DNA of 64,000 nucleotides from Firmicutes bacterium TM09-10. Lineage in GTDB: Bacteria; Bacillota; Clostridia; Lachnospirales; Lachnospiraceae. This document shows positions 1-64,000 of the stretch, piece after piece (within the stretch, counting starts at the first letter, position 1; each line of letters begins with the position of its first letter). The position numbers were made by a program, and so were the translations under genes. The stretch is from NCBI GenBank assembly GCA_003481005.1, contig QUKC01000003.1, positions 1 to 64,000 on the forward strand. The letters run 5' to 3'. A model generated the notes under the pieces. The model was not told the DNA's origin, ran no database searches, and saw only the letters and a list, made by a program, of their open reading frames with translations.

Positions 1-414
1 TACGTTCCGGATAAGGATAGAAAAGCCTTTGCTACAGACTTAAAAACCATCTATCAGGCTGCTGACGAGCAGAAAGCTCTGGCTGCCTTAGACCGTGTAA
101 CTGAAAAATGGACTCCCAAATACCCGAATTCCATGAAGCGTTGGAAGGACAACTGGGATGCTGTTTCCCCTATTTTTAAGTTCTCAACCACTGTCAGAAA
201 GGTCATTTACACGACAAATGCGATAGAATCACTGAATTCCACCTACTGGAAGCTGAATCGCCAAAGGAGCGTATTTCCAAGCGATACCGCCCTGTTAAAA
301 GCCCTGTATTTGTCCACTTTTGAGGCTACGAAAAAGTGGACTACCACAATCTGGGATTGGTGCCAGGTCTATGGAGAACTGAGTATTATGTACGAAGGAC
401 GCTTACCTGAATAA
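1..414 (+). pseudogene. IS256/Mutator-family transposase, C-terminal part (5' end outside window)
   Basis: The frame is open from base 1 and ends at a TAA at 412-414, giving about 137 residues. The TTNAIESLN signature of IS256-type DDE transposases is clear, followed by the conserved LNRQ, FPSDTALLKALY and YGELSIMYEGRLPE stretches at the C-terminus. The N-terminal and central catalytic regions would lie left of the window, so I cannot say whether the gene is intact. A second, more damaged copy of the same C-terminus lies at about 49,690-49,906. The following 150 bases carry a conserved structured end, listed separately. Confidence 0.9.
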
Positions 415-435
415 TCAAAAGACAGCTAAAAAAGA

Positions 436-562
436 CAGGCGGGAAACCGCCTGCCCTTGACATGCCTGTAAGCAGCTGTTATATATAAAACAAGGGCGAT
501 AAGCCTAATCCGTAAGCTTATTGCCCTTAATTATCATAGAAGAATCTTATTTACAGAGATTT
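436..562 (+). promoter_or_regulatory. IS256 3' end: hairpin, outward consensus promoter and second hairpin
   Basis: Directly after the transposase stop there is a GAAA-loop hairpin (arms 436-442 and 447-453). Next comes TTGACA (457-462), a 17-base spacer and TATATA (480-485), a near-perfect sigma-A promoter pointing out of the element. A third hairpin (492-504 with 516-528, one G-T pair) begins at the expected transcript start. The segment 491-497 can also pair back with 453-459, so two folds compete. The same architecture with different bases recurs at 49,931-50,021. Whether it drives neighbouring genes or makes a small RNA is unknown. Confidence 0.6.
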
Positions 563-623
563 TCTCATACACTCGGAAGGATCATGAAACGACGCGACAC
601 ACATTCTCTTTCCTTTTTTCTGA

Positions 624-1421
624 CTACACTCCTGCTTTCCCTTTAAAGTCCATCCAATCTAATATCCTTTGTAAAGCCATATCACAATACTTGTCGTCAT
701 GTTTTCCCGGTCCCTGTTCAAAAACCATAGGAACTTCCAATTGATCTGCAAGTTTTTTTAAATCCTCGGAATTTCTATACATGCTATCTTCTGTTCCGCA
801 GCAAATATATAAACGAGGGATTTTCTGACCCGATTTCGACAGTCTTTCCAACAACGTAAATATGTCATGTACTTCCGGAGTAATTTCCGGCGGATCTCCA
901 TATAATGCCTCACATAAAGTCGATACGGTACTGACTTTTCCCTGATATCGATGTTCGGCATGGTAAGAGCCTGCAATGCCGGCCACCGCTGCAAATTTTT
1001 CCGGACATGATAATCCGAATTTGTAGGCGCCATAACCACCCATAGACATTCCCGCCACAAACCTGTTCTCTTTTTCAGCAGACGCCGGAAAGGTTCTTTC
1101 CACAAAATCCAACAATTCCTCTGACAGGTAGGTATAATACTCCAATCCATATTTCATATCCGTATAGGCACTATTGTACATACTCGGCATAACCACCATA
1201 ATCTGATGCTCGTCCGCATACCTTTCAATATTGGTTTTTCGAAGATAGTATGTATAGTCACAGCTAAATCCATGTAAAAGATACAATGTCTGATATTTTA
1301 CCGGCACGTTTGTTTTTTCTCTGAATTGTCTTACGCGATCATTATCCGGTATCAAAATGTTTACATCTGTTGCCATGCGCAAAACTTCTGAATTAAAATT
1401 ACAGTGAATGTATACTGCCAT
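624..1421 (-). CDS. Tributyrin/acetyl esterase, esterase D-like alpha/beta hydrolase
   Basis: A 265-residue serine esterase of the EstA/S-formylglutathione hydrolase-like family, expected to remove acetyl or other short acyl groups. Visible features are the LLHGFS oxyanion region, the GMSMGG nucleophile elbow, and the likely Asp (CGTEDS) and His (GKHDD) of the triad. There is no signal peptide, so it should be cytoplasmic. The start at 1421 is chosen because a strong GGAGG lies just ahead of it; the frame extends 15 bases further. It follows the sugar-binding protein after a hairpin terminator, so it may deacetylate the imported oligosaccharide. That role is inference. Confidence 0.85.
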   Translation of the reverse strand: MAVYIHCNFNSEVLRMATDVNILIPDNDRVRQFREKTNVPVKYQTLYLLHGFSCDYTYYLRKTNIERYADEHQIMVVMPSMYNSAYTDMKYGLEYYTYLSEELLDFVERTFPASAEKENRFVAGMSMGGYGAYKFGLSCPEKFAAVAGIAGSYHAEHRYQGKVSTVSTLCEALYGDPPEITPEVHDIFTLLERLSKSGQKIPRLYICCGTEDSMYRNSEDLKKLADQLEVPMVFEQGPGKHDDKYCDMALQRILDWMDFKGKAGV

Positions 1422-1446
1422 AGTTGCCTCCTGCATTAATTTTAAT

Positions 1447-1472
1447 AAAGGGACACTTTAACGGTGTCCCTT
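1447..1472 (-). terminator. Hairpin between binding-protein gene and esterase gene
   Basis: A 9-bp perfect stem (1448-1456 with 1464-1472) followed on the minus strand by a T-rich stretch. It probably attenuates read-through from the binding-protein gene into the esterase gene. Confidence 0.6.
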
Positions 1473-1501
1473 ATATTCTTTCATCTATAGCTTAACCCTG
1501 T

Positions 1502-3058
1502 TTACTGCTGCGCTATCCACGCATCCAGCTGTTCCTGCTTGGCATCCATCAGTTTCTGAAGACCGGCGGCATATAATCTCTTGTTTAACTCTTCCAGAGT
1601 CTGATCAACTTCTACAGCGCCAAGCCATAATGCTTTTTCATATTCCTTCACAATGTTCAGGCAGGCGGTATATTCTGCCTGTAAAGATTCATAATCATAG
1701 GAAAATCCATAGTAATTTGATAATTTTGCGTCATAATTTTTTTGTAACTGAGCCTTACTTTCTTCTTCGTTCAGGCCGCCTACCACCGAATAGGCAATCC
1801 ACTTATTTCCCCAAAGATAATAGTTCTGGTTATTCGTATAGGCCACATCATTCAGGCTTTCAAAACCCTCCGGCGGCACTGCGAACCCATCCTCATTTAA
1901 TTGATAATCTACACCCTCTTCTCCATAAATCAAAAGATTGTCAACGTATTTATCCGTATACAGTAAATTTAAAAACTTACAAGCAGCTGAAGGAGCCTTA
2001 GACGCAGCATTAACCATCCATGTTCCGTTATTTACCGACCATTGCATAGTATCAGTATCACTAATCTGAACGGTCTCGAACGGATATCCATAATTAGCAG
2101 ACATATTGGCAGAATGTTTCGGATTCCCCAAGCCGGTAAAGCCGCCAAAGCAGTTGCCGGACATGTAAAGCTCCGCCTCTGTTGCCGTAGTTGTCGCCGC
2201 ATCGCTTGCCCAATATCCTTTTTCGCTCCACTCCTTCATCATATTGGCATACGTTTTATATTCCGGAGTTTCATATAAATTTACAATGGTTGCATCGTCC
2301 TGATATGCAGTCCCTGATACCGACTCTTTAATATTTCCATCCCCCAAAGGATCAAAAATGCCCGAACGGCTAAAGAATATTTCATTAAACATTCCGCCAG
2401 ATCCATGATTTAATATCGTCATATTGGGATAAGCCGCTTTTACCTGTTCAAATATTGCCGGCAAATCTTCAATAGATGATACTGAATCCATATCAAGTCC
2501 CAGTTCCTGTGCTATATCAGTACGATAAGTAAATCCCCCCGGGACATATTGGGAGCCCATATTCATAATCCCATACACTTTTCCGTCAACTGTTGACTGC
2601 TTAAGAAAATCCTTATAAAGAACGTCTCTCGTCTCTTTCAATTCATTATCAATATACTCTGTAATATCGAGAGCCGTCCCATCTTTGATATAAGTAAGCT
2701 GAGGCACATCATACGCCCGGAAAATATCCAGCTGTTCGCCTGACGCAAGCATGAGATTAACCTGACTCATATAGTCGGCATTTGAAAAAAGCGCCAAATG
2801 AACCTTTGTATTTATCTTTTCGACAGTGTATTCATTCAATAAATCCTCAATTCTCTGCAGCTCTGAGGTCTCAGGAATGTTATTTTGAGTAAAATAAGCA
2901 AAAACAATCTCATCCACCTCTCCTGAATCCGTTTCAATCTCGCTTTCCCCCGCATTGCTCTTGGCCATCTCCTGGCTGTTTTCAGCCCGACTGCATCCGC
3001 TCAGGGAAATTGCCGTTATCAGAGCTGCCATGAATGATGCAAAAATTTTCTTTCTCAT
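1502..3058 (-). CDS. ABC transporter solute-binding lipoprotein (LplA/YtcQ type)
   Basis: A 518-residue extracellular binding protein. The N-terminus is a lipoprotein signal: a charged MRKK start, a hydrophobic stretch and an LSGC lipobox near residue 22, then an acidic Ser/Glu linker. The rest fits the large family-1 oligosaccharide binding proteins that pair with LplB/LplC permeases (usual length 480-560). No ATPase gene is nearby, as is normal for this type, which borrows a shared MsmX-like ATPase. It is separated from the permease genes by about 125 bases holding an inverted TGAAAG motif, so it may have its own promoter. The substrate cannot be read from sequence. Confidence 0.9.
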   Translation of the reverse strand: MRKKIFASFMAALITAISLSGCSRAENSQEMAKSNAGESEIETDSGEVDEIVFAYFTQNNIPETSELQRIEDLLNEYTVEKINTKVHLALFSNADYMSQVNLMLASGEQLDIFRAYDVPQLTYIKDGTALDITEYIDNELKETRDVLYKDFLKQSTVDGKVYGIMNMGSQYVPGGFTYRTDIAQELGLDMDSVSSIEDLPAIFEQVKAAYPNMTILNHGSGGMFNEIFFSRSGIFDPLGDGNIKESVSGTAYQDDATIVNLYETPEYKTYANMMKEWSEKGYWASDAATTTATEAELYMSGNCFGGFTGLGNPKHSANMSANYGYPFETVQISDTDTMQWSVNNGTWMVNAASKAPSAACKFLNLLYTDKYVDNLLIYGEEGVDYQLNEDGFAVPPEGFESLNDVAYTNNQNYYLWGNKWIAYSVVGGLNEEESKAQLQKNYDAKLSNYYGFSYDYESLQAEYTACLNIVKEYEKALWLGAVEVDQTLEELNKRLYAAGLQKLMDAKQEQLDAWIAQQ

Positions 3059-3102
3059 AAAAACATATCCTCCTTTTTTTTGATATCATAAATATACTCT
3101 TG

Positions 3103-3143
3103 AAAATGAAAGGTTTATTATTTAAATAAAAACTTTCAATTTT
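3103..3143. promoter_or_regulatory. Inverted TGAAAG...CTTTCA motif upstream of binding-protein gene
   Basis: AAAATGAAAGG (3103-3113) faces AACTTTCAATTTT (3131-3143) in the 124-base gap before the binding-protein gene. A closely related but perfect pair is found at 6018-6063 before the serine hydrolase gene. The shared motif at both unit starts suggests a binding site for the neighbouring YesN-type regulator. Confidence 0.4.
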
Positions 3144-3182
3144 AAGCATAACTTTCCGTATAATGTTTTTAACCGGATACTT

Positions 3183-4085
3183 TTAACCTTTTACAGCTCC
3201 CACAACAACACCTTTGATAAAATACTTTTGAAGCATAGGATAAATAACGATAATCGGCAAAATACCTATAAACGCCAATGCCATACGGATTGCATTTCCC
3301 GGCAGCGTTACTGTCTGCCCTTCTGCTGCCATTTCTGACGCTCCGGAGCGAAGGTATTCAATGTTTTTCATAATCCGCATAAGAAGATTCTGAATTCCAA
3401 AATACTTCGGATCTTGAACATAATATAATGCATTCGTCCAACTGTTCCAATACGCCAATCCTGAAAACAATCCGACGGTCGCAACCACCGGTGTGGCAAG
3501 CGGAAATACAATTCTTGCAAAAATTCCCAATTCCGATGCCCCATCAAGCTGTGCCGCCTCGTACAATGCATCCGGAAGACTGTTGGTAAAATAATTTCTC
3601 ACCAGAAAAATGTTGAAAGCAGTCATCAGAAGATTAGGTAGCACAAGCGCCGCATAGGTATCTTTGATATGAAATATCGTAGTCCACATAATATATTGGG
3701 GAACCAGGCCTCCATTAAACAGCATCGTAAAATATACAAAGAATGACAGAACATTTCGATACTTGAATGTTTTTCTTGCCATCGGATAGGCAATCGATGT
3801 CGTAAGGAGTACGCTTGCCACCGTGCCGACCACCGTAGTTCCAATCGTTACAAGATATGCGCGTACGATCGTGTAAGCCTGCTTTTCCATATAACGATAA
3901 GCTTCCAGACTGAGTTTCTTCGGAAACAACTGATAACCTCGGGTAATCAGTTCATTTTCATCTGTAAAAGATGCTACAATAAGCAGTACCATGGGAAAAA
4001 TCGCAACAATGCTAATAACTAAAAGAATTAGCGTCGCTATTAACCGGAATCTTTTTTCATCACCCATTTTTAACATTACCGTCAC
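3183..4085 (-). CDS. ABC sugar transporter permease (LplC/YtcP type)
   Basis: A 300-residue inner-membrane permease with about six membrane segments. The EAA loop is visible as EAAQLDGASELGIFARIVFPLATP, shortened here to its core EAAQLDGAS, which docks the ATPase. It ends with the typical YPMLQKYFIKGVVVGAVKG-like tail of the LplC/YtcP family (core FIKGVVVGAVKG). The gene starts 3 bases after the partner permease gene, so the two are co-translated. It would form the membrane channel together with the 4089-5009 product. Confidence 0.92.
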   Translation of the reverse strand: MTVMLKMGDEKRFRLIATLILLVISIVAIFPMVLLIVASFTDENELITRGYQLFPKKLSLEAYRYMEKQAYTIVRAYLVTIGTTVVGTVASVLLTTSIAYPMARKTFKYRNVLSFFVYFTMLFNGGLVPQYIMWTTIFHIKDTYAALVLPNLLMTAFNIFLVRNYFTNSLPDALYEAAQLDGASELGIFARIVFPLATPVVATVGLFSGLAYWNSWTNALYYVQDPKYFGIQNLLMRIMKNIEYLRSGASEMAAEGQTVTLPGNAIRMALAFIGILPIIVIYPMLQKYFIKGVVVGAVKG

Positions 4086-4088
4086 CTC

Positions 4089-5009
4089 CTAAAACAGTGC
4101 ATTTTCCGGGTCTTTCTTCCGAACAATATAATTAGCCAACATCACAAGAATAAATCCTACCAGTGACTGATAAACTCCGGCCGCAGACGACATACCGATA
4201 TTTCCCTGCTCCATCAGTCCCCTGTATACATAAGTATCTATCGTCTGTGTCACTGAAAACAGCATTCCGCTGTTCATCGGTACCTGATAAAATAACCCAA
4301 AATCCGAATAGAAAATTCTTCCGATAGACATCAGAGTCATAATAATCACAGTCGGACGAAGCATCGGCAACGTAATTGAAATAATCTGCTTTATTTTGCT
4401 GGCTCCGTCTATTCTCGCCGCCTCAAAAATCTCTTTGTCAATCCCGGCAATTCCAGCCATATAAACAATTGCCGTATATCCTGCATTTTTCCATATGTAA
4501 ACAATAATCAGAATTAGAGGCCAATACATTTTGACAGAATACCAGTCTATTCCCTCTTTCCCCATACCGGCCAATATCGTATTATTTACAAAACCATTCG
4601 TAGCTCCCAATAGCGCATATACCAGATAAGAGGTAACTACCCATGAAAGCAAATGAGGAAACAGCAAAGTAGACTGAAAAAACTTGCCCCGTAGCTTCTC
4701 ACCAAGCTCATTTAACAGAATCGCCATAAAAACTGATATAATCGTTCCAATAATAATAAATGCCAGATTATACAAAAGTGTATTTCTTGTAATTACCCAT
4801 GCGTCATCTGTAATGAACAGAAATTTGAAATTATCAAATCCGCACCACGGACTGTCCCATATCCCTTTTGCATAGCTGAACCTCTTAAAGGCAATAAATA
4901 TACCCATAATAGGAACATAATTGTTAATAAATAAATACAGAATACCAGGCAGAGCAATCAGAAAAAGAGAAAATGTTCCTTTCCTGTATCCTTTCTTTTT
5001 CGTCTTCAT
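4089..5009 (-). CDS. ABC sugar transporter permease (LplB/YteP type)
   Basis: A 306-residue permease with about six membrane segments. It has the LplB-family start with the PGILYLFINNYVPIMG region and the EAA loop EAARIDGASKIKQI. It ends in KDPENALF and uses a TAG stop, which shows that TAG is an ordinary stop codon here. It is followed after 3 bases by the second permease. Together with the lipoprotein at 1502-3058 it makes a carbohydrate importer that needs an ATPase encoded elsewhere. Confidence 0.92.
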   Translation of the reverse strand: MKTKKKGYRKGTFSLFLIALPGILYLFINNYVPIMGIFIAFKRFSYAKGIWDSPWCGFDNFKFLFITDDAWVITRNTLLYNLAFIIIGTIISVFMAILLNELGEKLRGKFFQSTLLFPHLLSWVVTSYLVYALLGATNGFVNNTILAGMGKEGIDWYSVKMYWPLILIIVYIWKNAGYTAIVYMAGIAGIDKEIFEAARIDGASKIKQIISITLPMLRPTVIIMTLMSIGRIFYSDFGLFYQVPMNSGMLFSVTQTIDTYVYRGLMEQGNIGMSSAAGVYQSLVGFILVMLANYIVRKKDPENALF

Positions 5010-5026
5010 ATCTATTCCCCTTCGCT

Positions 5027-5908
5027 TTATAATTGTGGATATAATTCTTCAAAAATAGCATCCATTAATATTTTACTGTTCCTGCATTCTGCCACTGTTG
5101 AAATCACTGCATGTTTGTCACGCAGAATCAGGGAAATCTGAGAATACTTCCCATCTGCCCGGAAAGATCCATGCGGACCGCCCCAAAACAGATAGCCGTA
5201 ACCATAATCCTCTTCGCGACCCGTCAACACCTGTATCCTGGTGCTTTCATCCACCCATTTTTCCGGTATAAGCTGTTTTCCATTCCAATCCCCTTTTTGC
5301 AGATAAAGCAGCCCAAACTTATGCATTTCCGACAAAGTCAAAAACAAGCCGCCTGCGCCAAAGGTATTTCCTACCGGGTCGGTTTCCCATGTCGGTCTTG
5401 GAATTCCCATCGGCTCAAAAAGCCGCGGGGTCAAATAGGACACCAGATCGCAACCCGCCCGCCTCTGTACAAGTATTCCTGCAAGATATGGCCCCACATT
5501 ATTATATAAAAATCTTTTTCCGGGACATTCTGTAAACGGAAATGCCAAAGACATCCTTACCCAGTCTTTTTGTTGATAAAACGGACGCTGACCTCCCATA
5601 AGCTCCGCATTTTGCTGTCCCAAGCACATGGTAAGCAAATCCCTTACCGTAGCCTGCTGAAGAAATTCATTAGGATTCTCAGGTATATCTTCGGAGAAAG
5701 CGTCAACAAGCCTTTCCTCTAACCTAAGCAAGCCTTCCTTTACAGCAATTCCTACCGCAGCAGAAGTGAAGCTTTTACTTGCAGAATAAATATTACGCCT
5801 ACATTCCTCATCCCACAGATGTTTACCCATATCCTCGCCGTTCTGCGTAATTTTTACTCCCAGAATTCCAGTCGCTGCAGTGCGCTCAATAAACTTCCGT
5901 AATTCCAC
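5027..5908 (-). CDS. Serine hydrolase of the class C beta-lactamase family
   Basis: A 293-residue protein of the beta-lactamase/esterase fold. SASK (SxxK with the catalytic serine) is followed by a YNN motif (Y-x-N) and a C-terminal HGS region, the usual three motifs. There is no signal peptide, so a cytoplasmic esterase or peptidase is more likely than a drug-resistance enzyme. The start is a GTG at 5906-5908 behind a strong AGGAGG. It is the first gene of the unit that leads into the two permease genes (17-base gap), which suggests it acts on the transported compound. That role is inferred. Confidence 0.82.
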   Translation of the reverse strand: MELRKFIERTAATGILGVKITQNGEDMGKHLWDEECRRNIYSASKSFTSAAVGIAVKEGLLRLEERLVDAFSEDIPENPNEFLQQATVRDLLTMCLGQQNAELMGGQRPFYQQKDWVRMSLAFPFTECPGKRFLYNNVGPYLAGILVQRRAGCDLVSYLTPRLFEPMGIPRPTWETDPVGNTFGAGGLFLTLSEMHKFGLLYLQKGDWNGKQLIPEKWVDESTRIQVLTGREEDYGYGYLFWGGPHGSFRADGKYSQISLILRDKHAVISTVAECRNSKILMDAIFEELYPQL

Positions 5909-6017
5909 GACAAACCTCCTCCTATAATAACTTTAACTGTTTTCAACCGGCTCAGGCGCCGGAATCCGGATACTCGAGTTACCTTCTTTTTTTTAACTGT
6001 TCTAAGTATAACAACAA

Positions 6018-6063
6018 AAAAATGAAAGTTCTTATACAAAAAAGTACTGAAACTTTCATTTTT
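6018..6063. promoter_or_regulatory. Perfect 13-bp inverted repeat between yesN-like gene and serine hydrolase gene
   Basis: AAAAATGAAAGTT (6018-6030) and its exact reverse complement (6051-6063) lie between the regulator stop (6071) and the hydrolase start (5908). The arms are AT-rich, so it could be a weak terminator for the regulator gene. The TGAAAG/CTTTCA core recurs before the binding-protein gene, so an operator for the response regulator is equally likely. Confidence 0.45.
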
Positions 6064-6070
6064 AAGGCTA

Positions 6071-7645
6071 TTATTTTAAGTTATCCTTTTTGTATTCCGC
6101 CGGTGATACACCGACATACTTTTTAAAAACAGAAGAAAAATATGGCATATTGTCATATCCAACCATCAGGGCAATATCTATAATTTTATAATCTGTAGTT
6201 TCCAGAAGATTTCTGGCTTTTTCAATTCGAATTGTATTAATATATTCATTGATTCCCATTCCTGTCTTCCTTTTGAATATTTTTCCAATATACTCCGGAG
6301 AAAAACCCACCTTTTTTGCAAGCATGTTACGATTGATATTTTCCTCATAATGTTTATGAATATAAGTCACCATGTTATCCACAATGTCATTTCCCCGCTC
6401 CCCGTTCTTAATACTGTCAAAAATTTTATTTACGTAATAAGCGCTCCATTGAATCATAAAAAATGTGGAGGAATGTGATTTGAGCCATGTTTTCTTATAT
6501 CCCTCATCCGTAAAAAGGAACTCGGTATTGATATCGTGCTGATGCAGATATGCTCCTGAAATCTGGAGCAAATCCATTTGGAAATATTCAAGAAGAATTT
6601 TTTCACTGTCTTTTTTCTGAACATTCAGAATACTTTTCTGCAAATATTCAAGCAGTTTGACTCTTTCCCCCCTCTCGAAGCATTGAAGAACAAATTTGGT
6701 ATTCAGCCTATAGGCCATTTTCTCCTGCCCCTTCTCCTGTCCATGAATAAAGAACACCTTTCCGCCTTCATGAATATGCGATGAAGCATAAACCGATATC
6801 TGTTCCCTGTATTTTCCGAGCTGACTGACGTCTCCCGCATCTGATACATAGACTGCCCGAACCGGACAGTCAAAATAATATTCCAATACGCTTTTTACTT
6901 TTTCCATCCGGGCTTCCACATCTTCTTTTTGCTTTTCTGACACTACCGCCACATAATAATCATCGTTTTCTTCCCAGTGAACACAATTGGCCATCTCGAA
7001 TTTTTCTGTCAAAGCTTCAGCCAGAACATTATCTATAATAAACTGATTCAGACCCTGCGGCTCTTTCTTCCTGAATACGTTTTCTTTTTGAAAAAGAACC
7101 AGTACAAGGATATAACTGCAGCCTATATCCCTCTCCAGGCCCTGCTTTTCAATCTCCCTGAAAATATTCTCCTGCCCTGAAATCTCCCCAAAAATAATAT
7201 TTCGCCAAAGCGCTTTCAGTATCCTGCGCTTTCCATAATTCCAGTATTCCTGAATCTCATTTAATTGCTTTTGCTTCCTTACCTTTTCTGTTATCTTAAA
7301 CAAAGCCTGTTCTATTTTCGATATATCTATCGGCTTTAGCAGATAATCAGACGCGCCCTGCTGCATGGCGCTAAAGATATACTCGAATTTTTCATGGCTA
7401 GTCAAAAACAGAAATTCCGCTTCCTTCTGATTATTGCGAACCCATTCCAAAAGCTCCAGACCGTTCGCGCGAGGCATTTCCACATCGCACAGGATAATTT
7501 CCACATTTTCTTTCTGCAAAATTTTTTCTGCCATATCCACGCTGTAAGCTGTAAATATACTGCTGATTCCAAGATATTTTCTATTCAGCTTTTCTTTCAA
7601 AACCTGAGTTGTAATCACCTCATCATCTACAATCAGCAAATTCAT
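6071..7645 (-). CDS. yesN: Response regulator, YesN/AraC family
   Basis: A 524-residue DNA-binding response regulator. The receiver domain covers about residues 1-120, with the DD pair at 7-8, the phosphorylated Asp54 in ILCDVEMP and the LKPI lysine. A long middle region of unknown fold follows. The last 100 residues hold two AraC-type helix-turn-helix motifs (KIFKRKTG and YFSSVFKKYVGVSPAEYKK regions). It overlaps the sensor kinase gene by 4 bases. Systems of this type usually control a neighbouring sugar ABC transporter, which fits the genes just downstream. Confidence 0.93.
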   Translation of the reverse strand: MNLLIVDDEVITTQVLKEKLNRKYLGISSIFTAYSVDMAEKILQKENVEIILCDVEMPRANGLELLEWVRNNQKEAEFLFLTSHEKFEYIFSAMQQGASDYLLKPIDISKIEQALFKITEKVRKQKQLNEIQEYWNYGKRRILKALWRNIIFGEISGQENIFREIEKQGLERDIGCSYILVLVLFQKENVFRKKEPQGLNQFIIDNVLAEALTEKFEMANCVHWEENDDYYVAVVSEKQKEDVEARMEKVKSVLEYYFDCPVRAVYVSDAGDVSQLGKYREQISVYASSHIHEGGKVFFIHGQEKGQEKMAYRLNTKFVLQCFERGERVKLLEYLQKSILNVQKKDSEKILLEYFQMDLLQISGAYLHQHDINTEFLFTDEGYKKTWLKSHSSTFFMIQWSAYYVNKIFDSIKNGERGNDIVDNMVTYIHKHYEENINRNMLAKKVGFSPEYIGKIFKRKTGMGINEYINTIRIEKARNLLETTDYKIIDIALMVGYDNMPYFSSVFKKYVGVSPAEYKKDNLK

Positions 7646-9354
7646 TCTGCACTGTATCCTTTCCCTTTCATCTGTACTTTTCCGGGTATCCGTACCGTAA
7701 CCTTAACATTGCCAGCCTCCTCATTCTCCAGAAACAGCAAATCCTCCCTGTCATACATGATTGAGAGAATCTCCTTTGTATAAATCAGCCCTATTCCCCT
7801 GTTGTGGTTCTCCTTCTTTCCTGCATCCTCATTAATCCGCTCCAGTATTTCCTGTCTAAAGTGATTTCCGGAATTCTGAATTTCAATTTTCAGTACAGAT
7901 ATACCGTCAAATTTTTCCAACGAACATCGCAGAAAAATTGTGGTAAAGGTGTCGATGGATACTGCATGCTTAAATATATTTTCCATAAACGTATGCAGAA
8001 GCATCTGCGGTATTTCCCATTTTTCCAGCATTTCCGGCACTTCCATATAAAAGTAAAAGCAGTCTTTATACAGAATTCGCTGCATTTCCAGATAATCCTC
8101 TATATTGGCAATTTCCTCTTTCAGACTGACGGTATGAAGTCCCACCCGGAACATGTACCGTATATTTCGGGAAAAGGCCTGAATAAATTCATGAATCTCA
8201 TCGTTTTCATTTTCATAAGCCATACTGTTAATTGTAGATAGCGCATTCAAAAAAAAATGAGGTTTTAACTGCATATGCATATATTTCAGTTCTGATTCTT
8301 TTACACGAATCACATTCTCATATTCCTGGAGCTTCAGTTCCATTATCGTATCAAGCATAGTAACATAGGTTTCTCTGAGACCGGCCATTTCCGTATTTTT
8401 GCAGGAGTATTCCGGGCGGATTGTCAAATCCCCCATACGGATTTTTCCGGAAGTATCTGCCAGTACATTTATAGGTTTTATAACCTCATCATTCATAAAT
8501 CTCATAAGCCAGAATATAAATATCAGAGAGATCAGCAGCATCACCAACACAATAAAAAAGTATGGCGAATCCCTCAGCGCGTCAGATTGCCGGACTACGG
8601 CTACTACATAACAGGTTCCGTTCATCACTTCCTGCCTGTACCAACGGGGGCGAAAGTATTTTTCTTCCATTTCCGTCTCCAGTCTTTGTCCGCATTTGAC
8701 ATCTGGGTTTGAAGCGCAAATGACATTTCCTTCTGCGTCTGTCACATAGAACTCCAACAGATTTTCCGTATTTTGTCCATCAGAAAGAATTTCTCTTATT
8801 TTCTGTTCGGAAATAATCGCACTGATACAAACTCCGCCATAGTAATAGCATTTAATCAGGTAAACTTTCTCTCCCATCTGCGCTGAAATCCATCCTGTAT
8901 TTTTTTTCTTTAATCCGGCAATACCGGACAGATAATTTTGAATGGGTTCCAGATCATCATAAAGAATATTATTGCTCCTGGCCATAATAAATTTTTCGTA
9001 TTCTGCATCAAAAACCACATATGCGTCTGCCTCCATTGTTGATGAAAGCTTCTTATTTAACAATTCTGACAGTGCATAACTAGCATGCCATCTTTGCAGG
9101 TCGGATTTGTTTTTCAGCAACATCAGAGTAGAATTGCTTAGCAAAATATCTTCCAGATCATTGTCGATTTTCTCTAATGCTCCTTCCATATTTCGGCTAT
9201 ACATACTTAAAATATAATCCACGGACTCCTTCTCCCTTTGCCGGAATTCGAGTGCGCTGAACTTTCCGAAAATTCCCACAATCAATATCTGAATAACCAG
9301 CAATGAAAAAAAGGAGATCAGAATCAATCGGGTCAGGCGGATTCTTCCCATCAT
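7642..9354 (-). CDS. yesM: Sensor histidine kinase, YesM/LytS-like
   Basis: A 570-residue membrane sensor. One membrane helix lies near the N-terminus, an extracellular sensing region runs to about residue 270, a second helix follows and then a HAMP domain (KPINVLAD). The phosphoacceptor region is LKPHFFLNAL, the hallmark of His_kinase family kinases, and the ATPase domain ends with NRGIGLIYTKEIL. The start ATGA overlaps the stop of citC, and the gene overlaps the regulator gene by 4 bases at the other end. The kinase is therefore translated directly behind the citrate lyase operon, which is unusual. Confidence 0.92.
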   Translation of the reverse strand: MMGRIRLTRLILISFFSLLVIQILIVGIFGKFSALEFRQREKESVDYILSMYSRNMEGALEKIDNDLEDILLSNSTLMLLKNKSDLQRWHASYALSELLNKKLSSTMEADAYVVFDAEYEKFIMARSNNILYDDLEPIQNYLSGIAGLKKKNTGWISAQMGEKVYLIKCYYYGGVCISAIISEQKIREILSDGQNTENLLEFYVTDAEGNVICASNPDVKCGQRLETEMEEKYFRPRWYRQEVMNGTCYVVAVVRQSDALRDSPYFFIVLVMLLISLIFIFWLMRFMNDEVIKPINVLADTSGKIRMGDLTIRPEYSCKNTEMAGLRETYVTMLDTIMELKLQEYENVIRVKESELKYMHMQLKPHFFLNALSTINSMAYENENDEIHEFIQAFSRNIRYMFRVGLHTVSLKEEIANIEDYLEMQRILYKDCFYFYMEVPEMLEKWEIPQMLLHTFMENIFKHAVSIDTFTTIFLRCSLEKFDGISVLKIEIQNSGNHFRQEILERINEDAGKKENHNRGIGLIYTKEILSIMYDREDLLFLENEEAGNVKVTVRIPGKVQMKGKGYSAE

Positions 9355-10442
9355 AGTCTCACAGCCTCCCCCATCTTTTCCTTCAGATACCGGTATACCT
9401 TCTCCGGAACCATTTTCTTCACTCCCTCCACATCTCCCTGCGCAATCCGTTTTCTTACCTCCGAAGCGCTGACCGGCCTGCCGTTTAAGGCTTTTCTCTT
9501 TGTTTCCACCACACGAATGCCGTATCCCGGAAGGATCCGCTTCATTTCCTCATTATAAGCTCTGGTAATCCTGCAGAATGGTTCTGTACCTACAAACCGG
9601 ACCGCAATCCCGAGACGGGGCGCAATGCGGGCTCCGAACAGCTCCAGATCCAGTCTGCAGTTTGCCGATTCTCCCTGCGCTCTGTCCTTGAAAAAATACG
9701 TAGGAAAGGTGGCTGCCGATATCATATATCCCGAAGTCTCATGCAGAATGAGTCTGTCCAGATCTTCTGTTCCCCTCTGCAGCATTTCATATCTCTCCCG
9801 GGCCGAAAAAATCCCCCTGTTGTCCGAAAGCAGAAACAGGTGCAGATAATCACACTGCCTCAGGGCTTCCTCCAGCAAATATCTGTGGCCCAACGTAAAG
9901 GGACAGCAGTTGACCGCCACCGAACCGATCCTGGAAAGAGGGGCCGCTTTCTTTCCGGCATCTCCTCCGGCCGCAGGCTGCGGCAGCGCTTCCTTCGGCG
10001 TCTCTTCTTCAAGCTGCTTCAGATAGCTGTCAAACCCTTTTTCCCGGTTTTCCAGAAGAAGGATTCCTTCCGCTGCATAAACCGCATAAAATCCCATATC
10101 CGCAAAGATCTCCAAATTTTCGGGTCTGGTATAGACAAAAACATGCGTCCTTTCCTTTTCGTACAGGTACTGGATCAGTTCGGAGATGATCTGCGCCATA
10201 ATCCCCTGGCCCTGACGGCTTTTCTCCACCGCCACACATTTGATCACATTCGCTTCCACGGAGCCGGTTCCTGTTATCACGCCTCCCTCTTTCAGGCATA
10301 CGGAATATTCGATGCCCTCCTCATAGCGCAGCCCCGCGCCTGCAAGAAATTCCTTCAATTCATCCAGTTCTCTTCCTCTGAAGGGTCTGCCCGCTGTCAG
10401 CATCCGCCCGACCTCCGTTCCGTCTGCTTCCCGTCCCGTCAC
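9351..10442 (-). CDS. citC: [Citrate (pro-3S)-lyase] ligase
   Basis: A 363-residue enzyme that acetylates the thiol of the citrate lyase prosthetic group, using acetate and ATP, to activate the complex. The N-terminal third is a GNAT-like domain (SRQGQGIMAQ). The C-terminal part is a nucleotidyltransferase fold with the CCPFTLGHRYL motif typical of CitC. It is the last gene of the cit block and overlaps citG by 4 bases. In many bacteria citC comes first, so this order differs from the enterobacterial citCDEFXG. Confidence 0.93.
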   Translation of the reverse strand: MTGREADGTEVGRMLTAGRPFRGRELDELKEFLAGAGLRYEEGIEYSVCLKEGGVITGTGSVEANVIKCVAVEKSRQGQGIMAQIISELIQYLYEKERTHVFVYTRPENLEIFADMGFYAVYAAEGILLLENREKGFDSYLKQLEEETPKEALPQPAAGGDAGKKAAPLSRIGSVAVNCCPFTLGHRYLLEEALRQCDYLHLFLLSDNRGIFSARERYEMLQRGTEDLDRLILHETSGYMISAATFPTYFFKDRAQGESANCRLDLELFGARIAPRLGIAVRFVGTEPFCRITRAYNEEMKRILPGYGIRVVETKRKALNGRPVSASEVRKRIAQGDVEGVKKMVPEKVYRYLKEKMGEAVRL

Positions 10443-11314
10443 GGACGGCAGCCGTTAATGATTTTTTCCAGAAAAATGGTTGCGGCAAGCAGATCCGCCG
10501 AACCGCCCGGACTGATATTCTCCGCCGTATATCTTTGATCCATGAGGATCAGCTCCCGCACTCCCTGCTCTCTGTAAACGCCTCCCGCCATAAGAAAACC
10601 TTCCGCGTCCGCCTGCACTCTGCGCAGAGTCTCCGGTCCATGCCTTGCAATAATATTGGAATCCTCCGTTTTGCTCATAAGGGTCAGCAGCGTCTGAAGC
10701 TTCACACTGTTTTGGTCCCATCCTCCGGCGATTCCCTGACGGAATACAGGCAGAGACACCTCCCACAGGCAGGGATAGCCCCGTATGGCCTCTCCTCTTA
10801 TCCCCAGCGTCCCGTATCTCAGAAAATTCTTTTCTCCATGGCTCATTCCACGCTTCCTTCGGAGCTCTCTGATTTCCCTGCCCAGTGATTGTTCCGTCAT
10901 TTCTGTCTGAATATCCCGGAGACGCCTCTTTGTTATGACGCCGTCCCCAGCCAGGCAGCAGCCTGCTGCCGCACTGAACAGGCCCAGGGTGAAAATAGCG
11001 CCCTTATGCGTATTCACGCCTCCCGTACCCCTGTACATGGCCCGCTCGGCCCGCTGTCCCGTTTTTCGTATTTTCACAAAAAGCGTTTCCGGCGAAGCGT
11101 AATGCTCCAGTCCCTGCAGCGCCATTTCCACGAAGAAGGGACGAAGGATTGCGGCGCTGCGTTCGAAGGTACGGACGTTCATGTCCTGATGCGCTCCATT
11201 CGAGTAAAGATCCACCAACCCCGGCTTGGGAGACGTATATACTTCCTCCAGAAGAGCCGTGAAAGCCCGGTTTCCGATCTGAACCGCTTCTTTTTCAGCT
11301 ACGATCTGCTTCAT
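10439..11314 (-). CDS. citG: Triphosphoribosyl-dephospho-CoA synthase
   Basis: A 291-residue enzyme that makes 2'-(5''-triphosphoribosyl)-3'-dephospho-CoA, the precursor of the citrate lyase prosthetic group, from ATP and dephospho-CoA. Family landmarks visible are EVYTSPKPGLVDLYSNGAH, in short TSPKPGLVD, the GGVNTHKGAIF motif and the C-terminal SPGGSADLLAA motif. The length is normal. It overlaps citX and citC by 4 bases each, so translation is coupled. CitG and CitX are separate proteins here, not the fused form seen in some lactic bacteria. Confidence 0.94.
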   Translation of the reverse strand: MKQIVAEKEAVQIGNRAFTALLEEVYTSPKPGLVDLYSNGAHQDMNVRTFERSAAILRPFFVEMALQGLEHYASPETLFVKIRKTGQRAERAMYRGTGGVNTHKGAIFTLGLFSAAAGCCLAGDGVITKRRLRDIQTEMTEQSLGREIRELRRKRGMSHGEKNFLRYGTLGIRGEAIRGYPCLWEVSLPVFRQGIAGGWDQNSVKLQTLLTLMSKTEDSNIIARHGPETLRRVQADAEGFLMAGGVYREQGVRELILMDQRYTAENISPGGSADLLAATIFLEKIINGCRP

Positions 11315-11832
11315 GTCCTGTTTCCTGTCTGCCAGCCCGCAATAATTTCCGTCACCTTATCCTGCAGCTTTCTGATGTCATGCCTCCGGCTTCTCGCGCA
11401 CTCCTTTGCATCACGGCCGCACAGGAGGCAGGTTCTCCTCTCTGCACCGACCGTCTCTCTGCTCACCGCCTCGGGACTGTCCTGAAATACGTCGATGTCC
11501 CACAGCCTTCCCAGAGGATGGCTCTCCTCCAGACGAATGGCGGCCCTTTTTACCGAATATGGATCCTGCTCTTTTGTGAGGCAGACTGCGGCATATCCGG
11601 CAGCTTCCTCCATGAGCACTTTGACGGTCCGCATTCCCTTCTTTTTCCCTGACAGCTCCTCCAACCGTTCCAGCCCTTCGCGGAAAGCCGCATATATCAT
11701 GGGGCCGCTTTTTACCGGTCCCGGAATATTCATCCCCAGGCTAACGATCACGGCTCCGGGGTTCTCCCTGATCATCTTTTCCTGCAGCAGAGCCTTTTTC
11801 TCCCTGAACCGCAGCACTTCCTCAAGGCTCAC
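11311..11832 (-). CDS. citX: Apo-citrate lyase phosphoribosyl-dephospho-CoA transferase
   Basis: A 173-residue enzyme that moves the prosthetic group made by CitG onto the CitD acyl carrier protein. Recognisable regions are SLGMNIPGPVK near residue 33, the HPLGRLWDIDVF core (a CitX signature) and the cysteine-rich CLLCGRDAKECARSR end. It sits between citF and citG with 4-base overlaps on both sides. Size and position both support the call. Confidence 0.93.
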   Translation of the reverse strand: MSLEEVLRFREKKALLQEKMIRENPGAVIVSLGMNIPGPVKSGPMIYAAFREGLERLEELSGKKKGMRTVKVLMEEAAGYAAVCLTKEQDPYSVKRAAIRLEESHPLGRLWDIDVFQDSPEAVSRETVGAERRTCLLCGRDAKECARSRRHDIRKLQDKVTEIIAGWQTGNRT

Positions 11833-13406
11833 TGTCCGTCACCCGTTTCCTCTGAAAATGTAAAGGGTTTGATCTGCCGTACCACATCCATGATCGTCCC
11901 GTCCCGGCTTTCTATGATACCGACGACCCTGTCCAGAAACTGCACCCGTTCCGGCACTCCGCTGATGGCATAGGCCGTATCCCTCAGCTCTTCGATCGAC
12001 GTAAACGGCAGATCCACATCCTTCATCGCTTCTATCAGATCCTGCCGCCGGGGATTGATGGCTATGCCATAATCCGTGATCACCACATCCACACTCTCCC
12101 CCGGTGTGGTGACCGTAGTTACCTCCGTACAGATCGCGGGAATCCGCCCCTGTAAAAGCGGCGTAATGACGATGGCGCACTTCGCTCCTGCCGCCGTGTC
12201 CGGATGGCCTCCCTGCGCCCCTGTGATCATCCCGTCAGAGCCCACAACCACGTTACAGTTGAAATTCACATCCACCTCCAACGCGGCCAGGATCACAAAA
12301 TCCAACTTGTTGACCACAGCGCCCTTGTTGAACGGGTTGGCATATTCCCCCGCGCTGATTCTGAAATGATGAAGATCCTTCACGGATTCCACTGCGTCCA
12401 GATCAAAATCCTGGGTATCAAGAAGGCAGTCAACCTGCCCGTTGATCAGCAGATCACACATCGGCTTGGTAAGTCCTCCCACGCCGAACCGCATACGTAT
12501 GTTCCTCTTCTTCATTTCTCTTGCCAGGGAAATCGTAGATGCGATGGAAGCTCCACCCACGCCGGTCTGATAGGAAAATCCATCCTTAAAGTACGGGGAA
12601 TGAATTACAAACTGCGTACAGTATTCAGCCATCATCAGCTTTCTCTGATCCGTGGTCGGCTTTGCCGCCCCTGTGGCTATCTTCTCCGGATCGCCGATCG
12701 CATCCACCTGCACCACATAATCCACCTGTGTCATACTGATATGGGCCGGAAAATTCGGGAACGGAACCAGGCAGTCCGTGATCGCCACCACCCTGTCCGC
12801 ATGGCGGGCATCCACCATGGCATAGGAAAGCACGCCGCAGTTGCTTTTTCCTCCGATCCCCCGGCAATTCCCGTATTCATCACAAGTAGGCGCTCCGATA
12901 AAGGCAATGTCGATCTGCGTCTCGCCCGTTACTATGGCCCTCACACGGCCTCCGTGGGACCGCATAACGGCAAGTCCCTTAAGCTTTCCGTTCGAGATCG
13001 CTTCTCCGATTTTTCCCCTTACTCCCGATGACTGGATATTGGTGATCGTCCCATCCTCAATATAGGGAACGATCGGATCATGGGCCTTCCCCAGAGAGCT
13101 GGCGCAGATGGTGATATCCCTGATCCCCATCCTGTGGATTTCTTCCATCACCATATTTACGATATAATCCCCGTCCCGGAAGTGATGATGGAAGCTGATC
13201 GTCATTCCATCCCGGATCCCGCATTTTACCAGAACGTCATGTATGCTGTTTTCCAGCTTGCTTCCGTTTGAATTGATCACACAGGCTGTTTTCGGCCCGT
13301 GTACCCTGAATTCCCTTCCGTCAAAATGATCGTTTCCCTGAAAAACCTCTTTTCCCGTCAGCTTCAGTATTTCTTCCGGAATCTCTCTCCCAACTGCGTT
13401 TATCAT
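11829..13406 (-). CDS. citF: Citrate lyase alpha subunit (citrate:acetyl-ACP transferase)
   Basis: A 525-residue subunit of the family-I CoA-transferase-like type. It exchanges the acetyl group on CitD for citrate, forming citryl-ACP. Typical regions visible are CGIRDGMTISFHHHFRDGD (core SFHHHFRDGD), FIGAPTCDEYGN, GVGGASIASTIS and the GGHPDTAAGAKC stretch. Length matches the family (about 500-525). It overlaps citE and citX by 4 bases. No citrate carrier gene of the CitS/CitM type is seen next to the operon. Confidence 0.96.
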   Translation of the reverse strand: MINAVGREIPEEILKLTGKEVFQGNDHFDGREFRVHGPKTACVINSNGSKLENSIHDVLVKCGIRDGMTISFHHHFRDGDYIVNMVMEEIHRMGIRDITICASSLGKAHDPIVPYIEDGTITNIQSSGVRGKIGEAISNGKLKGLAVMRSHGGRVRAIVTGETQIDIAFIGAPTCDEYGNCRGIGGKSNCGVLSYAMVDARHADRVVAITDCLVPFPNFPAHISMTQVDYVVQVDAIGDPEKIATGAAKPTTDQRKLMMAEYCTQFVIHSPYFKDGFSYQTGVGGASIASTISLAREMKKRNIRMRFGVGGLTKPMCDLLINGQVDCLLDTQDFDLDAVESVKDLHHFRISAGEYANPFNKGAVVNKLDFVILAALEVDVNFNCNVVVGSDGMITGAQGGHPDTAAGAKCAIVITPLLQGRIPAICTEVTTVTTPGESVDVVITDYGIAINPRRQDLIEAMKDVDLPFTSIEELRDTAYAISGVPERVQFLDRVVGIIESRDGTIMDVVRQIKPFTFSEETGDGQ

Positions 13407-14308
13407 GATTTCTTCTCCCTGTATACCCCGGACGCCTCTGCCAGTGCGAGGGTCCTTTTTGCCCCGTCGTAGAACGCGATGTCAATCATCTTCCCGTCCA
13501 CGGTGAAAACGCCTGTTCCCTGCGCCTTCTTTTCATCGATTTCCCTGACTACCTTCTCCGCGAAAATAACATCCTGCTCAGACGGCGTGTAAATCTCATG
13601 CACAATGTCGATCTGCCTGGGATTGATGATGGATTTCCCATCAAAGCCCATCAAATGGATGGTTTCCACATCCCGGCGGAATCCCTCCATGTCGTTCAGA
13701 TCCGTATATACGGTATCGAAGCACTGTACGCCCGCCGCCCTGGCCGCAATTACAAGATTCTGGCGGGCTCCCATCAATTCGATTCCGGTTCCCGAGATAT
13801 GGGTCTGCAGATCCTTGGTATAATCTCCCCCTGACAGGGCGATTCCAAAAAGCCTCTCCGAGGCCTCGCAGATATCAAGAGCCTTCATGACCCCTCTTGC
13901 GGATTCGATCGCCGCCATAATCAGCACGCTTTTTTCCGGACGCGTGAATTCTCTCTCCGCGAAATCCAGGGCATTCTCCACCAGCTTCACGTCCCTTGCG
14001 CTCTCTGTCTTGGGAATACGAATGGCATCGCAGCCTCCGGCGACGGCACAGCGGATATCCTCTCTCCAGTAAGGGGTATCCAGCGCATTGATCCTTACCA
14101 CCCGCTCCACTCCCCGGTAATCGATCTCCCGCAGGGCATGAAACAGGGAAAATCTGGCCGCGTCCTTCTGATTTTCCGCAACGGCATCCTCCAGATCCAG
14201 CATGATCGAATCCGGCTTATAAATATAGGGATCTCTGATCAACGCGGGCCTCTGCGCATTTAAAAACATCATTGTTCTTCTCAGACGCTTTTTACCGGTA
14301 TTCATCAC
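13403..14308 (-). CDS. citE: Citrate lyase beta subunit (citryl-ACP lyase)
   Basis: A 301-residue HpcH/HpaI-aldolase-family lyase that cleaves citryl-ACP to oxaloacetate and acetyl-ACP. The family motifs SIMLDLEDAV near the N-terminus, IRIPKTESARDV, and FGIALSGGDYTKDL are visible, the latter holding metal-site residues. It overlaps citD and citF by 4 bases. The product works as a complex with CitF and CitD for fermentation of citrate or reversed citrate synthesis from acetate. Confidence 0.96.
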   Translation of the reverse strand: MMNTGKKRLRRTMMFLNAQRPALIRDPYIYKPDSIMLDLEDAVAENQKDAARFSLFHALREIDYRGVERVVRINALDTPYWREDIRCAVAGGCDAIRIPKTESARDVKLVENALDFAEREFTRPEKSVLIMAAIESARGVMKALDICEASERLFGIALSGGDYTKDLQTHISGTGIELMGARQNLVIAARAAGVQCFDTVYTDLNDMEGFRRDVETIHLMGFDGKSIINPRQIDIVHEIYTPSEQDVIFAEKVVREIDEKKAQGTGVFTVDGKMIDIAFYDGAKRTLALAEASGVYREKKS

Positions 14309-14604
14309 CGTATCCTCCTTCCCCAGGGCAGAAGCTCTGTCTCTCCCACCGAACGGTAAACGGCCCCTTCGACGCGGGCTTTGATGGTACAGTCCAATGC
14401 TCCCTTGTCCACGATCGTAATTCTCACATCCTCCACGCCCAGACGTTCTAGCGTCTCATAAACCACTTTCCGTATCCGGTTGCCGAACTGATGGATCACC
14501 GCGCTCTTAAGCGTCAGCGAGATCCCGCCGTCTCCTTCCTCCACTGTCACCTGACAGTCGCTGGATTCCAATGTTCCTGCCATTGCAGGTCTGGTAATTT
14601 TCAT
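14305..14604 (-). CDS. citD: Citrate lyase acyl carrier protein (gamma subunit)
   Basis: A 99-residue acyl carrier subunit, the usual length. The AGTLESSD motif near the N-terminus puts the prosthetic-group serine at Ser14, as in enterobacterial CitD, and DKGALDC follows in the C-terminal half. It is the first gene of the cit operon. A GGGAGGA ribosome site sits 6 bases ahead of the ATG. About 120 bases without a gene precede it and should hold the operon promoter; no clear operator is visible there. Confidence 0.95.
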   Translation of the reverse strand: MKITRPAMAGTLESSDCQVTVEEGDGGISLTLKSAVIHQFGNRIRKVVYETLERLGVEDVRITIVDKGALDCTIKARVEGAVYRSVGETELLPWGRRIR

Positions 14605-14730
14605 CTGCTCTTCCTCCCTGTAGAGTTATATGATTTACATTACCCGGCCAAGCCTTCCTGAAGCCTCCGCCGTAATATCACAACGTACATACGATTATCT
14701 TAAAAGGAACTGCCTTTTTATGTCCAATGC

Positions 14731-14781
14731 AAAAAAAACATCAGGGTATAAGCAAAAGGTATACCCTATGCTTTCCTGATG
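14731..14781 (-). terminator. Intrinsic terminator after the AEC remnant
   Basis: The arms CATCAGG (14739-14745) and CCTGATG (14775-14781) enclose a second stem, TATA-CCC type, and are followed on the minus strand by eight T (14738-14731). Together with the flanking TGTCCAATG it is nearly identical to the terminator at 15344-15394: 28 of 30 bases match between 14721-14750 and 15344-15373. Confidence 0.7.
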
Positions 14782-14785
14782 CTTT

Positions 14786-15330
14786 TCCAGACCGATCTAA
14801 CATAATCCACAAAATTTCAACAGTGTAATCCGCAAAAACAATGTGAACTGGCAGACCACATTGCTTGCGGCAACTCCCAGCCCTGCCCCTTTTATCAAAA
14901 GCGCGATAGCACTGCCAGGCACCAGCGGATTTTGCTATTCCGATTAACAGATGCAACGCAGAAAGCTTCTCGCTTTCCCGGAACACTTCAAAGAGCAGAA
15001 CCGCCAGAATATTAAACATCGGCACCACAAAGGCTGCCATCACCGAAATCAGACTTAAATTTTCATCAGGATACATATTCTCCGCAACGGACAGTCCGAA
15101 CAGCACGTAATTGCTCCGGCAGACCATCTGAATCAGCGTTGGCGTGTCCCTTCTGTCTCTCACAAAATAGCGCACCACGACCCAGTCCAGCACATAAATA
15201 ATCAAAACAGAAATAACCCCATACAAAAGCATTTCCGTTTGGAACACGCCGTCAAAATCCGACCGATAAATTTCCTGAAACAGCTTTATCGGTAAAAACA
15301 CCCAAAACACCAACCTGTTAAATCCTAAAA
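14786..15330 (-). pseudogene. Remnant of an AEC-family (auxin efflux carrier/malate permease-like) transporter
   Basis: The frame reads FNRLVFWVFLP and further membrane segments typical of AEC carriers from about residue 40 of the family onward. The first third is missing; the only Met available lies inside the upstream terminator. Near 14,935 the frame is lost: shifting by one base restores NPLVPGSAIALLIKGAG, which matches the conserved NPLV-G segment of AEC proteins, so an indel in an A-run has occurred. The 3' end is also cut short. A carrier of organic acids here would have suited the cit operon, but this copy should be dead. Confidence 0.75.
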
Positions 15331-15353
15331 ACGGTTCTGCTCCTGTCCAATGT

Positions 15354-15394
15354 AAAAAAAGCATCAGGGTATAACCCGCAGGCATGCCCTGATG
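15354..15394 (-). terminator. Intrinsic terminator after the LysR gene
   Basis: CATCAGGG (15362-15369) pairs with CCCTGATG (15387-15394), followed on the minus strand by seven T (15360-15354). It lies 25 bases after the LysR stop and is the sister of the terminator at 14731-14781. Confidence 0.75.
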
Positions 15395-15418
15395 TTTGTT
15401 AAATTATCTTCTCTTCGT

Positions 15419-16348
15419 TTATGTCGTTATACGCTGGTAATTCTCCTTCATCGTCTGCCGAACGACAGACATACAGAAGCGTTCCTCCGGCGTAAAGCTC
15501 CTGTTCTTCAGATAAAGAATACAGCTGTTGGTTCTTTGAACCGTCTTTCCCACGCAGTAAAACCGAACCCTGCTTTTTTCCGTTATATATGGGAAAAATG
15601 CTTCCGAAACAAAGCAGCAGGCCATCTGGTTCTCTGCCACCTGAATGGCCATCACCGAATTGGAGGTTGTCATTCCGGAAGCCGACTTCATCCCGTACTC
15701 CTCATATACCCGATCGATCTGCTTTCTTATGGCTGTGGTTTCTTCCTGTAGGATGAAATTCAGCTCCGGAAGCCTGGAAAGATCCAGCCAGGGATATCTG
15801 CACCCCTCCTTTTTCAACGCATACGGCCTTAAATCCAGACACACAGGAGCCATCAGAAGCAGATATTCCTCACAAATCTTTTCACAGGAAATATCCTCTT
15901 CGAAAGCGGCCGAATCAGGCCCGACCGCGAAGCTGTACTGATGCTTTCTCAGACCGTCAATAATATTCTCCGCCCGGATGTTCGCAAAGGTCAGCCTGCA
16001 GTCCGGATACTTTCCGGCGAAAGCGGTCTGCATGTCTGGAATTGACATATAGACGGTATTCAATGTAGTGCCTATCGAAATGTTTCTTCTGCCGCTGCAG
16101 AGCCGCTTCAGCTCCCGTTCCATCTCCTCCTTCGCCCTCATTATCTCCCGTGCGTATTTCACATAGATCACCCCGGCATCCGTTAAACGGATTCCTTCAC
16201 CGCTTCTTTCAAACAATGCCAATCCCAGCTCCCGCTCCAGCTTGCTGATATAGCGGCTCAGTGCCGGTTGGCTGATATAAAGAATTTCGGCCGCTCTGGA
16301 AATGCTTTTGCACTCTGCTGCCGTCAGTACATACATAATGTCTTTCAT
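15419..16348 (-). CDS. LysR-family transcriptional regulator
   Basis: A 309-residue regulator. The N-terminal winged helix-turn-helix is clear (SISRAAEILYISQPALSRYISKLE region, core QPALSRYISKLE), followed by the periplasmic-binding-like effector domain. It lies upstream of the citrate lyase operon on the same strand, separated by the dead AEC gene. LysR proteins often control citrate or organic acid genes, so this is the best local candidate for regulating cit, but no operator could be read. The SD before the start is a GGGGGGA run. Confidence 0.9.
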   Translation of the reverse strand: MKDIMYVLTAAECKSISRAAEILYISQPALSRYISKLERELGLALFERSGEGIRLTDAGVIYVKYAREIMRAKEEMERELKRLCSGRRNISIGTTLNTVYMSIPDMQTAFAGKYPDCRLTFANIRAENIIDGLRKHQYSFAVGPDSAAFEEDISCEKICEEYLLLMAPVCLDLRPYALKKEGCRYPWLDLSRLPELNFILQEETTAIRKQIDRVYEEYGMKSASGMTTSNSVMAIQVAENQMACCFVSEAFFPYITEKSRVRFYCVGKTVQRTNSCILYLKNRSFTPEERFCMSVVRQTMKENYQRITT

Positions 16349-16387
16349 GATGATCCCCCCTCTCCCTGTTTTGGCGTTGGTGTCAGC

Positions 16388-17145
16388 TTAGTACCAGTCG
16401 ATCACAGCGTTACGTAGCAGATACGGGCAGACTTTAGCCTGTTGCATACGTTTAGAAAGGTTCATTTTTGGATAGATTGGATCGATCCCCATTTCATTCA
16501 TATAACGGCGCGTTTTACGGCGGCCAACCTGATGCCCACGTTTCTTCAGTTGAGCAGACAGCTGTCGTGCTCCCCAGACCGGGTTATCTGTATGTAATCG
16601 ATCTATGATCGATTTGCAATCTAACTCCTCCTGAGATATGGGCGTGCCCTTGTAATACACACTGGTACGGTTGATATCAAGAAGCGCAGCTCCTGTTTTA
16701 ACTGGAAGTTCTTTAGTCTTCAAAAGGTTTTGGACTAAATTTACTCTCGTAGTCAGGTCCAAGTGTTTCTTCAGATTTTTTTTCAACCAATCCACCTGCA
16801 TGGTGAGCTGGCCAACTTTTTTCGCATATTCAGCTTTTTCCTTGCGCTCTAAAGCAAGTTTTTCTTTCAGATTATCCTCTCGTGTGTCATCAAAAACCGC
16901 GGATGCTTTATCGAGAAATTCCTTCTTCCAGTTGCGGAGAAGATTTGGCTGAATATTGTTTTCGGTTGCAATTGCATTTAAGTTTTTTTCTCCTTTGAGC
17001 AGTTCAATCACTAATTCTGATTTGAATTTGGCGGAGAAATTTCTTCTTGTTCGAGACATAATAATGATCCTTCTTTCTATAGTGTTTACAGTATATCAGA
17101 TTCATTAAGAAATGTCTCTTGAAGTGTCTTAAATTACGATACCAT
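16388..17145 (-). mobile_element. Truncated IS3-family element with fused OrfA-OrfB frame
   Basis: The frame 16388-17059 (223 residues) begins with the OrfA helix-turn-helix (MSRTRRNFSAKFKSELV) and leucine-rich coiled coil. It runs through an eight-A tract on the minus strand (16776-16783), where IS3 elements normally shift frame by -1. It then continues straight into the OrfB start (INRTSVYY, HTDNPVWGARQLS). It stops after VIDWY, before the DDE catalytic core, so no active transposase can be made. The left inverted repeat probably lies near 17,110-17,145 (AAGTGTCTTAAATTACGATA). The right part was lost next to the LysR gene. Confidence 0.85.
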
Positions 17146-17174
17146 TATACTGTGTTCTGCTTCCGTAAAATCAA

Positions 17175-18563
17175 TCAGCAATTCTCCCAATGCCACGATA
17201 TCAACTTTTTCTTCCATTTCAGTTCCTCCACAATCTCGTTATAACGTTTTTTATTTAACCGGTAGAAAAATAATACAACCGCAGTCACAATCCAAAGTGC
17301 ACCTGGAATCGTCGTAAATGCATGTTTCATAATTGAAAGTACAGTTGCATTTTGTGTCTGATTTGCAATATAACCATATTTTCCAAGTAATCCTGCTAAA
17401 AGTGCTGTTCCAACTGCCATTCCGATTTTATTTCCAAGTGAAATAAATGCATACTGAAAACCATCATTTCTAAGTCCGGTTTTCCACTCCCCATATTCCA
17501 CACAGTCTGGAATAATTGCATAGATTGCGGTATTAAATCCAGAGAAAAAAAACTGTGTGAGACCAGATAATGCATAAAAAATAGCTGGTGATTCTTTGGC
17601 ATTGAAGAAAAACATAGACAACATTGAAATTCCTGTAAATAAAGCAAAGAGAGATGCTGTTCTTCCTTTGTTATTCAACTTGCGGAATACTGGTTGAAAA
17701 CAGGCTGCCCCGATAATAGAAGGAATAATGATGCACATCGAATAAGTTGTGTAGTAGGAGGCATTCCCTTCCACATATGTAAAATAATACAGAATATCTG
17801 CGTTTCTACCATATAATGTAAATCCAAATAATATCTGTCCTACCAATGCAAGAAGATACGGTCTGTTCTGCATGACTGCTTTCAACTGAACCTTTACAGA
17901 AATTTTTTCTTTTTCAGGAGTGATCACTGCCTCTTTCGTCTTCGCAAAGCAGAAAAAATGACAGGCTGCAAAAATACATCCATATATGACCGCAACCGTC
18001 AGATATCCTGTCTTTGCACTGTGACTGCCTAATTTGCTGATCAGTGGAACTGTGATAATATTTAACACACCAATCGCTATCATCGCTGCAACCGAACGAG
18101 ATGTATTTATTTTTGCACGTTCATCAATATCCTGTGTCATAGCACCACACAAGGTTCCATATGGAATATTCACACAGGTATACCCCAGAACCAGCAGACA
18201 GTAGGTAATTACCATATAAATAATCTTTCCATTCTGCGGCCAGTCAGGTCTTGCCCAGAATGTCATGACAAGAAGGATTGCTGTAATTGGTGCCGCTACT
18301 AGCAGCCATGGACGGTACCGTCCCCATCTCGTTTTTGTTTTATCTGTAAGTCCCCCGACGATTGGATCGTTGATTGCATCCCAGAATCTTGAAAAAAGCA
18401 TAAGTGCCGACACCGCCGCCATACTGATTCCAAACACGTCTGTATAAAATATCATCAGAAAATTACTGACGAACATCCAGCTGAAATTACATCCAACATC
18501 ACCAAAGCCATATGCAATCTTACTGATCAGCGGTACTTTTCCATTTTTGTTTTCGCTTCCCAT
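17175..18563 (-). CDS. MFS sugar:cation symporter, GPH (MelB-like) family
   Basis: A 462-residue, 12-helix membrane transporter. GPH-family landmarks are the N-terminal KIAYGFGDVGCN, RFWDAINDPIVGGLTDKTKTRWGRYRPW (core NDPIVGGLTDKTKT), and GFQYAFISLGNKIG toward the C-terminus. These proteins import glycosides, pentosides or hexuronides with Na+ or H+. It is followed after the same promoter region by the VOC and dehydrogenase genes on the same strand (18-base gap to the VOC gene), which suggests uptake and oxidation of one sugar or polyol. The gene ends about 30 bases from the IS3 remnant but looks complete. Confidence 0.93.
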   Translation of the reverse strand: MGSENKNGKVPLISKIAYGFGDVGCNFSWMFVSNFLMIFYTDVFGISMAAVSALMLFSRFWDAINDPIVGGLTDKTKTRWGRYRPWLLVAAPITAILLVMTFWARPDWPQNGKIIYMVITYCLLVLGYTCVNIPYGTLCGAMTQDIDERAKINTSRSVAAMIAIGVLNIITVPLISKLGSHSAKTGYLTVAVIYGCIFAACHFFCFAKTKEAVITPEKEKISVKVQLKAVMQNRPYLLALVGQILFGFTLYGRNADILYYFTYVEGNASYYTTYSMCIIIPSIIGAACFQPVFRKLNNKGRTASLFALFTGISMLSMFFFNAKESPAIFYALSGLTQFFFSGFNTAIYAIIPDCVEYGEWKTGLRNDGFQYAFISLGNKIGMAVGTALLAGLLGKYGYIANQTQNATVLSIMKHAFTTIPGALWIVTAVVLFFYRLNKKRYNEIVEELKWKKKLISWHWENC

Positions 18564-18581
18564 ATGTCCCTCCTGTTTTTA

Positions 18582-18974
18582 TCAGAGTTTCTGACAGAAC
18601 TCTATTCTTTCCTCATTTGGGCCTTTAATCACAAAAAACCTCACACCATTTTCCCAAAATGGCAGTTCTTCGATTCCGTCTGTAATAACCGTGTATTTTT
18701 CATTGCAGATTTTCTGATACATACTTTCAATGTCTTCCACATCAAGTGCAACATGCTGGTATGCACCGTCTGACATTGCCGCCTGTCTATTTTCAAAGGT
18801 CTCTATACAGTAATTTTTTATCTGTAAAAATGCCACTTTTTCCCCTGCTTTTTCATTATATGTCTGCATAATTTCTTCAAATCCAAGACTCTTATAAAAC
18901 TCAACTGTTTTCTGTAAATCGTTTGTCGGAAGCCCGACATGGGCAACTCCGACAATTCCATATTTATTTTCCAT
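18582..18974 (-). CDS. VOC (glyoxalase/bleomycin-resistance fold) family protein
   Basis: A 130-residue protein of the vicinal oxygen chelate superfamily. The start reads VGVAHVGLPTNDLQKTVEFYKSLGF (core HVGLPTNDLQKTVEFYKSLG), and HVALDVEDIE begins the second beta-alpha-beta-beta-beta module. The metal-binding residues likely include the two His and a C-terminal Glu (NEERIEF). It sits between a dehydrogenase and a sugar symporter gene, with a 9-base gap to the former. An epimerase or isomerase step in the same pathway is plausible, but the substrate cannot be told. Confidence 0.85.
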   Translation of the reverse strand: MENKYGIVGVAHVGLPTNDLQKTVEFYKSLGFEEIMQTYNEKAGEKVAFLQIKNYCIETFENRQAAMSDGAYQHVALDVEDIESMYQKICNEKYTVITDGIEELPFWENGVRFFVIKGPNEERIEFCQKL

Positions 18975-18983
18975 ATACGCTCC

Positions 18984-20012
18984 TTACTTTTCACTGACAT
19001 TGATAATTACTTTCATCGTTGTCTCACGGTTATCATCAATATACTGGTATGCCTTCAGATAATCTTTAAAAGCAAATGTCTTTGAGATAAGCGGTTTCAA
19101 ATGAACTTTGCCCTCATTTACCAGTCTGATTCCATCTATATAATCATCATGGCGGTACATCATCGTGCTCTTAATGTCAAGTTCGTGGTCATTTGCCACT
19201 GCAAGATCTACTTCTGCCATTCCTGCAAAAACAGCCACCAGTACGATCGTGCTTCCTTTTCTTGCATATTTAATTGCCTGTCCCATTGTGATATTGTTTC
19301 CAGCACAGTCGTAGATTACATCCGCCTTATCCGGTCCAAATGCTTCGATCATTGCCTCCCCAAAGTCTTTATTTTTGGTATTCACACACACATCAATTCC
19401 ACATTCTTTTGCCTTTGCCAATCTAAGATCACTGATATCTGTGATCATCACTTTCGCTGCCCCCATTCCTTTTGCTGCCTGTGCCACGAGATTTCCGATC
19501 GGTCCTGCGCCAAGGACTGCAATATTCATGCCAGCCACATCACCCATCTGTTTTACACCATGAACTGCCACCGCAAGAGGTTCGATCATAGCTCCTTCTT
19601 CATAGGACATATCTTCTGGAATCGGTGTTACTTTCGATGCATCCACTGCAAAATACTCAGATGCTGTTCCTGTCGTCTGAAATCCCATTACTTTTAATTC
19701 CTCACAAAGATTATACTTTCCATGACGGCATGGATAGCAGTGTCCACAATATACCTGCGGCTCTATCGTCACCTTCTGTCCAACATGAAACTCTGTGACA
19801 TTTTTTCCAAGTTCTATGATCTCACCTGAAACCTCATGTCCCTGTGTTACCGGATATTTTGTAAACGGATGTTTTCCATGATAAACATGAATATCTGATC
19901 CACAGACACCAATATTCATAATCTTTACCAACACCTGATTTTCCTTCACCTCCGGAACCGGAACCTCTCTGAAAATAATTTCTCCTGGATTTGTCATTAC
20001 CTGCTGTAACAT
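18984..20012 (-). CDS. Zinc-dependent alcohol/polyol dehydrogenase (sorbitol dehydrogenase-like MDR)
   Basis: A 342-residue medium-chain dehydrogenase. The catalytic zinc site GVCGSDIH and GHEVSGE, the structural zinc cysteines (CGHCYPCRHGKYNLC) and the Rossmann AVLGAGPIGNL motif are all present, so it should be active with NAD(P)+. The start at 20012 is chosen over an upstream Met at 20120 because AAGGAGG precedes it and the extra N-terminus is low-complexity. It is the first gene of the unit dehydrogenase-VOC-symporter. The divergent or upstream ROK gene is the likely regulator. Confidence 0.93.
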   Translation of the reverse strand: MLQQVMTNPGEIIFREVPVPEVKENQVLVKIMNIGVCGSDIHVYHGKHPFTKYPVTQGHEVSGEIIELGKNVTEFHVGQKVTIEPQVYCGHCYPCRHGKYNLCEELKVMGFQTTGTASEYFAVDASKVTPIPEDMSYEEGAMIEPLAVAVHGVKQMGDVAGMNIAVLGAGPIGNLVAQAAKGMGAAKVMITDISDLRLAKAKECGIDVCVNTKNKDFGEAMIEAFGPDKADVIYDCAGNNITMGQAIKYARKGSTIVLVAVFAGMAEVDLAVANDHELDIKSTMMYRHDDYIDGIRLVNEGKVHLKPLISKTFAFKDYLKAYQYIDDNRETTMKVIINVSEK

Positions 20013-20184
20013 AATTGTTTCCTCCTTTTTATATTGTTTTATATTATGTTTTATAAAATGTTTTATTAAAGTAATTACATTATTACCCTGTAAACACGAT
20101 TTGTCAATATGTTTTTTCACAATTTTATATATTTCATAATTTCAAAATACATTTTTTGTGTATTTTTCACAATCAACACGCAAA

Positions 20185-20226
20185 AACGGAAAGGAAACCG
20201 TAGTTACTGTTTTCTTTCCGTTTTTT
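20185..20226 (-). terminator. Terminator after the ROK gene (possibly bidirectional)
   Basis: ACGGAAAGGAAA (20186-20197) is nearly complementary to TTTCTTTCCGT (20211-20221), with T-runs on both outer sides. It lies about 170 bases beyond the ROK stop and ahead of the dehydrogenase unit. Confidence 0.6.
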
Positions 20227-20397
20227 ACTATAATATCTTTTTCTAATTTTACACAACTTCTCGTTTTTCACACATATAAAGCGGACATCTGCATTCGCTT
20301 TGCAACCTGTCAGTGGGAGTTTTTAACTCCAACCGACTAAACATCCCCTTGCCCTACGCACTAGATGCGGTGGACTGCTTATCTGCGTTCAAAAAAT

Positions 20398-21450
20398 TTA
20401 CAATTCTACCATATGTTTTGTAAAAAAGTATTTCGCGGCTCCAACAGCCGACGCTTCTTTCTTATACGAACAATTTTTCAAGTATGAAACATCATGCTCA
20501 AAGCCATTATATGCCATCACTTTTTCTCCCAGTGGTATCATATAATCTGACAATACCCCTCCCACATCACCTCCTAGTATGATATCCATATCATATGCCA
20601 TCCGCAGATTTGATATCAAAACAGCAAGATGATCCAGATACTCATTCCATGTCTGCAAAATTTTTTCATCACCACTTTCAATTTTTTCCATAAATGCATC
20701 CAGTGACTGCCTGTTATTTTGTGTCAGTACACTTGCAGCACAATATGCATCCGCACATCCTGATTTACCACAATAACATTTTCTTCCACCGGGAACGAGT
20801 ATTATGTGACCAAACTCCCCTGCTTTCTGGTTCTGTCCTCGAAACAGCTTTCCATCTATGCAGAATGCGCCTCCTAAGGTATGGTTCAAAGACAGATATA
20901 TCGCATTAGGATACTTTTGCTTTTTTTCTGCAAGCATTGCAGCATTAGCATCATTTTCAAAATATACTGGAATTTCCAGAGCCTGCTCTAAAAAACGCAG
21001 GCTATAATTCTCTATGCCTAAAGCATGAGATTTTAAAACGATCCGTTCTTTCTGATCAATGATTCCTGGAATCGCCACTCCAATCCCAAGTAGCGTGTTC
21101 TTCGCCAATTCGCCTTCAAGAAAAATTTTGACCTTTTGTGCCACCTCTGTACAATAGGATAATTCTGCCGTAAATTTTAAACGGATGCGATCCTTTTTTA
21201 TAATCTCATCTCCAAGATTTACTAATACCATTTCTATATGATTCGCTGTAATCAAAATTCCCATTGCATGACAGTACGACTTATTAATCCCTATACTTTT
21301 TGCCTTCCGTCCACCGGTCGAAGCATATTCCCCAGTTTCTTCCAACACCATTTTTTCTAACAAGTCATTCACATTTGCTAATACAGTCGGCATACTCAAG
21401 TTTAACTCTTTTGCGATTTCTGCCTTGGATGTGACATGATTGTTCAGCAC
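20398..21450 (-). CDS. ROK-family transcriptional regulator (NagC/XylR type)
   Basis: About 350 residues. The N-terminal helix-turn-helix reads SKAEIAKELNLSMPTVLANVNDL. The ROK sugar-kinase-like domain follows, with GGAFCIDGKL and the zinc cysteines CYCGKSGCADAYC. It probably represses the adjacent sugar/polyol genes until the sugar is present. The true start is uncertain: the GTG at 21450 has no good ribosome site and cuts into the first helix. The frame is open for another 100 bases (to a TAG near 21,578) without an ATG, so the 5' end may be damaged or use a rare start. Confidence 0.85.
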   Translation of the reverse strand: MLNNHVTSKAEIAKELNLSMPTVLANVNDLLEKMVLEETGEYASTGGRKAKSIGINKSYCHAMGILITANHIEMVLVNLGDEIIKKDRIRLKFTAELSYCTEVAQKVKIFLEGELAKNTLLGIGVAIPGIIDQKERIVLKSHALGIENYSLRFLEQALEIPVYFENDANAAMLAEKKQKYPNAIYLSLNHTLGGAFCIDGKLFRGQNQKAGEFGHIILVPGGRKCYCGKSGCADAYCAASVLTQNNRQSLDAFMEKIESGDEKILQTWNEYLDHLAVLISNLRMAYDMDIILGGDVGGVLSDYMIPLGEKVMAYNGFEHDVSYLKNCSYKKEASAVGAAKYFFTKHMVEL

Positions 21451-21634
21451 ATAATTAATTATTTTTTTTCTTGTTATATTTCTTTTATCTTTATTTTCCG
21501 TTTTCTTATCCTCTTTTATTAAATATTTTATAAAAGAATTATATGCTTTTTTCTTCTTCTTGTAAAGTAATGTTTGCTATTGTCCTCTGGCAGATGGCAG
21601 CCATTGCTATCACAACACATTCCCTGATATTCTT

Positions 21635-21925
21635 TCATGACCTATTTTTCTCCTCGTACATATATGGGCTTCTTACTTCGCCCTGAAATTGCATTACTTT
21701 GTAATCCAGTGTATTTTTCTTTGGCATGGCACGTTTGGCAGTCATATCATTTACAATAATTTTCATGCACTGTGTCATATGTACGAATTTGGGATTAAAT
21801 TTTACTGATACCGGATGATAATGGTTCATTAAAAGTGTCAATGCTTTTTCCTTTTCTTCTTCCAGTACGATCTCTACACGTCCCGTACCAACAACACTTT
21901 CATAGCAATGGAGAATGAAGAACAA
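21635..21925 (-). pseudogene. C-terminal fragment of a NimA-like/pyridoxamine 5'-phosphate oxidase-family flavoprotein
   Basis: About 95 residues matching the second half of NimA-like flavin-binding proteins: HCYESVVGTGRVE, the acidic EEEKEKAL stretch, and NDMTAKRA. The first 60-70 residues that start such proteins are missing. The remaining frame runs into the start of the opposite-strand HxlR gene (18-base overlap), so a deletion has joined the two genes here. It is expected to be non-functional. Confidence 0.7.
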
Positions 21926-22240
21926 AATGATTTTCGTCTGGAAGGAACAGGATTTGCCTATACACTATCGCTGATCAATGGCAAATATAAAATGCCAATT
22001 CTGTATTGCCTTTCCAAACGTGAAGTCGTCCGATATAACGAAATGAAAAGATATCTTGGGAAAGTAACCTTTAAGACATTAACGGATTCGCTAAAAGCAT
22101 TAGAAGAAGATGGATTAGTGAGCCGTAAAGAGTACCCTCAAGTGCCCCCGAAAGTAGAATATAGTCTTACTGAAAAAGGAAGATCTCTGATACCTATGCT
22201 TACGGCTTTGTGTACATGGGGAGAAGAACATAGGAATTAA
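21908..22240 (+). CDS. HxlR-family winged-helix transcriptional regulator
   Basis: A 110-residue regulator with the HxlR pattern: YTLSLINGKYKMPILYCL near the start (core LINGKYKMPIL), then a winged helix (TFKTLTDSLKALEEDGLVSRKEY region) and VEYSLTEKGRSLIP. The family cysteine near the N-terminus is absent, so redox sensing through it is unlikely. It is one of the few plus-strand genes. It faces the truncated NimA-like gene, which may once have been its divergent target. No good ribosome site precedes the ATG, perhaps due to the deletion at this junction. Confidence 0.85.
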   Translation: MENEEQNDFRLEGTGFAYTLSLINGKYKMPILYCLSKREVVRYNEMKRYLGKVTFKTLTDSLKALEEDGLVSRKEYPQVPPKVEYSLTEKGRSLIPMLTALCTWGEEHRN

Positions 22241-22305
22241 AATTTATTGTAGTTCGCATAAACATACAAGCAGGCGACACGCCCTTGTCTGTTCAAATAT
22301 CTATA

Positions 22306-23064
22306 TTAAAGTGTCTCGTACATTGCTTTTAATTCTTCCAGAATCTTCTCCTTTGTTCTGCCAACCAACCCCAACTGCTTAATATCCACGTTTTCATTTT
22401 TCATACGCTGGACAAACTCTTGAATATCGACATAAACTCCTTGGGGAGCCACTACCTTGGCGGTGGGATCAATCAACTCCGTCAGACGGAAAACATCATT
22501 CTTATGTTTCTTGATATTTTTGCTATCAACGTGTTCTCCTGCGGCCTTACGATCTGTCAAATCCATCCACGCTTTTGCCTTAAACGGAATCAAATATGCC
22601 GCATCCAAGACAGTCACTCCATCAACGGTGACTTTCCCCTGCTTCAAAAACTCATAGTAATCATCGTCCAAAAGAATAGCAGACAGACTCGAAATATCTT
22701 CGTCCATCGGTAACGGTGTTAGCACTGCATCTTCTGGAAGTTGGATGGTATCCAGCTTTCGCGTGAAAAGTTCAATCATTGCAGGATACTGATTTGTAAT
22801 TGGGTGACTAAACCGATAAAACTGCGGCACACCTGAACTTTTGTTGCAATGCTCATATCCCGCCTGTTTTACATATTCCCAAAATTTCTTTCCGAAATTT
22901 GCGTCAACTGCTTCTATAATCAAAACAAGGTCAATATCCTTTGTCGCACGGAAGTCCAGTCCCTCCTCCGTCATCAGAATGTCACACGCAGTTCCACCAA
23001 TGATAGCATATTGTTCTTCACTGCCCTTGAACCATTCCTTAAAGCTGTCAATTCCTGTAACCAT
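22306..23064 (-). CDS. AbiEii-type nucleotidyltransferase toxin
   Basis: A 252-residue protein of the DNA-polymerase-beta-like nucleotidyltransferase superfamily. The IIGGTACDIL motif (GG-T/S) and the RATKDIDLVLII motif (D-x-D, metal-binding) are both intact, so catalysis is possible. It overlaps the upstream regulator-like gene by 17 bases, as toxin and antitoxin genes of AbiE systems often do. AbiE pairs are type IV toxin-antitoxin or phage abortive-infection systems. The family is more diverged from classical AbiEii, so the activity is inferred. Confidence 0.75.
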   Translation of the reverse strand: MVTGIDSFKEWFKGSEEQYAIIGGTACDILMTEEGLDFRATKDIDLVLIIEAVDANFGKKFWEYVKQAGYEHCNKSSGVPQFYRFSHPITNQYPAMIELFTRKLDTIQLPEDAVLTPLPMDEDISSLSAILLDDDYYEFLKQGKVTVDGVTVLDAAYLIPFKAKAWMDLTDRKAAGEHVDSKNIKKHKNDVFRLTELIDPTAKVVAPQGVYVDIQEFVQRMKNENVDIKQLGLVGRTKEKILEELKAMYETL

Positions 23065-24007
23065 CTATCTTCCTCCACAGTTCATTCAACATTTCTTCTA
23101 CTGCTTCTTCAACCCGTTCATCTGCATCTTCTCTCAATGCCAATGCCAGCGAAAGCTCATCTACAATGTTTCGCGTGGACAATTTTCGTGGATTATATCT
23201 CCACATCTCTACGGCCACTTGCACCTGCGAATTCTGCAAGCTATTGGACATAACATCTTTCCATTGAGAGATTCTTTCTGCCGCATAACATCTGACATTC
23301 GGTGTGTTCAGCATGGAATACTCTGCCAACGCCGAATATCCACTTTCCAACAGCTCTGTTCCCACCAATTCTTTCGGAATATAAACCGTTCGTTTTATTG
23401 GATTCAGTAACTTATCTCCTGTCCTTTGGAACAGTGTTTTCGGAGAATCCTCAGATTGCATGATCCTCTGCACACCGACTTTTCTGATATGCAGCAATCC
23501 CATTTCTTCAAGCTGTCTTGATGCCCTTGATATAGAAGTAGGTGTCAGTTCCAAGTCCTTCGCAGCTTGACTTGTAGATAGTTCCTGTGCGCCTCCATAA
23601 ATGAAATGCAGTAGAAGCATCTGCGCCGATGGAAGTATTTCTTCCCTTGTCTTTTTTTCGGCGCTGCACCGTTCCTGCAAATACACTGCCATAAAAGGCA
23701 AATAAATTTGCTTTCCATCTACAATAAATGGAATCTTCTCACGAATCAAATATTCTTTCTGGCGAAAGCTAAGTTCTTTTAGCACCAGCACAACAGGCAC
23801 GTTCTCATTTTTCTGTATCCGAGCAATATGTTTTTTCAGTACTTCAATCTGCTCCAGTTCTGTCTTAGGATAAAGAAAAATCATCTTCTGTTCAATCATT
23901 GACACCATCCTTAAACGGTACCTTGTGGCTATAAAATTGGGCAAATGCTTAAACTCCACATCATCATAGGTAACCTTGACTCCCAGAACTTTATCGAGAT
24001 ATTCCAT
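23048..24007 (-). CDS. AbiEi-like antitoxin with winged helix-turn-helix
   Basis: A 319-residue protein. The middle holds a MarR-like winged helix (LSTSQAAKDLELTPTSISRASRQLEEMGLL region, core SQAAKDLELTPTSISRA). The N-terminal and C-terminal parts have no motif I recognise. It is followed by the nucleotidyltransferase gene with a 17-base overlap. It likely binds its own promoter: the upstream 60 bases carry repeated CTTAACTC-type motifs. By analogy with AbiEi it would neutralise the toxin and repress the operon. Confidence 0.7.
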   Translation of the reverse strand: MEYLDKVLGVKVTYDDVEFKHLPNFIATRYRLRMVSMIEQKMIFLYPKTELEQIEVLKKHIARIQKNENVPVVLVLKELSFRQKEYLIREKIPFIVDGKQIYLPFMAVYLQERCSAEKKTREEILPSAQMLLLHFIYGGAQELSTSQAAKDLELTPTSISRASRQLEEMGLLHIRKVGVQRIMQSEDSPKTLFQRTGDKLLNPIKRTVYIPKELVGTELLESGYSALAEYSMLNTPNVRCYAAERISQWKDVMSNSLQNSQVQVAVEMWRYNPRKLSTRNIVDELSLALALREDADERVEEAVEEMLNELWRKIDGYRN

Positions 24008-24022
24008 GTCATCACCTGCAAT

Positions 24023-24081
24023 CTTAACTCTTTTTCTGTATTATAACTCTTTTTAAGTTAAGATGCAATATTTGAGTTAAG
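24023..24081. promoter_or_regulatory. Operator-like repeats upstream of the AbiE-type pair
   Basis: CTTAACTC (24023-24030) is the exact inverse of GAGTTAAG (24074-24081). Variant copies, TATAACTCTT near 24,042 and AAGTTAAG at 24,055-24,062, lie between. The cluster sits directly ahead of the antitoxin gene, where an autoregulator would bind. Confidence 0.5.
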
Positions 24082-24189
24082 AGCAGTTAAAAATCAACAT
24101 TATTAAAAATTATTTTTACAAAAAAACCGATGCAACATGAGCATTACACCCACACTGCACCGGACATTCCATCATCAACTGCTCTGTCT

Positions 24190-24297
24190 AAAGTCCTATG
24201 ACACAACCCATGATAACTTAGAGGATGACACCCATCAAGATATCCACCAAGTTAGCCACCAAGATTCTACGCCGTCAGCAGTTATATTGCACCTAAT
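24190..24297. repeat. Dispersed repeat S1, copy 1
   Basis: About 108 bases that recur with a few changes at 55,732-55,838 (same orientation). On the plus strand it reads SYDTTHDNLEDDTHQDIHQ, a His/Asp-rich THD-type repeat like those near the C-terminus of some AlbA_2/Divergent-AAA proteins, so it is probably a gene scrap. It has no start codon of its own in context. It is joined directly to remnant S2. Confidence 0.7.
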
Positions 24298-24500
24298 CCC
24301 CCATTTCCAACTCGTTCAAAAGCGAATCCTGCGGAAGCGAGTCAAACACATCATTCTCGACCGCACAGCGTAAAGAGTCTGTATTTCGTTTCAGTACATC
24401 CGATGCAAAAACAGCAGGAACTTGATATATGCCTTCCTCCAGATGTTTACATAAAAATACATAACTATTCTTTGGCAGGTTCAAATCCAGCATATCTGTA
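24298..24500 (-). pseudogene. C-terminal remnant (S2) of an AAA-family ATPase
   Basis: About 67 residues (MLDLNLPKNSYVFLCKHLEE at the start) nearly identical to the C-terminal end of the ATPase at 54,356-55,459. The rest of the gene and its TOPRIM partner are missing. It lies only about 50 bases beyond the stop of the ABC transporter gene, at the edge of the large high-G+C operon. It therefore marks a junction where that operon was inserted or the ATPase gene was deleted. Confidence 0.85.
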
Positions 24501-24546
24501 TCCCGTGCTGTACACAGGGCTCAGACCGTTTCGCTTTCCTTCTCTG

Positions 24547-26283
24547 TTATGCCTTAATCAACGACCAGCCTTGGCTCTTAGTCTGGAGCTGTACCATGTG
24601 GGCAAAAATGCCGCCCTTATGCAGCAACTGTGCAGGCGATCCCTGTTCTGCTACTGCTCCATCTTTGAGCACCACAATCTTATCTGCACTGGAAACAGTG
24701 CGCATTCGGTGAGCAATAATGAGAACCGTTTTATCCTTGATAAGTCGTGACAGTGCTTCCTGAATGGCAGTTTCGTTCTCCACATCCAAACTGGCTGTGG
24801 CCTCGTCCAGCAGGATGATAGGCGCATCCTTCAGAAAAGCACGGGCGATGGAAATGCGCTGACGCTCGCCGCCGGAAAGGGCACAGCCGTTCTCACCGAT
24901 GTTGGTGTTCCACTTGTCCGGCAGCTTTTCGGCAAATTCCTCGCAGTTTGCCAGCTTTGCCGCCGCCAGAACCTCCTCGTCGGTGGCCCCCTTGCGCCCA
25001 AGACGGATGTTTTCGAGGATCGTGTTGTCAAACAGGGTCACATCCTGAAAGACGATGGAATACAGGCTCATGAGCTTTTCCGGGTCGATTCGGGAGACCT
25101 CCATGCCGCCCACGGTGATGCTGCCCTTCTGGTAATCCCAGAACCGTGCTGCCAGCCGGGAAACAGTGGTCTTGCCGCCGCCGGAGGGTCCTACCAGTGC
25201 CGTGACCTCCCCCTGCTTTGCGGTAAAGGAAACATCCCGCAGCACCGTCTCGCCGGAGTTGTAGGCAAAGCCCACATGGTCGAACACGATATCACAGCCC
25301 TGATTGGTCAGCTGCTCGTTGCCGGTCTGCAGGGGAGCGTCCAGAATCTCGTTCATCCGCCCCACATTGGTGCGCATGGCGATGACCGCCGCCAGATTCT
25401 GCAACGCGCCCTGCATGGGGTCGTACATCCGTGATGCCGCCATCAGGAACAGAAACAGGGTCAGTACGTCGATGCTGCCCTGCACCAGCAGCACTGAGCC
25501 GGTGAGCGCCACCGATGCAATGCCCAGCTTGAGCACCATACCCGCAGAGGACACAAACAGCGCTGTTGTCAGTTCTGCCACGATGGACTGCTTTTCCACT
25601 GCCCGAATTTTTCCGGAAAGGCCGGACAGATAACGTTGCTCCGCATTGCTGGCTTTCAGGTCGCGGAGGGTCTCGATATACTCCTGAATGCCGTCCGCAC
25701 AGGCCATTTTCGCCGCCATGGTCCTGGCCTGCACCTTGTCCTGCACCCAGTAGCTGCCCACCACGATGGCAACAGATACCGGGATGACCCACAGTGCCGC
25801 CAGTGCCATCCGCCACTCAAAGGCAAACAGGCTCAGGGCAATGAGCACCGTGGAAATGAGGGAACCGAACAGACCGGGGATGAAGTGGGAGCAGTCCTTT
25901 TCCAACACCTCGCAGTCCGCCATGATGGTGCTTGTCAGGTCGGCAAGGTCGCGCTTGCCAAAAAAGGACAGGGGCAGCTTCCGCAGCCGCTCCGCAAGGG
26001 TCAGGCGGCGGGTGCCGCTCTCTTTATAGGTGGTAAAATAGGTGCCGTTGTACTGGAACCATGTGGTCAGTAAAATCAGTGCAAAGCAGGCAACGCACCC
26101 CAGCAGATAGAAGGTGCTTCTCCCGCTCGTGGAACCTGCCAGCAGGTCTTTTACCAGAAGATACAACAGCCCGGCGGGCAGCATGAACGCCATGTTCTGG
26201 AACGCACATGCCAGAACGCCCTTTACAAGCCCCTTTGCGCCCTCCGGGGAACTGGCTGTGGCGTGTTGAATTTTTCCGATCAT
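24547..26283 (-). CDS. ABC transporter, fused membrane and ATPase domains (subunit B)
   Basis: A 578-residue half-transporter with an exporter-type fold: six membrane helices (residues 1-310), then the ATPase domain. Walker A is GPSGGGKTTV, the signature is LSGGERQR and Walker B is IILLDEATASLD, all complete. It starts 3 bases after the partner gene, so the two form a heterodimer. The pair resembles exporter-fold siderophore importers of the YbtPQ/IrtAB kind as much as drug exporters; direction cannot be told from sequence. It is the last gene of the 13-kb operon. A closely similar pair lies at 60,764-64,000. Confidence 0.88.
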   Translation of the reverse strand: MIGKIQHATASSPEGAKGLVKGVLACAFQNMAFMLPAGLLYLLVKDLLAGSTSGRSTFYLLGCVACFALILLTTWFQYNGTYFTTYKESGTRRLTLAERLRKLPLSFFGKRDLADLTSTIMADCEVLEKDCSHFIPGLFGSLISTVLIALSLFAFEWRMALAALWVIPVSVAIVVGSYWVQDKVQARTMAAKMACADGIQEYIETLRDLKASNAEQRYLSGLSGKIRAVEKQSIVAELTTALFVSSAGMVLKLGIASVALTGSVLLVQGSIDVLTLFLFLMAASRMYDPMQGALQNLAAVIAMRTNVGRMNEILDAPLQTGNEQLTNQGCDIVFDHVGFAYNSGETVLRDVSFTAKQGEVTALVGPSGGGKTTVSRLAARFWDYQKGSITVGGMEVSRIDPEKLMSLYSIVFQDVTLFDNTILENIRLGRKGATDEEVLAAAKLANCEEFAEKLPDKWNTNIGENGCALSGGERQRISIARAFLKDAPIILLDEATASLDVENETAIQEALSRLIKDKTVLIIAHRMRTVSSADKIVVLKDGAVAEQGSPAQLLHKGGIFAHMVQLQTKSQGWSLIKA

Positions 26284-26286
26284 TCC

Positions 26287-28056
26287 TTACCCCTCCTTTG
26301 CGACCTTCCACTGCACTGAGGCCTGATACTCCTGCCACATCCGGGCAAACAAGCCATTCTGTGCGCACAGCTCATCCTTTGTACCGGATTCTGCAATTTG
26401 CCCATCCTGCACCACATAGATGCAGTCGGCGTTGGCTACGGTGGACAGGCGGTGTGCGATCATCAGCACCGTTTTGCCCTTGGCAAGCTGCGCAAAAGCC
26501 GCCTGTACTTTTGCTTCATTGTCCGGGTCGGCAAAGGCGGTGGCCTCGTCCAGGATCAGGATGGGCGCATTTTTCAGCATGGCACGGGCAATGACAATGC
26601 GCTGCTGCTCGCCGCCGGAAAGATACACGCCCTTGGTGCCAATGACGGTATGGATGCCCGCCGGAAATTTCTCCACAATATCCATGCACTGTGCAGCTTT
26701 CAGCGCCGCCAGCACCTCTGCTTCGGTGGCCTGCGGTCTGCCCAGACGGACGTTATCCAGAATGCTGCCCTTGAGCAGGCGGCTGTTCTGGAACACAAAG
26801 GAGATGGTATCCATCAGTTCTTCCTTGGGGATATCCCGCACATCCGCTCCGCCCACCCGGACGTTGCCGCTCTGCACATCAAAGAACCGGCAGACAAGGT
26901 TTGCCAGCGTGGATTTTCCGCCGCCGGAGGGGCCTACAAAAGCCATCGTCTGCCCCGGCTGAATCTCCAGCGAAACGCCCTTGATGACCTCGGTTTTTCC
27001 GTCGTAGCTGAAATGCACATCCTGCAGCGTGACGGAAGCATCCTGCGGGTGCTGCGGAACATCCTGCACCTGCATGGGCGCTGCCTCCAGCACCGAGTCG
27101 ATGCGTGCCAGCGCATCCGCCACCACCATCTTGCTCTCGCTCATGTACATCATGCGGGTCAAAGTCAGGGAAATCACCGGCGTAATGATGATATAGAACA
27201 GCAGGTTCAGCAGGAATTCCGGCGTGACACCGTGTGCCGTGAACAGCAGCCCGCCCGCGATCAAAAAGGCGAACACGCCGTTGACGGCGGCGGTGTAGAA
27301 CATCATGGGCAGGCGCAGGTCTTTGGTGTAGGAGATGACCCACTTTTCGTATTCGTCAATGGTGGCCTTGAACTTTTTGAAGGAAAAGACCGACTGCCCG
27401 AAGGTCTTGACCACCGGAATGCCACGGACGTACTCCACCTCCTCATTGGACATAGCCTCCAGTGCGTTGCCGTACTGCCGCATTTTTTCAGCCATGCGCT
27501 TGCCGGTCATGGTTGCCATAATGAGGAAAGCCAGCACCACCGGCGCAAGGCTCAGCAGCCCCAACCTCCAGTCGAACACCAACAACAGCACCAGCAGCCC
27601 CACCGGGGTGGCGATAGCGTTGTACTGGTCTGGCAGCTGGTGGGCCAGATAGGTCTCGGCGGCTCCGGTGCTTTCGTGGATGATCTTGCGCAGCTTGCCG
27701 CTGCCAAAAGTTTCGACAAAGCCCAGCGGCAGCACCGCCAGATGCTCCGACACCGCCAGCCGCAGATTGGTCGCCACCCGGAACGCTGACAAATGGGAGC
27801 ACATCAGCGCCGCAATGTAAATGAGGTAGGACAGCACTGCGAATAGCACTGCCATCCAGCCGTAATGGGGGATGTTCACCGCCTGCGCATAGTCCGGCGC
27901 GGCGTTCAGCACATCCCGCAGGATTTTCCAGATGTATACGAAGGGCACCAGTGCCACCAGCGCACTGACCGCAGACAGCACCCACGAGGCATAGGTAAAA
28001 TATCGGTAGTTCCCGGCATAACCCATCAGCCGGGAAAGATCGGACTGTTTTTTCAC
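26287..28056 (-). CDS. ABC transporter, fused membrane and ATPase domains (subunit A)
   Basis: A 589-residue half-transporter. It has six membrane helices, then Walker A GPSGGGKSTL, signature YLSGGEQQR and Walker B ILILDEATAFAD. The D-loop ends FADPDNE where most have SLDxE, as in the partner subunit of YbtPQ-like pairs. The GTG start (28054-28056) overlaps the TGA of the GNAT gene. It should pair with the 24547-26283 product. The second locus encodes the same kind of subunit at 62,499-64,000, with strong similarity across the whole length. Confidence 0.88.
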   Translation of the reverse strand: MKKQSDLSRLMGYAGNYRYFTYASWVLSAVSALVALVPFVYIWKILRDVLNAAPDYAQAVNIPHYGWMAVLFAVLSYLIYIAALMCSHLSAFRVATNLRLAVSEHLAVLPLGFVETFGSGKLRKIIHESTGAAETYLAHQLPDQYNAIATPVGLLVLLLVFDWRLGLLSLAPVVLAFLIMATMTGKRMAEKMRQYGNALEAMSNEEVEYVRGIPVVKTFGQSVFSFKKFKATIDEYEKWVISYTKDLRLPMMFYTAAVNGVFAFLIAGGLLFTAHGVTPEFLLNLLFYIIITPVISLTLTRMMYMSESKMVVADALARIDSVLEAAPMQVQDVPQHPQDASVTLQDVHFSYDGKTEVIKGVSLEIQPGQTMAFVGPSGGGKSTLANLVCRFFDVQSGNVRVGGADVRDIPKEELMDTISFVFQNSRLLKGSILDNVRLGRPQATEAEVLAALKAAQCMDIVEKFPAGIHTVIGTKGVYLSGGEQQRIVIARAMLKNAPILILDEATAFADPDNEAKVQAAFAQLAKGKTVLMIAHRLSTVANADCIYVVQDGQIAESGTKDELCAQNGLFARMWQEYQASVQWKVAKEG

Positions 28057-28682
28057 GAAAGAACCTCCTTCAAAAGCTCATCGGTCGACTCCGGGTACCT
28101 GATCAGGTCATACAGCTTGCCAAATGCGCCAAGATCATGCGTTTCTGCAAGTTCCATACCCAGATGCACATATTTGTCGCACTTAGATTTTGCATCCGTT
28201 TCCAGAATCACCGGCACACCCAGCCGGTCGCCCTCGGCAAAGGCAATGTCCAGCACCTTGCGCATATAGCCCTGCCCCTGATATTCCTCCCGCACGCAGA
28301 CAAGCCCAACGAAAATATAGGTTTTCTTTTCCTTGTCCATGCGGTCTTTCAGGGAAGCCCCGCCCCGCTTGATGGCAATACCAAATTGCAAAAGGCGCTT
28401 CAGAGTGGAGTTGTGCAGCATTCCGCAGGCGATGGGCCACATCGTCTTGAGTCCCATCTTCTCCTTTGGCAGCTTGTAGGCGATATATCCCTCGCCCCGC
28501 TCGCTGGTGGTGTGCAGAAAGCCGCCCCGCAGCACCCCGCGCACATAAGCGCAGATATAGTTTGCCGTGGCTTCTTTCCCGGAAAAGGCAGCGGACATTC
28601 CTGTTTCCTCTTCATAGTCATAATAGCCGAAGGCATGGCCGATATCACGGATGGATTTCTCGTCTAATGTTGTAACTTTCAT
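28053..28682 (-). CDS. GNAT-family N-acetyltransferase
   Basis: A 209-residue acetyltransferase-like protein. The acetyl-CoA loop is visible as EEYQGQGYMRKVLD (Q-x-x-G-x-G/A pattern), followed by the beta-strand VPVILETDA and the YVHLGMELAE segment. It overlaps the hydrolase gene by 4 bases and the ABC gene by 4 bases. Within this operon it could acetylate an amine of the small molecule handled by the other enzymes or serve self-protection. The target is unknown. Confidence 0.8.
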   Translation of the reverse strand: MKVTTLDEKSIRDIGHAFGYYDYEEETGMSAAFSGKEATANYICAYVRGVLRGGFLHTTSERGEGYIAYKLPKEKMGLKTMWPIACGMLHNSTLKRLLQFGIAIKRGGASLKDRMDKEKKTYIFVGLVCVREEYQGQGYMRKVLDIAFAEGDRLGVPVILETDAKSKCDKYVHLGMELAETHDLGAFGKLYDLIRYPESTDELLKEVLS

Positions 28683-29473
28683 TGTATTTCACTTTCCTGA
28701 TTCTGCTGCGCATCTGCCACTGTCTTACCGTCTGCCAGAAAGTGCTCCATCTCCGACACAAGCAGTGCCGGATGATTGATGATCTCGCCATGGCCGAAAC
28801 CGGGGAAACAGCGGACGATCAGGCTCGGATATGCCGTCCGCAGCCGCTGGATGGCCTTTTTCATGTGCCCTTCTTTTTCTCCGTACCAACAGGCGACCTT
28901 TGCATTGGGCTGTACCAAAAAGTCCGTTCGATAGAGATAAAGTCCTGCCTCCCAAGTGGCCCGGACGGATTCCAAGCTGATATGATCCGGGATACGGCGG
29001 AGCATAGTCTGCATTCCCTGCTCCGTCTGCCCCATAAAGCGCAGCGCCCATGCAGGCATGTACTTTTCGTGTGCCGTTCGATATTGCTTTTGCGGCATGA
29101 CCTTCAAAATCAGTCGATTCAGCACTCCGAAATCCAGATACTCCGGCCCGCTGAGGATCATCCGATCGATCTGAACGGTTGGGGAAGCCTTCAGAAAAAA
29201 AGCCGGTCCGCAGCCCAGCGACTCTGCAAAAAGCAGATCCAACTGTCCGTCAAGCTCTTTTTCAATATAAGCGGCCAACTTGTCCGCCTGATCCCGGGCA
29301 GTCGTGTAGGTCGTTTCACCGGTTCCATCAAAGCCGTCGAAGCTGACGGCATACACGCAAAATTTCCTTTCCAGCAGCGGGATCAAATCCTCAAACTGCT
29401 GCCAGCACATAAGATTTCCGTGCAGCAGCATCATGGTCTTTCCCTCTATATTGCCGAATCGTTTGATTTCCAT
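28679..29473 (-). CDS. Alpha/beta hydrolase
   Basis: A 264-residue alpha/beta hydrolase. MLLHGNLMC gives the oxyanion loop, ESLGCG the nucleophile elbow (variant G-x-S-x-G as E-S-L-G-C), and GFGHGE a likely catalytic His. The start at 29473 is preferred because GGGAGG precedes it; the frame is open 18 bases further. It lies 20 bases after the ATC-hydrolase-family gene and overlaps the GNAT gene by 4. It is one of three alpha/beta hydrolases in the operon; substrate unknown. Confidence 0.78.
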   Translation of the reverse strand: MEIKRFGNIEGKTMMLLHGNLMCWQQFEDLIPLLERKFCVYAVSFDGFDGTGETTYTTARDQADKLAAYIEKELDGQLDLLFAESLGCGPAFFLKASPTVQIDRMILSGPEYLDFGVLNRLILKVMPQKQYRTAHEKYMPAWALRFMGQTEQGMQTMLRRIPDHISLESVRATWEAGLYLYRTDFLVQPNAKVACWYGEKEGHMKKAIQRLRTAYPSLIVRCFPGFGHGEIINHPALLVSEMEHFLADGKTVADAQQNQESEIQ

Positions 29474-29493
29474 ACCAATCTGCCTCCCCACTA

Positions 29494-30096
29494 TTATCTG
29501 ACCTTCATGCAGAAATCGCAGCGGTCATTTCCACGCCCCAGCGTCATGCTTCTCTTCCAGATCAGCTTCGGATGCAGCCCGGTATAGCTGATGTCATCAC
29601 TGTCGCAAAAGCTGCGACACAGCTCCGGGCAACCGTATTCTGTGCAGGTGTCGTGATAGGGACACTTCATCATATCCACACGCCAGACGCCGTTACCGGT
29701 CTGCAGTTCTTTTGGGACAAAGCCCGCCGCCGGGCCGAAAACGCTCCGGGTGGATTTGACGAAAACGCCGGGAACAAGGCGGTAAAGCCCCGGTATGTGC
29801 AGCAGGGCGGCAAGCTGTTTGTGGCTCGTTCTCGCCAGCCGCTCCACATAGCCGTGAACGGTTTGCAGTGCCTCCTCTTTCGGCATGACCCGCCGCAAGG
29901 TCTCGTAGGCCGCAATGCCCGGCAATATCTGCCGCTTGAGGTGGTATTGCTTTTCCTTGCTTGCATCTGCATTTTCAGCCAGCAGCGCACTCAGGCGCAT
30001 ATCGAAAGCGGTGTTCAGTTCCTTTGCCTGCGCGGGAAAGCGCAGTGCCACAGTCTCCCGGAAATCACGGGAAAGATAGGTTTCCTTCCTCTTCAT
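29494..30096 (-). CDS. ATC hydrolase-family protein (paralogue 1)
   Basis: A 200-residue protein of the L-2-amino-thiazoline-4-carboxylate hydrolase family. The C-terminal cysteine-rich block is clear: CPYHDTC, GCPELCRSFCDSDD, a Tyr-Thr-Gly stretch and CDFC at the end. Known members open a thiazoline ring; here this is a family inference only. Two more paralogues, at 30103-30735 and 33785-34486, sit in the same operon. It has no signal peptide and starts 6 bases after the previous paralogue. Confidence 0.75.
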   Translation of the reverse strand: MKRKETYLSRDFRETVALRFPAQAKELNTAFDMRLSALLAENADASKEKQYHLKRQILPGIAAYETLRRVMPKEEALQTVHGYVERLARTSHKQLAALLHIPGLYRLVPGVFVKSTRSVFGPAAGFVPKELQTGNGVWRVDMMKCPYHDTCTEYGCPELCRSFCDSDDISYTGLHPKLIWKRSMTLGRGNDRCDFCMKVR

Positions 30097-30102
30097 CGTC
30101 CG

Positions 30103-30735
30103 TTACCCTTTCTTTTTGTACCCGCAGTCGCAGTAGGGTCCGCCGGAAGCAAGGGTATACTGCCGCACAAAATTTGTCACACCGCCTGCTTCGCTCATGG
30201 TGTAGTCCAGATGGCACAAAGCAGGGGTCAGGTCATACAGCCCCAGCTCCTTCATCAGCACACAGATGCCGCATTTTGTAAAGCGTCCCTCGTAGCCGCT
30301 GCCGTCAGGGTATTCGTAAAACTCCATGTTCCACGAATAGGGGTTGCGGTCGGCGGCTTTCAGGGCGGCAGTGGCTTTCATAGCGGCAATATCCTTTGGG
30401 GTGAACTTGCTTTTTCCGCTTTTGCGGCAGAACCACTGCATGGGCTTTGTCATCATGGATTTTGCATAATACTCCGTCAGCCGCTCCACATCCGGGCGCT
30501 CCGGCATGGAGAGAATAAACGCGCCGAGCATTGCGCAGTTGGCGATGTTCATCTTGAAGCGGTCCGCTTTTTCAAACTCCGGCAGCCTGCGAATGATCTG
30601 CCGGTATTGCGGCTTTGCCTTTTTCGTGATGGCTTTTGCCGTATTCGTACCGTAGCCAAACACCGCTGTCAGCTGGTTTTGAAAGGAACCGGCAAACAGC
30701 ACCCACATTCCAAAGGGCATTCCAGCGTATTTCAT
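30103..30735 (-). CDS. ATC hydrolase-family protein (paralogue 2)
   Basis: About 210 residues, with the C-terminal pattern KCGICVL, PALCHLDY and YCDCGYKKKG that aligns with paralogue 1. The cysteine spacing differs from paralogue 1, so the three proteins may have different substrates or only one may be catalytic. The start at 30735 is chosen because its ATG overlaps the reductase stop (ATGA); a start further upstream would lie inside that gene. Confidence 0.72.
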   Translation of the reverse strand: MKYAGMPFGMWVLFAGSFQNQLTAVFGYGTNTAKAITKKAKPQYRQIIRRLPEFEKADRFKMNIANCAMLGAFILSMPERPDVERLTEYYAKSMMTKPMQWFCRKSGKSKFTPKDIAAMKATAALKAADRNPYSWNMEFYEYPDGSGYEGRFTKCGICVLMKELGLYDLTPALCHLDYTMSEAGGVTNFVRQYTLASGGPYCDCGYKKKG

Positions 30736-31658
30736 TGCAGATACCTCCCGGCTTCCGCTTCCAGTGCCTGCCACACCGGGTAGGCTGCGCCGTTCTCATC
30801 GAAAAATTTCTTGAGATCCCGGTTCAGCGCACTCATTTCATCAATGGCGTTCATGGCGTGGTCGGAGGCGCAGAGCTTGCCCAGCGAGGTGGCACACATC
30901 AGCTTGAAAAAGCGCAGGCAGGTCTTGCGGTATTTCTCCCCTTCAAAGTCTGCATCCTCCTTGGGCAGAATGCTGTGCCCGGCATCTCGGATGGCGCGGT
31001 ATCCCTCGATGTTGGCATCCAGCACACGGTTCAGGTACGCAGTATCTCCCCTGAGCTTTTTCAGGTCGCCGTCTGTCTTATAGCAGGCGAAGGCCGCAGG
31101 CATCACAAACGCGGCATGGCAGAGCAGATAGTCCTCCATGTTCGGCTCGTAAACAACCTTATATTTTGTGCCGTGGAAGATGCGCCCGATCAGTTGTTTA
31201 TTGGAGATTGCACCCGGCAGCTGTCCGATGGTGATCTTTTTCAGGTCGATGGAGACCACCCGGTCAGCCTCCCGATGCCCGGCAGAAAGCGCAAAGGCAA
31301 ACAGGACGTTCTTTTCCGGCAGTGCCGCCGCCAGCGCCCTCGCCTGCACATTGTTCCCCACAAAAACGATGTTCTTCGTCCGGTTCGCCCGCAGCGTATC
31401 CAGAACGGAATCCAGCTGTGTATAGCGCAGGACCACAAAGATCACATCGTACATTGCATCCGGTGCAAGTTCAGTCACCACCGGAATGCGGCTGACCGAA
31501 GTGCAAAACGAAAACTTATCCTTGATTCGCAGGCCGTTCCGCCTGATCTCTGCTGCCCAGTTTCCCCGTGCAAGCAGGGTGACATCCTTTCCGGCGCGCA
31601 GCAGATTTCTTGCCAGATTGCACCCTAAAACACCTGCGCCATATACCAGAATTTTCAT
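30732..31658 (-). CDS. Ketopantoate reductase-like (ApbA/PanE family) oxidoreductase
   Basis: A 308-residue NADP-dependent reductase of the 2-dehydropantoate 2-reductase family. The Rossmann motif GAGVLGCNLA begins at residue 7 and VGNNVQA matches the family's NG/N region. In this operon it is more likely an accessory enzyme reducing a carbonyl or imine (for instance a thiazoline to thiazolidine, as reductases do in some metallophore pathways) than pantothenate biosynthesis. That role is inference. It overlaps the methyltransferase and ATC-family genes by 4 bases each. Confidence 0.82.
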   Translation of the reverse strand: MKILVYGAGVLGCNLARNLLRAGKDVTLLARGNWAAEIRRNGLRIKDKFSFCTSVSRIPVVTELAPDAMYDVIFVVLRYTQLDSVLDTLRANRTKNIVFVGNNVQARALAAALPEKNVLFAFALSAGHREADRVVSIDLKKITIGQLPGAISNKQLIGRIFHGTKYKVVYEPNMEDYLLCHAAFVMPAAFACYKTDGDLKKLRGDTAYLNRVLDANIEGYRAIRDAGHSILPKEDADFEGEKYRKTCLRFFKLMCATSLGKLCASDHAMNAIDEMSALNRDLKKFFDENGAAYPVWQALEAEAGRYLQ

Positions 31659-32506
31659 TGCTTGCCTCCAAATCCGATCTTTACAATCTGCATCTTCATC
31701 ATTCCGTCACCGACCCTGGCGAGAAAACGGAAAAATCCGCTGACGGATGGGTCTTTCAAATCGGTGTAGCCCAGCATATAGCCTCGGCTGGTGACCTGCA
31801 AGCGGCTATCCCACGCACTGATCTCTTGGGGAGCATCCGAAACCGCGAAATATGCTCCCACATCCTTAATTTTCGCCGTCCTGAGCCACGTTTTGGCGAT
31901 CATCTTCACTGCCGTACGGTTGGCAGCATCAAAGACCAGCACTCCGCCGGGGAAAGCGTCCGCCATTCCCTGCACCAGTTCCCGAACCTGCTCCGTCAGG
32001 AAGTAATAGAACACCCCGGAGGCAAAGAACACCGCCCCGCCGGAGGCATCGATCTTGTCAAACCATGCGGGGTCTTTCAGGTCGCAGGGGATGTTTTGCT
32101 CCCGCTCCCCGGCGGGCAGAAGCTGCTGCCGCAAGGCGATCACATCCGGGAAGTCCAGATTGTAGATTTTACAGCTGCCGTTGTCGCAGCTTCTTCCAGT
32201 GCTGTCCAGCCCGCAGCCCAGATTGACCACCGCCGCATTGGGGTGAGATTTCAGATAATCCCGCACCTCAAAAGCAAGGTCATTCTGCCGCATGGCGACC
32301 TCCAGTGAACCGAAACGCTGCATCAGGCCGCGGGAATTTTTCTCCGCCTCTGAAAAATCGTAGTCGATCTCGTCAATCAGGCGAACCGCCGTTTCGTCCC
32401 GGTAAAGGTTCGGATACAGCTCTGTGCACAGCTTCCGGGAATACAGCGGGAGGATCAACGTCTCCTGCACGGTGTTTTTCTCAATTTTGTATTTCATAGG
32501 TATCAC
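31655..32506 (-). CDS. SAM-dependent O-methyltransferase, LCM/PPM family
   Basis: A 283-residue methyltransferase of the leucine carboxyl methyltransferase-like (TcmP) family. VVNLGCGLDSTGRS is the SAM-binding motif I; the NLDFPDVIALRQQLLP stretch (core NLDFPDVIALRQ) and FASGVFYYF follow. GTG at 32506 directly follows the previous stop; ATG at 32497 is the alternative start. A relative sits at 59102-59908 in the second locus. Such enzymes methylate carboxyls or hydroxyls of small molecules. Confidence 0.85.
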   Translation of the reverse strand: MIPMKYKIEKNTVQETLILPLYSRKLCTELYPNLYRDETAVRLIDEIDYDFSEAEKNSRGLMQRFGSLEVAMRQNDLAFEVRDYLKSHPNAAVVNLGCGLDSTGRSCDNGSCKIYNLDFPDVIALRQQLLPAGEREQNIPCDLKDPAWFDKIDASGGAVFFASGVFYYFLTEQVRELVQGMADAFPGGVLVFDAANRTAVKMIAKTWLRTAKIKDVGAYFAVSDAPQEISAWDSRLQVTSRGYMLGYTDLKDPSVSGFFRFLARVGDGMMKMQIVKIGFGGKQ

Positions 32507-33289
32507 TCACTTTCTGATAAATGGCAGTTCCGGCATACAGTCACGCTCGGCGATGTGTGCCAGCATTTCGGCGAACCCCTTTGGATCGCGAATCTGATAT
32601 TGCATGTGATTGTATCCCTCAAACACGGGACAATGGCCGCAGGGGTAGGCTTCCATCACTGCTTGGCGGTATTTGAAATGATCTTCTATACTGCCAAACT
32701 CGAAATAGGTATGTTTTTGCAATTCTTTTGAAAGCGTCGGAAAGGGTTTATCCTCCAGACTGTCCGAAATCTGCCGCCGCAAATTTGTATAGGTCAGATT
32801 TTTCCCTGCGTCTATAAAATACAACTTTATGGAATCGTCGTCACACCACAGTATCTTTTTCAGCGTACCGCCCTTCGACCAATATAGGCTCTTGATGGCA
32901 AAATACAGAAACGGCGTCATGATACGGCGCGTGCCCTTTCCGATTTGGGCGAACTGCCCGCCGTCAAAGAAAGCGTGCTCCACGGGCAGCTTCGTCTGCG
33001 TCAGAAACGCCATGGCAAGGTCTGCACCGATGGAAGAAGCGACCACCATCGCCAGCCGCTCCACGCCCTGTCGATTCAGAAAGTCCTCCACCTGCCGTAT
33101 TTCGTCCAGCTTGCTGACATATTTCTGCCTCTCGCAGTAAACGGTGGAGGTGGGCAAAATGCAGAAATATCGATCCTGCAAATACCTCGCAATCGGTTCG
33201 CTGCTCGCTCCTGTCACACCCATTGCATGAAAGAACAGCACGGCAGGATTCCTCCTGTCGCCATATGTTTGAAACAGCATTTCTATCAC
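32507..33289 (-). CDS. Alpha/beta hydrolase
   Basis: A 260-residue hydrolase: VLFFHAMGVTG is the oxyanion region and VASSIGADLAM the nucleophile elbow (A-S-S-I-G in place of G-x-S-x-G). YNHMQY carries a likely His. Its stop abuts the LCM methyltransferase start and its own start lies 1 base from the small membrane gene. No signal peptide is seen. The weak G in the elbow makes catalytic activity less certain. Confidence 0.72.
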   Translation of the reverse strand: MIEMLFQTYGDRRNPAVLFFHAMGVTGASSEPIARYLQDRYFCILPTSTVYCERQKYVSKLDEIRQVEDFLNRQGVERLAMVVASSIGADLAMAFLTQTKLPVEHAFFDGGQFAQIGKGTRRIMTPFLYFAIKSLYWSKGGTLKKILWCDDDSIKLYFIDAGKNLTYTNLRRQISDSLEDKPFPTLSKELQKHTYFEFGSIEDHFKYRQAVMEAYPCGHCPVFEGYNHMQYQIRDPKGFAEMLAHIAERDCMPELPFIRK

Positions 33290-33290
33290 C

Positions 33291-33785
33291 TCATATTTTC
33301 ATAAAAAGCATCATAATCGCCGCCAGTGCTGCCGAAATGACCGCCATACCAATTGTGCCGAACAGCCACTTTTTGCCCTTATCCTTGGCTGTAATGTAGG
33401 GTTTCAGGTCTTCCGTTCCCGGAATTTCCCATGCGTTCGTATGTCCTACCCAATAGCCGTCAACCCAAAATCGGTCTATGAGATTCATAACGGACAGTAT
33501 GACCAGCAGCTGCCAGAAGCCCTGAACGAAGCCCTTTGCACCGTTGAGCGCATAGACGCAGACCAGCACATAGGCGATGTATCCGGGGACGCAGACAGCT
33601 TTGAAAATCAAATCATTTCGCTTGATTTTCGCGTGTGTTGTAAGTCCCAGCGTTACGCACCGCTCCTGCACCTCCTGGCTGTAAAGATGCACCATGCCCA
33701 CCGCGCCCTTGCGGATACCGATGGCGCAAACCAAAATGAGCAGAACGCCCAGCCCGATGCCTTCCAAAATCACCTGTAAAAGCAT
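33291..33785 (-). CDS. Small integral membrane protein of unknown function
   Basis: A 164-residue protein with about four hydrophobic segments, at the N-terminus (MLLQVILEGIGLGVLLILVC region), near residue 70, near 95 and at the C-terminus (IGMAVISAALAAIMML). I do not recognise the family. The stop of the upstream ATC-family gene overlaps its start by one base and the hydrolase follows 1 base later, so it is part of the operon. Membrane anchoring of the pathway or an accessory transporter role are both possible. Confidence 0.6.
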   Translation of the reverse strand: MLLQVILEGIGLGVLLILVCAIGIRKGAVGMVHLYSQEVQERCVTLGLTTHAKIKRNDLIFKAVCVPGYIAYVLVCVYALNGAKGFVQGFWQLLVILSVMNLIDRFWVDGYWVGHTNAWEIPGTEDLKPYITAKDKGKKWLFGTIGMAVISAALAAIMMLFMKI

Positions 33786-34486
33786 TACCGATTCCTCCTG
33801 AAGCCCGCCTCATCCCGGTATTCGGGATGTCCCTTCAAGTACGGGTCTTTATCGCCGCAGATGGTGTAGTCGCATCGGCAGCCGTCCACGCAGGTGGTCG
33901 TCCGCACCAGCTTGGCATGGAGCAGTTCCATGGACGCAAAGTCCACATTACACAGGGCGGGCATAATATCCGTAAGACCGTGTTTGATAGCAAACTCCGC
34001 TGCCGGGCACGCCGTAAATTCATAATAAATAGGCTTGTCGGTTTCATAAGGCGCAACCGACATCTCGTAATCGTGCCATTTGTCGCAGCCGCTTTTCGCA
34101 CGAACAAACGCCTTGTACATCAGCTTCCTCCAGAACGGCTTGTTGCAGTCCACAAATTTCAGCTTGCGGAAAGTCGGAAGAATCAGATTTTCCTCCATCT
34201 CTTCGATTTCACGGAACGAAGTAACTGCTTTGCAGACCACATAATAGCTCATGATGGCGATGCAGTCGTAGGTACCGCCTACGCCGTTGTGGAAGTTCTT
34301 TTTGCCGCCCAAGTCGGTGCGCCAGTCGGAGAGATAGACCGCGTACTGCCGCTGTACCTTTTCCCATACTGTCTCCCGCTCTGCTTCCGGATAGTGCAGG
34401 GCGATTTTCGCCAGGATTTCTTTCTTGCAAGGCTTTGAATACAGCACATGGCTTTTGAGGTCGAATAGAAGCTCGTTGTCCTTCAT
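33785..34486 (-). CDS. ATC hydrolase-family protein (paralogue 3)
   Basis: A 233-residue member of the same family as 29494-30096. The C-terminal half shows FTACPAAEFA, PALCNVDFAS and CVDGCRCDYTICG, with the CDY-type motif seen in all three copies. The start at 34486 has a GGAGGGAGG ribosome site; the frame runs 36 bases further upstream without one. Three members of one enzyme family in a single operon is unusual and points to a substrate with several heterocycles, or to division of labour. Confidence 0.75.
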   Translation of the reverse strand: MKDNELLFDLKSHVLYSKPCKKEILAKIALHYPEAERETVWEKVQRQYAVYLSDWRTDLGGKKNFHNGVGGTYDCIAIMSYYVVCKAVTSFREIEEMEENLILPTFRKLKFVDCNKPFWRKLMYKAFVRAKSGCDKWHDYEMSVAPYETDKPIYYEFTACPAAEFAIKHGLTDIMPALCNVDFASMELLHAKLVRTTTCVDGCRCDYTICGDKDPYLKGHPEYRDEAGFRRNR

Positions 34487-34537
34487 CTGATTGCCTCCCT
34501 CCTTGTTCTTTCTTGCGTGCATGAGGCCATCTCAGAT

Positions 34538-35221
34538 TTAACCCGCTTTTCGGCAGGCAAAACATGCCATGCTCTTCACTGTTCCAAGTGTTACGGCTTT
34601 GTACAGTTTCCCCAGCCGTTTTTTCAAACTGATGGTCGTTTCGTAGGGCGGTGTGAAAAAACCTGCCTTTTCATAAACATGCCGGACAAACCAATCCGTC
34701 CGCTTGTGCTCATCCTTCACATAAAAGCAGCCGCAGAATGTTCCGCCGGGTCTCAAGACCCGGAAAACCTCCCGATAAGCGGCTTCCTTGTCCGGAAAAG
34801 CATGAAAGCCGTTCAGTGACAAAACGATGTCGAAAGTATCGTCTTCATAGGGAAGCGCCCCCACATCGCCCTGCCGGAAGGTTACATTTTTCAGGTGCAG
34901 GCGGTCAGCCTTTTCCCGTGCCTGCCTCATCATATCGGGCGAATAATCGAGGCAAGTGATGTCTGCCTCCGGCATAGTCTGATAAACCGGCATGGTCAAA
35001 ATACCGGTTCCGACAGGCACCTCAAGCAGCTTACCGGAGAAATACTCCGGAATCCCGGACAGTGCCTTTTCCAGATAGGCGTCGTTTTCCGCCTTGTTCA
35101 TTGCCCACACCAAGCGGCACACCGCTTTCCCACTCAGAGTAGAGCAGGTAATCATGCCGTCATAAAAATTATTCTCGCCGGTCATTCGGTACGCACCGCG
35201 AATGGTCTCTTTGCGTTCCAT
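34538..35221 (-). CDS. Class I SAM-dependent methyltransferase (Methyltransf_11 type)
   Basis: A 227-residue methyltransferase. LLEVPVGTGILT is motif I (V-P for the more usual G-C), ITCLDYSPDMM the acidic loop, and LRPGGTFCG the post-motif. The start at 35221 is chosen for its GGAGGAAAACCC leader. It lies 44 bases after the esterase-like gene and about 50 bases ahead of the ATC-family gene, inside the operon. Specificity unknown. Confidence 0.85.
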   Translation of the reverse strand: MERKETIRGAYRMTGENNFYDGMITCSTLSGKAVCRLVWAMNKAENDAYLEKALSGIPEYFSGKLLEVPVGTGILTMPVYQTMPEADITCLDYSPDMMRQAREKADRLHLKNVTFRQGDVGALPYEDDTFDIVLSLNGFHAFPDKEAAYREVFRVLRPGGTFCGCFYVKDEHKRTDWFVRHVYEKAGFFTPPYETTISLKKRLGKLYKAVTLGTVKSMACFACRKAG

Positions 35222-35265
35222 GGGTTTTCCTCCATGTTTCAATCATCACACGACCGTTTCCGGCC

Positions 35266-36171
35266 TCATTTCTTCAAAATGTCCACGATTTTTGCAAAGT
35301 CCTCCTTTGCCTCCTTGAAGATCGGCAACATACAGTAGCAATGCACCATCTTCGGACGGGCAGACACCGTATAGGGGACATTTGCGCGTTTGCAGGCTTC
35401 CTCAAAGTCCGGCAATGCGCCGTAGAGCACCTCGTCGGCAGAATAGAAGAAGTGAATATCGCCTACGCCGGTAAAATCTCCCCGTGAGCCGGAGAGCATA
35501 TAGTCCGGTACATTCTCGCAGCCATGCCGCATGAGCTTCTCCACCGTCATCATGAAAGCATAGTCGATGGCGACGTCCCTTTCATTGAGTGCCTGCATCC
35601 GCGCCATTTCCGCATCGTTCCACGGCACCTCGCCAGGGGATACGGCAACAATGTGCCTTGGCTGCGACAGCGGTTCAGGCTGCGCGTTATTATGCGCCGC
35701 AATGCCAAGCGCCAACGCGCCGCCGGAGGAAAAGCCGCAGGTACTGACATTTCCGCCGCCATACAGTGCAATCATTTTTCGATAACATTCATACACCATT
35801 GCGTATGTTTCAGTAATGCAGTGCTCCATGCAGAGCGGGTAAAACGGAAACCACACATCACAACCGGTCTCGCGGCAGAGCTTACGCATCACAGGCAGGT
35901 CGCCTTTGTCCGGGCCGATCACCATACCGCCGCCGAAGAAGTAGAGGATCGCGCGCTCGGACGGCTTCAGATGCTCTCGCACGATCAGGCAGGGAAAGCC
36001 GTTTACCGCGATCGTTTCATAATATGCCTTGCGGTCGGTGGGCGTAAAAACGCCACGATGCCGGTTCTGCTTTTCAATTTCCTTTCGCAGTGCATCCTCC
36101 GGCAAGGCGAACGCCTTTTTCGCGCCGGAGAGCTTGTATACGCTGCGTAAGATAGATGCAAAGATACTCAT
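35266..36171 (-). CDS. Alpha/beta hydrolase, HSL/acetyl-esterase (Aes) family
   Basis: A 301-residue esterase. YFFGGGMVIG is the HSL-type oxyanion motif (FGGG where most have HGGG) and GFSSGGALAL the nucleophile elbow. A His near the C-terminus (MVHCYCM) may complete the triad. It starts about 11 bases after the methyltransferase gene at 36183. In a thioester- or ester-linked natural product pathway such enzymes release or open the product, but here the substrate is unknown. Confidence 0.8.
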   Translation of the reverse strand: MSIFASILRSVYKLSGAKKAFALPEDALRKEIEKQNRHRGVFTPTDRKAYYETIAVNGFPCLIVREHLKPSERAILYFFGGGMVIGPDKGDLPVMRKLCRETGCDVWFPFYPLCMEHCITETYAMVYECYRKMIALYGGGNVSTCGFSSGGALALGIAAHNNAQPEPLSQPRHIVAVSPGEVPWNDAEMARMQALNERDVAIDYAFMMTVEKLMRHGCENVPDYMLSGSRGDFTGVGDIHFFYSADEVLYGALPDFEEACKRANVPYTVSARPKMVHCYCMLPIFKEAKEDFAKIVDILKK

Positions 36172-36182
36172 GATTTAGCCCC

Positions 36183-36788
36183 TCATTTCCACGCCGTAAT
36201 GCAGAGCCAGCTTTTCTTTTTGTGTATCTGCACATCGTGAAAGCCCGCCTGCTCCAGATACGTCTTCAGCTCGGCGTCCTTGTAGATGGTCATGCCGCCG
36301 ATGATCTCCGTCCACTTCTTGTCCTTGTCCGTATCGCCGTTGCTTTCGTTGCAGATGAGTAATGTCCCGCCAGGCTTCAGCACCCGGTAAACCTCCCGGA
36401 AGCACTGCGGCAGATCGGGCCAGAAATAGACGGTTTCAAAGGCCGTTACCGCATCAAACCAGTCGCCTGCAAAGATCATATTCGCCACGCTGCCTTGCAG
36501 AACGGTGCAGCGGCCCTCCGCTATGGCGGCCTCGTTGACCTTTTTGGATTTCTCCACACTGACGGGGGAATAGTCAATGCCCTTGACAATACCCTCCGGG
36601 CATTTTTTCAGAAGTCTCTTGATGTTCGCCCCTCCGCCACAGCCGCAGTCCAGCACCTTGGCGTCCAGAGTAAGCTCCAAAAAGCGAAGTCCCCACCGTG
36701 CCACAGGACTGTGCCCCAGGTTCATCATGGCGACCATGATTTTCCCGCCAAGCCCCACAGGCTTTCTGGTGTTCTCAAAAAATGACAT
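36183..36788 (-). CDS. Class I SAM-dependent methyltransferase
   Basis: A 201-residue methyltransferase. VLDCGCGGGANIKRLL is motif I, GIDYSPVSVEKS motif II, and LKPGGTLLICNESNG the post-motif. It starts 4 bases after the first gene of the operon. The N-terminus GGKIMVAMMNLGHSP resembles the membrane-proximal part of the methyltransferase at 59932-60747 but lacks its two helices. Confidence 0.88.
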   Translation of the reverse strand: MSFFENTRKPVGLGGKIMVAMMNLGHSPVARWGLRFLELTLDAKVLDCGCGGGANIKRLLKKCPEGIVKGIDYSPVSVEKSKKVNEAAIAEGRCTVLQGSVANMIFAGDWFDAVTAFETVYFWPDLPQCFREVYRVLKPGGTLLICNESNGDTDKDKKWTEIIGGMTIYKDAELKTYLEQAGFHDVQIHKKKSWLCITAWK

Positions 36789-36792
36789 CTTA

Positions 36793-37407
36793 TCACACCT
36801 CCGATTTCACACATTCCGTATAGGTCAGCGGAAAAGCGGCCTTTAGAACAACACTTTTTCGCACTGTCCAATCATTCTGTTGCAGAAATTTCAGGTATTC
36901 CTCACTCGTCCACTTGCTGTGAAGTGGAAAGCCTGCCAGCTTCATGAAAAAGGCTTTGACCTTGCCGGGAAATGAGTTTTCTGCGTGCGTAAAGGTAGGC
37001 GCGATCAGCACACCGTCATCCTTCAGCACCCGTTTGATCTCTCGCAATGATTTTTCTGGCTGAGGCACAATGTGCAGTGCGTTTGATACGATTACCACAT
37101 CGAATGATTTGCTCGCGTATGGCAGAGAAAACATATCCTGCACGGAAAAACGCAGCTTCACAGAGTAATTCCCCCGTTTGGCCTCTGTAATCATTTCCGG
37201 AGAGGCATCCGTCGCCTCGATGTGTGCCGCTGCTTTTACGATGTGCTTGGCGATCAGTCCCGTTCCGGTAGCCACCTCCAGCACTGTTTTGTCTTTCACG
37301 ACCGGACGGATCAGCTCATACATTTTCTCGTATACTGCCCTGTCTTTTCGCATAAAGCAGTCATACAGACCTGCATTTCTGCCCCAGAAATTCTTGTGTT
37401 CTCGCAT
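36793..37407 (-). CDS. Class I SAM-dependent methyltransferase (first gene of the operon)
   Basis: A 204-residue methyltransferase: VLEVATGTGLIAKHI is motif I, HIEATDASPEMITEA the acidic loop, and LKDDGVLIAPTF the post-motif. It reads MREHKNFWGRNAGLYDCFM at the start, with AAGGAGAGA ahead of the ATG. It is the first gene behind the promoter with two GTTAG palindromes. UbiE/Coq5-like small-molecule methyltransferases share this pattern. Confidence 0.87.
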   Translation of the reverse strand: MREHKNFWGRNAGLYDCFMRKDRAVYEKMYELIRPVVKDKTVLEVATGTGLIAKHIVKAAAHIEATDASPEMITEAKRGNYSVKLRFSVQDMFSLPYASKSFDVVIVSNALHIVPQPEKSLREIKRVLKDDGVLIAPTFTHAENSFPGKVKAFFMKLAGFPLHSKWTSEEYLKFLQQNDWTVRKSVVLKAAFPLTYTECVKSEV

Positions 37408-37419
37408 TTCTGTCTCTCC

Positions 37420-37485
37420 TTTTATAGTTAGATTTATCTAACCAGTACGCGCACATTGACAAGTTAGGTTTGGCTAACTCATGTA
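37420..37485 (-). promoter_or_regulatory. Operon promoter with two GTTAG-N6-CTAAC palindromes
   Basis: Two 16-bp palindromes lie ahead of the first methyltransferase gene: GTTAGATTTATCTAAC (37427-37442) and GTTAGGTTTGGCTAAC (37463-37478). On the minus strand a TTGTCA -35 and a TAGATA -10 with a 16-base spacer fit between and over them, so one site covers the -10 and the other flanks the -35. The second site resembles the DtxR/IdeR box (TTAGGTTAGGCTAACC). A metal-dependent repressor is inferred; other dimeric repressors could use such a site. Confidence 0.6.
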
Positions 37486-37725
37486 TTTAGGAAAAGCCGC
37501 ATTTCTGCGGCCTTTCGGCTTATACAAATAGCTTGCTGCAAGCATCACACATCTGTATTTTCAGCCACTGAGGACAACGCCTCTCGATCTACTCCTTATG
37601 GAAACAGCCAAAATCTATTTTCACACCATTGCGGTGACTTTTGCCTTCTTATCCATATTATATCGTGCCCACTTCTTTTTTGCAATGGTATAGTATCTCT
37701 ATTTTGTCATTTGAAACTTTCAAAA

Positions 37726-37769
37726 GTAAATTCCACCGTCCGCATGCCCTAATGTCAGATGGAATTTAC
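37726..37769. repeat. Inverted repeat in the 37.5-37.9 kb gap
   Basis: GTAAATTCCA (37726-37735) and its exact inverse (37760-37769) enclose 24 bases. They lie in the 400-base gap between the operon promoter and the DUF4143 ATPase gene. No gene is seen in this gap. The pair may be a remnant of a mobile-element end or an operator; nothing more can be said. Confidence 0.4.
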
Positions 37770-37803
37770 CATTTCACTGGAATTTAAAATTTCAAGTTAC
37801 CGG

Positions 37804-37874
37804 CAAAAAAATAGCCAGGTCTCCAATTTCAATCAGAAACCTGGCTATGTAAAAGGGCGGCTCACCGCCGCCCT
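37804..37874 (-). terminator. Double hairpin terminator after the DUF4143 ATPase gene
   Basis: On the minus strand, a G+C hairpin (37854-37860 with 37868-37874) comes first. A second stem, ATAGCCAGGT (37811-37820) with its inverse (37839-37848), follows and ends in a T-run (37810-37804). Confidence 0.75.
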
Positions 37875-37879
37875 CATCG

Positions 37880-39092
37880 TTAATATTCTGTGCTCAATAG
37901 AAAATCTGCAATGTGCATACTCTTAATGCCTTGGTAATTTCCTCCGGCAAATTCATCGGTTTTTAAAACATACTTCGGATAGTTATCCCGGATTTCCAGC
38001 AGTCGTTCATATTCACGCTTTTCTGTCTTCTCGGATTTAATCTCCTGCGTGACCTGCACGTACAACCGGTCATTCTGCTTCTGCGCCACAAAATCGACCA
38101 CACCATCCGGCATTTTCCCAATCGTCACGGTATATCCTCGTCTGCAAAGTTCCAGATACACCACATTTTCCAGACTGGAAGCGACGCTGTCCGGTGTGTA
38201 GCCCAGCACACTGTAACGCAAAGCGGTATCGGCAAGATAAAACTTCTCCTGCGTTTTCAGAATCTCCTTTCCGCGCAGGTCGTATCGAGAACAGCGATGA
38301 AGGAGATATGCTTTCTCCAGCTTTTTCAGATAGCTGTACACTGTTTCATTGTCGATAGAACGATGCTCTGATTTCAGATAATCCGAAATTGATTTTGCTG
38401 AGAATGAATTTCCCACATTCGCAAATGTGTACCGAACCACCCGTTCCAGCTGGTCGATCTTGCGAATCTGGTTTCTCTTTACGATATCCGAGAAAATCGT
38501 GGAATTATAGATATCCCGGACAATCGTATAAACCTCATCCTGTGAATACTCTCGCAGGTGCGTTGCAGGGAAGCCGCCCAAGCGGATATAGTCTGCCAGT
38601 TCAGCATGGATATCCTTTACCTGTGTATACTGCTTTTTAAATTCCAGATATTCCTGAAACGAAAGCGTATAGATACGGAAGGAAACATATCGCCCGGTCA
38701 GGTAAGTCGCTATTTCCGAAGACATCATTCTGGAATTGGAGCCTGTCACATAAAGGTCAACATCGTAATCCGTTGCCAGAGAGTTTACAACTTTCTCCCA
38801 GCCTTCAATTTCCTGAACCTCATCCAGAAAGAGATACGTTCTCCCGGTTGGATTTAGCTTTTCTTTGACAGCCTTGAACATATCCTTCGCTGTCATATCC
38901 TCATAATCCATGGAATCGAAGCGCATGCTGACAATCCTCTCAGACGGAACACCATGCTCCTGTTGCAGCTTCTCCATGATCATTTTAAGGACTGTGGATT
39001 TTCCGCAGCGGCGAACACCCGTCAACACTTTTACAAAAGTTGTGTCGGTGTAGGCCATAATCTTATCGACGTAGAGCGGTCTGTTTATCATA
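37880..39092 (-). CDS. AAA-family ATPase with DUF4143 domain
   Basis: A 403-residue protein. The N-terminal ATPase shows Walker A GVRRCGKST and Walker B YLFLDEVQEI, then the VTGSNSRMM sensor. The C-terminal DUF4143 part (ALRYSVLGYTPD, VVDFVAQK, a PD-(D/E)XK-like VDFVA) completes it. The start at 39092 is chosen for GGAGGTGG directly ahead; the frame runs 128 bases further without support. Proteins of this type are widespread in gut anaerobes; the role is unknown, with nucleic-acid or defence functions suspected. Confidence 0.85.
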
Positions 39093-39258
39093 GGAACCAC
39101 CTCCGTGGTTCCATGATACCGCAAGCGCATAAGAAAATCAACAGGAGTTGCGGTTATAAACCGCAACTCCTGTTGATTTCCACACTGTCTCATCTTCTTT
39201 GTAACGATCTGTCGTTTCATCGTAAAGTTTGTTGGCCTTTAAGGCATGATAAAGACAA

Positions 39259-42200
39259 TTACCGTGCGCGTTTTCTCTTATAGTGGACGGCGCCGGCCAG
39301 AGTAAGGGTACTTGCCAGCAGGAGGACGCTCCACAATGGAAGATTGCTGTTGTCTCCGGTGCTGGCGCTGGCAATGTCCTCGACGAAGATGACCTCGATG
39401 GTATGGGTTCTTCCGACATTCTCAAAGGCGTAGGAATTCACCGCGCCGATGCTCTTGCCGTCGATCTTGACGTCGGCGACAGCATAGCCCTCATCCGTGG
39501 TGATGGTGAAGGTCTGATCTTCGCCCTCGCGGACGCTGACATCGCCGGAGGGAGAAATGGAGCCGCCAGCCCCGGCAGTTGCCTTGATGGTGTAGTTGCT
39601 GTAGTCCCAATCGTCCCCAACGCTATCAGTGGTGATCTTGGTGTCCTTGGGGGGCTCACCGGCGGGAGTGGCCGGTTTAATCATGAGCACGAAGGGGGCG
39701 CTGGTAACGTCGTTGTAGTCCTTGTCCCCCGCCTTGGTTGCAATGACGCTCACGGAGCCGACCTTGACCGGAGTCAGAACGCCGGTATTGGGATCAATGG
39801 TCGCTTCGCCGGTGCTGTGAGCAGTGTCAATGCGGTAGGTCACAGCGCCTGTGCCGGAGCCGCCTCTGGTGGTCAATGTCAACGTCTGACCATAGAACAC
39901 ACTGTCCGCACCGATAATGACAAGTACCTCCTGATTATCCTTTTCTGTCAGGGTGATGTTCAGGATGATGGTGAGGTCCTTGTAGTTGTTGCAGGAAGCT
40001 TTCAGGGTAATGGTGACGGTGTCACCGGCCTTGCCACCGGAAATCGCGTAGGTCAGCAAACTGCCGTCCGCTGCAAAATCATGCTTGGTAAGTGTGATAT
40101 TCGAGCCGTTGCTGACGCTGTATTCGCTATTATAGCTCCACACTTGTCCGCCGGGAAGCCCCGACCAGTCTGGCGTGTAGGTATGCACGGAAGCGTCCGT
40201 GTACTTCTGCGTCAGCTCGACCGTTTTGAGGCTGCCTCCATCCGCCTTCTTCACCATGCCTTTCAGTTCCATATTCTCCACCGTGTTGTAGTTGTCGGTG
40301 TCTGTCGGGGTGAACTCCGTTTTGAGGCTACCGCTATCCGCCTTGTTCACCATGACTTCAAGTTCAATGTTCTCCACCATGTTGTAGTTGTCGGTGTCTG
40401 TCGGGGTAAACTTCGCCCGGAAGGTCTTGGTTACGGTTGAAGCGTCACCCACAGATTTGCTGCTGTCCATCCAGCTCCAGCCGTCCGGCAGCTTTATATC
40501 CGCAAGTCTCTGACCGGATTTTGCCGTCAGGCCGGTGGGAACGGTGTAGTCCGGCGTTGCCTTTTCTACCACAAATTCACAATACCTGGTATTATGCTCA
40601 CAGTAGTTGCCCGTCTCGCCGATCCGTGCAAACATACGGTAAGTACCAGCGTTCAGCGCGGGCGGATTGCTGATATCCCACGTCTGAACGGAGCCGCTGT
40701 CAACAACGGCATAACCGTAGGTCACTTGAGCATTCAAATCACCCGTCCGGTCTGTCAGGGTCGGTGTGCCTGGCGTTTGACCGTAAGTATAGCCCGCCAT
40801 GCTGACCTTGCCATACTGTTGAGCCTTGTTGACTCTGACCGTTGCGGTGCCGGTTGCTTCCGTATAGGTATTCCCATCCTCCGGCGTGAACTTCCATCCG
40901 ACATCATGGCCAAACGTACTCGCATCCAGAATCGTATCGCCCGGTTGCTGCCACGAGAAGGTGCCCTTAACGACCGTATCGCCGACCTTCATCGTACCGG
41001 TGATCTTGATCTTGCTCAGCGACTCACCGTAGGTGAGTTCGGTAGGCGTGAGCGTCGGTGTACCGGTCAGAACCGGGGTGAGCCTGTTCTTCGCGCTGAC
41101 ATTGATGGTCAGGGTGATATCCTGATAGTTGCTCGTGGAGATTGTAACAGTAATCGTGCCGAATTGTCCTTCGTCCGTGCCGCTTCTGTTTGCTTCCAGC
41201 GTCAGCTCACCGGTCTTGCCGTTTACAAGGGTAACATAGGTACCCTTGCCCAGAGCGGTATCAACCTTCTTGTCATAGATGATCTCGCCGTAGTCGCAGG
41301 GAGCAGTCAGCTTCGGCAGCAGCGTCGAGAGGCCAAGGGAATAGGTCTTGTGCAGACCGTTGGTGATGGTCAGCGAGCCAGCCTCTGCTGCGGGTGCAGC
41401 AGCCTTGGTGATCTCGAAGGTCTTGACGGCCTCGCTGAGAACATAGTTGCCGCCTTCAACGTCCTTGACGGTCACAGTCGCAGTACCGGCATTGGTATTG
41501 TTGCTGTAGAAAATCTCGTACTCCTTCGGGTCGATGATGTTGCCGGTGTCGTCCTTGACGGTGACGGTCGGTTCCAGCGCATCGCCGGTGTAGGTGCAGG
41601 GTGCGACTTCAATCGTTGGCGTCACTTCTTTTGGCGTGATCTTCCACTTGACCGTGGCCTTACCGGTGTAGTTGCCGGTACCTTCGATGGTCAGGGGAAT
41701 GCTGTCATTGGCATCGGTGGCCTTGTCGCCGCTTTTGATAACATAGGTGATTCTTGTTTCATACCAGTTCTCCAGCGTCACGCCGGTAATCTTCGGCGAT
41801 TGCTCCGCCGCATTGTACGCAAATTCGTATTTTTCCAGCGTGATGGTTGCGCCCTCGATGGACTTGGGGGCGACGTGGACTTTCACTATGTCGGTTACGG
41901 CTGCGTATTTCTCGTAGCCTTCCGCCGGGGTGAATATCCAATCGACGTAGCAATCGCCGGTTCGGCTGGGTATATCGTATTTATTCGGCCACGCAAAGGT
42001 GCCCTTGACTTCTTCTCCTGTGGTGGGGTCTTTCATCGTGCCCTCGACCGTGAGCCTGCTGTTTTCCAATGTCTGGCAGTAGATGATGCCCGTCGCGCTG
42101 ATTTTGAAGTCATCTGACTTTACGGGCGTGATCTTCTCACCAATAACGACCTTTATGGTCAGCTCGAACTGCTGATAGTTCGCGGCTACAACCGGGGCGG

Positions 42201-45200
42201 TTATCTTGCCGATTTGCTTGTTAACATCTGTGGAGTGCGCGGCCACGATGGGCAGAGTCAGAACGCCCTCGTTTGACACGAACATACCGTTGTTACTGTC
42301 GAGGTAGGTGCTATCCGTAAAATGGTAATCGCACCCTTGATACTTGATTTTGCCGTACTCGCAGCCCGGAGTCAGCTTCGGCAGAAGCGTGGCCAGGTTG
42401 AGCGTGTAGGTCTTTGCCACGTCGTTATAAACATACAGCGTGATCTCAGCCGGGGTCACAGTGGCCTGATTGATCTTAAAGCGGTCATCCTTGGAGGTGA
42501 AATTGAAGTTGGCCGATCTGACGCTTGCCGCCTTGCCCTCGAACGCATAGTTGGAATCTGTGAGCGTCAGGGTGAAGGAAATGGCCTCTTTCGTGCCGGC
42601 GTCCGGCGAATCCTCATAAATAAAGTCATCCTGCCGCGTGGTAAAGCGGGCGTCCGTGATCCTATAAACGCTCCCGGGGATGGGAGTCATGCTGCCCGCA
42701 GCGCCCAGGAACGCAAGATTGGTCTTGGGAAGCGTAACGCTTGCGCTGCCGTCGTAGGTCTTGGAGACGGAAGCGACGTTGCCGATGCCCTTGATCTTCA
42801 CCGGGCTGATGGTTACTTTTATGGACTTAGCAATGGTGTCATCGTAGCCCTCAGCTCCTACGACTTTGTAATAGACCGTGTATGTTCCGGCATCGGTGGC
42901 GGTGGGAATGTCAGTACTGAAGCCGCCGCTCGTGCCCAGACGGTACTGCATCTCGCCGTACTTTGCGTCCACGCTGCCCGCCGTGACGAGTAGCTGCTCA
43001 TTGCCGTTGTAGGTCAGGGCGTTTGCCGCGGGTGCGGTGATCGCGCTGGCCGGGGTGGCGGCCTTGGTGACGGTCAGCTTTTTGTGGCTGCTCGTCACCG
43101 AATAGCCGTCCTTGGAAGCGGTGAAATAAATATCGTAGGTTCCGATTGTGTTAGCGTCGAGGTCTACAACGTAGTACCAGCTGCTGCCGATCTTTTTATA
43201 TTCCGCTTTCTTCTGGCTGTATGTGGGATTGTTGTTTCCAACGCTTTCCCCGATGTAGATGTATACATCCGCACCCTTCCCATTGCAGCCGGCACAGAGC
43301 TGGACGGTCGTTCCGCGCTCCACCTTCGGCGAGTTACCGGTCAGGTTCTTGCCATCTACCTTCAGATTCAGGGTCTTGGTGGTGATAGGCAGGCTATTGA
43401 TGATAACGTTGTTCAACTGTGAACCATTGACATCATCCGGGGCATACCACTTGTGGGTGCCATCCGCGTTCGTGACTCTGAAGCCAAGGCGGGTAGGCTG
43501 CTGCAGGATATCCTTCCACTTCGTGGTATCGGCCAATGTCAATTTGCCGATCACGGCGGGATACCCCGTCCCGGCGAGTTTTGCTCCCCTGTGGGCAACG
43601 ACCGCATCAATGCTGGCTGTGGTGTTGTTTTGTGTGTTGCTGAAAGTGGTGGTATTGTTGCCTGTAGCCGCCTTGACCGTCACCGTACCCTTGATGCAGT
43701 GTCCGTTCAGGTTAAGTCCCGTGTCCTGCGTACCGTCGATGGTATAATCGCCGGTCACATCGGCCAGCAGCTGAAGAGTCGCGCCACCGTCTCTATCTGC
43801 ATCAATGGCTGTTTGTAGGTTGGTAAATCTCCGCCGCAGGCGACCGCCCTCACCATCGTTCAAGGCTGCTTCCGCCACCGCGGGCGCGTTGCAGTAGGGG
43901 CAGGCAGTGGCGTTTTCGTCAAAGCCGTTCTTGCCGCCGTGGGCGCAGGACTTTACCACCAGGTCGCAGGTCTTGGAAGCGGCTTCCTTCAGCGTGAGCT
44001 GTGTGTCGCTGCCCTCACGGTAGTAAGCAAGCCCCGCTTTCCGGGGAAGCAGATCCCCCAATACGATGCTGTTATTCAGCCGCAGACCTTTTCTCAAAAT
44101 CCTTCCGCCGTACAGCTCGACTGTGCCGCCCCAAACCTCCAGCTGGAGCAGGGTGGTGCTGTCATTCTCCGGATCAAATACCAGTGTACCGCCGTCCCGC
44201 ACGGTCACGCCCACTGCGCCGTTGCCGCCGCTGCTGTCAATGACCGTCAGATTGCCGGTGCGAATCTGGCTCGTGGCCGTAAGGCCGCCGACATTCAAGC
44301 TGTACCCACTCAGGCTATGTCCGTTCAGATCCAGCGTGAGGGTCTTGCTGGCATATATGCCGCTAGGAAGCATCCCGTTTGCCAGCAGCCGTACGGTCTG
44401 ACCGTCAGCTGCCGCATCCAGGGCGGACTTCACATCGGTATAATAGGTTTCACCGATGCCAGCCGCAAGCTGCGTCCCGCAGACCGTGCACTTGCCATCT
44501 TCACCGATGGTGCTCACGCCCTTGGTGTTCGTGTGGGTGCAGGAAAAGCCGCAGGCGCACTTGTTGTCCTTGCCCATCGTGTGCGTTGTGTGCGCCACCA
44601 CGATAACGTCCTCGGTCAGCTGTTTTACACTTCCGTCGACGAGCGCACCCGCCTTGTTTTCTGCGTTCTCATCATATTTCGCAAAAGCAAGCCCATCGCC
44701 CAGCAGCCCCAGCACATTGCCGTAAGTATCTATAGATCGCTCTACAGAAACACTGTATGTACCGTTGCTTGTGATAATCGTGCCTTTCTTCAGGCCACCC
44801 ACCAGCTTGCCGTAGTTCTGGATGAGCAAGCCGCCGGTAAGGTTTGCCTTGCCTTTGAATTCCAGTGTACCTCTGCCCTTGCTTTGCTCATCGTTATCTA
44901 CGAAGACAGCAGGCTGCGCCGTTTGTGCAGGCTGGGAAATCGTTGCTTCATCGCCGATGATCAGCTTGCCGCTCTCTATATTCAAAGACGGAGTGCCCTC
45001 ATAGGACAGGCTATGCCCATTCATCATGAACGTAACGGTTTTTTCGACAGGCTTCCCATCTGCATCACGGCAGAAGCTGATCGTGTCATCATCTTTCAGC
45101 GTTGTCAGCATCGTCACCGTGCCGCCATCCGCAACGCCTTCAAAGGCTTCCGCCAAATTGAGATAATATTTGCCGGTATTATCCTGTGCCCCCATCGCCG

Positions 45201-47001
45201 TGTTGCAGACGGTGCAAACACCATTTTTAATCGTTTCATGCGCACAGGTAAAGCCGCAGCCTGTGCATGTGTTATCCTTGAACAGACTTTTGTTGTTTGC
45301 GCCCTTGTGCGTACACTTGATGACAGCAACATCCTCTGTCAGCTCTCTGGTAGTAGTATCCTTGGCAATTACATCGCCTGTCGGGGCATCTTCGTTGTAT
45401 ACGGCAAAAGCATAGCCTGTCTCCAGCAGATCGAACACCGTGGTGTATTGGCTAGAGCCCTCTACGCTGACGCTGTAAGCCTCGCTTCCACTGTTGGTAA
45501 ATGTGCCGGCTGTCAGCTTGTTTTTCAGCTGTGCATCGCCGCTCATAGTTAAGCCGCCGTCCAGCAGGGTATTGCCCTGCAGATCCAGCACGCCGCCGGT
45601 CGCCTCGATGGCGGCATACTGCCTATACTCGGAAGCGACGCTGCCTATAATTTTCGTTACCGTATCTGCCACGGTCAATGTGCCGCCCTTGAGTGCAATT
45701 GCGCCGTTGGTATTACTGCTCGTGTTGAATTGCGCCAGCGCGCCATCCTTGAGCGTGATCTCTCCGGCGTTCATGGTCAATGGAATGCCGCGACCCTCTG
45801 CCACCCAATTGGACGGAAATCTTACTTCCCATTTAGTACCGCCATGACCCAGAATAATGCCTGCCTTGATGTTGTTGTTCTCAACGGAAACATTCTCGTT
45901 GAAAATCGTCAGCAGCGTGATATCTGCACCATTTGCTGCCTGAATCGCTTCCGCAAGGGTTTTGTATTTCGTGCCATTTACCTCTGCCACGTCGGGATTG
46001 GGATTCTCCGGCTCGGTTGGCTTGGTCTGTGTGCCGTCGTAGCCGCAAATCGGGCAGGGGGTTTCCGTAGACGGAGTGCCTGTGCAGCTTTTGTGTTCGA
46101 TCACGATGACGCAGCCGGTGTCATCCATACGGTAACTATCATAAATAGACTTATACTGACCCTCTATCAGCGTACCGTTCTCATCGCAACTCTGCAATGC
46201 CTTGCCTGCCAGAAACGGAGCAATATTATCCGCCTTTGTAAAGAACTTACCTGTAATGATCACGCCCACATCCAATGTCAGGTTAGCGTTTGTCATTGTG
46301 TAGAGCTGGTTCAGCCGCACACCGCTTTTGACATGGACGGTGGCACCGGAGTCTACATAAATGGCGTTGTGACTGGAACAGGTAATCGTGCCAACACCAT
46401 CCGTGCTTGTCACGGTCACGTTACCGCCGCTGACCAGAAGTGTATGGGTATCCGTGCCTTCCCATTTCTTCCCGTTCAGGTCAATGGTAAACGTGCCGCT
46501 GTCGACCACGATTTGTGTTGTGGTCGTCACATCCGCCAGCAGCTTCACGGTGCTGCCTTCGCTGTTCTGCGCCGCCGTGATTGCCTCCGTCAGGGTGGCG
46601 TACTGTGTGGTGGTGCCGTCGATGGTGACCTCCGCCACCGCGTTTTCCACAGTGCTGTCCTCGCCATTCTGAACGGTAATGCCATTTTTCGCTGCCAGTT
46701 TCGGTAGGGCGGGTGTAGCTTCTTCCTGCTCCTCCTGCACGATGGTGCCGCCCTCCGTCGCGTCCTCCGTCTCCTGTTCCGATATGGCGGTCGTGGCTTC
46801 TTCCTGCTCCTCCTGCACGATGGTGCCACCCTCCGACGCGTCCTCCACCGCCTGTTCCGATGTGGCGGGCGTAGATTCTTCCTGCTCCTCCTGCACGATG
46901 GTGCCGCCCTCCAGTGTGTCCTCCGCCGCCCACGCGGGCGCGGGCAGGAGCGTTAGACACAGCGCCAGCGCCATGAACACACTCAATATTCGTTTTTTCA
47001 T
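39259..47001 (-). CDS. Giant secreted surface protein with Ig/MBG-like repeats and C-terminal anchor
   Basis: A 2,580-residue protein. A signal peptide (MKKRILSVFMALALCLTLLP) ends near AWA-AED. Three imperfect repeats of about 31 residues around EGGTIVQEEQEE follow (residues 30-110). From about 115 to 1,100 come beta-helix-like stretches (TVKLLADV, LDLNGH) with CxxC zinc-ribbon-like modules (CPICG, CTVCNT). From about 1,250 to 2,450 come MBG/Ig-like repeats. The C-terminus STGDNSNLPLW is followed by one membrane helix and KRKRAR, a clostridial-type sorting signal without a standard LPxTG. The ribosome site is AAGGAGG. Adhesion is the likely role, inferred from architecture. Confidence 0.85.
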   Translation of the reverse strand: MKKRILSVFMALALCLTLLPAPAWAAEDTLEGGTIVQEEQEESTPATSEQAVEDASEGGTIVQEEQEEATTAISEQETEDATEGGTIVQEEQEEATPALPKLAAKNGITVQNGEDSTVENAVAEVTIDGTTTQYATLTEAITAAQNSEGSTVKLLADVTTTTQIVVDSGTFTIDLNGKKWEGTDTHTLLVSGGNVTVTSTDGVGTITCSSHNAIYVDSGATVHVKSGVRLNQLYTMTNANLTLDVGVIITGKFFTKADNIAPFLAGKALQSCDENGTLIEGQYKSIYDSYRMDDTGCVIVIEHKSCTGTPSTETPCPICGYDGTQTKPTEPENPNPDVAEVNGTKYKTLAEAIQAANGADITLLTIFNENVSVENNNIKAGIILGHGGTKWEVRFPSNWVAEGRGIPLTMNAGEITLKDGALAQFNTSSNTNGAIALKGGTLTVADTVTKIIGSVASEYRQYAAIEATGGVLDLQGNTLLDGGLTMSGDAQLKNKLTAGTFTNSGSEAYSVSVEGSSQYTTVFDLLETGYAFAVYNEDAPTGDVIAKDTTTRELTEDVAVIKCTHKGANNKSLFKDNTCTGCGFTCAHETIKNGVCTVCNTAMGAQDNTGKYYLNLAEAFEGVADGGTVTMLTTLKDDDTISFCRDADGKPVEKTVTFMMNGHSLSYEGTPSLNIESGKLIIGDEATISQPAQTAQPAVFVDNDEQSKGRGTLEFKGKANLTGGLLIQNYGKLVGGLKKGTIITSNGTYSVSVERSIDTYGNVLGLLGDGLAFAKYDENAENKAGALVDGSVKQLTEDVIVVAHTTHTMGKDNKCACGFSCTHTNTKGVSTIGEDGKCTVCGTQLAAGIGETYYTDVKSALDAAADGQTVRLLANGMLPSGIYASKTLTLDLNGHSLSGYSLNVGGLTATSQIRTGNLTVIDSSGGNGAVGVTVRDGGTLVFDPENDSTTLLQLEVWGGTVELYGGRILRKGLRLNNSIVLGDLLPRKAGLAYYREGSDTQLTLKEAASKTCDLVVKSCAHGGKNGFDENATACPYCNAPAVAEAALNDGEGGRLRRRFTNLQTAIDADRDGGATLQLLADVTGDYTIDGTQDTGLNLNGHCIKGTVTVKAATGNNTTTFSNTQNNTTASIDAVVAHRGAKLAGTGYPAVIGKLTLADTTKWKDILQQPTRLGFRVTNADGTHKWYAPDDVNGSQLNNVIINSLPITTKTLNLKVDGKNLTGNSPKVERGTTVQLCAGCNGKGADVYIYIGESVGNNNPTYSQKKAEYKKIGSSWYYVVDLDANTIGTYDIYFTASKDGYSVTSSHKKLTVTKAATPASAITAPAANALTYNGNEQLLVTAGSVDAKYGEMQYRLGTSGGFSTDIPTATDAGTYTVYYKVVGAEGYDDTIAKSIKVTISPVKIKGIGNVASVSKTYDGSASVTLPKTNLAFLGAAGSMTPIPGSVYRITDARFTTRQDDFIYEDSPDAGTKEAISFTLTLTDSNYAFEGKAASVRSANFNFTSKDDRFKINQATVTPAEITLYVYNDVAKTYTLNLATLLPKLTPGCEYGKIKYQGCDYHFTDSTYLDSNNGMFVSNEGVLTLPIVAAHSTDVNKQIGKITAPVVAANYQQFELTIKVVIGEKITPVKSDDFKISATGIIYCQTLENSRLTVEGTMKDPTTGEEVKGTFAWPNKYDIPSRTGDCYVDWIFTPAEGYEKYAAVTDIVKVHVAPKSIEGATITLEKYEFAYNAAEQSPKITGVTLENWYETRITYVIKSGDKATDANDSIPLTIEGTGNYTGKATVKWKITPKEVTPTIEVAPCTYTGDALEPTVTVKDDTGNIIDPKEYEIFYSNNTNAGTATVTVKDVEGGNYVLSEAVKTFEITKAAAPAAEAGSLTITNGLHKTYSLGLSTLLPKLTAPCDYGEIIYDKKVDTALGKGTYVTLVNGKTGELTLEANRSGTDEGQFGTITVTISTSNYQDITLTINVSAKNRLTPVLTGTPTLTPTELTYGESLSKIKITGTMKVGDTVVKGTFSWQQPGDTILDASTFGHDVGWKFTPEDGNTYTEATGTATVRVNKAQQYGKVSMAGYTYGQTPGTPTLTDRTGDLNAQVTYGYAVVDSGSVQTWDISNPPALNAGTYRMFARIGETGNYCEHNTRYCEFVVEKATPDYTVPTGLTAKSGQRLADIKLPDGWSWMDSSKSVGDASTVTKTFRAKFTPTDTDNYNMVENIELEVMVNKADSGSLKTEFTPTDTDNYNTVENMELKGMVKKADGGSLKTVELTQKYTDASVHTYTPDWSGLPGGQVWSYNSEYSVSNGSNITLTKHDFAADGSLLTYAISGGKAGDTVTITLKASCNNYKDLTIILNITLTEKDNQEVLVIIGADSVFYGQTLTLTTRGGSGTGAVTYRIDTAHSTGEATIDPNTGVLTPVKVGSVSVIATKAGDKDYNDVTSAPFVLMIKPATPAGEPPKDTKITTDSVGDDWDYSNYTIKATAGAGGSISPSGDVSVREGEDQTFTITTDEGYAVADVKIDGKSIGAVNSYAFENVGRTHTIEVIFVEDIASASTGDNSNLPLWSVLLLASTLTLAGAVHYKRKRAR
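40222..40413. repeat. 96-bp tandem duplication inside the surface-protein gene
   Basis: Two adjacent 96-base units (40222-40317 and 40318-40413) encode FTPTDTDNYN-type 32-residue repeats differing at a handful of residues. A third, shorter copy of the TDTDNYN piece follows. The frame is kept, so the length can vary by recombination. Confidence 0.8.
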
Positions 47002-47066
47002 GTCTTTCCTCCTTGAAAAATCGTCTTACTTTTATGTGGAAATCCGACATCTGTCGGATGATGTTT

Positions 47067-49430
47067 TTACAGATTGTCCGGCACTAAATGCAGCTTCTTC
47101 GCGGCGGTCTTGGCCTCCGCCCGGCGCTTCACATCCAGCTTGTCGAGGATGTGGCTGACGTGGGTCTTCACTGTGGGCAGCTTCACGTCCATGATCTGCG
47201 CGATCTCGGCGTTGGACTTGTCCGCGCAGAGCAGATGAAGAATTTGCAATTCCGTGGGCGTCAGCTCCTCACCGGGGGCAAGTCGGGGTTCGAGGAAATG
47301 CGGGTAGAACGCCGCCTGCGTCCGCACCGCCGCCATCAGCCGTTTGCGCCATGCTTTGTCGCCGTCCCAGTCCAGCGCTTCCAGCAGCGGCAGCACCGCC
47401 GTGCCGTATACGCTGACGGTGCGGATGAAGCGGTACTCCGCCGCCGCGTCCAGCGCCGCCGTCAATCGCTCGCGCCACCGCTCGTCCTTCTTGCGGTGCA
47501 GAGCGATGGCAGTCAGGACATTCAGGTGAATGCCGTCGATGATGCGGGCGCAGTTTTGAATGTACGGCTCCAGAGGGGAGAGGGTCAGCTGCGCCGTGTC
47601 CGGTCTGCCGTCCTCCAGCTCCACCATGGCCTGGGTGAGATACTGATAGCGCCGCATGACGTTCAGGTGCGTGGGTTCGCACGGGGCTTTTTCCCGATAC
47701 CATGCGTCCGCTGCGTCAAGGTCGCCGGTGTGCATGTCAATACGGCAGAGCATGGCGTCCATATTGGGCAGAAAGCGTGTCAAACCGCGCTCGGCAAAGC
47801 ATTCACGGAGCACCTCGATGGTGCGCCGCGCATCCATCGCCTGTCCGTTTGCCAGCTGGCTGCGGGCCAGAAGCCCGCTGACGGCGAACTCCATGTCCGG
47901 CGTGCCCCGGTTGCGGATCTCGTTCAGCTGCGGGAGAAGGGACAGCATCCGTCCGGTGACGTCCGCGCCCTTTTCAAATTTGCTCTCGGCAATGGCGCAG
48001 TCGGCAAGACACACACTGTCCCGCCCCAGTACTGCCTCCACGGGGAGACGGAGGGTTTTGTAGAGCAGGTCGTCCTTTTTGCTCCATTCGGAAAAGTCCT
48101 TGCCGCCGTTCATGATGCTCGGCAGCGCGCTCGTGACGGAGAAGGACGGCAGCGCCAGCTCTTTGTTCGTCAGCAGCCGAAATACGGCGGGGATGGTTTC
48201 CGTCAGACCCTTCACGCCCCGCTGTGGCAGGGAAATGTCCAGCCACGCAAGGCGACCGCGGGCCTGCTTTCCGGCGGCGTCCTGTCTGCCACAGTGTTCG
48301 ACAAACTTTTGCAGTTCGCCATACCAGCGCTCCGAGCCTTCGTAATCCATGACCAGCGCGCAGAGCATGCTCATGCCCTGCATCAGAGAGGGGGATGCGA
48401 GAATTTCCGCCTCCGGCAGGCTGCGGTAGTATTTTTCCATCTCGGCATAGTGCCCCATGCCGGGGTGTAGTTCTGCATTACGCACCAGCAGCTCGGAAAC
48501 CTTGGAATGGTCACCGCCGCTGGTGTAGCATTCCAGGGCGTGGGCGTAGTCCTCCTTCAGCTCATAGTACAGCCCGCCCCGGCTGATGAGCGCTTTGCGC
48601 TTTTCCTCGGTATACTCCCGTTCCATCTCCCAAAGGAGAAAAGCCCGGAAACCCGACCAGAAGTGGAAGCGCTGGCAGTCGTCGTAGCGCAGCATAGTGG
48701 TGTATCGAAGAAGCCAGTCCAGCCGTTCGCCGGCACGGGGATCTCCGCTGACCATCCGCGCCATTTCCAGGTCAAAACTTTCAAAGGGGGCCAGCTCCAA
48801 CAGGAAGCGCCGCACCGGCAGGTCAAAGCGCCGGTAGATAGCGGTCTCAAAGTAGAGGAACACCTCGTGGAACACCCGCGCCACCAGCTCCGGCGCCCAC
48901 GGCTTGTTCGGGGACATGCACCGCGCCGTGATGGCCACACCCAGCGGATAGCCCAGGGATTCTTTCAAAATTCCGTCGATCTCGTTATCTGTTACATTTG
49001 CTCCCGAAAGCTGAAACAGTCGCCGCACATCGTCCGCATCAAAAAGCAGGTCGTCGGCCTCCAGCACCGTCATCAGCCCTGTGTACTGAAACGCCATCAG
49101 GCAGCCCAGCGGCGCACCGCGCGAAAGCAGGACGAAATGGCGCTCCGGACTTGAGCGAATCAGTTCGCAAAGAGCCTGCTGCCCGGCTTCCTCCTGCATA
49201 AGCTGAAGATCGTCAATCAGCAGAATGTCCCAATCCTGCGCTGACGATGGAATCGCCCAGTCTGGGGCTGCCGCACTTTGCCGCAGCACATTCCGCCCGC
49301 GCAGCAGCGCGTCCGCCAGTACGGTCTTTCCAAAGCCGCAGGGCGCGCTGAAAAAAAGGACTCTGCCATGCACCATGAAGCTGTCAAACCGTTTCTGAAC
49401 AGAAGGCTTTATAATGATTTTTTCGGTCAT
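47067..49430 (-). CDS. MalT-like LuxR-family regulator with ATPase domain
   Basis: A 787-residue regulator. The N-terminal STAND-type ATPase shows FSAPCGFGKTVLA (Walker A) and ILLIDDLQ (Walker B). A long tetratricopeptide-like helical middle follows. The last 65 residues are a LuxR helix-turn-helix (LTPTELQILHLLCADKSNAEIA and VKTHVSHILDKLDV). The start at 49430 has GGGAGGGAAG before it; the frame runs further without support. It is separated from the giant surface protein gene by only 66 bases on the same strand, so it probably controls it. Confidence 0.9.
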   Translation of the reverse strand: MTEKIIIKPSVQKRFDSFMVHGRVLFFSAPCGFGKTVLADALLRGRNVLRQSAAAPDWAIPSSAQDWDILLIDDLQLMQEEAGQQALCELIRSSPERHFVLLSRGAPLGCLMAFQYTGLMTVLEADDLLFDADDVRRLFQLSGANVTDNEIDGILKESLGYPLGVAITARCMSPNKPWAPELVARVFHEVFLYFETAIYRRFDLPVRRFLLELAPFESFDLEMARMVSGDPRAGERLDWLLRYTTMLRYDDCQRFHFWSGFRAFLLWEMEREYTEEKRKALISRGGLYYELKEDYAHALECYTSGGDHSKVSELLVRNAELHPGMGHYAEMEKYYRSLPEAEILASPSLMQGMSMLCALVMDYEGSERWYGELQKFVEHCGRQDAAGKQARGRLAWLDISLPQRGVKGLTETIPAVFRLLTNKELALPSFSVTSALPSIMNGGKDFSEWSKKDDLLYKTLRLPVEAVLGRDSVCLADCAIAESKFEKGADVTGRMLSLLPQLNEIRNRGTPDMEFAVSGLLARSQLANGQAMDARRTIEVLRECFAERGLTRFLPNMDAMLCRIDMHTGDLDAADAWYREKAPCEPTHLNVMRRYQYLTQAMVELEDGRPDTAQLTLSPLEPYIQNCARIIDGIHLNVLTAIALHRKKDERWRERLTAALDAAAEYRFIRTVSVYGTAVLPLLEALDWDGDKAWRKRLMAAVRTQAAFYPHFLEPRLAPGEELTPTELQILHLLCADKSNAEIAQIMDVKLPTVKTHVSHILDKLDVKRRAEAKTAAKKLHLVPDNL

Positions 49431-49561
49431 TTCTTCCCTCCCTTTGATACAGAGCGAGATCGCCATAAGCTTTTCGCCACCTGTCTCAAATCATATTATA
49501 CGAGTCTGTTTCGAAATGTAAATCATCCCAAAGGATGAGGCACGCTGCATAGCAAACTGCT

Positions 49562-49906
49562 ATGCAGATCAAAATTTGCTTGGGGATACAATTGAGAGTA
49601 TTTGGCGTGAAATCTTTTTTCACCCTGAAGATGAGCAGGTCTTTAAAGATGTTGCTGCCTGTGTCTCATGGATTTATAAAAGACTGGAGTATGGAAATTT
49701 ACACGACCAATGCAATCGAAAGTCTGAATTCCACCTACCGTAAGCTCAACCGTCAGAAAAGTGTATTTCCAAGTGATACAGCACTTCTGAAAGCCCTATA
49801 TCTGGCAACTTTCGAAGCCACTAAAAAATGGACTATGAGCATTCGAAACTGGGGACAGGTCTACGGTGAACTCAGCATTATGTATGAGGGAAGACTCCCG
49901 GAATAA
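49562..49906 (+). pseudogene. IS256-type transposase remnant, C-terminal 70 residues
   Basis: The part from about 49,693 onward reads IYTTNAIESLNSTYRKLNRQ and on to YEGRLPE, clearly the same family and about 85% similar to the copy at the left end. The first third (49,562-49,690) does not match the transposase and probably comes from a different element or a rearrangement, so an internal deletion has joined them. It cannot be active. The conserved structured end follows. Confidence 0.8.
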
Positions 49907-49930
49907 CAGAATCTGTATACATGATGAGAA

Positions 49931-50055
49931 GGACGCTTTTGACGTCCGCTCTTGACATACCCAAAATCATGTCGTATATATAAAACAAGAGCTGGAAGCT
50001 CCAATTTAGTGCTTCCAGCTCAATCATTATCATAGAAGATTATTATTTACAGACT
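49931..50055 (+). promoter_or_regulatory. Second IS256 3' end with the same promoter-hairpin module
   Basis: A hairpin (49931-49935 with 49943-49947) is followed by TTGACA (49952-49957), a 17-base spacer and TATATA (49975-49980). A perfect 11-bp hairpin (49989-49999 with 50011-50021) comes next. GCTCTTG (49948-49954) can pair with CAAGAGC (49986-49992). Every stem differs in sequence from the copy at 436-528 while keeping pairing, and ATTATCATAGAAGA and TTATTTACAGA are shared downstream. Confidence 0.6.
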
Positions 50056-50105
50056 TTTCTTCATAGTCTCGCATAATCCCTCATCAATCGTAAAATACTC
50101 TAATT

Positions 50106-51862
50106 CTAGATGATTAAATCACTGTAGTGAATATGTATATCTTCCCAATCTATAAACATTACATAAAACACCCTGCCATATTGAGGTGTCTCCACAATTC
50201 TTCCATGGTCAAGAACAGAAATATAAGAACCGTCACTTTTTCTCATATGAAAATAAATATAGTCATTTTCATTGCCACCGTCAATCTGTTTCCAGATGCT
50301 GGATTCCATCTGTTTTTGTTCATCCTCCCGGATCAGGTTTCGAAAACTTTTCTTTGTATGTGAAAAGAATTCATCCAAATTTTTGTATCCTGTCATATGA
50401 AGAAATTCACGGTTGGCGTAAAACAATTCATCATCTTTTTTATCCGCTTTATAAATAATAAATGCACCCGGAAGATGTTCTGAAACATCTTTAAGCGCAA
50501 ATCCCAGTTGTTTACGGACTCCTGATTGAAGTCCTTCCCGATATGCCATACATCCATTTTTTCCATGTAGTTTTATTTCATAAAGTGCTGCATCTGCACA
50601 TCGCATGAGTTGGGAATAATTTGATCCACTCCGTGGATATTCCGCATAACCGAGAGAAATATAAAAAGAATGTTCTTCCCCTTTACACAAAAATGTTTTC
50701 GGTGTCTTTGTAAATTGCGTTAACTTTTCTTTTGCCTCTTCATAAGTACAATTCGGTATAAGGACGCAGAACTCATCTCCTCCATTTCGTCCCTACAATA
50801 CATCAGATGGAAAAAACTTTTTCATGCTGTCAGCCAGATTTTTTAAGGTACGGTCTCCGTATGTATGTCCATAAACATCATTGATAAGTTTAAAATTATC
50901 TACGTCTAGTAATGCAGCAATATAATGATTCCTTGGATTTTTTGCAATCAGCCTCTCTGCCAGCGTATCAAAACCATAACGATTATAAATATTAGTCAGA
51001 GCATCCATATTCGCCAAAGTTTGAAATTTAATCTTATTTTTTCTGTACATAAGGATCACACAGGTAAGACCTGTCAGTAGCAGGACGATAACACTAAGAA
51101 TTCCTCCAAGCAGAATTACAGACTTTTTATTTTCCCAGCCTCCCTTCGGCATTAATTCAAATTTCCATTTTTCCTCACCTATAGTAAATCCATAAGAAAT
51201 GGGAGAAGTTAATTTATCATCTGACTGAGAAACGATTTCATAAGTGTCATTCCATGGAGCAACCGTTTTGGAAAGCCTATACTCATATCCAAATTCTGAT
51301 ACTGCACTGAGCGACTCTGAAAAAACATCCGGAACACGCAGAATAACAATCGTAAATCCCCAGAAATATTCCTGTCCCGTTCCATCTTCCAAATAAACCG
51401 GATTGCGAACGGCAATTCCTTCTCCACCCTGTTTTAATTCGAATGGTCCCTGTGTAATCAGTATATGATCATCTCTTGCATAACAGGATATTTTTCCTCG
51501 CTCCTTATCATTAAGCAGATCAATCTTCCCTGCTTCGTTTTCCTCTTCCGGATATATATCAGTCACAACACCATTTGGAGCAAGCTGTATGCTTTCTACA
51601 GAATCATTCACTAAATTGTTCGCAATCGTATCAAATTTGTTAATGGTCCCATTTTCGTCAATCAGCAGTTGCTGTAACGTATGAGTAATCTCAATTCCAT
51701 CAGAAATTTCCTGTTTGATACGTTCACCATAGGTTGTTGCATTCAATTGCGTTATTGTGAGTTTATTTTCTTTTTCATGAAGATTTGTTTTGTATACAAT
51801 TAGACCTGCAAGACACATTCCTATCAAAAAACAACAAGAGGAATAAATATTTTTTTCTTCAC
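50106..51862 (-). pseudogene. Membrane diguanylate cyclase (GGDEF) with PAS domain, broken
   Basis: One frame runs from about 51,827 to 50,106 but for an in-frame TAG at 50793-50795. It encodes a CHASE-like periplasmic sensor region, a membrane helix, the start of GGDEF (NMDALTNIYNRYGFD), then, after the stop, GRNGGDEFC, the remainder of the domain and a C-terminal PAS (about 100 residues). The TAG is an extra codon between SDVL and GRNGGDEF when compared with the usual spacing. A second lesion is likely: a six-T run (51826-51831) must gain one T to join the frame with the GTG at 51860-51862. Two lesions make it a pseudogene unless suppressed. Confidence 0.75.
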
Positions 51863-51891
51863 TTCACACACTTCCCAGTATTTTTGAATCT

Positions 51892-52150
51892 GGTTATCCC
51901 TTTTAGTCAGGTAGAAATGATGAACCGACAGCTACAGCATGGGCATACAAAGCCATTTGGCCAGCATTTCTTCGCAAGATATTCATAGCATGCTTTTTCG
52001 CTGCTGAATTTTGCTATAAATGTTGCAAGAGTCTGTTTGGTTTTGAGTGGCATCTTGTAATCCCTCCGTTGTTACGGTCTACGATTACATTCTACCACTT
52101 TAAGAGTCCCATTGTCCGGCCTTTAACCAATCTGCCTTAAAGGGATAACC
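51892..52150. mobile_element. MITE-like element from an IS1595-type insertion sequence
   Basis: GGTTATCCCTTTT (51892-51904) and AAAGGGATAACC (52139-52150) are inverted repeats at the two ends of a 259-base unit. Inside lies only the N-terminal piece of an IS1595-family transposase (next entry). The unit sits directly upstream of the broken diguanylate cyclase, close to its presumed start. No equal flanking duplication was found. Confidence 0.65.
51907..52053 (-). pseudogene. N-terminal piece of an IS1595-family transposase
   Basis: Forty-eight codons from ATG 52051-52053 to TGA 51907-51909. CYEYLAKKCWPNGFVCPCC matches the zinc-ribbon start of IS1595/ISXO2-like transposases (AC-x-YL...WP-GFxCPxC). 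The catalytic domain is absent, so this is a deletion product carried within the inverted repeats. Confidence 0.7.
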
Positions 52151-52221
52151 ACATTTAAAATTAGTATTGATACTATTATTGTTACAATTAAAGTTATACA
52201 ACAACTTAACAAATTGATAAT

Positions 52222-52419
52222 TTATTTATCATCTGTATTTGTTTTATTGTTTTCCTTTTTCTTATGAGTCGAACCTAAGCAAAGAAATGAGGAACCAAGA
52301 CATAACCATACTATAGCCATAGAATTATCATTTCCACTCATAAAGCCAATCGCTGAGGCTATAAAAAACAGAACTGATACAACATAAAATAAGATTGATT
52401 TGTTTATTCCTTTTTTCAT
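52222..52419 (-). CDS. Small membrane protein of unknown function
   Basis: Sixty-five residues with two hydrophobic segments (SILFYVVSVLFFIASAIGF and MAIVWLCLGSSFLCLGS, cores only) and a charged Lys/Asn tail. A GGAGGAG ribosome site lies 9 bases ahead of the ATG, so expression is likely. I do not recognise the family. A structured element sits about 75 bases upstream (52493-52569), between which a further short hairpin (52456-52484 region) occurs. Confidence 0.6.
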   Translation of the reverse strand: MKKGINKSILFYVVSVLFFIASAIGFMSGNDNSMAIVWLCLGSSFLCLGSTHKKKENNKTNTDDK

Positions 52420-52492
52420 AAATAAGAATCTCCTCCAAATACCGATTCATAATGTAAGAGTAAGGTCTATCCGGCCTTGCTCTTTTCTTTTA

Positions 52493-52569
52493 AAATGGAG
52501 ATATGGTCTGACGAAATTTCCGATTGGGACATCACGCCCGCAGACAAATGTGTCAGCCAGCCTCCATTT
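52493..52569 (-). other. Nested inverted repeat, possible structured leader RNA
   Basis: An 8-bp stem (52493-52500 with 52562-52569) encloses a second stem of 8 bp with one bulged base (52504-52512 with 52552-52559), together enclosing about 39 bases. It lies in the presumed 5' leader of the small membrane protein gene. I cannot match it to a known riboswitch. It could also be a mobile-element trace. Confidence 0.4.
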
Positions 52570-52736
52570 ATATCGCTGTTCTTAACTTCCTATTTTACCA
52601 GATATCACCTACAGATTCCATAGCTTCATAGCTCAAAATAGTTTATTCACAAACCATTTAGCTATCCGCATCTGTCACAGTTCTTTTATGATGTGCCGTC
52701 TGACCTTTGATGTATAATCTATCAGCGTGGTTGCCC

Positions 52737-53309
52737 TCACATGAACCGATCTACCATTTGACGGATCGCATAAACATCTTCGTCTGTTGCGCCTTTGGCT
52801 AACTGTACATCAATAATTGTATATTTTGATTCACCAGTAATTTCTTCAAACGTATCCTTTGAACAGATAATAGTTCCAACACCGGCAGCACTGTAAAACG
52901 GACAGTCGGACAACTTTCCTAGGATTTTAATTTTTTTACTTTGTCCGTTTATATTCAGTGATACAGTATCGCCTATTTGTATTGTGCTTTGCGAAGCATA
53001 AACGATTAAACCTGTTCCCACATCAGTTTGCACAGATTCAAGAGAACCCTCTAACAAATAGTCCTCTGCCCAATCAAATTGATACGGCTCATAAGAGATT
53101 AAATCCATCTTTTTTTCAACGCCGTTTGTGACAGACGGAACCTCGTATGCAAACTTTCTTCCATACGCTAAATCCACAACAGGGTTTTCCTTTAGATTAT
53201 CAAGTAATGCTTTGTCAATAGCACAGGAGTTATCAGGACTTATGATGGATATATCTGCTGTCCATGGTTGAAGTGGTGTTAAGGTATGCTGCATAAACTC
53301 AACTGTCAC
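52737..53309 (-). pseudogene. FtsX/MacB-type ABC permease fragment (extracellular core domain)
   Basis: A 190-residue open frame fits the periplasmic/extracellular core of an FtsX-like lipoprotein or antimicrobial-peptide exporter permease (ISPDNSCAIDKALLDNL, GKLSDCPFY, VYAIRQMVDRF). The N-terminal helix and the three membrane helices that should follow are missing on both sides. The frame ends in TGA immediately after VDRFM. No companion ATPase gene is adjacent. It is a remnant of a larger gene. Confidence 0.65.
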
Positions 53310-53816
53310 AGAGAATGATACACGGATATGGATAAAGCCTGCCAGGTATCATGCTGATACAGCACCCGGCAGTGCTTTCTGAAAATATTGTTTCTCTGTA
53401 CTTTTTCTTATTACCCCAGAGATGTAGGATTTCTCACAGACGGCAGTGTGCTTCACTGCTCCATTGGAATTTAACCATCCAGCCTTCCTTATGGCCGGAC
53501 CGCGAATTACGGAAGTATCATTGTCCCTGCCTGGCTTTAACCCCGCCGCCGGTTGCAATCCGGCATTTGCTTCTGCGAAACCGCTATCGCCCCGATGGGC
53601 TTCATGGCGTGCAGTCGAAGGCTCGACCAAACAGGAATGTACCTGAAGAATGAGTATTCAGTTTTCAAGGGACATCCGGACTCTCGTCCTTACAAAGTAA
53701 GTTTAACAAGAATCCTCCTATTTCGCGTTGGTCTCGTAGGCGCACTTTGGTTGTCCTTGCAGGACTACCTACGGTTCGTTTTGACTTTTCAGTGTTCTAT
53801 ACAACCAGCTTAGGGC
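53310..53816. other. Unassigned 500-base region without an intact gene
   Basis: No coding frame here is convincing. The minus strand contains a 93-codon frame (53349-53630) with no known motif. The text CTTGAAAACTGAATA on the minus strand near 53,655-53,669 is like that seen close to rRNA operons, but no rRNA is present. The stretch has many short inverted repeats and a G+C bias different from both sides, so it is probably leftover of a mobile element. Confidence 0.35.
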
Positions 53817-53847
53817 AAAAAAATACCCCGTTGGTTTCCCAACGAGG
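53817..53847 (-). terminator. Intrinsic terminator after the TOPRIM gene
   Basis: On the minus strand, CCTCGTTGG and CCAACGGGG enclose a GAAA loop and are followed by TATTTTTTT. It lies 10 bases past the stop of the 53857-54366 gene. Confidence 0.8.
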
Positions 53848-53856
53848 CATCAAAGA

Positions 53857-54366
53857 TTATAATGTTTTAATTTGAAAACTATTATTCTCCACAAAATTAA
53901 ATGCTTCAGGCGTTTTTGCCATCCACAAACGTGCATAATCCAGCTTATGACGCTCAAGCATGGAACGACAATCTTTTGTTTTCATCTTACAAAAGTCCGT
54001 CTTGAAATTTTTAACGCTTCCACTTTTGGTCAGTTCCATCGCAGTTCGCACATCTGTACACCGAACTAACTCATCCTCCAAATTCAGAACTTGTGGAAGA
54101 AAAATGATTTTCAGCTTTCCGCAATACCGGGTGAGAAGTTCCAAGTTCTTTTTTAGGTTTGATGTCTGTGGTACATCGGTATCAAATACCAAAACGACAG
54201 TCGTTCCCGCCTGAATAGACAACATCTGTGACTTGGGAATCAAATTCTGCACCACATTGAAGACCTTTATCTTCCCTGGAATCAATCTTTCCGGTGCTTC
54301 TTTTAAAGCCGCGATCAGTTGTTGTTCACAGGGGCCCTCTACATAATAGATGCACTTATTGTTCAT
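53857..54366 (-). CDS. TOPRIM-like partner protein of an AAA ATPase (RloB/AbiLii-like)
   Basis: A 169-residue protein. YYVEGPCEQQL supplies the TOPRIM glutamate and LVFDTDVP the D-x-D pair, so the fold and metal site look complete. The start at 54366 is chosen because its ATG lies in the last codons of the ATPase gene (11-base overlap); a start further upstream would lie inside that gene. Pairs of ABC-like ATPase and TOPRIM protein are known in AbiL, Rlo and PARIS-type defence. The nuclease activity is inferred. Confidence 0.7.
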   Translation of the reverse strand: MNNKCIYYVEGPCEQQLIAALKEAPERLIPGKIKVFNVVQNLIPKSQMLSIQAGTTVVLVFDTDVPQTSNLKKNLELLTRYCGKLKIIFLPQVLNLEDELVRCTDVRTAMELTKSGSVKNFKTDFCKMKTKDCRSMLERHKLDYARLWMAKTPEAFNFVENNSFQIKTL

Positions 54367-55459
54367 CTTCCCACCCCATTTCCAACTCGTCCAAAAGCGA
54401 ATCCTGCGGAAGCGAGGCAAACACGTCATTCTCAACCGCACAGCGTAAAGAGTCTGTATTTCGTTTCAGTACATCCGATGCAGAAACAGCAGAAACCTGA
54501 TATATGCCTTCCTCCAGATGCTTACGCAAAAACACATAGCTATGCTTCGGCAGGTTCAAATCCAGCATATCTGTATTATGCGTTGTAAAAATCAACTGTT
54601 CATCGTCTCCGATACGATCCAGCATAATACCGAAAATCCGTTTTTCTATATCGCTCTGAATATAAGAAAAATGTTCATCACAATAATAGAAACTGCTCTC
54701 TTTTGTCGCCATTGCAGCAAGGAACATTGCGACATCAATTCCTTCTGCTGTACCACTGGACAGTATCTCCCGATTCAGCAGTTTACCTTCCTGTATGATG
54801 ATTTCCATTCCACCGCGCCGAATAATAAAGGTATCCTTTAAATCTCTTGATAAACTAACGTCCTGTAATGTAGGATCAAGCGTTCCGATAACAGCACGCA
54901 GCGTCTTCAACAAGATGCTTTTATTCGCACCTGTAAGTTTCAAAGATTTTTCTATTTCAGGATATGCAAAACGATATCGAACAGCACCTATCAGCTTCTT
55001 AAGTGCTGCAGTAGTTCTGGTTGCCTCTATCGTTTGATCTTTCAGTTTTCTTACACATTTTTCATACGAATCCATCGTATCAATGTCTGCGGTCTGATAC
55101 TGAATGTCAATCTCCTGATTAGATGCATCAATCTGAGCTGACAACCGCTGCAGGCGATAATCACCATTCACAAAATCAATACTGAAGTATCCTTTATCGC
55201 CTGCAACCATCTCATACAGCGGTGTTGGATTTCCATCAGTCATATATCCAAAAATACGAAGCAAAGCCTTTCCAAGGCTGGTCTTTCCGGTAGCATTTGC
55301 ACCCATAAGAATTACAGCCTTCTTATAGCGAAATCGCTCTCTTCCTTTCAGATGTTCCTGATCGATAATCGAATTGACAATCTTTTTTGGATAACTGAAA
55401 TTGATATGAAAATCATTAAATCCATAAATTTCCTTTAACTCAAGGTCTAAAACGATCAT
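54356..55459 (-). CDS. AAA_15/AAA_21-type ATPase of a candidate defence pair
   Basis: A 367-residue ABC-like ATPase without membrane segments. Walker A is GANATGKTSL, the signature LSSGTAEG, Walker B FYYCDEHF and the H-loop FTTHNTDML, all intact. It overlaps the TOPRIM gene by 11 bases. The last 67 residues are nearly copied in the remnant at 24298-24500, so a second copy of the system once existed 30 kb away. Abortive-infection or retaliation against phage is the most likely role. Confidence 0.78.
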   Translation of the reverse strand: MIVLDLELKEIYGFNDFHINFSYPKKIVNSIIDQEHLKGRERFRYKKAVILMGANATGKTSLGKALLRIFGYMTDGNPTPLYEMVAGDKGYFSIDFVNGDYRLQRLSAQIDASNQEIDIQYQTADIDTMDSYEKCVRKLKDQTIEATRTTAALKKLIGAVRYRFAYPEIEKSLKLTGANKSILLKTLRAVIGTLDPTLQDVSLSRDLKDTFIIRRGGMEIIIQEGKLLNREILSSGTAEGIDVAMFLAAMATKESSFYYCDEHFSYIQSDIEKRIFGIMLDRIGDDEQLIFTTHNTDMLDLNLPKHSYVFLRKHLEEGIYQVSAVSASDVLKRNTDSLRCAVENDVFASLPQDSLLDELEMGWEDEQ

Positions 55460-55731
55460 GTCAGGGCCTCCATTTCATTATTTCGTCTTGTACGAACCAA
55501 TGATATCATATTTAAAGGAGCATTTCAAGGACAATAGTCCACATATCCAAGCAATATTTACATTCATGCAGTATATTGTTCCTCATACTGTTAGTTCTAA
55601 CTCCATTCTGCTGCCTCCTTAATTGATCGATCCCACACACAGTTTTGAATCTTTGTATTCACCTTATTGCCCACGGCAATGAGGGTGCTCAAATCACTCA
55701 TGCTCACTCTATCATGGGTACAGCCAATGAT

Positions 55732-55838
55732 AAGTCCTATGACGCAACCCATGATAACTTAGAGGATGACACCCATCAAGATATCCACCAAGTTAGCCAC
55801 CAAGATTCTACGCCATCAGCAGTTATATTGCGCCTAAT
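55732..55838. repeat. Dispersed repeat S1, copy 2
   Basis: Same 107-108 bases as at 24190-24297 (a few changes). Here it is 270 bases beyond the start side of the ATPase gene, whereas at 24 kb it is joined to the ATPase 3' end. The coding scrap reads SYDATHDNLEDDTHQDIHQ. Confidence 0.7.
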
Positions 55839-55843
55839 GCTTT

Positions 55844-56134
55844 TTAGATTTTCTTCGCAATCGTAGATAGCTCCGAAATAATGCTCAGAAGATCATTTTT
55901 GACTTCCTCTTTACGTGCCTCACTGCCCATCAGAAGATAATCCGTGCTGACATGGAGGATGCAGGACAGTTCAATCAGCAAATCAATGGAGCAGCCGCGT
56001 TCTCCATTCTCCATGCGTCTGACATGCTGCTTGCTTGCCAGTCCCAGGCGAACTGCCAGTTCCTCCTGCGTAATGCCACTGGAAGTGCGAACATCGTGAA
56101 GTCTCTTGCCAAACTCTTTTGCGTCAAAATACAT
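55844..56134 (-). CDS. XRE-family helix-turn-helix regulator
   Basis: A 96-residue regulator: GITQEELAVRLGLASKQHVRRMENGER gives the helix-turn-helix (core TQEELAVRLGLASKQHV), followed by a short helix. The start at 56134 has AAGGAGAAAC; a longer frame runs upstream without support. It lies near the ImmA/IrrE gene, a common pairing in which the protease cleaves an XRE repressor. About 220 bases separate it from the zinc-ribbon gene. Confidence 0.82.
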   Translation of the reverse strand: MYFDAKEFGKRLHDVRTSSGITQEELAVRLGLASKQHVRRMENGERGCSIDLLIELSCILHVSTDYLLMGSEARKEEVKNDLLSIISELSTIAKKI

Positions 56135-56352
56135 ACGTTTCTCCTTCCGCACAGCCGGTACAGAACCGGACCGACGGAAGGTCAAAAAAGGAGCCGCATG
56201 ACGGTGAAGAAAAAATCCTGTGCCGATAAAACAGAACATGGGTATTCCATAATTCTGTCTCATGCGGCATTCGGAAGACTTCGCCTATCAGCGGCTCCAC
56301 AGCACAGCTATGACTTATAAAATTGTGTTAATAGGGTCTATTTATTGTCATC

Positions 56353-56574
56353 TCAACCATTCAAAGACGAATAGTAGAGCTGCAATCTCCGTAATCTTCT
56401 CATCTCCAAAACATTGAAGACGGTCTCGCGTCCGCAGGCCTTACATTTGGTCTGCACATGTCCTCTGATATCCGCAAAGACGATGATTGAATTGTGTCGG
56501 CAATAAGGGCACCTGACAGTCCTGGGCTTTTGCGAAGCGATTGCATCCTTTGCCCGGATGATTTTAATCTGCAT
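56353..56574 (-). CDS. Small zinc-ribbon protein
   Basis: Seventy-three residues with VRCPYCRHN and TKCKACGRE, two C-x-x-C knuckles 25 residues apart. The ATG overlaps the end of the ImmA-like gene by 11 bases, so it is translated with it. Function unknown; nucleic-acid binding is typical for such ribbons. It ends about 220 bases before the XRE gene. Confidence 0.65.
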   Translation of the reverse strand: MQIKIIRAKDAIASQKPRTVRCPYCRHNSIIVFADIRGHVQTKCKACGRETVFNVLEMRRLRRLQLYYSSLNG

Positions 56575-57064
56575 TTCCGCAGATGGTTCCGATACTCTGA
56601 TCTTCCTGCGTTCTCAGGACGCGGGAACCATTTTCCCGAACTTCCGGTCTCTTATGGCAGGCTACCTTTCGGTCATCGGCATTCAGCTGAAACAGTATCT
56701 GGTGGGCACACTCATGTGCCAGCGTAAACCTGCGTTTTCCGCAGAGTTTCCGAATATTCCCCGGTTCAATGAAGCTCTTGTCCAGAACCACATCATTGGT
56801 TTTCAGAAAGATGCTCCTCTGACTTCCGTCTACTTCTATCTGATATTCTGTATCCACATACGCGGTCAGACTATAGATGCTTCCGTCCGAGGACAGCTTT
56901 TGAAATGACACCTTCAGGTTCAGATAATGGGATGCAAACTGGTCAATAGGTGTCGGAAGCGCAAATCTTTCCGGATCATCTGCGTCGCTGCAGAAAAAGG
57001 ACTTTTGAAAATCTTTTATCACTGCAACAGCGATTTCTTCTATGTTTTTCTGCGAAAGAATCAT
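56564..57064 (-). CDS. ImmA/IrrE-family metallopeptidase, probably shortened
   Basis: A 166-residue protein with the zinc-binding HECAH motif (LAHECAHQILFQL). The family continues with a W-x-x-WQAN-x-L region, which is replaced here by an unrelated short tail, so the C-terminus may be damaged. The start at 57064 overlaps the stop of the small upstream gene (ATGA). ImmA/IrrE proteins cleave repressors of mobile elements or stress genes; the XRE product downstream is the possible target. Confidence 0.7.
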   Translation of the reverse strand: MILSQKNIEEIAVAVIKDFQKSFFCSDADDPERFALPTPIDQFASHYLNLKVSFQKLSSDGSIYSLTAYVDTEYQIEVDGSQRSIFLKTNDVVLDKSFIEPGNIRKLCGKRRFTLAHECAHQILFQLNADDRKVACHKRPEVRENGSRVLRTQEDQSIGTICGNAD

Positions 57065-57300
57065 AGGCACTGCTCCTTTGCCTCAACGAACCATTTTTCA
57101 TCTTCGTTGTACAGAAAGCTCTCATGCCCACCGATCATGACCGTGTAACGAATTCCGCAACCACCTACCTTCGTGGAAGCAGCCCGGCACTTATGCTTCA
57201 ATCGGTCGATCTCATACACCGTCCGTCAATCCATCGAATCAGGCGCGGTCGGATATTTTCCTCGGCATCCACATCCAAATTCACAGGTACATATAGGATT
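57061..57300 (-). pseudogene. Small conserved protein with a frameshift, upstream of the ImmA-like gene
   Basis: VPVNLDVDAEENIRPRLIRW is read in one frame and, from about 57,222 on, TVYEIDRLKHKC, RYTVMIGG and NEDEKWFVEAKEQCL in another. Joined, they match a small protein often encoded next to DNA repair or mobile genes in Clostridia. One missing G in GGACGGTGT would explain the shift. The downstream half ends with a stop that overlaps the ImmA start, so the original operon order is preserved. Confidence 0.55.
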
Positions 57301-57440
57301 CGGCAAGGAAGAGGAACAGTGTCCTTTTGCGATGCCGCTTCCGAAAGATTGCAACTTCACTTCTTAACGAAGAATTTAAGTTAAATCTGTTAAACTGTTA
57401 TAGTCCCATCAAAAATACAAACAGGAGAAAAATTGACCGT

Positions 57441-58229
57441 ATGATGAAAAAAAGATATTTCGCTATTCCCATTCTTGCAATCGCACTGCATTTTTTGCTG
57501 TCCAATCTGTTGTATTTCCTTGTGGAAAGGCTCGTTTTGGATGTTTTTCATATCCCCCCGCAGCAATTTATGAAACACTCCTATTGGGGCGAGATTTTGA
57601 TCTACGCTGTTCTTATCCTCGTATTCTTCACGCTCTATAAACTGCTTTGGAGGAAAGAGATCAGTGAACCGCGCACAGCGACAAATTTCAAAGATGTGCT
57701 TGGCAGTCTGGTCGTGGGATTTGGCATTTGCGGAATCTCCGGTCTTTGGATCATGCTGGCAGAACAGCTTCCCTCACTTCAAAAAAGCGTTGAGGCAATG
57801 AACGCCGGTGCTGAAAATATTGCCGCCGGAAATGCATTTGGAACATTTATGATTGCGGTGATTGCTGCACCTGTTGTAGAAGAAATTCTATTCCGCGGCA
57901 TTGTGCTTCGCTCCATACGGAAATTCTCCCCCGTTTGGGCCTCGATTCTAATATCATCTGTACTCTTCGGCGTTTATCACCTGAATATCGTGCAGGCTGC
58001 CTATGCCACCCTTATGGGCATTGCCGCAGGAATCCTTTACGAGAAGAAAAGGAACCTGCTGTTTCCCATCCTAGTGCATTTCGCAAACAACCTTATTACT
58101 ATGCTGCAGGGCTTTGCACCATCCGAAGTGAATGAACTGATCAGCATTTTTATTCTGATCATGATCGCTCCGGCAGGGTATATCGTCTGCCGCTCACTCC
58201 GACAGGACAAAAGAGCAGATAGTATGTAA
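57441..58229 (+). CDS. CPBP-family intramembrane metalloprotease (CaaX/bacteriocin-immunity type)
   Basis: A 262-residue membrane protein with about eight hydrophobic segments. VVEEILFRG is the first catalytic motif, FGVYHLN the second and VHFANN the third, so the active site is complete. The start at 57441 is chosen for the AGGAGA ahead of MMKKRYF; a longer frame runs upstream without support. Members process prenylated or secreted peptides or protect against bacteriocins. It is one of few plus-strand genes and stands alone. Confidence 0.85.
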   Translation: MMKKRYFAIPILAIALHFLLSNLLYFLVERLVLDVFHIPPQQFMKHSYWGEILIYAVLILVFFTLYKLLWRKEISEPRTATNFKDVLGSLVVGFGICGISGLWIMLAEQLPSLQKSVEAMNAGAENIAAGNAFGTFMIAVIAAPVVEEILFRGIVLRSIRKFSPVWASILISSVLFGVYHLNIVQAAYATLMGIAAGILYEKKRNLLFPILVHFANNLITMLQGFAPSEVNELISIFILIMIAPAGYIVCRSLRQDKRADSM

Positions 58230-58261
58230 GGGGTTTATACAATGTATAAAGCATACGGAAA

Positions 58262-58734
58262 CGCCGCATTTTTCCACGGTGAGTTATAATTTCCGTCATC
58301 GGTTTACCGCAGAAACCGTGGACCAGGTCTTTGCGTGGATACTGGAAGAGGTGGCGGAAGCGGGATATCTGTCCTCCAAGGCGGTTTTCATAGACGGGAC
58401 CCACATCAAGGCCAACGCCAACACGAAAAAGCGAGTAAAGGCCGCGATCCCAGCGGCCTCGAAGCACTACGCGAAGGAACTGATGGAGGAAGTCAACGCA
58501 GACCGGGAAGCCCGAGGGAAGAAGCCTTTTGAAGACGACGATGAGCCTCCAAAGCCACCAAAAAATGACAGCGATGAAGTCCTTCGCTACATCTATGAAT
58601 ATGGATACACCGCCGAGCAGATTGCCAGTGCGATGTCCACCGACATCAACCTGGTTGCGCTGAAGGTCGCGCACCTGGCAACACTTGGCTATAATCTGCA
58701 CGCACTGGAACATAAGAGCAACTTTTTGAAATAA
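58262..58734 (+). pseudogene. IS1182-type transposase fragment fused to an unrelated tail
   Basis: HFSTVSYNFRHRFT and FIDGTHIKANANTKK mark the N-terminal and middle part of an IS1182 transposase. After PPKPPKN the frame changes character and reads EVLRYIYEYGYTAEQIASAM, a helix-turn-helix-like sequence that does not belong to IS1182, and stops at SNFLK. The catalytic end is missing. The junction near 58,562 keeps the frame, so a deletion has made a hybrid frame by chance or selection. Confidence 0.65.
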
Positions 58735-58743
58735 CGTACCTTC

Positions 58744-58770
58744 GAGGAGCCTGTATTGGCTCCTCTTTTT
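58744..58770 (+). terminator. Intrinsic terminator after the IS1182 fragment
   Basis: GAGGAGCC (58744-58751) pairs with GGCTCCTC (58758-58765), followed by TTTTT. Confidence 0.8.
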
Positions 58771-58833
58771 GTTGCAAATTGTGCAGGCGGCGCCTGCATA
58801 ATTATCATCCTAACATCTGTATGTGGTAAAGCT

Positions 58834-59079
58834 TCACTTTTTCCTCGAACGGCAGTCCCGGATCTGTTTGTTGTAAAATAAAAATGTAGTTGCAAAAAGG
58901 ACTTGCAAAAAGCAATCTTTCTTTGACATCAAGACTACCGTCTCAACGGTATTACCAGATTCCCACAAAAGCTTCCTTACCTCTTTTCCATCACGATATA
59001 TCGGAAAGTTAAACTCAATAGACTTTAGCGGCATTTCCGATTCACCATGCGGATAAATTTGGATTTCCTTTATAATATA
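58834..59079 (-). pseudogene. Short unrecognised coding fragment
   Basis: The minus-strand frame reads KEIQIYPHGESEMPLKSIEF and FPIYRDGKEVRKLLW, then VETVVLMSKKD, with the look of a real protein, but has neither a supported start nor a natural end. The last part resembles HVETVVLxSKK tails of rRNA methyltransferases. It is probably a scrap of one or two genes at the boundary of the second ABC-methyltransferase locus. Confidence 0.35.
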
Positions 59080-59101
59080 GGTTATTTTGTGTTAAAAAAT
59101 C

Positions 59102-59908
59102 TTAGGTTTTTAAACAAATCATCTTTACCATCTTGAATTGATCAGAAACTGCCATACTGACCTTTGTGGACAGCTTTAAACTGTTTTTAGGGATGTAACG
59201 ATAGTATGGTTCCTCCGTAATCACTTTCACATTACCCCCGATTTTTGCTGCCAGTTCTTCCGCGGAATCCACATAAAAGAACATCTGTGCATCGGCATGA
59301 CCGACCTGTTTCATATATTTTTTCTTCATCATGGTCATGCCTCTTTTGTTCACCGTATCAAAAACAACTTCCATATTTCCAAATTGCCCAATCATACGTA
59401 AAAGGGCAATGACCTTATGTTCCTCAAAATAATGAAATAATCCGCCTGCAGTAACGAGAACAGGAGCATCAAGTACATCATTGCGAACTTTTTTGATCCA
59501 ATCCTTTGCAAAGGCATCCCCGGAAATATATAATTCCCTCTCTGGTTCGGGAAGAAGATCCCGCCGGTATTCGATCACATGCGGCAGATCCACGGCATAC
59601 CAGTGTGCCTTTCCGTTATCACATCGGTGATAGGTTGTCTCCAGACCACAGCCCAGCTGGACAATCACACCGTCCGGTTTGCGTTCCAGAAAAAACCGAA
59701 TAATCCGATCCATATTAGCAGACCGGGAAGCAGAGGCCAAAAGGGTATACTGGTTCTGCATATTCTGTTCAATCAAGTCTAACGGCAGCCTATTTTTCAA
59801 TTCCAATGCCTTTTTATCATATAAAATTTGCGGGCAATGCTCAGCAGCATAAATTCTTCCCAGCATAGGGACAAACAGGGTATCCTCCACGACTCCTAAC
59901 TTAGACAT
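59102..59908 (-). CDS. SAM-dependent methyltransferase, LCM/PPM family
   Basis: A 268-residue relative of the 31655-32506 product. VIVQLGCGLETTYHRC is motif I with the same G-C-G-L core; YAVDLPHVIEYRRDLLP and VTAGGLFHYF follow in the same positions. The start at 59908 has AGGAGGTTTGGCT before it; the frame extends 24 bases further. It follows the split methyltransferase gene by about 24 bases and is the last gene of the second locus. Confidence 0.85.
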   Translation of the reverse strand: MSKLGVVEDTLFVPMLGRIYAAEHCPQILYDKKALELKNRLPLDLIEQNMQNQYTLLASASRSANMDRIIRFFLERKPDGVIVQLGCGLETTYHRCDNGKAHWYAVDLPHVIEYRRDLLPEPERELYISGDAFAKDWIKKVRNDVLDAPVLVTAGGLFHYFEEHKVIALLRMIGQFGNMEVVFDTVNKRGMTMMKKKYMKQVGHADAQMFFYVDSAEELAAKIGGNVKVITEEPYYRYIPKNSLKLSTKVSMAVSDQFKMVKMICLKT

Positions 59909-59931
59909 AGCCAAACCTCCTGTTTTATACA

Positions 59932-60747
59932 TTACTTTCTGCCGACAAGCAGCCGGGAAGACCCCAGCATCATCATGGCAGCCCGACGGTGGGAGCCAAA
60001 AGCTTCCTGTGCAGTGTCAACGAGTCGTACTTCCTCATACCCCATATCTCGCAGTTTCTGCGCAAAACCTTCCATGTCACCGTACATCTTTGGTTTCATA
60101 TCATCGTTGAGTGCAAAGACGCCGCCTTTTTTCAATACCCGCAGGCTTTCCAGCAGCAGTTTCTGCATATCAGCACCCATAACATTGTGATAGACATAGT
60201 TGCTGATGACTACATCAAAACTCTCATCAGAAAAATCCAGCTGCTTCGCATCACCGTGCTGAAATACACAGCGGGAAGCCACGCCCTCCCTGGCAGCATT
60301 CTTCTCGCAGAGTGCTTTGCTGTAATTATACACAGCGCCCCAGTAATCAACACCGATCACTTTTGCTTTCGGCCATGTCAGAGCTGAACGGATTGTCAAT
60401 GCTCCGGAGCCGCATCCTACTTCCAGAATCTTCCCCTCACCGTCATAGTCCAGATGAGAGAGAACGACTCGATGAACCTATTCCATAATTCCGCCACCGC
60501 CAAAGGCATACTGCCGCCTGATCCATGTGATCCAGATCAGCAAAACCAAAATTGCGATTGTGATAACAGTAAACAGAACACCAAGAACAGCGACATGTAA
60601 TACATAAAAAGAGAGGACAGCCAGCACAGCGGCCAAAACTCCGATTCCGCCAATGATGTAAAAGACAGGGTTGGACATCCAGCTTCCATAGTCTTCTCCG
60701 TGGGTGCCAAGTCGGATATTTTCCTGCTTACAATGGTTCTTGTTCAT
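59932..60747 (-). pseudogene. Membrane-anchored class I methyltransferase split by an in-frame TAG
   Basis: Two frames in the same reading phase, 60478-60747 and 59932-60477, form one 271-codon gene interrupted by TAG at 60478-60480. The first part has two membrane helices and ends GGGGIME; the second starts VHRVVLSHLDYDGEGK and runs into motif I ILEVGCGSGALTI and VIGVDYWGAVY. A K codon (AAG to TAG) at the junction would give the expected protein. A TTG inside motif I could start a shortened product without the SAM loop. The start at 60747 has GAAGGAGGAA. Confidence 0.8.
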
Positions 60748-60763
60748 TACATTTCCTCCTTCT

Positions 60764-62497
60764 TTACGCAAGTTTCCAATTCTGGCTTTCTGTCTGCAGT
60801 TTTACCATATGGGCATATACACCATTCTTTTCTTCCAGATCCTTTGGTGATCCTTCTTCTGCCACGGTGCCATCAGAAAGGACAACAATTTTATCTGCTC
60901 CTGCTACGGTACGCATCCTGTGGGCGATGACCAGAACCGTTTTATCTGCGATCAGACGGGAAAGGGCTGTCTGTATCAGAGTTTCATTCTCCACATCCAG
61001 GGAAGCAGTAGCTTCATCTAAAAGAATGATCGGCGCATTTTTCAGAAATGCACGGGCAATAGAGATACGCTGGCGCTCTCCGCCGGAAAGTTCACAGCCA
61101 TTTTCTCCGATCTTGGTATGCCATCCATCCGGCAGTTTTTCCGCAAATTCATCCACATTGGCAAGTTTCGCAGCAGCAATGACCTGTTCATCTGTGGCGT
61201 CTTTGTTTCCGATTCGGATATTTTCCAGAATCGTATTGTCAAACAGTGTAACATCCTGGAATACGATGGAATACAGAGAAAGCAGTGTTTCCGGGTCAAT
61301 TCGGGATACATCCATGCCTCCCACGGTAATCTTTCCTCTGTTAATATCCCAGAACCTTGCTGCAAGCCGGGATACGGTTGTTTTTCCGCCGCCGGATGGG
61401 CCGACCAAAGCCGTAACCTCTCCCTGTTTTGCCGTAAAGGAAACATCTTTCAATACCGTTTCTCCGGTATTGTAGGCAAACCCAACATGGTCAAAGACAA
61501 TATCATACCCCTGATTGGAAAGCCTGTCACTGCCTTGCTGGATCGGATGATCGAGAATCTCATTCATACGGGCAATGTTGGTTCGTGTACTGATGACTGC
61601 CGCAAGATTCTGGAGTGCGCCCTGCAAAGGGTCATATAAACGGGATACTACCAAAAGGAACATAAAGAATGTAAGCACGGAGAGGCTTCCCTGCATGAGC
61701 AAAACAGCTCCCACCAGCGCAACCGTTGCAATACCAAGCTTCAGTACCAGTGATGCGGAAACCACAAAAGCAGCAAGCCCAAATTCATTGAGGATGGAAC
61801 GATGCTCCACGGCATGGATCTTCTTTTCCAGCCCCTTTAAATATGCCTGCTCCGCGTTGTTCGCTTTCAGGTCACGAACCGTTTCAATGCACTCCTGTAT
61901 CCCGTCTGCGCAGGCCATCTTCACATCCATCGCTTTCTGATTCAGATTTTCCTGAATCTTTGCGGAAAATCCCACAATCGCAAAGGCAACCGGCAGAACC
62001 CATAAGGCAGCCAGTGCCATTTTCCAGTCCGTAAAGAGCAGACCGATGGAAATCAGAACTGTAGAAATGATCGAACCCGCAAGCTCAGGGATAAAATGTG
62101 AAAAGCTCTGTTCCAGGAAGGTACAGTCCGCCATAATGGTGCTGGTAAGATCGGCTAAATCCTTTTTCCCGAAAAAGGAAAGGGGAATCTTACGCAGATG
62201 CTCTGCAAGGGTAATGCGGCGAATACCGCTTTCTTTATAAGTGGCAAAATAGGTCGCATTATATTGAAAGAAAGTGGTCAGCAGAATCAGGCCGATACAC
62301 ACCACGCAGCCTGCCACATAAAATGGAATTTTCCCACCGGGAACACCTCCGTTCATCAGATCGCTGACCATGTAATATAAAAGACCTACCGGAAACATCA
62401 AAGACAGATTCTGAAGGACGCAGGCCAGGCAGCCTTTGATCAGGTCTTTTGCTCCCTGTTCAGACAGGGCATATTTTTTCTGCAGTTTTTTGATCAT
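60764..62497 (-). CDS. ABC transporter, fused membrane and ATPase domains (subunit B of the second locus)
   Basis: A 577-residue half-transporter, strongly similar over its length to the 24547-26283 product. Walker A GPSGGGKTTVSRL, signature LSGGERQR and Walker B IILLDEATASLD are complete. It ends 17 bases before the split methyltransferase gene start, so they may be co-transcribed. The start lies 1 base after the stop of subunit A. Confidence 0.9.
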   Translation of the reverse strand: MIKKLQKKYALSEQGAKDLIKGCLACVLQNLSLMFPVGLLYYMVSDLMNGGVPGGKIPFYVAGCVVCIGLILLTTFFQYNATYFATYKESGIRRITLAEHLRKIPLSFFGKKDLADLTSTIMADCTFLEQSFSHFIPELAGSIISTVLISIGLLFTDWKMALAALWVLPVAFAIVGFSAKIQENLNQKAMDVKMACADGIQECIETVRDLKANNAEQAYLKGLEKKIHAVEHRSILNEFGLAAFVVSASLVLKLGIATVALVGAVLLMQGSLSVLTFFMFLLVVSRLYDPLQGALQNLAAVISTRTNIARMNEILDHPIQQGSDRLSNQGYDIVFDHVGFAYNTGETVLKDVSFTAKQGEVTALVGPSGGGKTTVSRLAARFWDINRGKITVGGMDVSRIDPETLLSLYSIVFQDVTLFDNTILENIRIGNKDATDEQVIAAAKLANVDEFAEKLPDGWHTKIGENGCELSGGERQRISIARAFLKNAPIILLDEATASLDVENETLIQTALSRLIADKTVLVIAHRMRTVAGADKIVVLSDGTVAEEGSPKDLEEKNGVYAHMVKLQTESQNWKLA

Positions 62498-62498
62498 A

Positions 62499-64000
62499 TC
62501 ACTGCACCTCCTTTGTTACCTTCCATTGCACGGAGGTCTGGTAATTTTTCCACATACGGCTGAACATGCCGTCTTTTGCAAGCAATTCACGGCTGTTGCC
62601 GCACTCGGCAACCTGTCCGTTGCAAATGACAAAAATCTGATCCACATTTGTTACGGTAGAAAGCCTGTGGGCAATCATAATCACGGTCTTTCCCTCGGAA
62701 AGTCTTGAGAAAGCAGCCTGTACGCGGCTTTCGTTATCCGGGTCAGCAAAGGCAGTGGCTTCATCCAGAATGATGATCGGTGCATTTTTCAGCATTACAC
62801 GGGCAATGGCAATTCGCTGCTGCTCGCCGCCGGAAAGATAGACACCCTTTGTACCGATAACCGTATCCACACCCTGTGGGAGTTTTTCCAGAATATCATC
62901 GCACTGTGCGTGATGAAGGGCAGCCAAAATTTCCTCACGGGTAGCTTCCGGTTTTCCCATACGCACATTTTCCAGAATGGATGCCTTGATCAGACGGCTG
63001 TTCTGAAATACGAAAGACACCGTGTTCATGAGTTCCTCTTTCGGGATGTCTTTCACATTAACACCACCGATTTTTACCATTCCGCTCTGGGGATCAAAGA
63101 ATCGGGAAATCAGGTTGGCAAGGGTTGTTTTTCCACCGCCGGACGGGCCGACAAAAGCTACCGTCTGCCCTGCAGGAATGGTCAGTGAAATATCTTTTAA
63201 TACTTCTTTTTCTCCATCATAGCTGAAATGAACCGATTCCAGTTCCACGGAAGCGTTTTGCGGATGCATTGGGTGTTTGCTTTCCTCCAGAGGCTTCAAA
63301 TGCAAAACGCTGTCAATTCTCTGTAAAGCGTCATCTACGATCATGGCATTTTCACTTTGGAACATGATGCGTGTCAGTGTAACAGAAATAACCGGCGTAA
63401 TAATGATATAGAAAATGAGATCCAGTAAGAAACCGGAAGTCACACCGTCTTGTGTCAGCAACAGTCCTCCGGCGATCAGTGTGGCAAAAACTCCGTTGAT
63501 CGCAGCTGTATAGAACATCATCGGTGTCCGAAGTTGCTTGGTGTAGGCGATCACCCATACTTTATAGCGGTCAATGGAGTCTTTAAACTTCTTAAAGGAA
63601 AAGATCGTCTGACCAAAGGTTTTTACTACCGGAATACCGCGGACATACTCTACCGCTTCATTGGACATATCATCCAGCGCATTCTGGTATTCTTTCATCT
63701 TTTCCTGCATCTGCTTTCCGGTCATTGCCATCATAATCAGAAAGCCCAGCACAACCGGAACAAGGCTTAACAGTCCCAGTCTCCAGTCAAACACGAACAA
63801 CAGCACCAAAAGACCGCAGGGGGTTGCAATGGCATTGGCTCTGTCGGGAAGCTGATGAGCGAGATAGGTTTCGGTGGCTGCACTGGATTCGTTGACGATT
63901 TTGCGCAGTTTTCCGCTGCCAAAACTCTCGGCAAATCCAAGAGGAAGCTTAACAATATGCTCCATGGTCTGGATACGCAGGTTTGTGGCAATACGAAATG
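62499..64000 (-). CDS. ABC transporter subunit A of the second locus (5' end outside window)
   Basis: At least 500 residues, open to the window edge. It aligns with the 26287-28056 product from its third helix on (PLGFAESFGSGKLRKI, ETYLAHQLPD). Walker A GPSGGGKTTLANL, signature YLSGGEQQR and Walker B IIILDEATAFAD are intact, with the same FADPDNE. About 85 N-terminal residues should lie beyond 64,000. The promoter of this second locus is therefore not visible. Confidence 0.9.
   Translation of the reverse strand, partial: FRIATNLRIQTMEHIVKLPLGFAESFGSGKLRKIVNESSAATETYLAHQLPDRANAIATPCGLLVLLFVFDWRLGLLSLVPVVLGFLIMMAMTGKQMQEKMKEYQNALDDMSNEAVEYVRGIPVVKTFGQTIFSFKKFKDSIDRYKVWVIAYTKQLRTPMMFYTAAINGVFATLIAGGLLLTQDGVTSGFLLDLIFYIIITPVISVTLTRIMFQSENAMIVDDALQRIDSVLHLKPLEESKHPMHPQNASVELESVHFSYDGEKEVLKDISLTIPAGQTVAFVGPSGGGKTTLANLISRFFDPQSGMVKIGGVNVKDIPKEELMNTVSFVFQNSRLIKASILENVRMGKPEATREEILAALHHAQCDDILEKLPQGVDTVIGTKGVYLSGGEQQRIAIARVMLKNAPIIILDEATAFADPDNESRVQAAFSRLSEGKTVIMIAHRLSTVTNVDQIFVICNGQVAECGNSRELLAKDGMFSRMWKNYQTSVQWKVTKEVQ

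Follow-up and report, generated by a model that had tools for sequence, protein, structure and literature searches.

A fifteen-gene operon of methyltransferases, hydrolases, PF14196 proteins and a YbtPQ-like ABC pair belongs to a colinear family shuffled gene by gene

The operon and its enzymes

Fifteen open reading frames lie on one strand from position 37407 down to 24547 of the window (the whole 64-kb stretch of DNA analysed here), and, as called, the spacing between neighbors ranges from -43 to +23 bases (Table 1). In most relatives, g5 and g10 start 12-13 residues further downstream, and if these later starts are applied, the two junctions become about +51 and -4 bases. The junction sizes then match the tight minus-strand run of fifteen genes given in a preliminary description of this DNA, and the operon is confirmed as real. 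Both borders of the unit are strong terminator-like hairpins. A single promoter had been placed at about 37.45 kb; the paired palindromes are indeed there, but no sigma-70-like match was found near that position, and the best one (37685-37657) sits some 180-215 bases further upstream than the boxes. A known RNA in the leader (37380-37900) was rejected because all six weak Rfam matches there fall below the gathering score; across the whole window, only a pemK motif outside the leader reaches Rfam's curated scores.

Table 1. Genes and sequence features of the operon, with window coordinates
Feature	Position	Strand	Basis
Terminator-like hairpin, 5' of operon	37811..37848	-	17 pairs + T run
Operator-like palindrome GTTAGGTTTGGCTAAC, distal	37463..37478		exact GTTAGN6CTAAC
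Operator-like palindrome GTTAGATTTATCTAAC, proximal	37427..37442		exact GTTAGN6CTAAC
g1, class-I SAM methyltransferase	36793..37407	-	PF08241, 79.4 bits
g2, class-I SAM methyltransferase	36183..36788	-	PF08241, 74.6 bits
g3, alpha/beta hydrolase, GFSSG motif	35266..36171	-	PF07859 (Abhydrolase_3), 54.7 bits
g4, class-I SAM methyltransferase	34538..35242	-	PF13649, 85 bits
g5, PF14196 protein	33785..34522 (start probably 34486)	-	PF14196, 48.7 bits; AF2 pLDDT 90.3
g6, small membrane protein	33291..33785	-	hydrophobic segments; no Pfam match
g7, alpha/beta-hydrolase-like	32507..33289	-	one PDB match, 4rpc, E 1.9e-5
g8, LCM-type methyltransferase	31655..32506	-	PF04072, 38.4 bits
g9, ApbA/PanE-type NAD(P)H reductase (variable slot before g10)	30732..31658	-	PF02558, 64.9 bits
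g10, PF14196 protein	30103..30774 (start probably 30735)	-	PF14196, 77.7 bits
g11, PF14196 protein	29494..30096	-	PF14196, 113.2 bits; AF2 pLDDT 95.9
g12, alpha/beta hydrolase	28679..29491	-	PF12697, 31.3 bits (Abhydrolase_6/1)
g13, GNAT-like	28053..28682	-	PF00583, 19.8 bits (under the 20.7 cut-off)
g14, ABC half-transporter, YbtP-like	26287..28056	-	phmmer, YbtP 338 bits
g15, ABC half-transporter, YbtQ-like	24547..26283	-	phmmer, YbtQ 294 bits vs Sav1866 256
Terminator-like hairpin, 3' of g15	24127..24163	-	17 pairs + seven T

The gene inventory first drawn up by eye (methyltransferases, three PF14196 proteins, alpha/beta hydrolases, an ApbA-like reductase, a GNAT, a membrane protein and an ABC pair) is borne out, with the GNAT weak. 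By pattern, motifs look intact in g1-g4, g7-g9, g12, g14 and g15. There is no Pfam match for g7, and the PDB matches of g9 are eight 2-dehydropantoate 2-reductases, all of them weak. As had been stated, no scaffold-making enzyme is present: Pfam found no NRPS, PKS or NIS domains in g1-g15. Opine-type (staphylopine-like) metallophore synthesis was also rejected, since no nicotianamine-synthase-like or opine dehydrogenase domain is among the Pfam matches of g1-g15; in that direction Pfam shows no more than methyltransferase, LCM and ApbA domains of a generic kind.

The PF14196 ("ATC hydrolase") family is named after a Pseudomonas enzyme, and to our knowledge that name rests on a single characterised enzyme. 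All three of g5, g10 and g11 belong to the family, as each exceeds the Pfam cut-off of 28.1 bits. The top Foldseek matches of the g5 and g11 models are H-NOX domains or H-NOX-containing proteins; the g11 model matches H-NOX, Bet3 and V4R, as does the g5 model weakly, and the g5 alignment, run as a profile against the PDB, matched nothing (in these fold lists, a family's absence is not taken as exclusion). Both models hint that PF14196 proteins may share the fold of the H-NOX/V4R/Bet3 ligand-binding superfamily. The earlier proposal that these proteins open thiazoline rings drew on the one characterised member and gained no support from the predicted structures; with substrate evidence absent, we reject thiazoline hydrolysis as a firm claim and regard the inference from family membership as weak. 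A 2018 report likens an archaeal sensor domain to HNOB, V4R and PF14196 domains, and describes a three-cysteine cluster that it has in common with V4R and PF14196 (PMC5847659).

Paired boxes and apparent metal control

The two boxes start 36 bases apart in the window and in the related loci L001, L009 and L013, and 35 bases apart in L002-L004 and L014. They are the only copies of GTTAGN6CTAAC in the 64-kb window, even with one mismatch permitted. By chance, 0.95 matches with up to one mismatch are expected on average, and 24 of 100 shuffled sequences had at least two; for exact TTAGN6CTAA the figure was 11 of 100. Counted in the window alone, two boxes are not remarkable. What sets them above chance is that they are paired at the promoter and that they recur in relatives: of 34 relatives that could be scored, 27 have a box 5' of the operon's first gene (24 of them exact), against 0/34 for a reversed-pattern control. 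Up to one mismatch was allowed for both target and control, and 12 of the 46 loci, which have no assignable first operon gene, were left out. Of the seven relatives that lack a box, two (L006 and L023) are cut by the start of the contig. The box stands before eight different first genes (g1, abh17, ZIP, MBL, g5, LCM2, mem16 and g4).

In six relatives, exact boxes number 10-22 across the genome against 1-2. In four of these six genomes we inspected the genes beside the boxes, covering 53 of 80 sites and choosing 26 reading frames by eye; ten were run against Pfam and nine matched. Some boxes adjoin feoA, feoB, ZIP, Nramp, flavodoxin, DUF3793, ApbE, ECF Trep_Strep or YbtP-like ABC genes, while near others there are (by eye) enolase-like and pyruvate-formate-lyase-like sequences with no obvious metal link. 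All six relatives examined have DtxR-family genes, and in two relatives such a gene ends a box-preceded operon of ECF and YbtPQ-like genes. The metal regulation that had been suspected is thus strengthened by comparative evidence: with the box common to feoA/feoB and other metal genes, and DtxR-family genes in 6/6 relatives, control of the operon by iron or a related metal appears well supported. A DtxR-family repressor may be the cognate regulator; none was identified within the window. The palindromes had also been called DtxR-like. The exact pair exists, and its GTTAG/CTAAC half-sites, the presence of feoA/feoB under the box and the DtxR-family genes of the relatives all recall a DtxR/IdeR regulon. 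But the canonical DtxR operator is the 19-base TTAGGTTAGSCTAACCTAA, and the GTTAGN6CTAAC sites are not of that form; the spacing differs.

A colinear family shuffled gene by gene

Across 27 units (the window and L001-L026; the more distant L027-L046 were omitted), 1049 of 1065 gene-pair observations follow the majority order. The position just ahead of g10 is a variable slot: 15 of 16 units carry there a single gene out of three unrelated ones, namely the reductase (g9 in the window), an acyl-hydrolase or a DUF6796 protein. These counts take plus-strand matches of at least 58% identity and family pairs in at least two units, with kinship ignored; because loci were collected by scanning genomes for g5, that gene is in every locus by construction. 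Eight of the 27 units have Pfam-supported ZIP transporter genes. The closest relative of g1 is 98% identical (L013; median 82%), and g2 is 98% identical in L014 yet 71% in L009. The operon is a member of a colinear family that has been shuffled gene by gene.

We rejected site-specific cassette recombination as the source of this shuffling: no repeat common to the gene junctions was seen, and in the eleven gene pairs whose junctions were inspected, stop and start codons are arranged in the ordinary way. Recombination between homologous flanking genes is therefore the simpler account. Because the differences are of single genes while the box and order are kept, each strain probably handles a different small-molecule structure.

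In two protein-database searches (best 120 of 1605 and best 120 of 5976 matches), record titles assign the operon genes mainly to Oscillospiraceae, Faecalibacterium and Gemmiger among them, or to Clostridia. A search for the same gene set in Lachnospiraceae had been recommended; related genes do occur there, but fewer than in Oscillospiraceae. The window copy lies in a GC-rich stretch of a low-GC host that is probably Blautia-like. An origin of the window in Faecalibacterium was rejected, as matches were found in 4 of 31 genomes of that genus and at 65-66%, save for 79-base pieces at 80%.

Proposed transport and processing of an iron chelator

YbtPQ imports yersiniabactin and IrtAB imports mycobactin, and both have an exporter fold. 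Like these, g14-g15 is an adjacent, heterodimer-type pair; both proteins have Pfam ABC domains and complete nucleotide-binding motifs. YbtP and YbtQ are the best single-half-transporter matches of g14 (about 35% identical to YbtP) and g15 within the lists of 60 PDB chains obtained for either protein. In a tree of 38 sequences, which included MsbA, MdlAB and CydCD and left out IrtAB, the YbtPQ-containing clade with g14-g15 splits from those three with support of 100/99, and g14 is sister to E. coli YbtP (94/87); the fork of g15 and YbtQ has only 85/48, with YbtQ flagged as a long branch. The resemblance to YbtPQ noted at the outset holds up, and grouping with the exporters in the tree was not seen for g14-g15, although the ABC pairs of L029 and L034 were placed near exporters. 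At 58% identity or more, g14 is in 7 of 27 units including the window, and contig ends cut several others. In contrast to the YbtPQ and IrtAB systems, the operon has no siderophore synthetase, with no NRPS, PKS or NIS domain in g1-g15, and has many enzyme genes instead; g14 lacks a siderophore-interaction domain.

A related system weighs against the import that had been proposed. For equibactin of Streptococcus equi, deletion data suggest that EqbKL, which is YbtPQ-like (29% identical), exports and that EqbHIJ imports (PMC3672683). The same source calls EqbN alpha/beta-hydrolase-like and describes the EqbA operator as a 36-bp palindrome. The eqbA-N locus of S. equi and Clostridial relatives is described as holding a DtxR-like regulator, a three-gene importer and a YbtPQ-like pair, and in two relatives of our operon the box precedes a similar set of ECF, YbtPQ-like and DtxR-family genes. 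By comparison, g1-g15 lack NRPS, DtxR regulator and ECF genes, and the passages of PMC3672683 on the locus name no separate methyltransferase or PF14196 gene for eqb.

Given the apparent iron control, the modifying enzymes, the siderophore-type transporter and the strain-variable slots, the gene set probably handles some iron-binding small molecule. On our preferred reading, to which we give roughly even chances, the operon answers iron starvation, and its products both transport a small iron chelator and modify it enzymatically. Under starvation for iron or a related metal, a DtxR-family repressor would leave the paired boxes and the operon would turn on; the ABC pair would carry the chelator, more likely inward; and cytosolic enzymes (esterase-like hydrolases, methyltransferases, the reductase, ligand-binding or hydrolytic PF14196 proteins and the acetyltransferase-like protein) would alter it, freeing the iron or leaving the ligand harmless or fit for reuse. 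Synthesis of the scaffold would not be a task of this operon. Use of a foreign chelator fits because, of six relatives checked, none has an NIS synthetase and no more than two have an NRPS condensation domain. We favor transport and processing because of the frequency of the box, the DtxR-family genes, the YbtPQ clade and the ZIP genes. Several observations weigh against it: methyltransferases are atypical of breakdown pathways, EqbKL behaves more like an exporter, the box is a non-canonical operator that 7 of 34 relatives lack, some boxes have neighbors with no evident tie to metals, g14 is in few units, and two related pairs lie near exporters.

The same genes could instead tailor (methylate, acetylate, reduce or trim) a self-made metallophore, starting from a primary metabolite or an outside precursor, with the ABC pair exporting or recovering it and the shuffling diversifying it against theft by neighbors. 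Four methyltransferases, the GNAT-like protein and the reductase do resemble tailoring enzymes, slot exchange at constant order is reminiscent of the diversification of biosynthetic loci, and both the metal box and the apparent efflux by EqbKL would suit. But neither a scaffold enzyme nor a ligase-type condensing enzyme was seen in the operon, and synthetases are as scarce in the relatives as noted above, so we think this rather unlikely. A metal tetrapyrrole such as heme, imported by the transporter or a co-regulated ECF system, bound by the H-NOX-like PF14196 proteins and modified in its side chains by the other enzymes, would account for the predicted folds of both models and for the box-preceded ECF transporters; in Staphylococcus lugdunensis, heme is described as entering through an ECF transporter under iron control (PMC7299338), and the cluster for tolyporphin, a tetrapyrrole, contains tolI, provisionally named an ATC hydrolase (PMC8401325). 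We nevertheless regard a tetrapyrrole as very unlikely. We would be similarly surprised by a general detoxification-and-export cassette (esterases, methyltransferases, an acetyltransferase and a drug-type ABC transporter) with an incidental box: its enzyme classes suit the modification of foreign compounds and the ABC pair has an exporter fold, but the pair stands apart from MsbA, MdlAB and CydCD, the box recurs across differing gene contents, and related operons include ZIP transporters.

A bolder reading is possible, though on balance doubtful: anaerobic gut commensals would scavenge iron with a system that makes no scaffold, with a fixed order and one metal-controlled promoter, in which single enzyme genes are swapped between genera by recombination at gene boundaries to give strain-specific chemistry that captures or dismantles competitors' chelators. 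The swappable parts in such a system would be methyltransferases, alpha/beta hydrolases, a metallo-beta-lactamase-fold hydrolase, the slot gene (reductase, acyl-hydrolase or DUF6796), PF14196 proteins of H-NOX/V4R fold, ZIP, an AraC regulator and the YbtPQ-type pair.

Among the literature matches listed (mostly open-access and of limited coverage), we found no description of this operon and no account of chelated-iron acquisition by anaerobes such as Faecalibacterium and Gemmiger. Compared with the view from a single window, what is new is the operon's membership in a colinear family shuffled gene by gene. The combination of a metal-box promoter, strain-variable enzymes and a siderophore-type transporter makes the relation of chelator chemistry to gene content directly testable, and the operon could supply a function for members of the large PF14196 family.

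Operon content and its ABC transporter

The operon consists of 15 ORFs, g1 to g15 in order of transcription, with strong terminator-like hairpins on either side. The gene list of the preliminary description was backed by Pfam apart from two soft spots: g7 had no match in the Pfam search, and g13 scored slightly under the GNAT cut-off. Pattern checks found the SAM motif in the four methyltransferases (g1, g2, g4 and g8), a nucleotide motif in the ApbA reductase (g9), nucleophile-elbow-like motifs in g3, g7 and g12, and the Walker A, signature and Walker B motifs in both ABC half-transporters (g14 and g15). As had also been described, Pfam identified no scaffold-making enzyme among g1-g15.

When the top 60 PDB matches are restricted to single half-transporters, YbtP ranks first for g14 (338 bits), ahead of IrtA (up to 321), and YbtQ ranks first for g15 (294 bits, versus 256 for Sav1866). 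(Two-domain transporters outscore single halves because the scores of their two domains add up.) In a maximum-likelihood tree of 38 rows, which left out IrtAB, a clade of 26 rows stands apart from MsbA, MdlAB and CydCD (support 100/99). This clade includes YbtP, YbtQ, both ABC pairs in the window and most pairs from related loci, which agrees with the earlier assignment of g14/g15 as YbtPQ-like. Within it, g14 groups with YbtP (94/87) and g15 with YbtQ (only 85/48). The pairs of two related loci (L029 and L034) fall outside, close to exporters. YbtPQ is an importer. For EqbKL, the YbtPQ-like pair of the equibactin locus of Streptococcus equi, one study reports that deletion suggested a role in equibactin export (PMC3672683).

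Features of the window
Feature	Position	Remarks
Operon g1-g15	37407 to 24547, minus strand	largest gap as called, 23 bases
Boxes GTTAGN6CTAAC	37427-37442, 37463-37478	both exact; starts 36 bases apart
Second YbtPQ-like ABC pair	60764-63965	72% identical to g14/g15; extends past window edge; promoter not visible
Class-I methyltransferase frame	59932-60740	follows second pair; membrane part at N terminus; an in-frame TAG breaks the frame, which may be a pseudogene
LCM methyltransferase	59102-59932	next after interrupted frame
GC-rich stretch	24000-50000	48-59% GC, surrounding flanks mostly 36-48%; contains operon, AAA_14/DUF4143 gene, 2580-aa ORF, LuxR/MalT-type regulator
pemK RNA motif (Rfam RF02913)	53461-53524, minus strand	66.1 bits

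A recurring palindromic box

The promoter region carries two palindromes that match GTTAGN6CTAAC, and there are no further matches in the 64-kb window; two per 64 kb is not, alone, beyond chance. We scanned a genome collection with the alignment of g5 (a PF14196 protein) and found 46 loci, of which 34 had an assignable first operon gene. Allowing at most one mismatch and up to 350 bases upstream of that gene, the box was present in 27 of 34 loci (at least one exact copy in 24, two or more copies in 11), versus none of 34 for the reversed pattern. The box-preceded first gene varies among loci, with eight different ones in total.

Counts per genome in six relatives were 10-22 for the exact box and 1-2 for the reversed pattern. 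Of ten proteins picked from box-adjacent genes, nine had Pfam matches: FeoB, FeoA, ZIP, Nramp, flavodoxin, DUF3793, ApbE, an ABC half-transporter and a Trep_Strep ECF component. By eye, some boxes lack a plausible metal gene alongside and instead have enolase-like or pyruvate-formate-lyase-like neighbors. All six relatives encode DtxR-family repressors. Because of the recurrence of the box, its metal-gene neighbors and these repressor genes, comparison of sequences gives good support for regulation in response to iron or a related metal, and we infer that a DtxR-family protein is the repressor. The proposed metal-box-like operators hold up as to the palindromes and the metal signal, although their sequence is not that of the classical DtxR operator.

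Distribution and variable gene content

At E = 1e-40 or better, g5 was found in 10 of 31 searched genomes of the Faecalibacterium genus and in 2 of 64 from the genus of Blautia luti. In both of the latter (L123 and L001) the operon terminates in a g9 fragment; a TetR gene heads it. The B. luti copy adjoins an ECF/YbtPQ-like/DtxR operon. Three loci from two of the six relatives (L111, L113 and L118) have the box followed by an ECF transporter, a YbtPQ-like pair and a DtxR-family gene; these operons are similar to the transport portion of the equibactin locus, and no NRPS was present in the stretch fetched. In four Faecalibacterium loci (L010, L016, L017 and L018), the ABC pair is immediately preceded by genes for an AraC-type regulator (Pfam run on the copy in L018) and a small lipoprotein-like protein that has no Pfam match. 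A Sphaerochaeta MAG contig (L003) has a similar operon, with proteins 81-94% identical up to g8 and with g4 and g9 in pieces; this is explained by either misbinning of the contig or transfer into a spirochaete.

In the 27 units compared, namely the window plus L001-L026, a common set of genes occurs in varying combinations, with per-gene median identities to the window copy of 80-96%, and the majority order is kept in 1049 of 1065 pair observations. Sixteen units have g10. In 15 of these, the slot immediately before it is filled by an ApbA reductase, a BAAT-type hydrolase or a DUF6796 gene, three mutually unrelated types that never occur together in one unit; in L023 this slot holds none of them. 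In units that also carry g8, the DNA sequences show that the exchange coincides with the gene boundaries. Outside this slot, a metallo-beta-lactamase-fold gene is present in 13 of 27 units and a ZIP transporter gene in 8. The alleles are also mosaic: relative to the window, L013 is 98% identical in g1 but only 73% in g2, while L014 is 98% identical in g2 but 82% in g1. We saw no repeat marking the gene junctions.

Host and likely role

The operon core has a GC content of 52-58%, versus mostly 36-44% in the left flank (except for 48-55% at about 10-16 kb). Among 23 relatives' genomes, the best match to 12.2 kb of this flank was Blautia luti, at 96% but only across 4.4 kb. From this contrast and this match, the host is probably a Blautia-like Lachnospiraceae that acquired the operon.

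We consider it most likely that, during iron starvation, the operon serves to transport and enzymatically alter a small iron-chelating molecule whose scaffold is of external origin. Tailoring of a chelator that the cell makes itself would also fit, as four methyltransferases and the shuffling of genes suit such a function; however, the operon has no scaffold enzymes, and of six relatives, none has an NIS synthetase and only two have a condensation domain. These absences lead us to favor processing of the chelator over its synthesis. Metal-chelate acquisition is a known kind of system; what is new is the variable yet order-keeping architecture beneath a recurring metal box.
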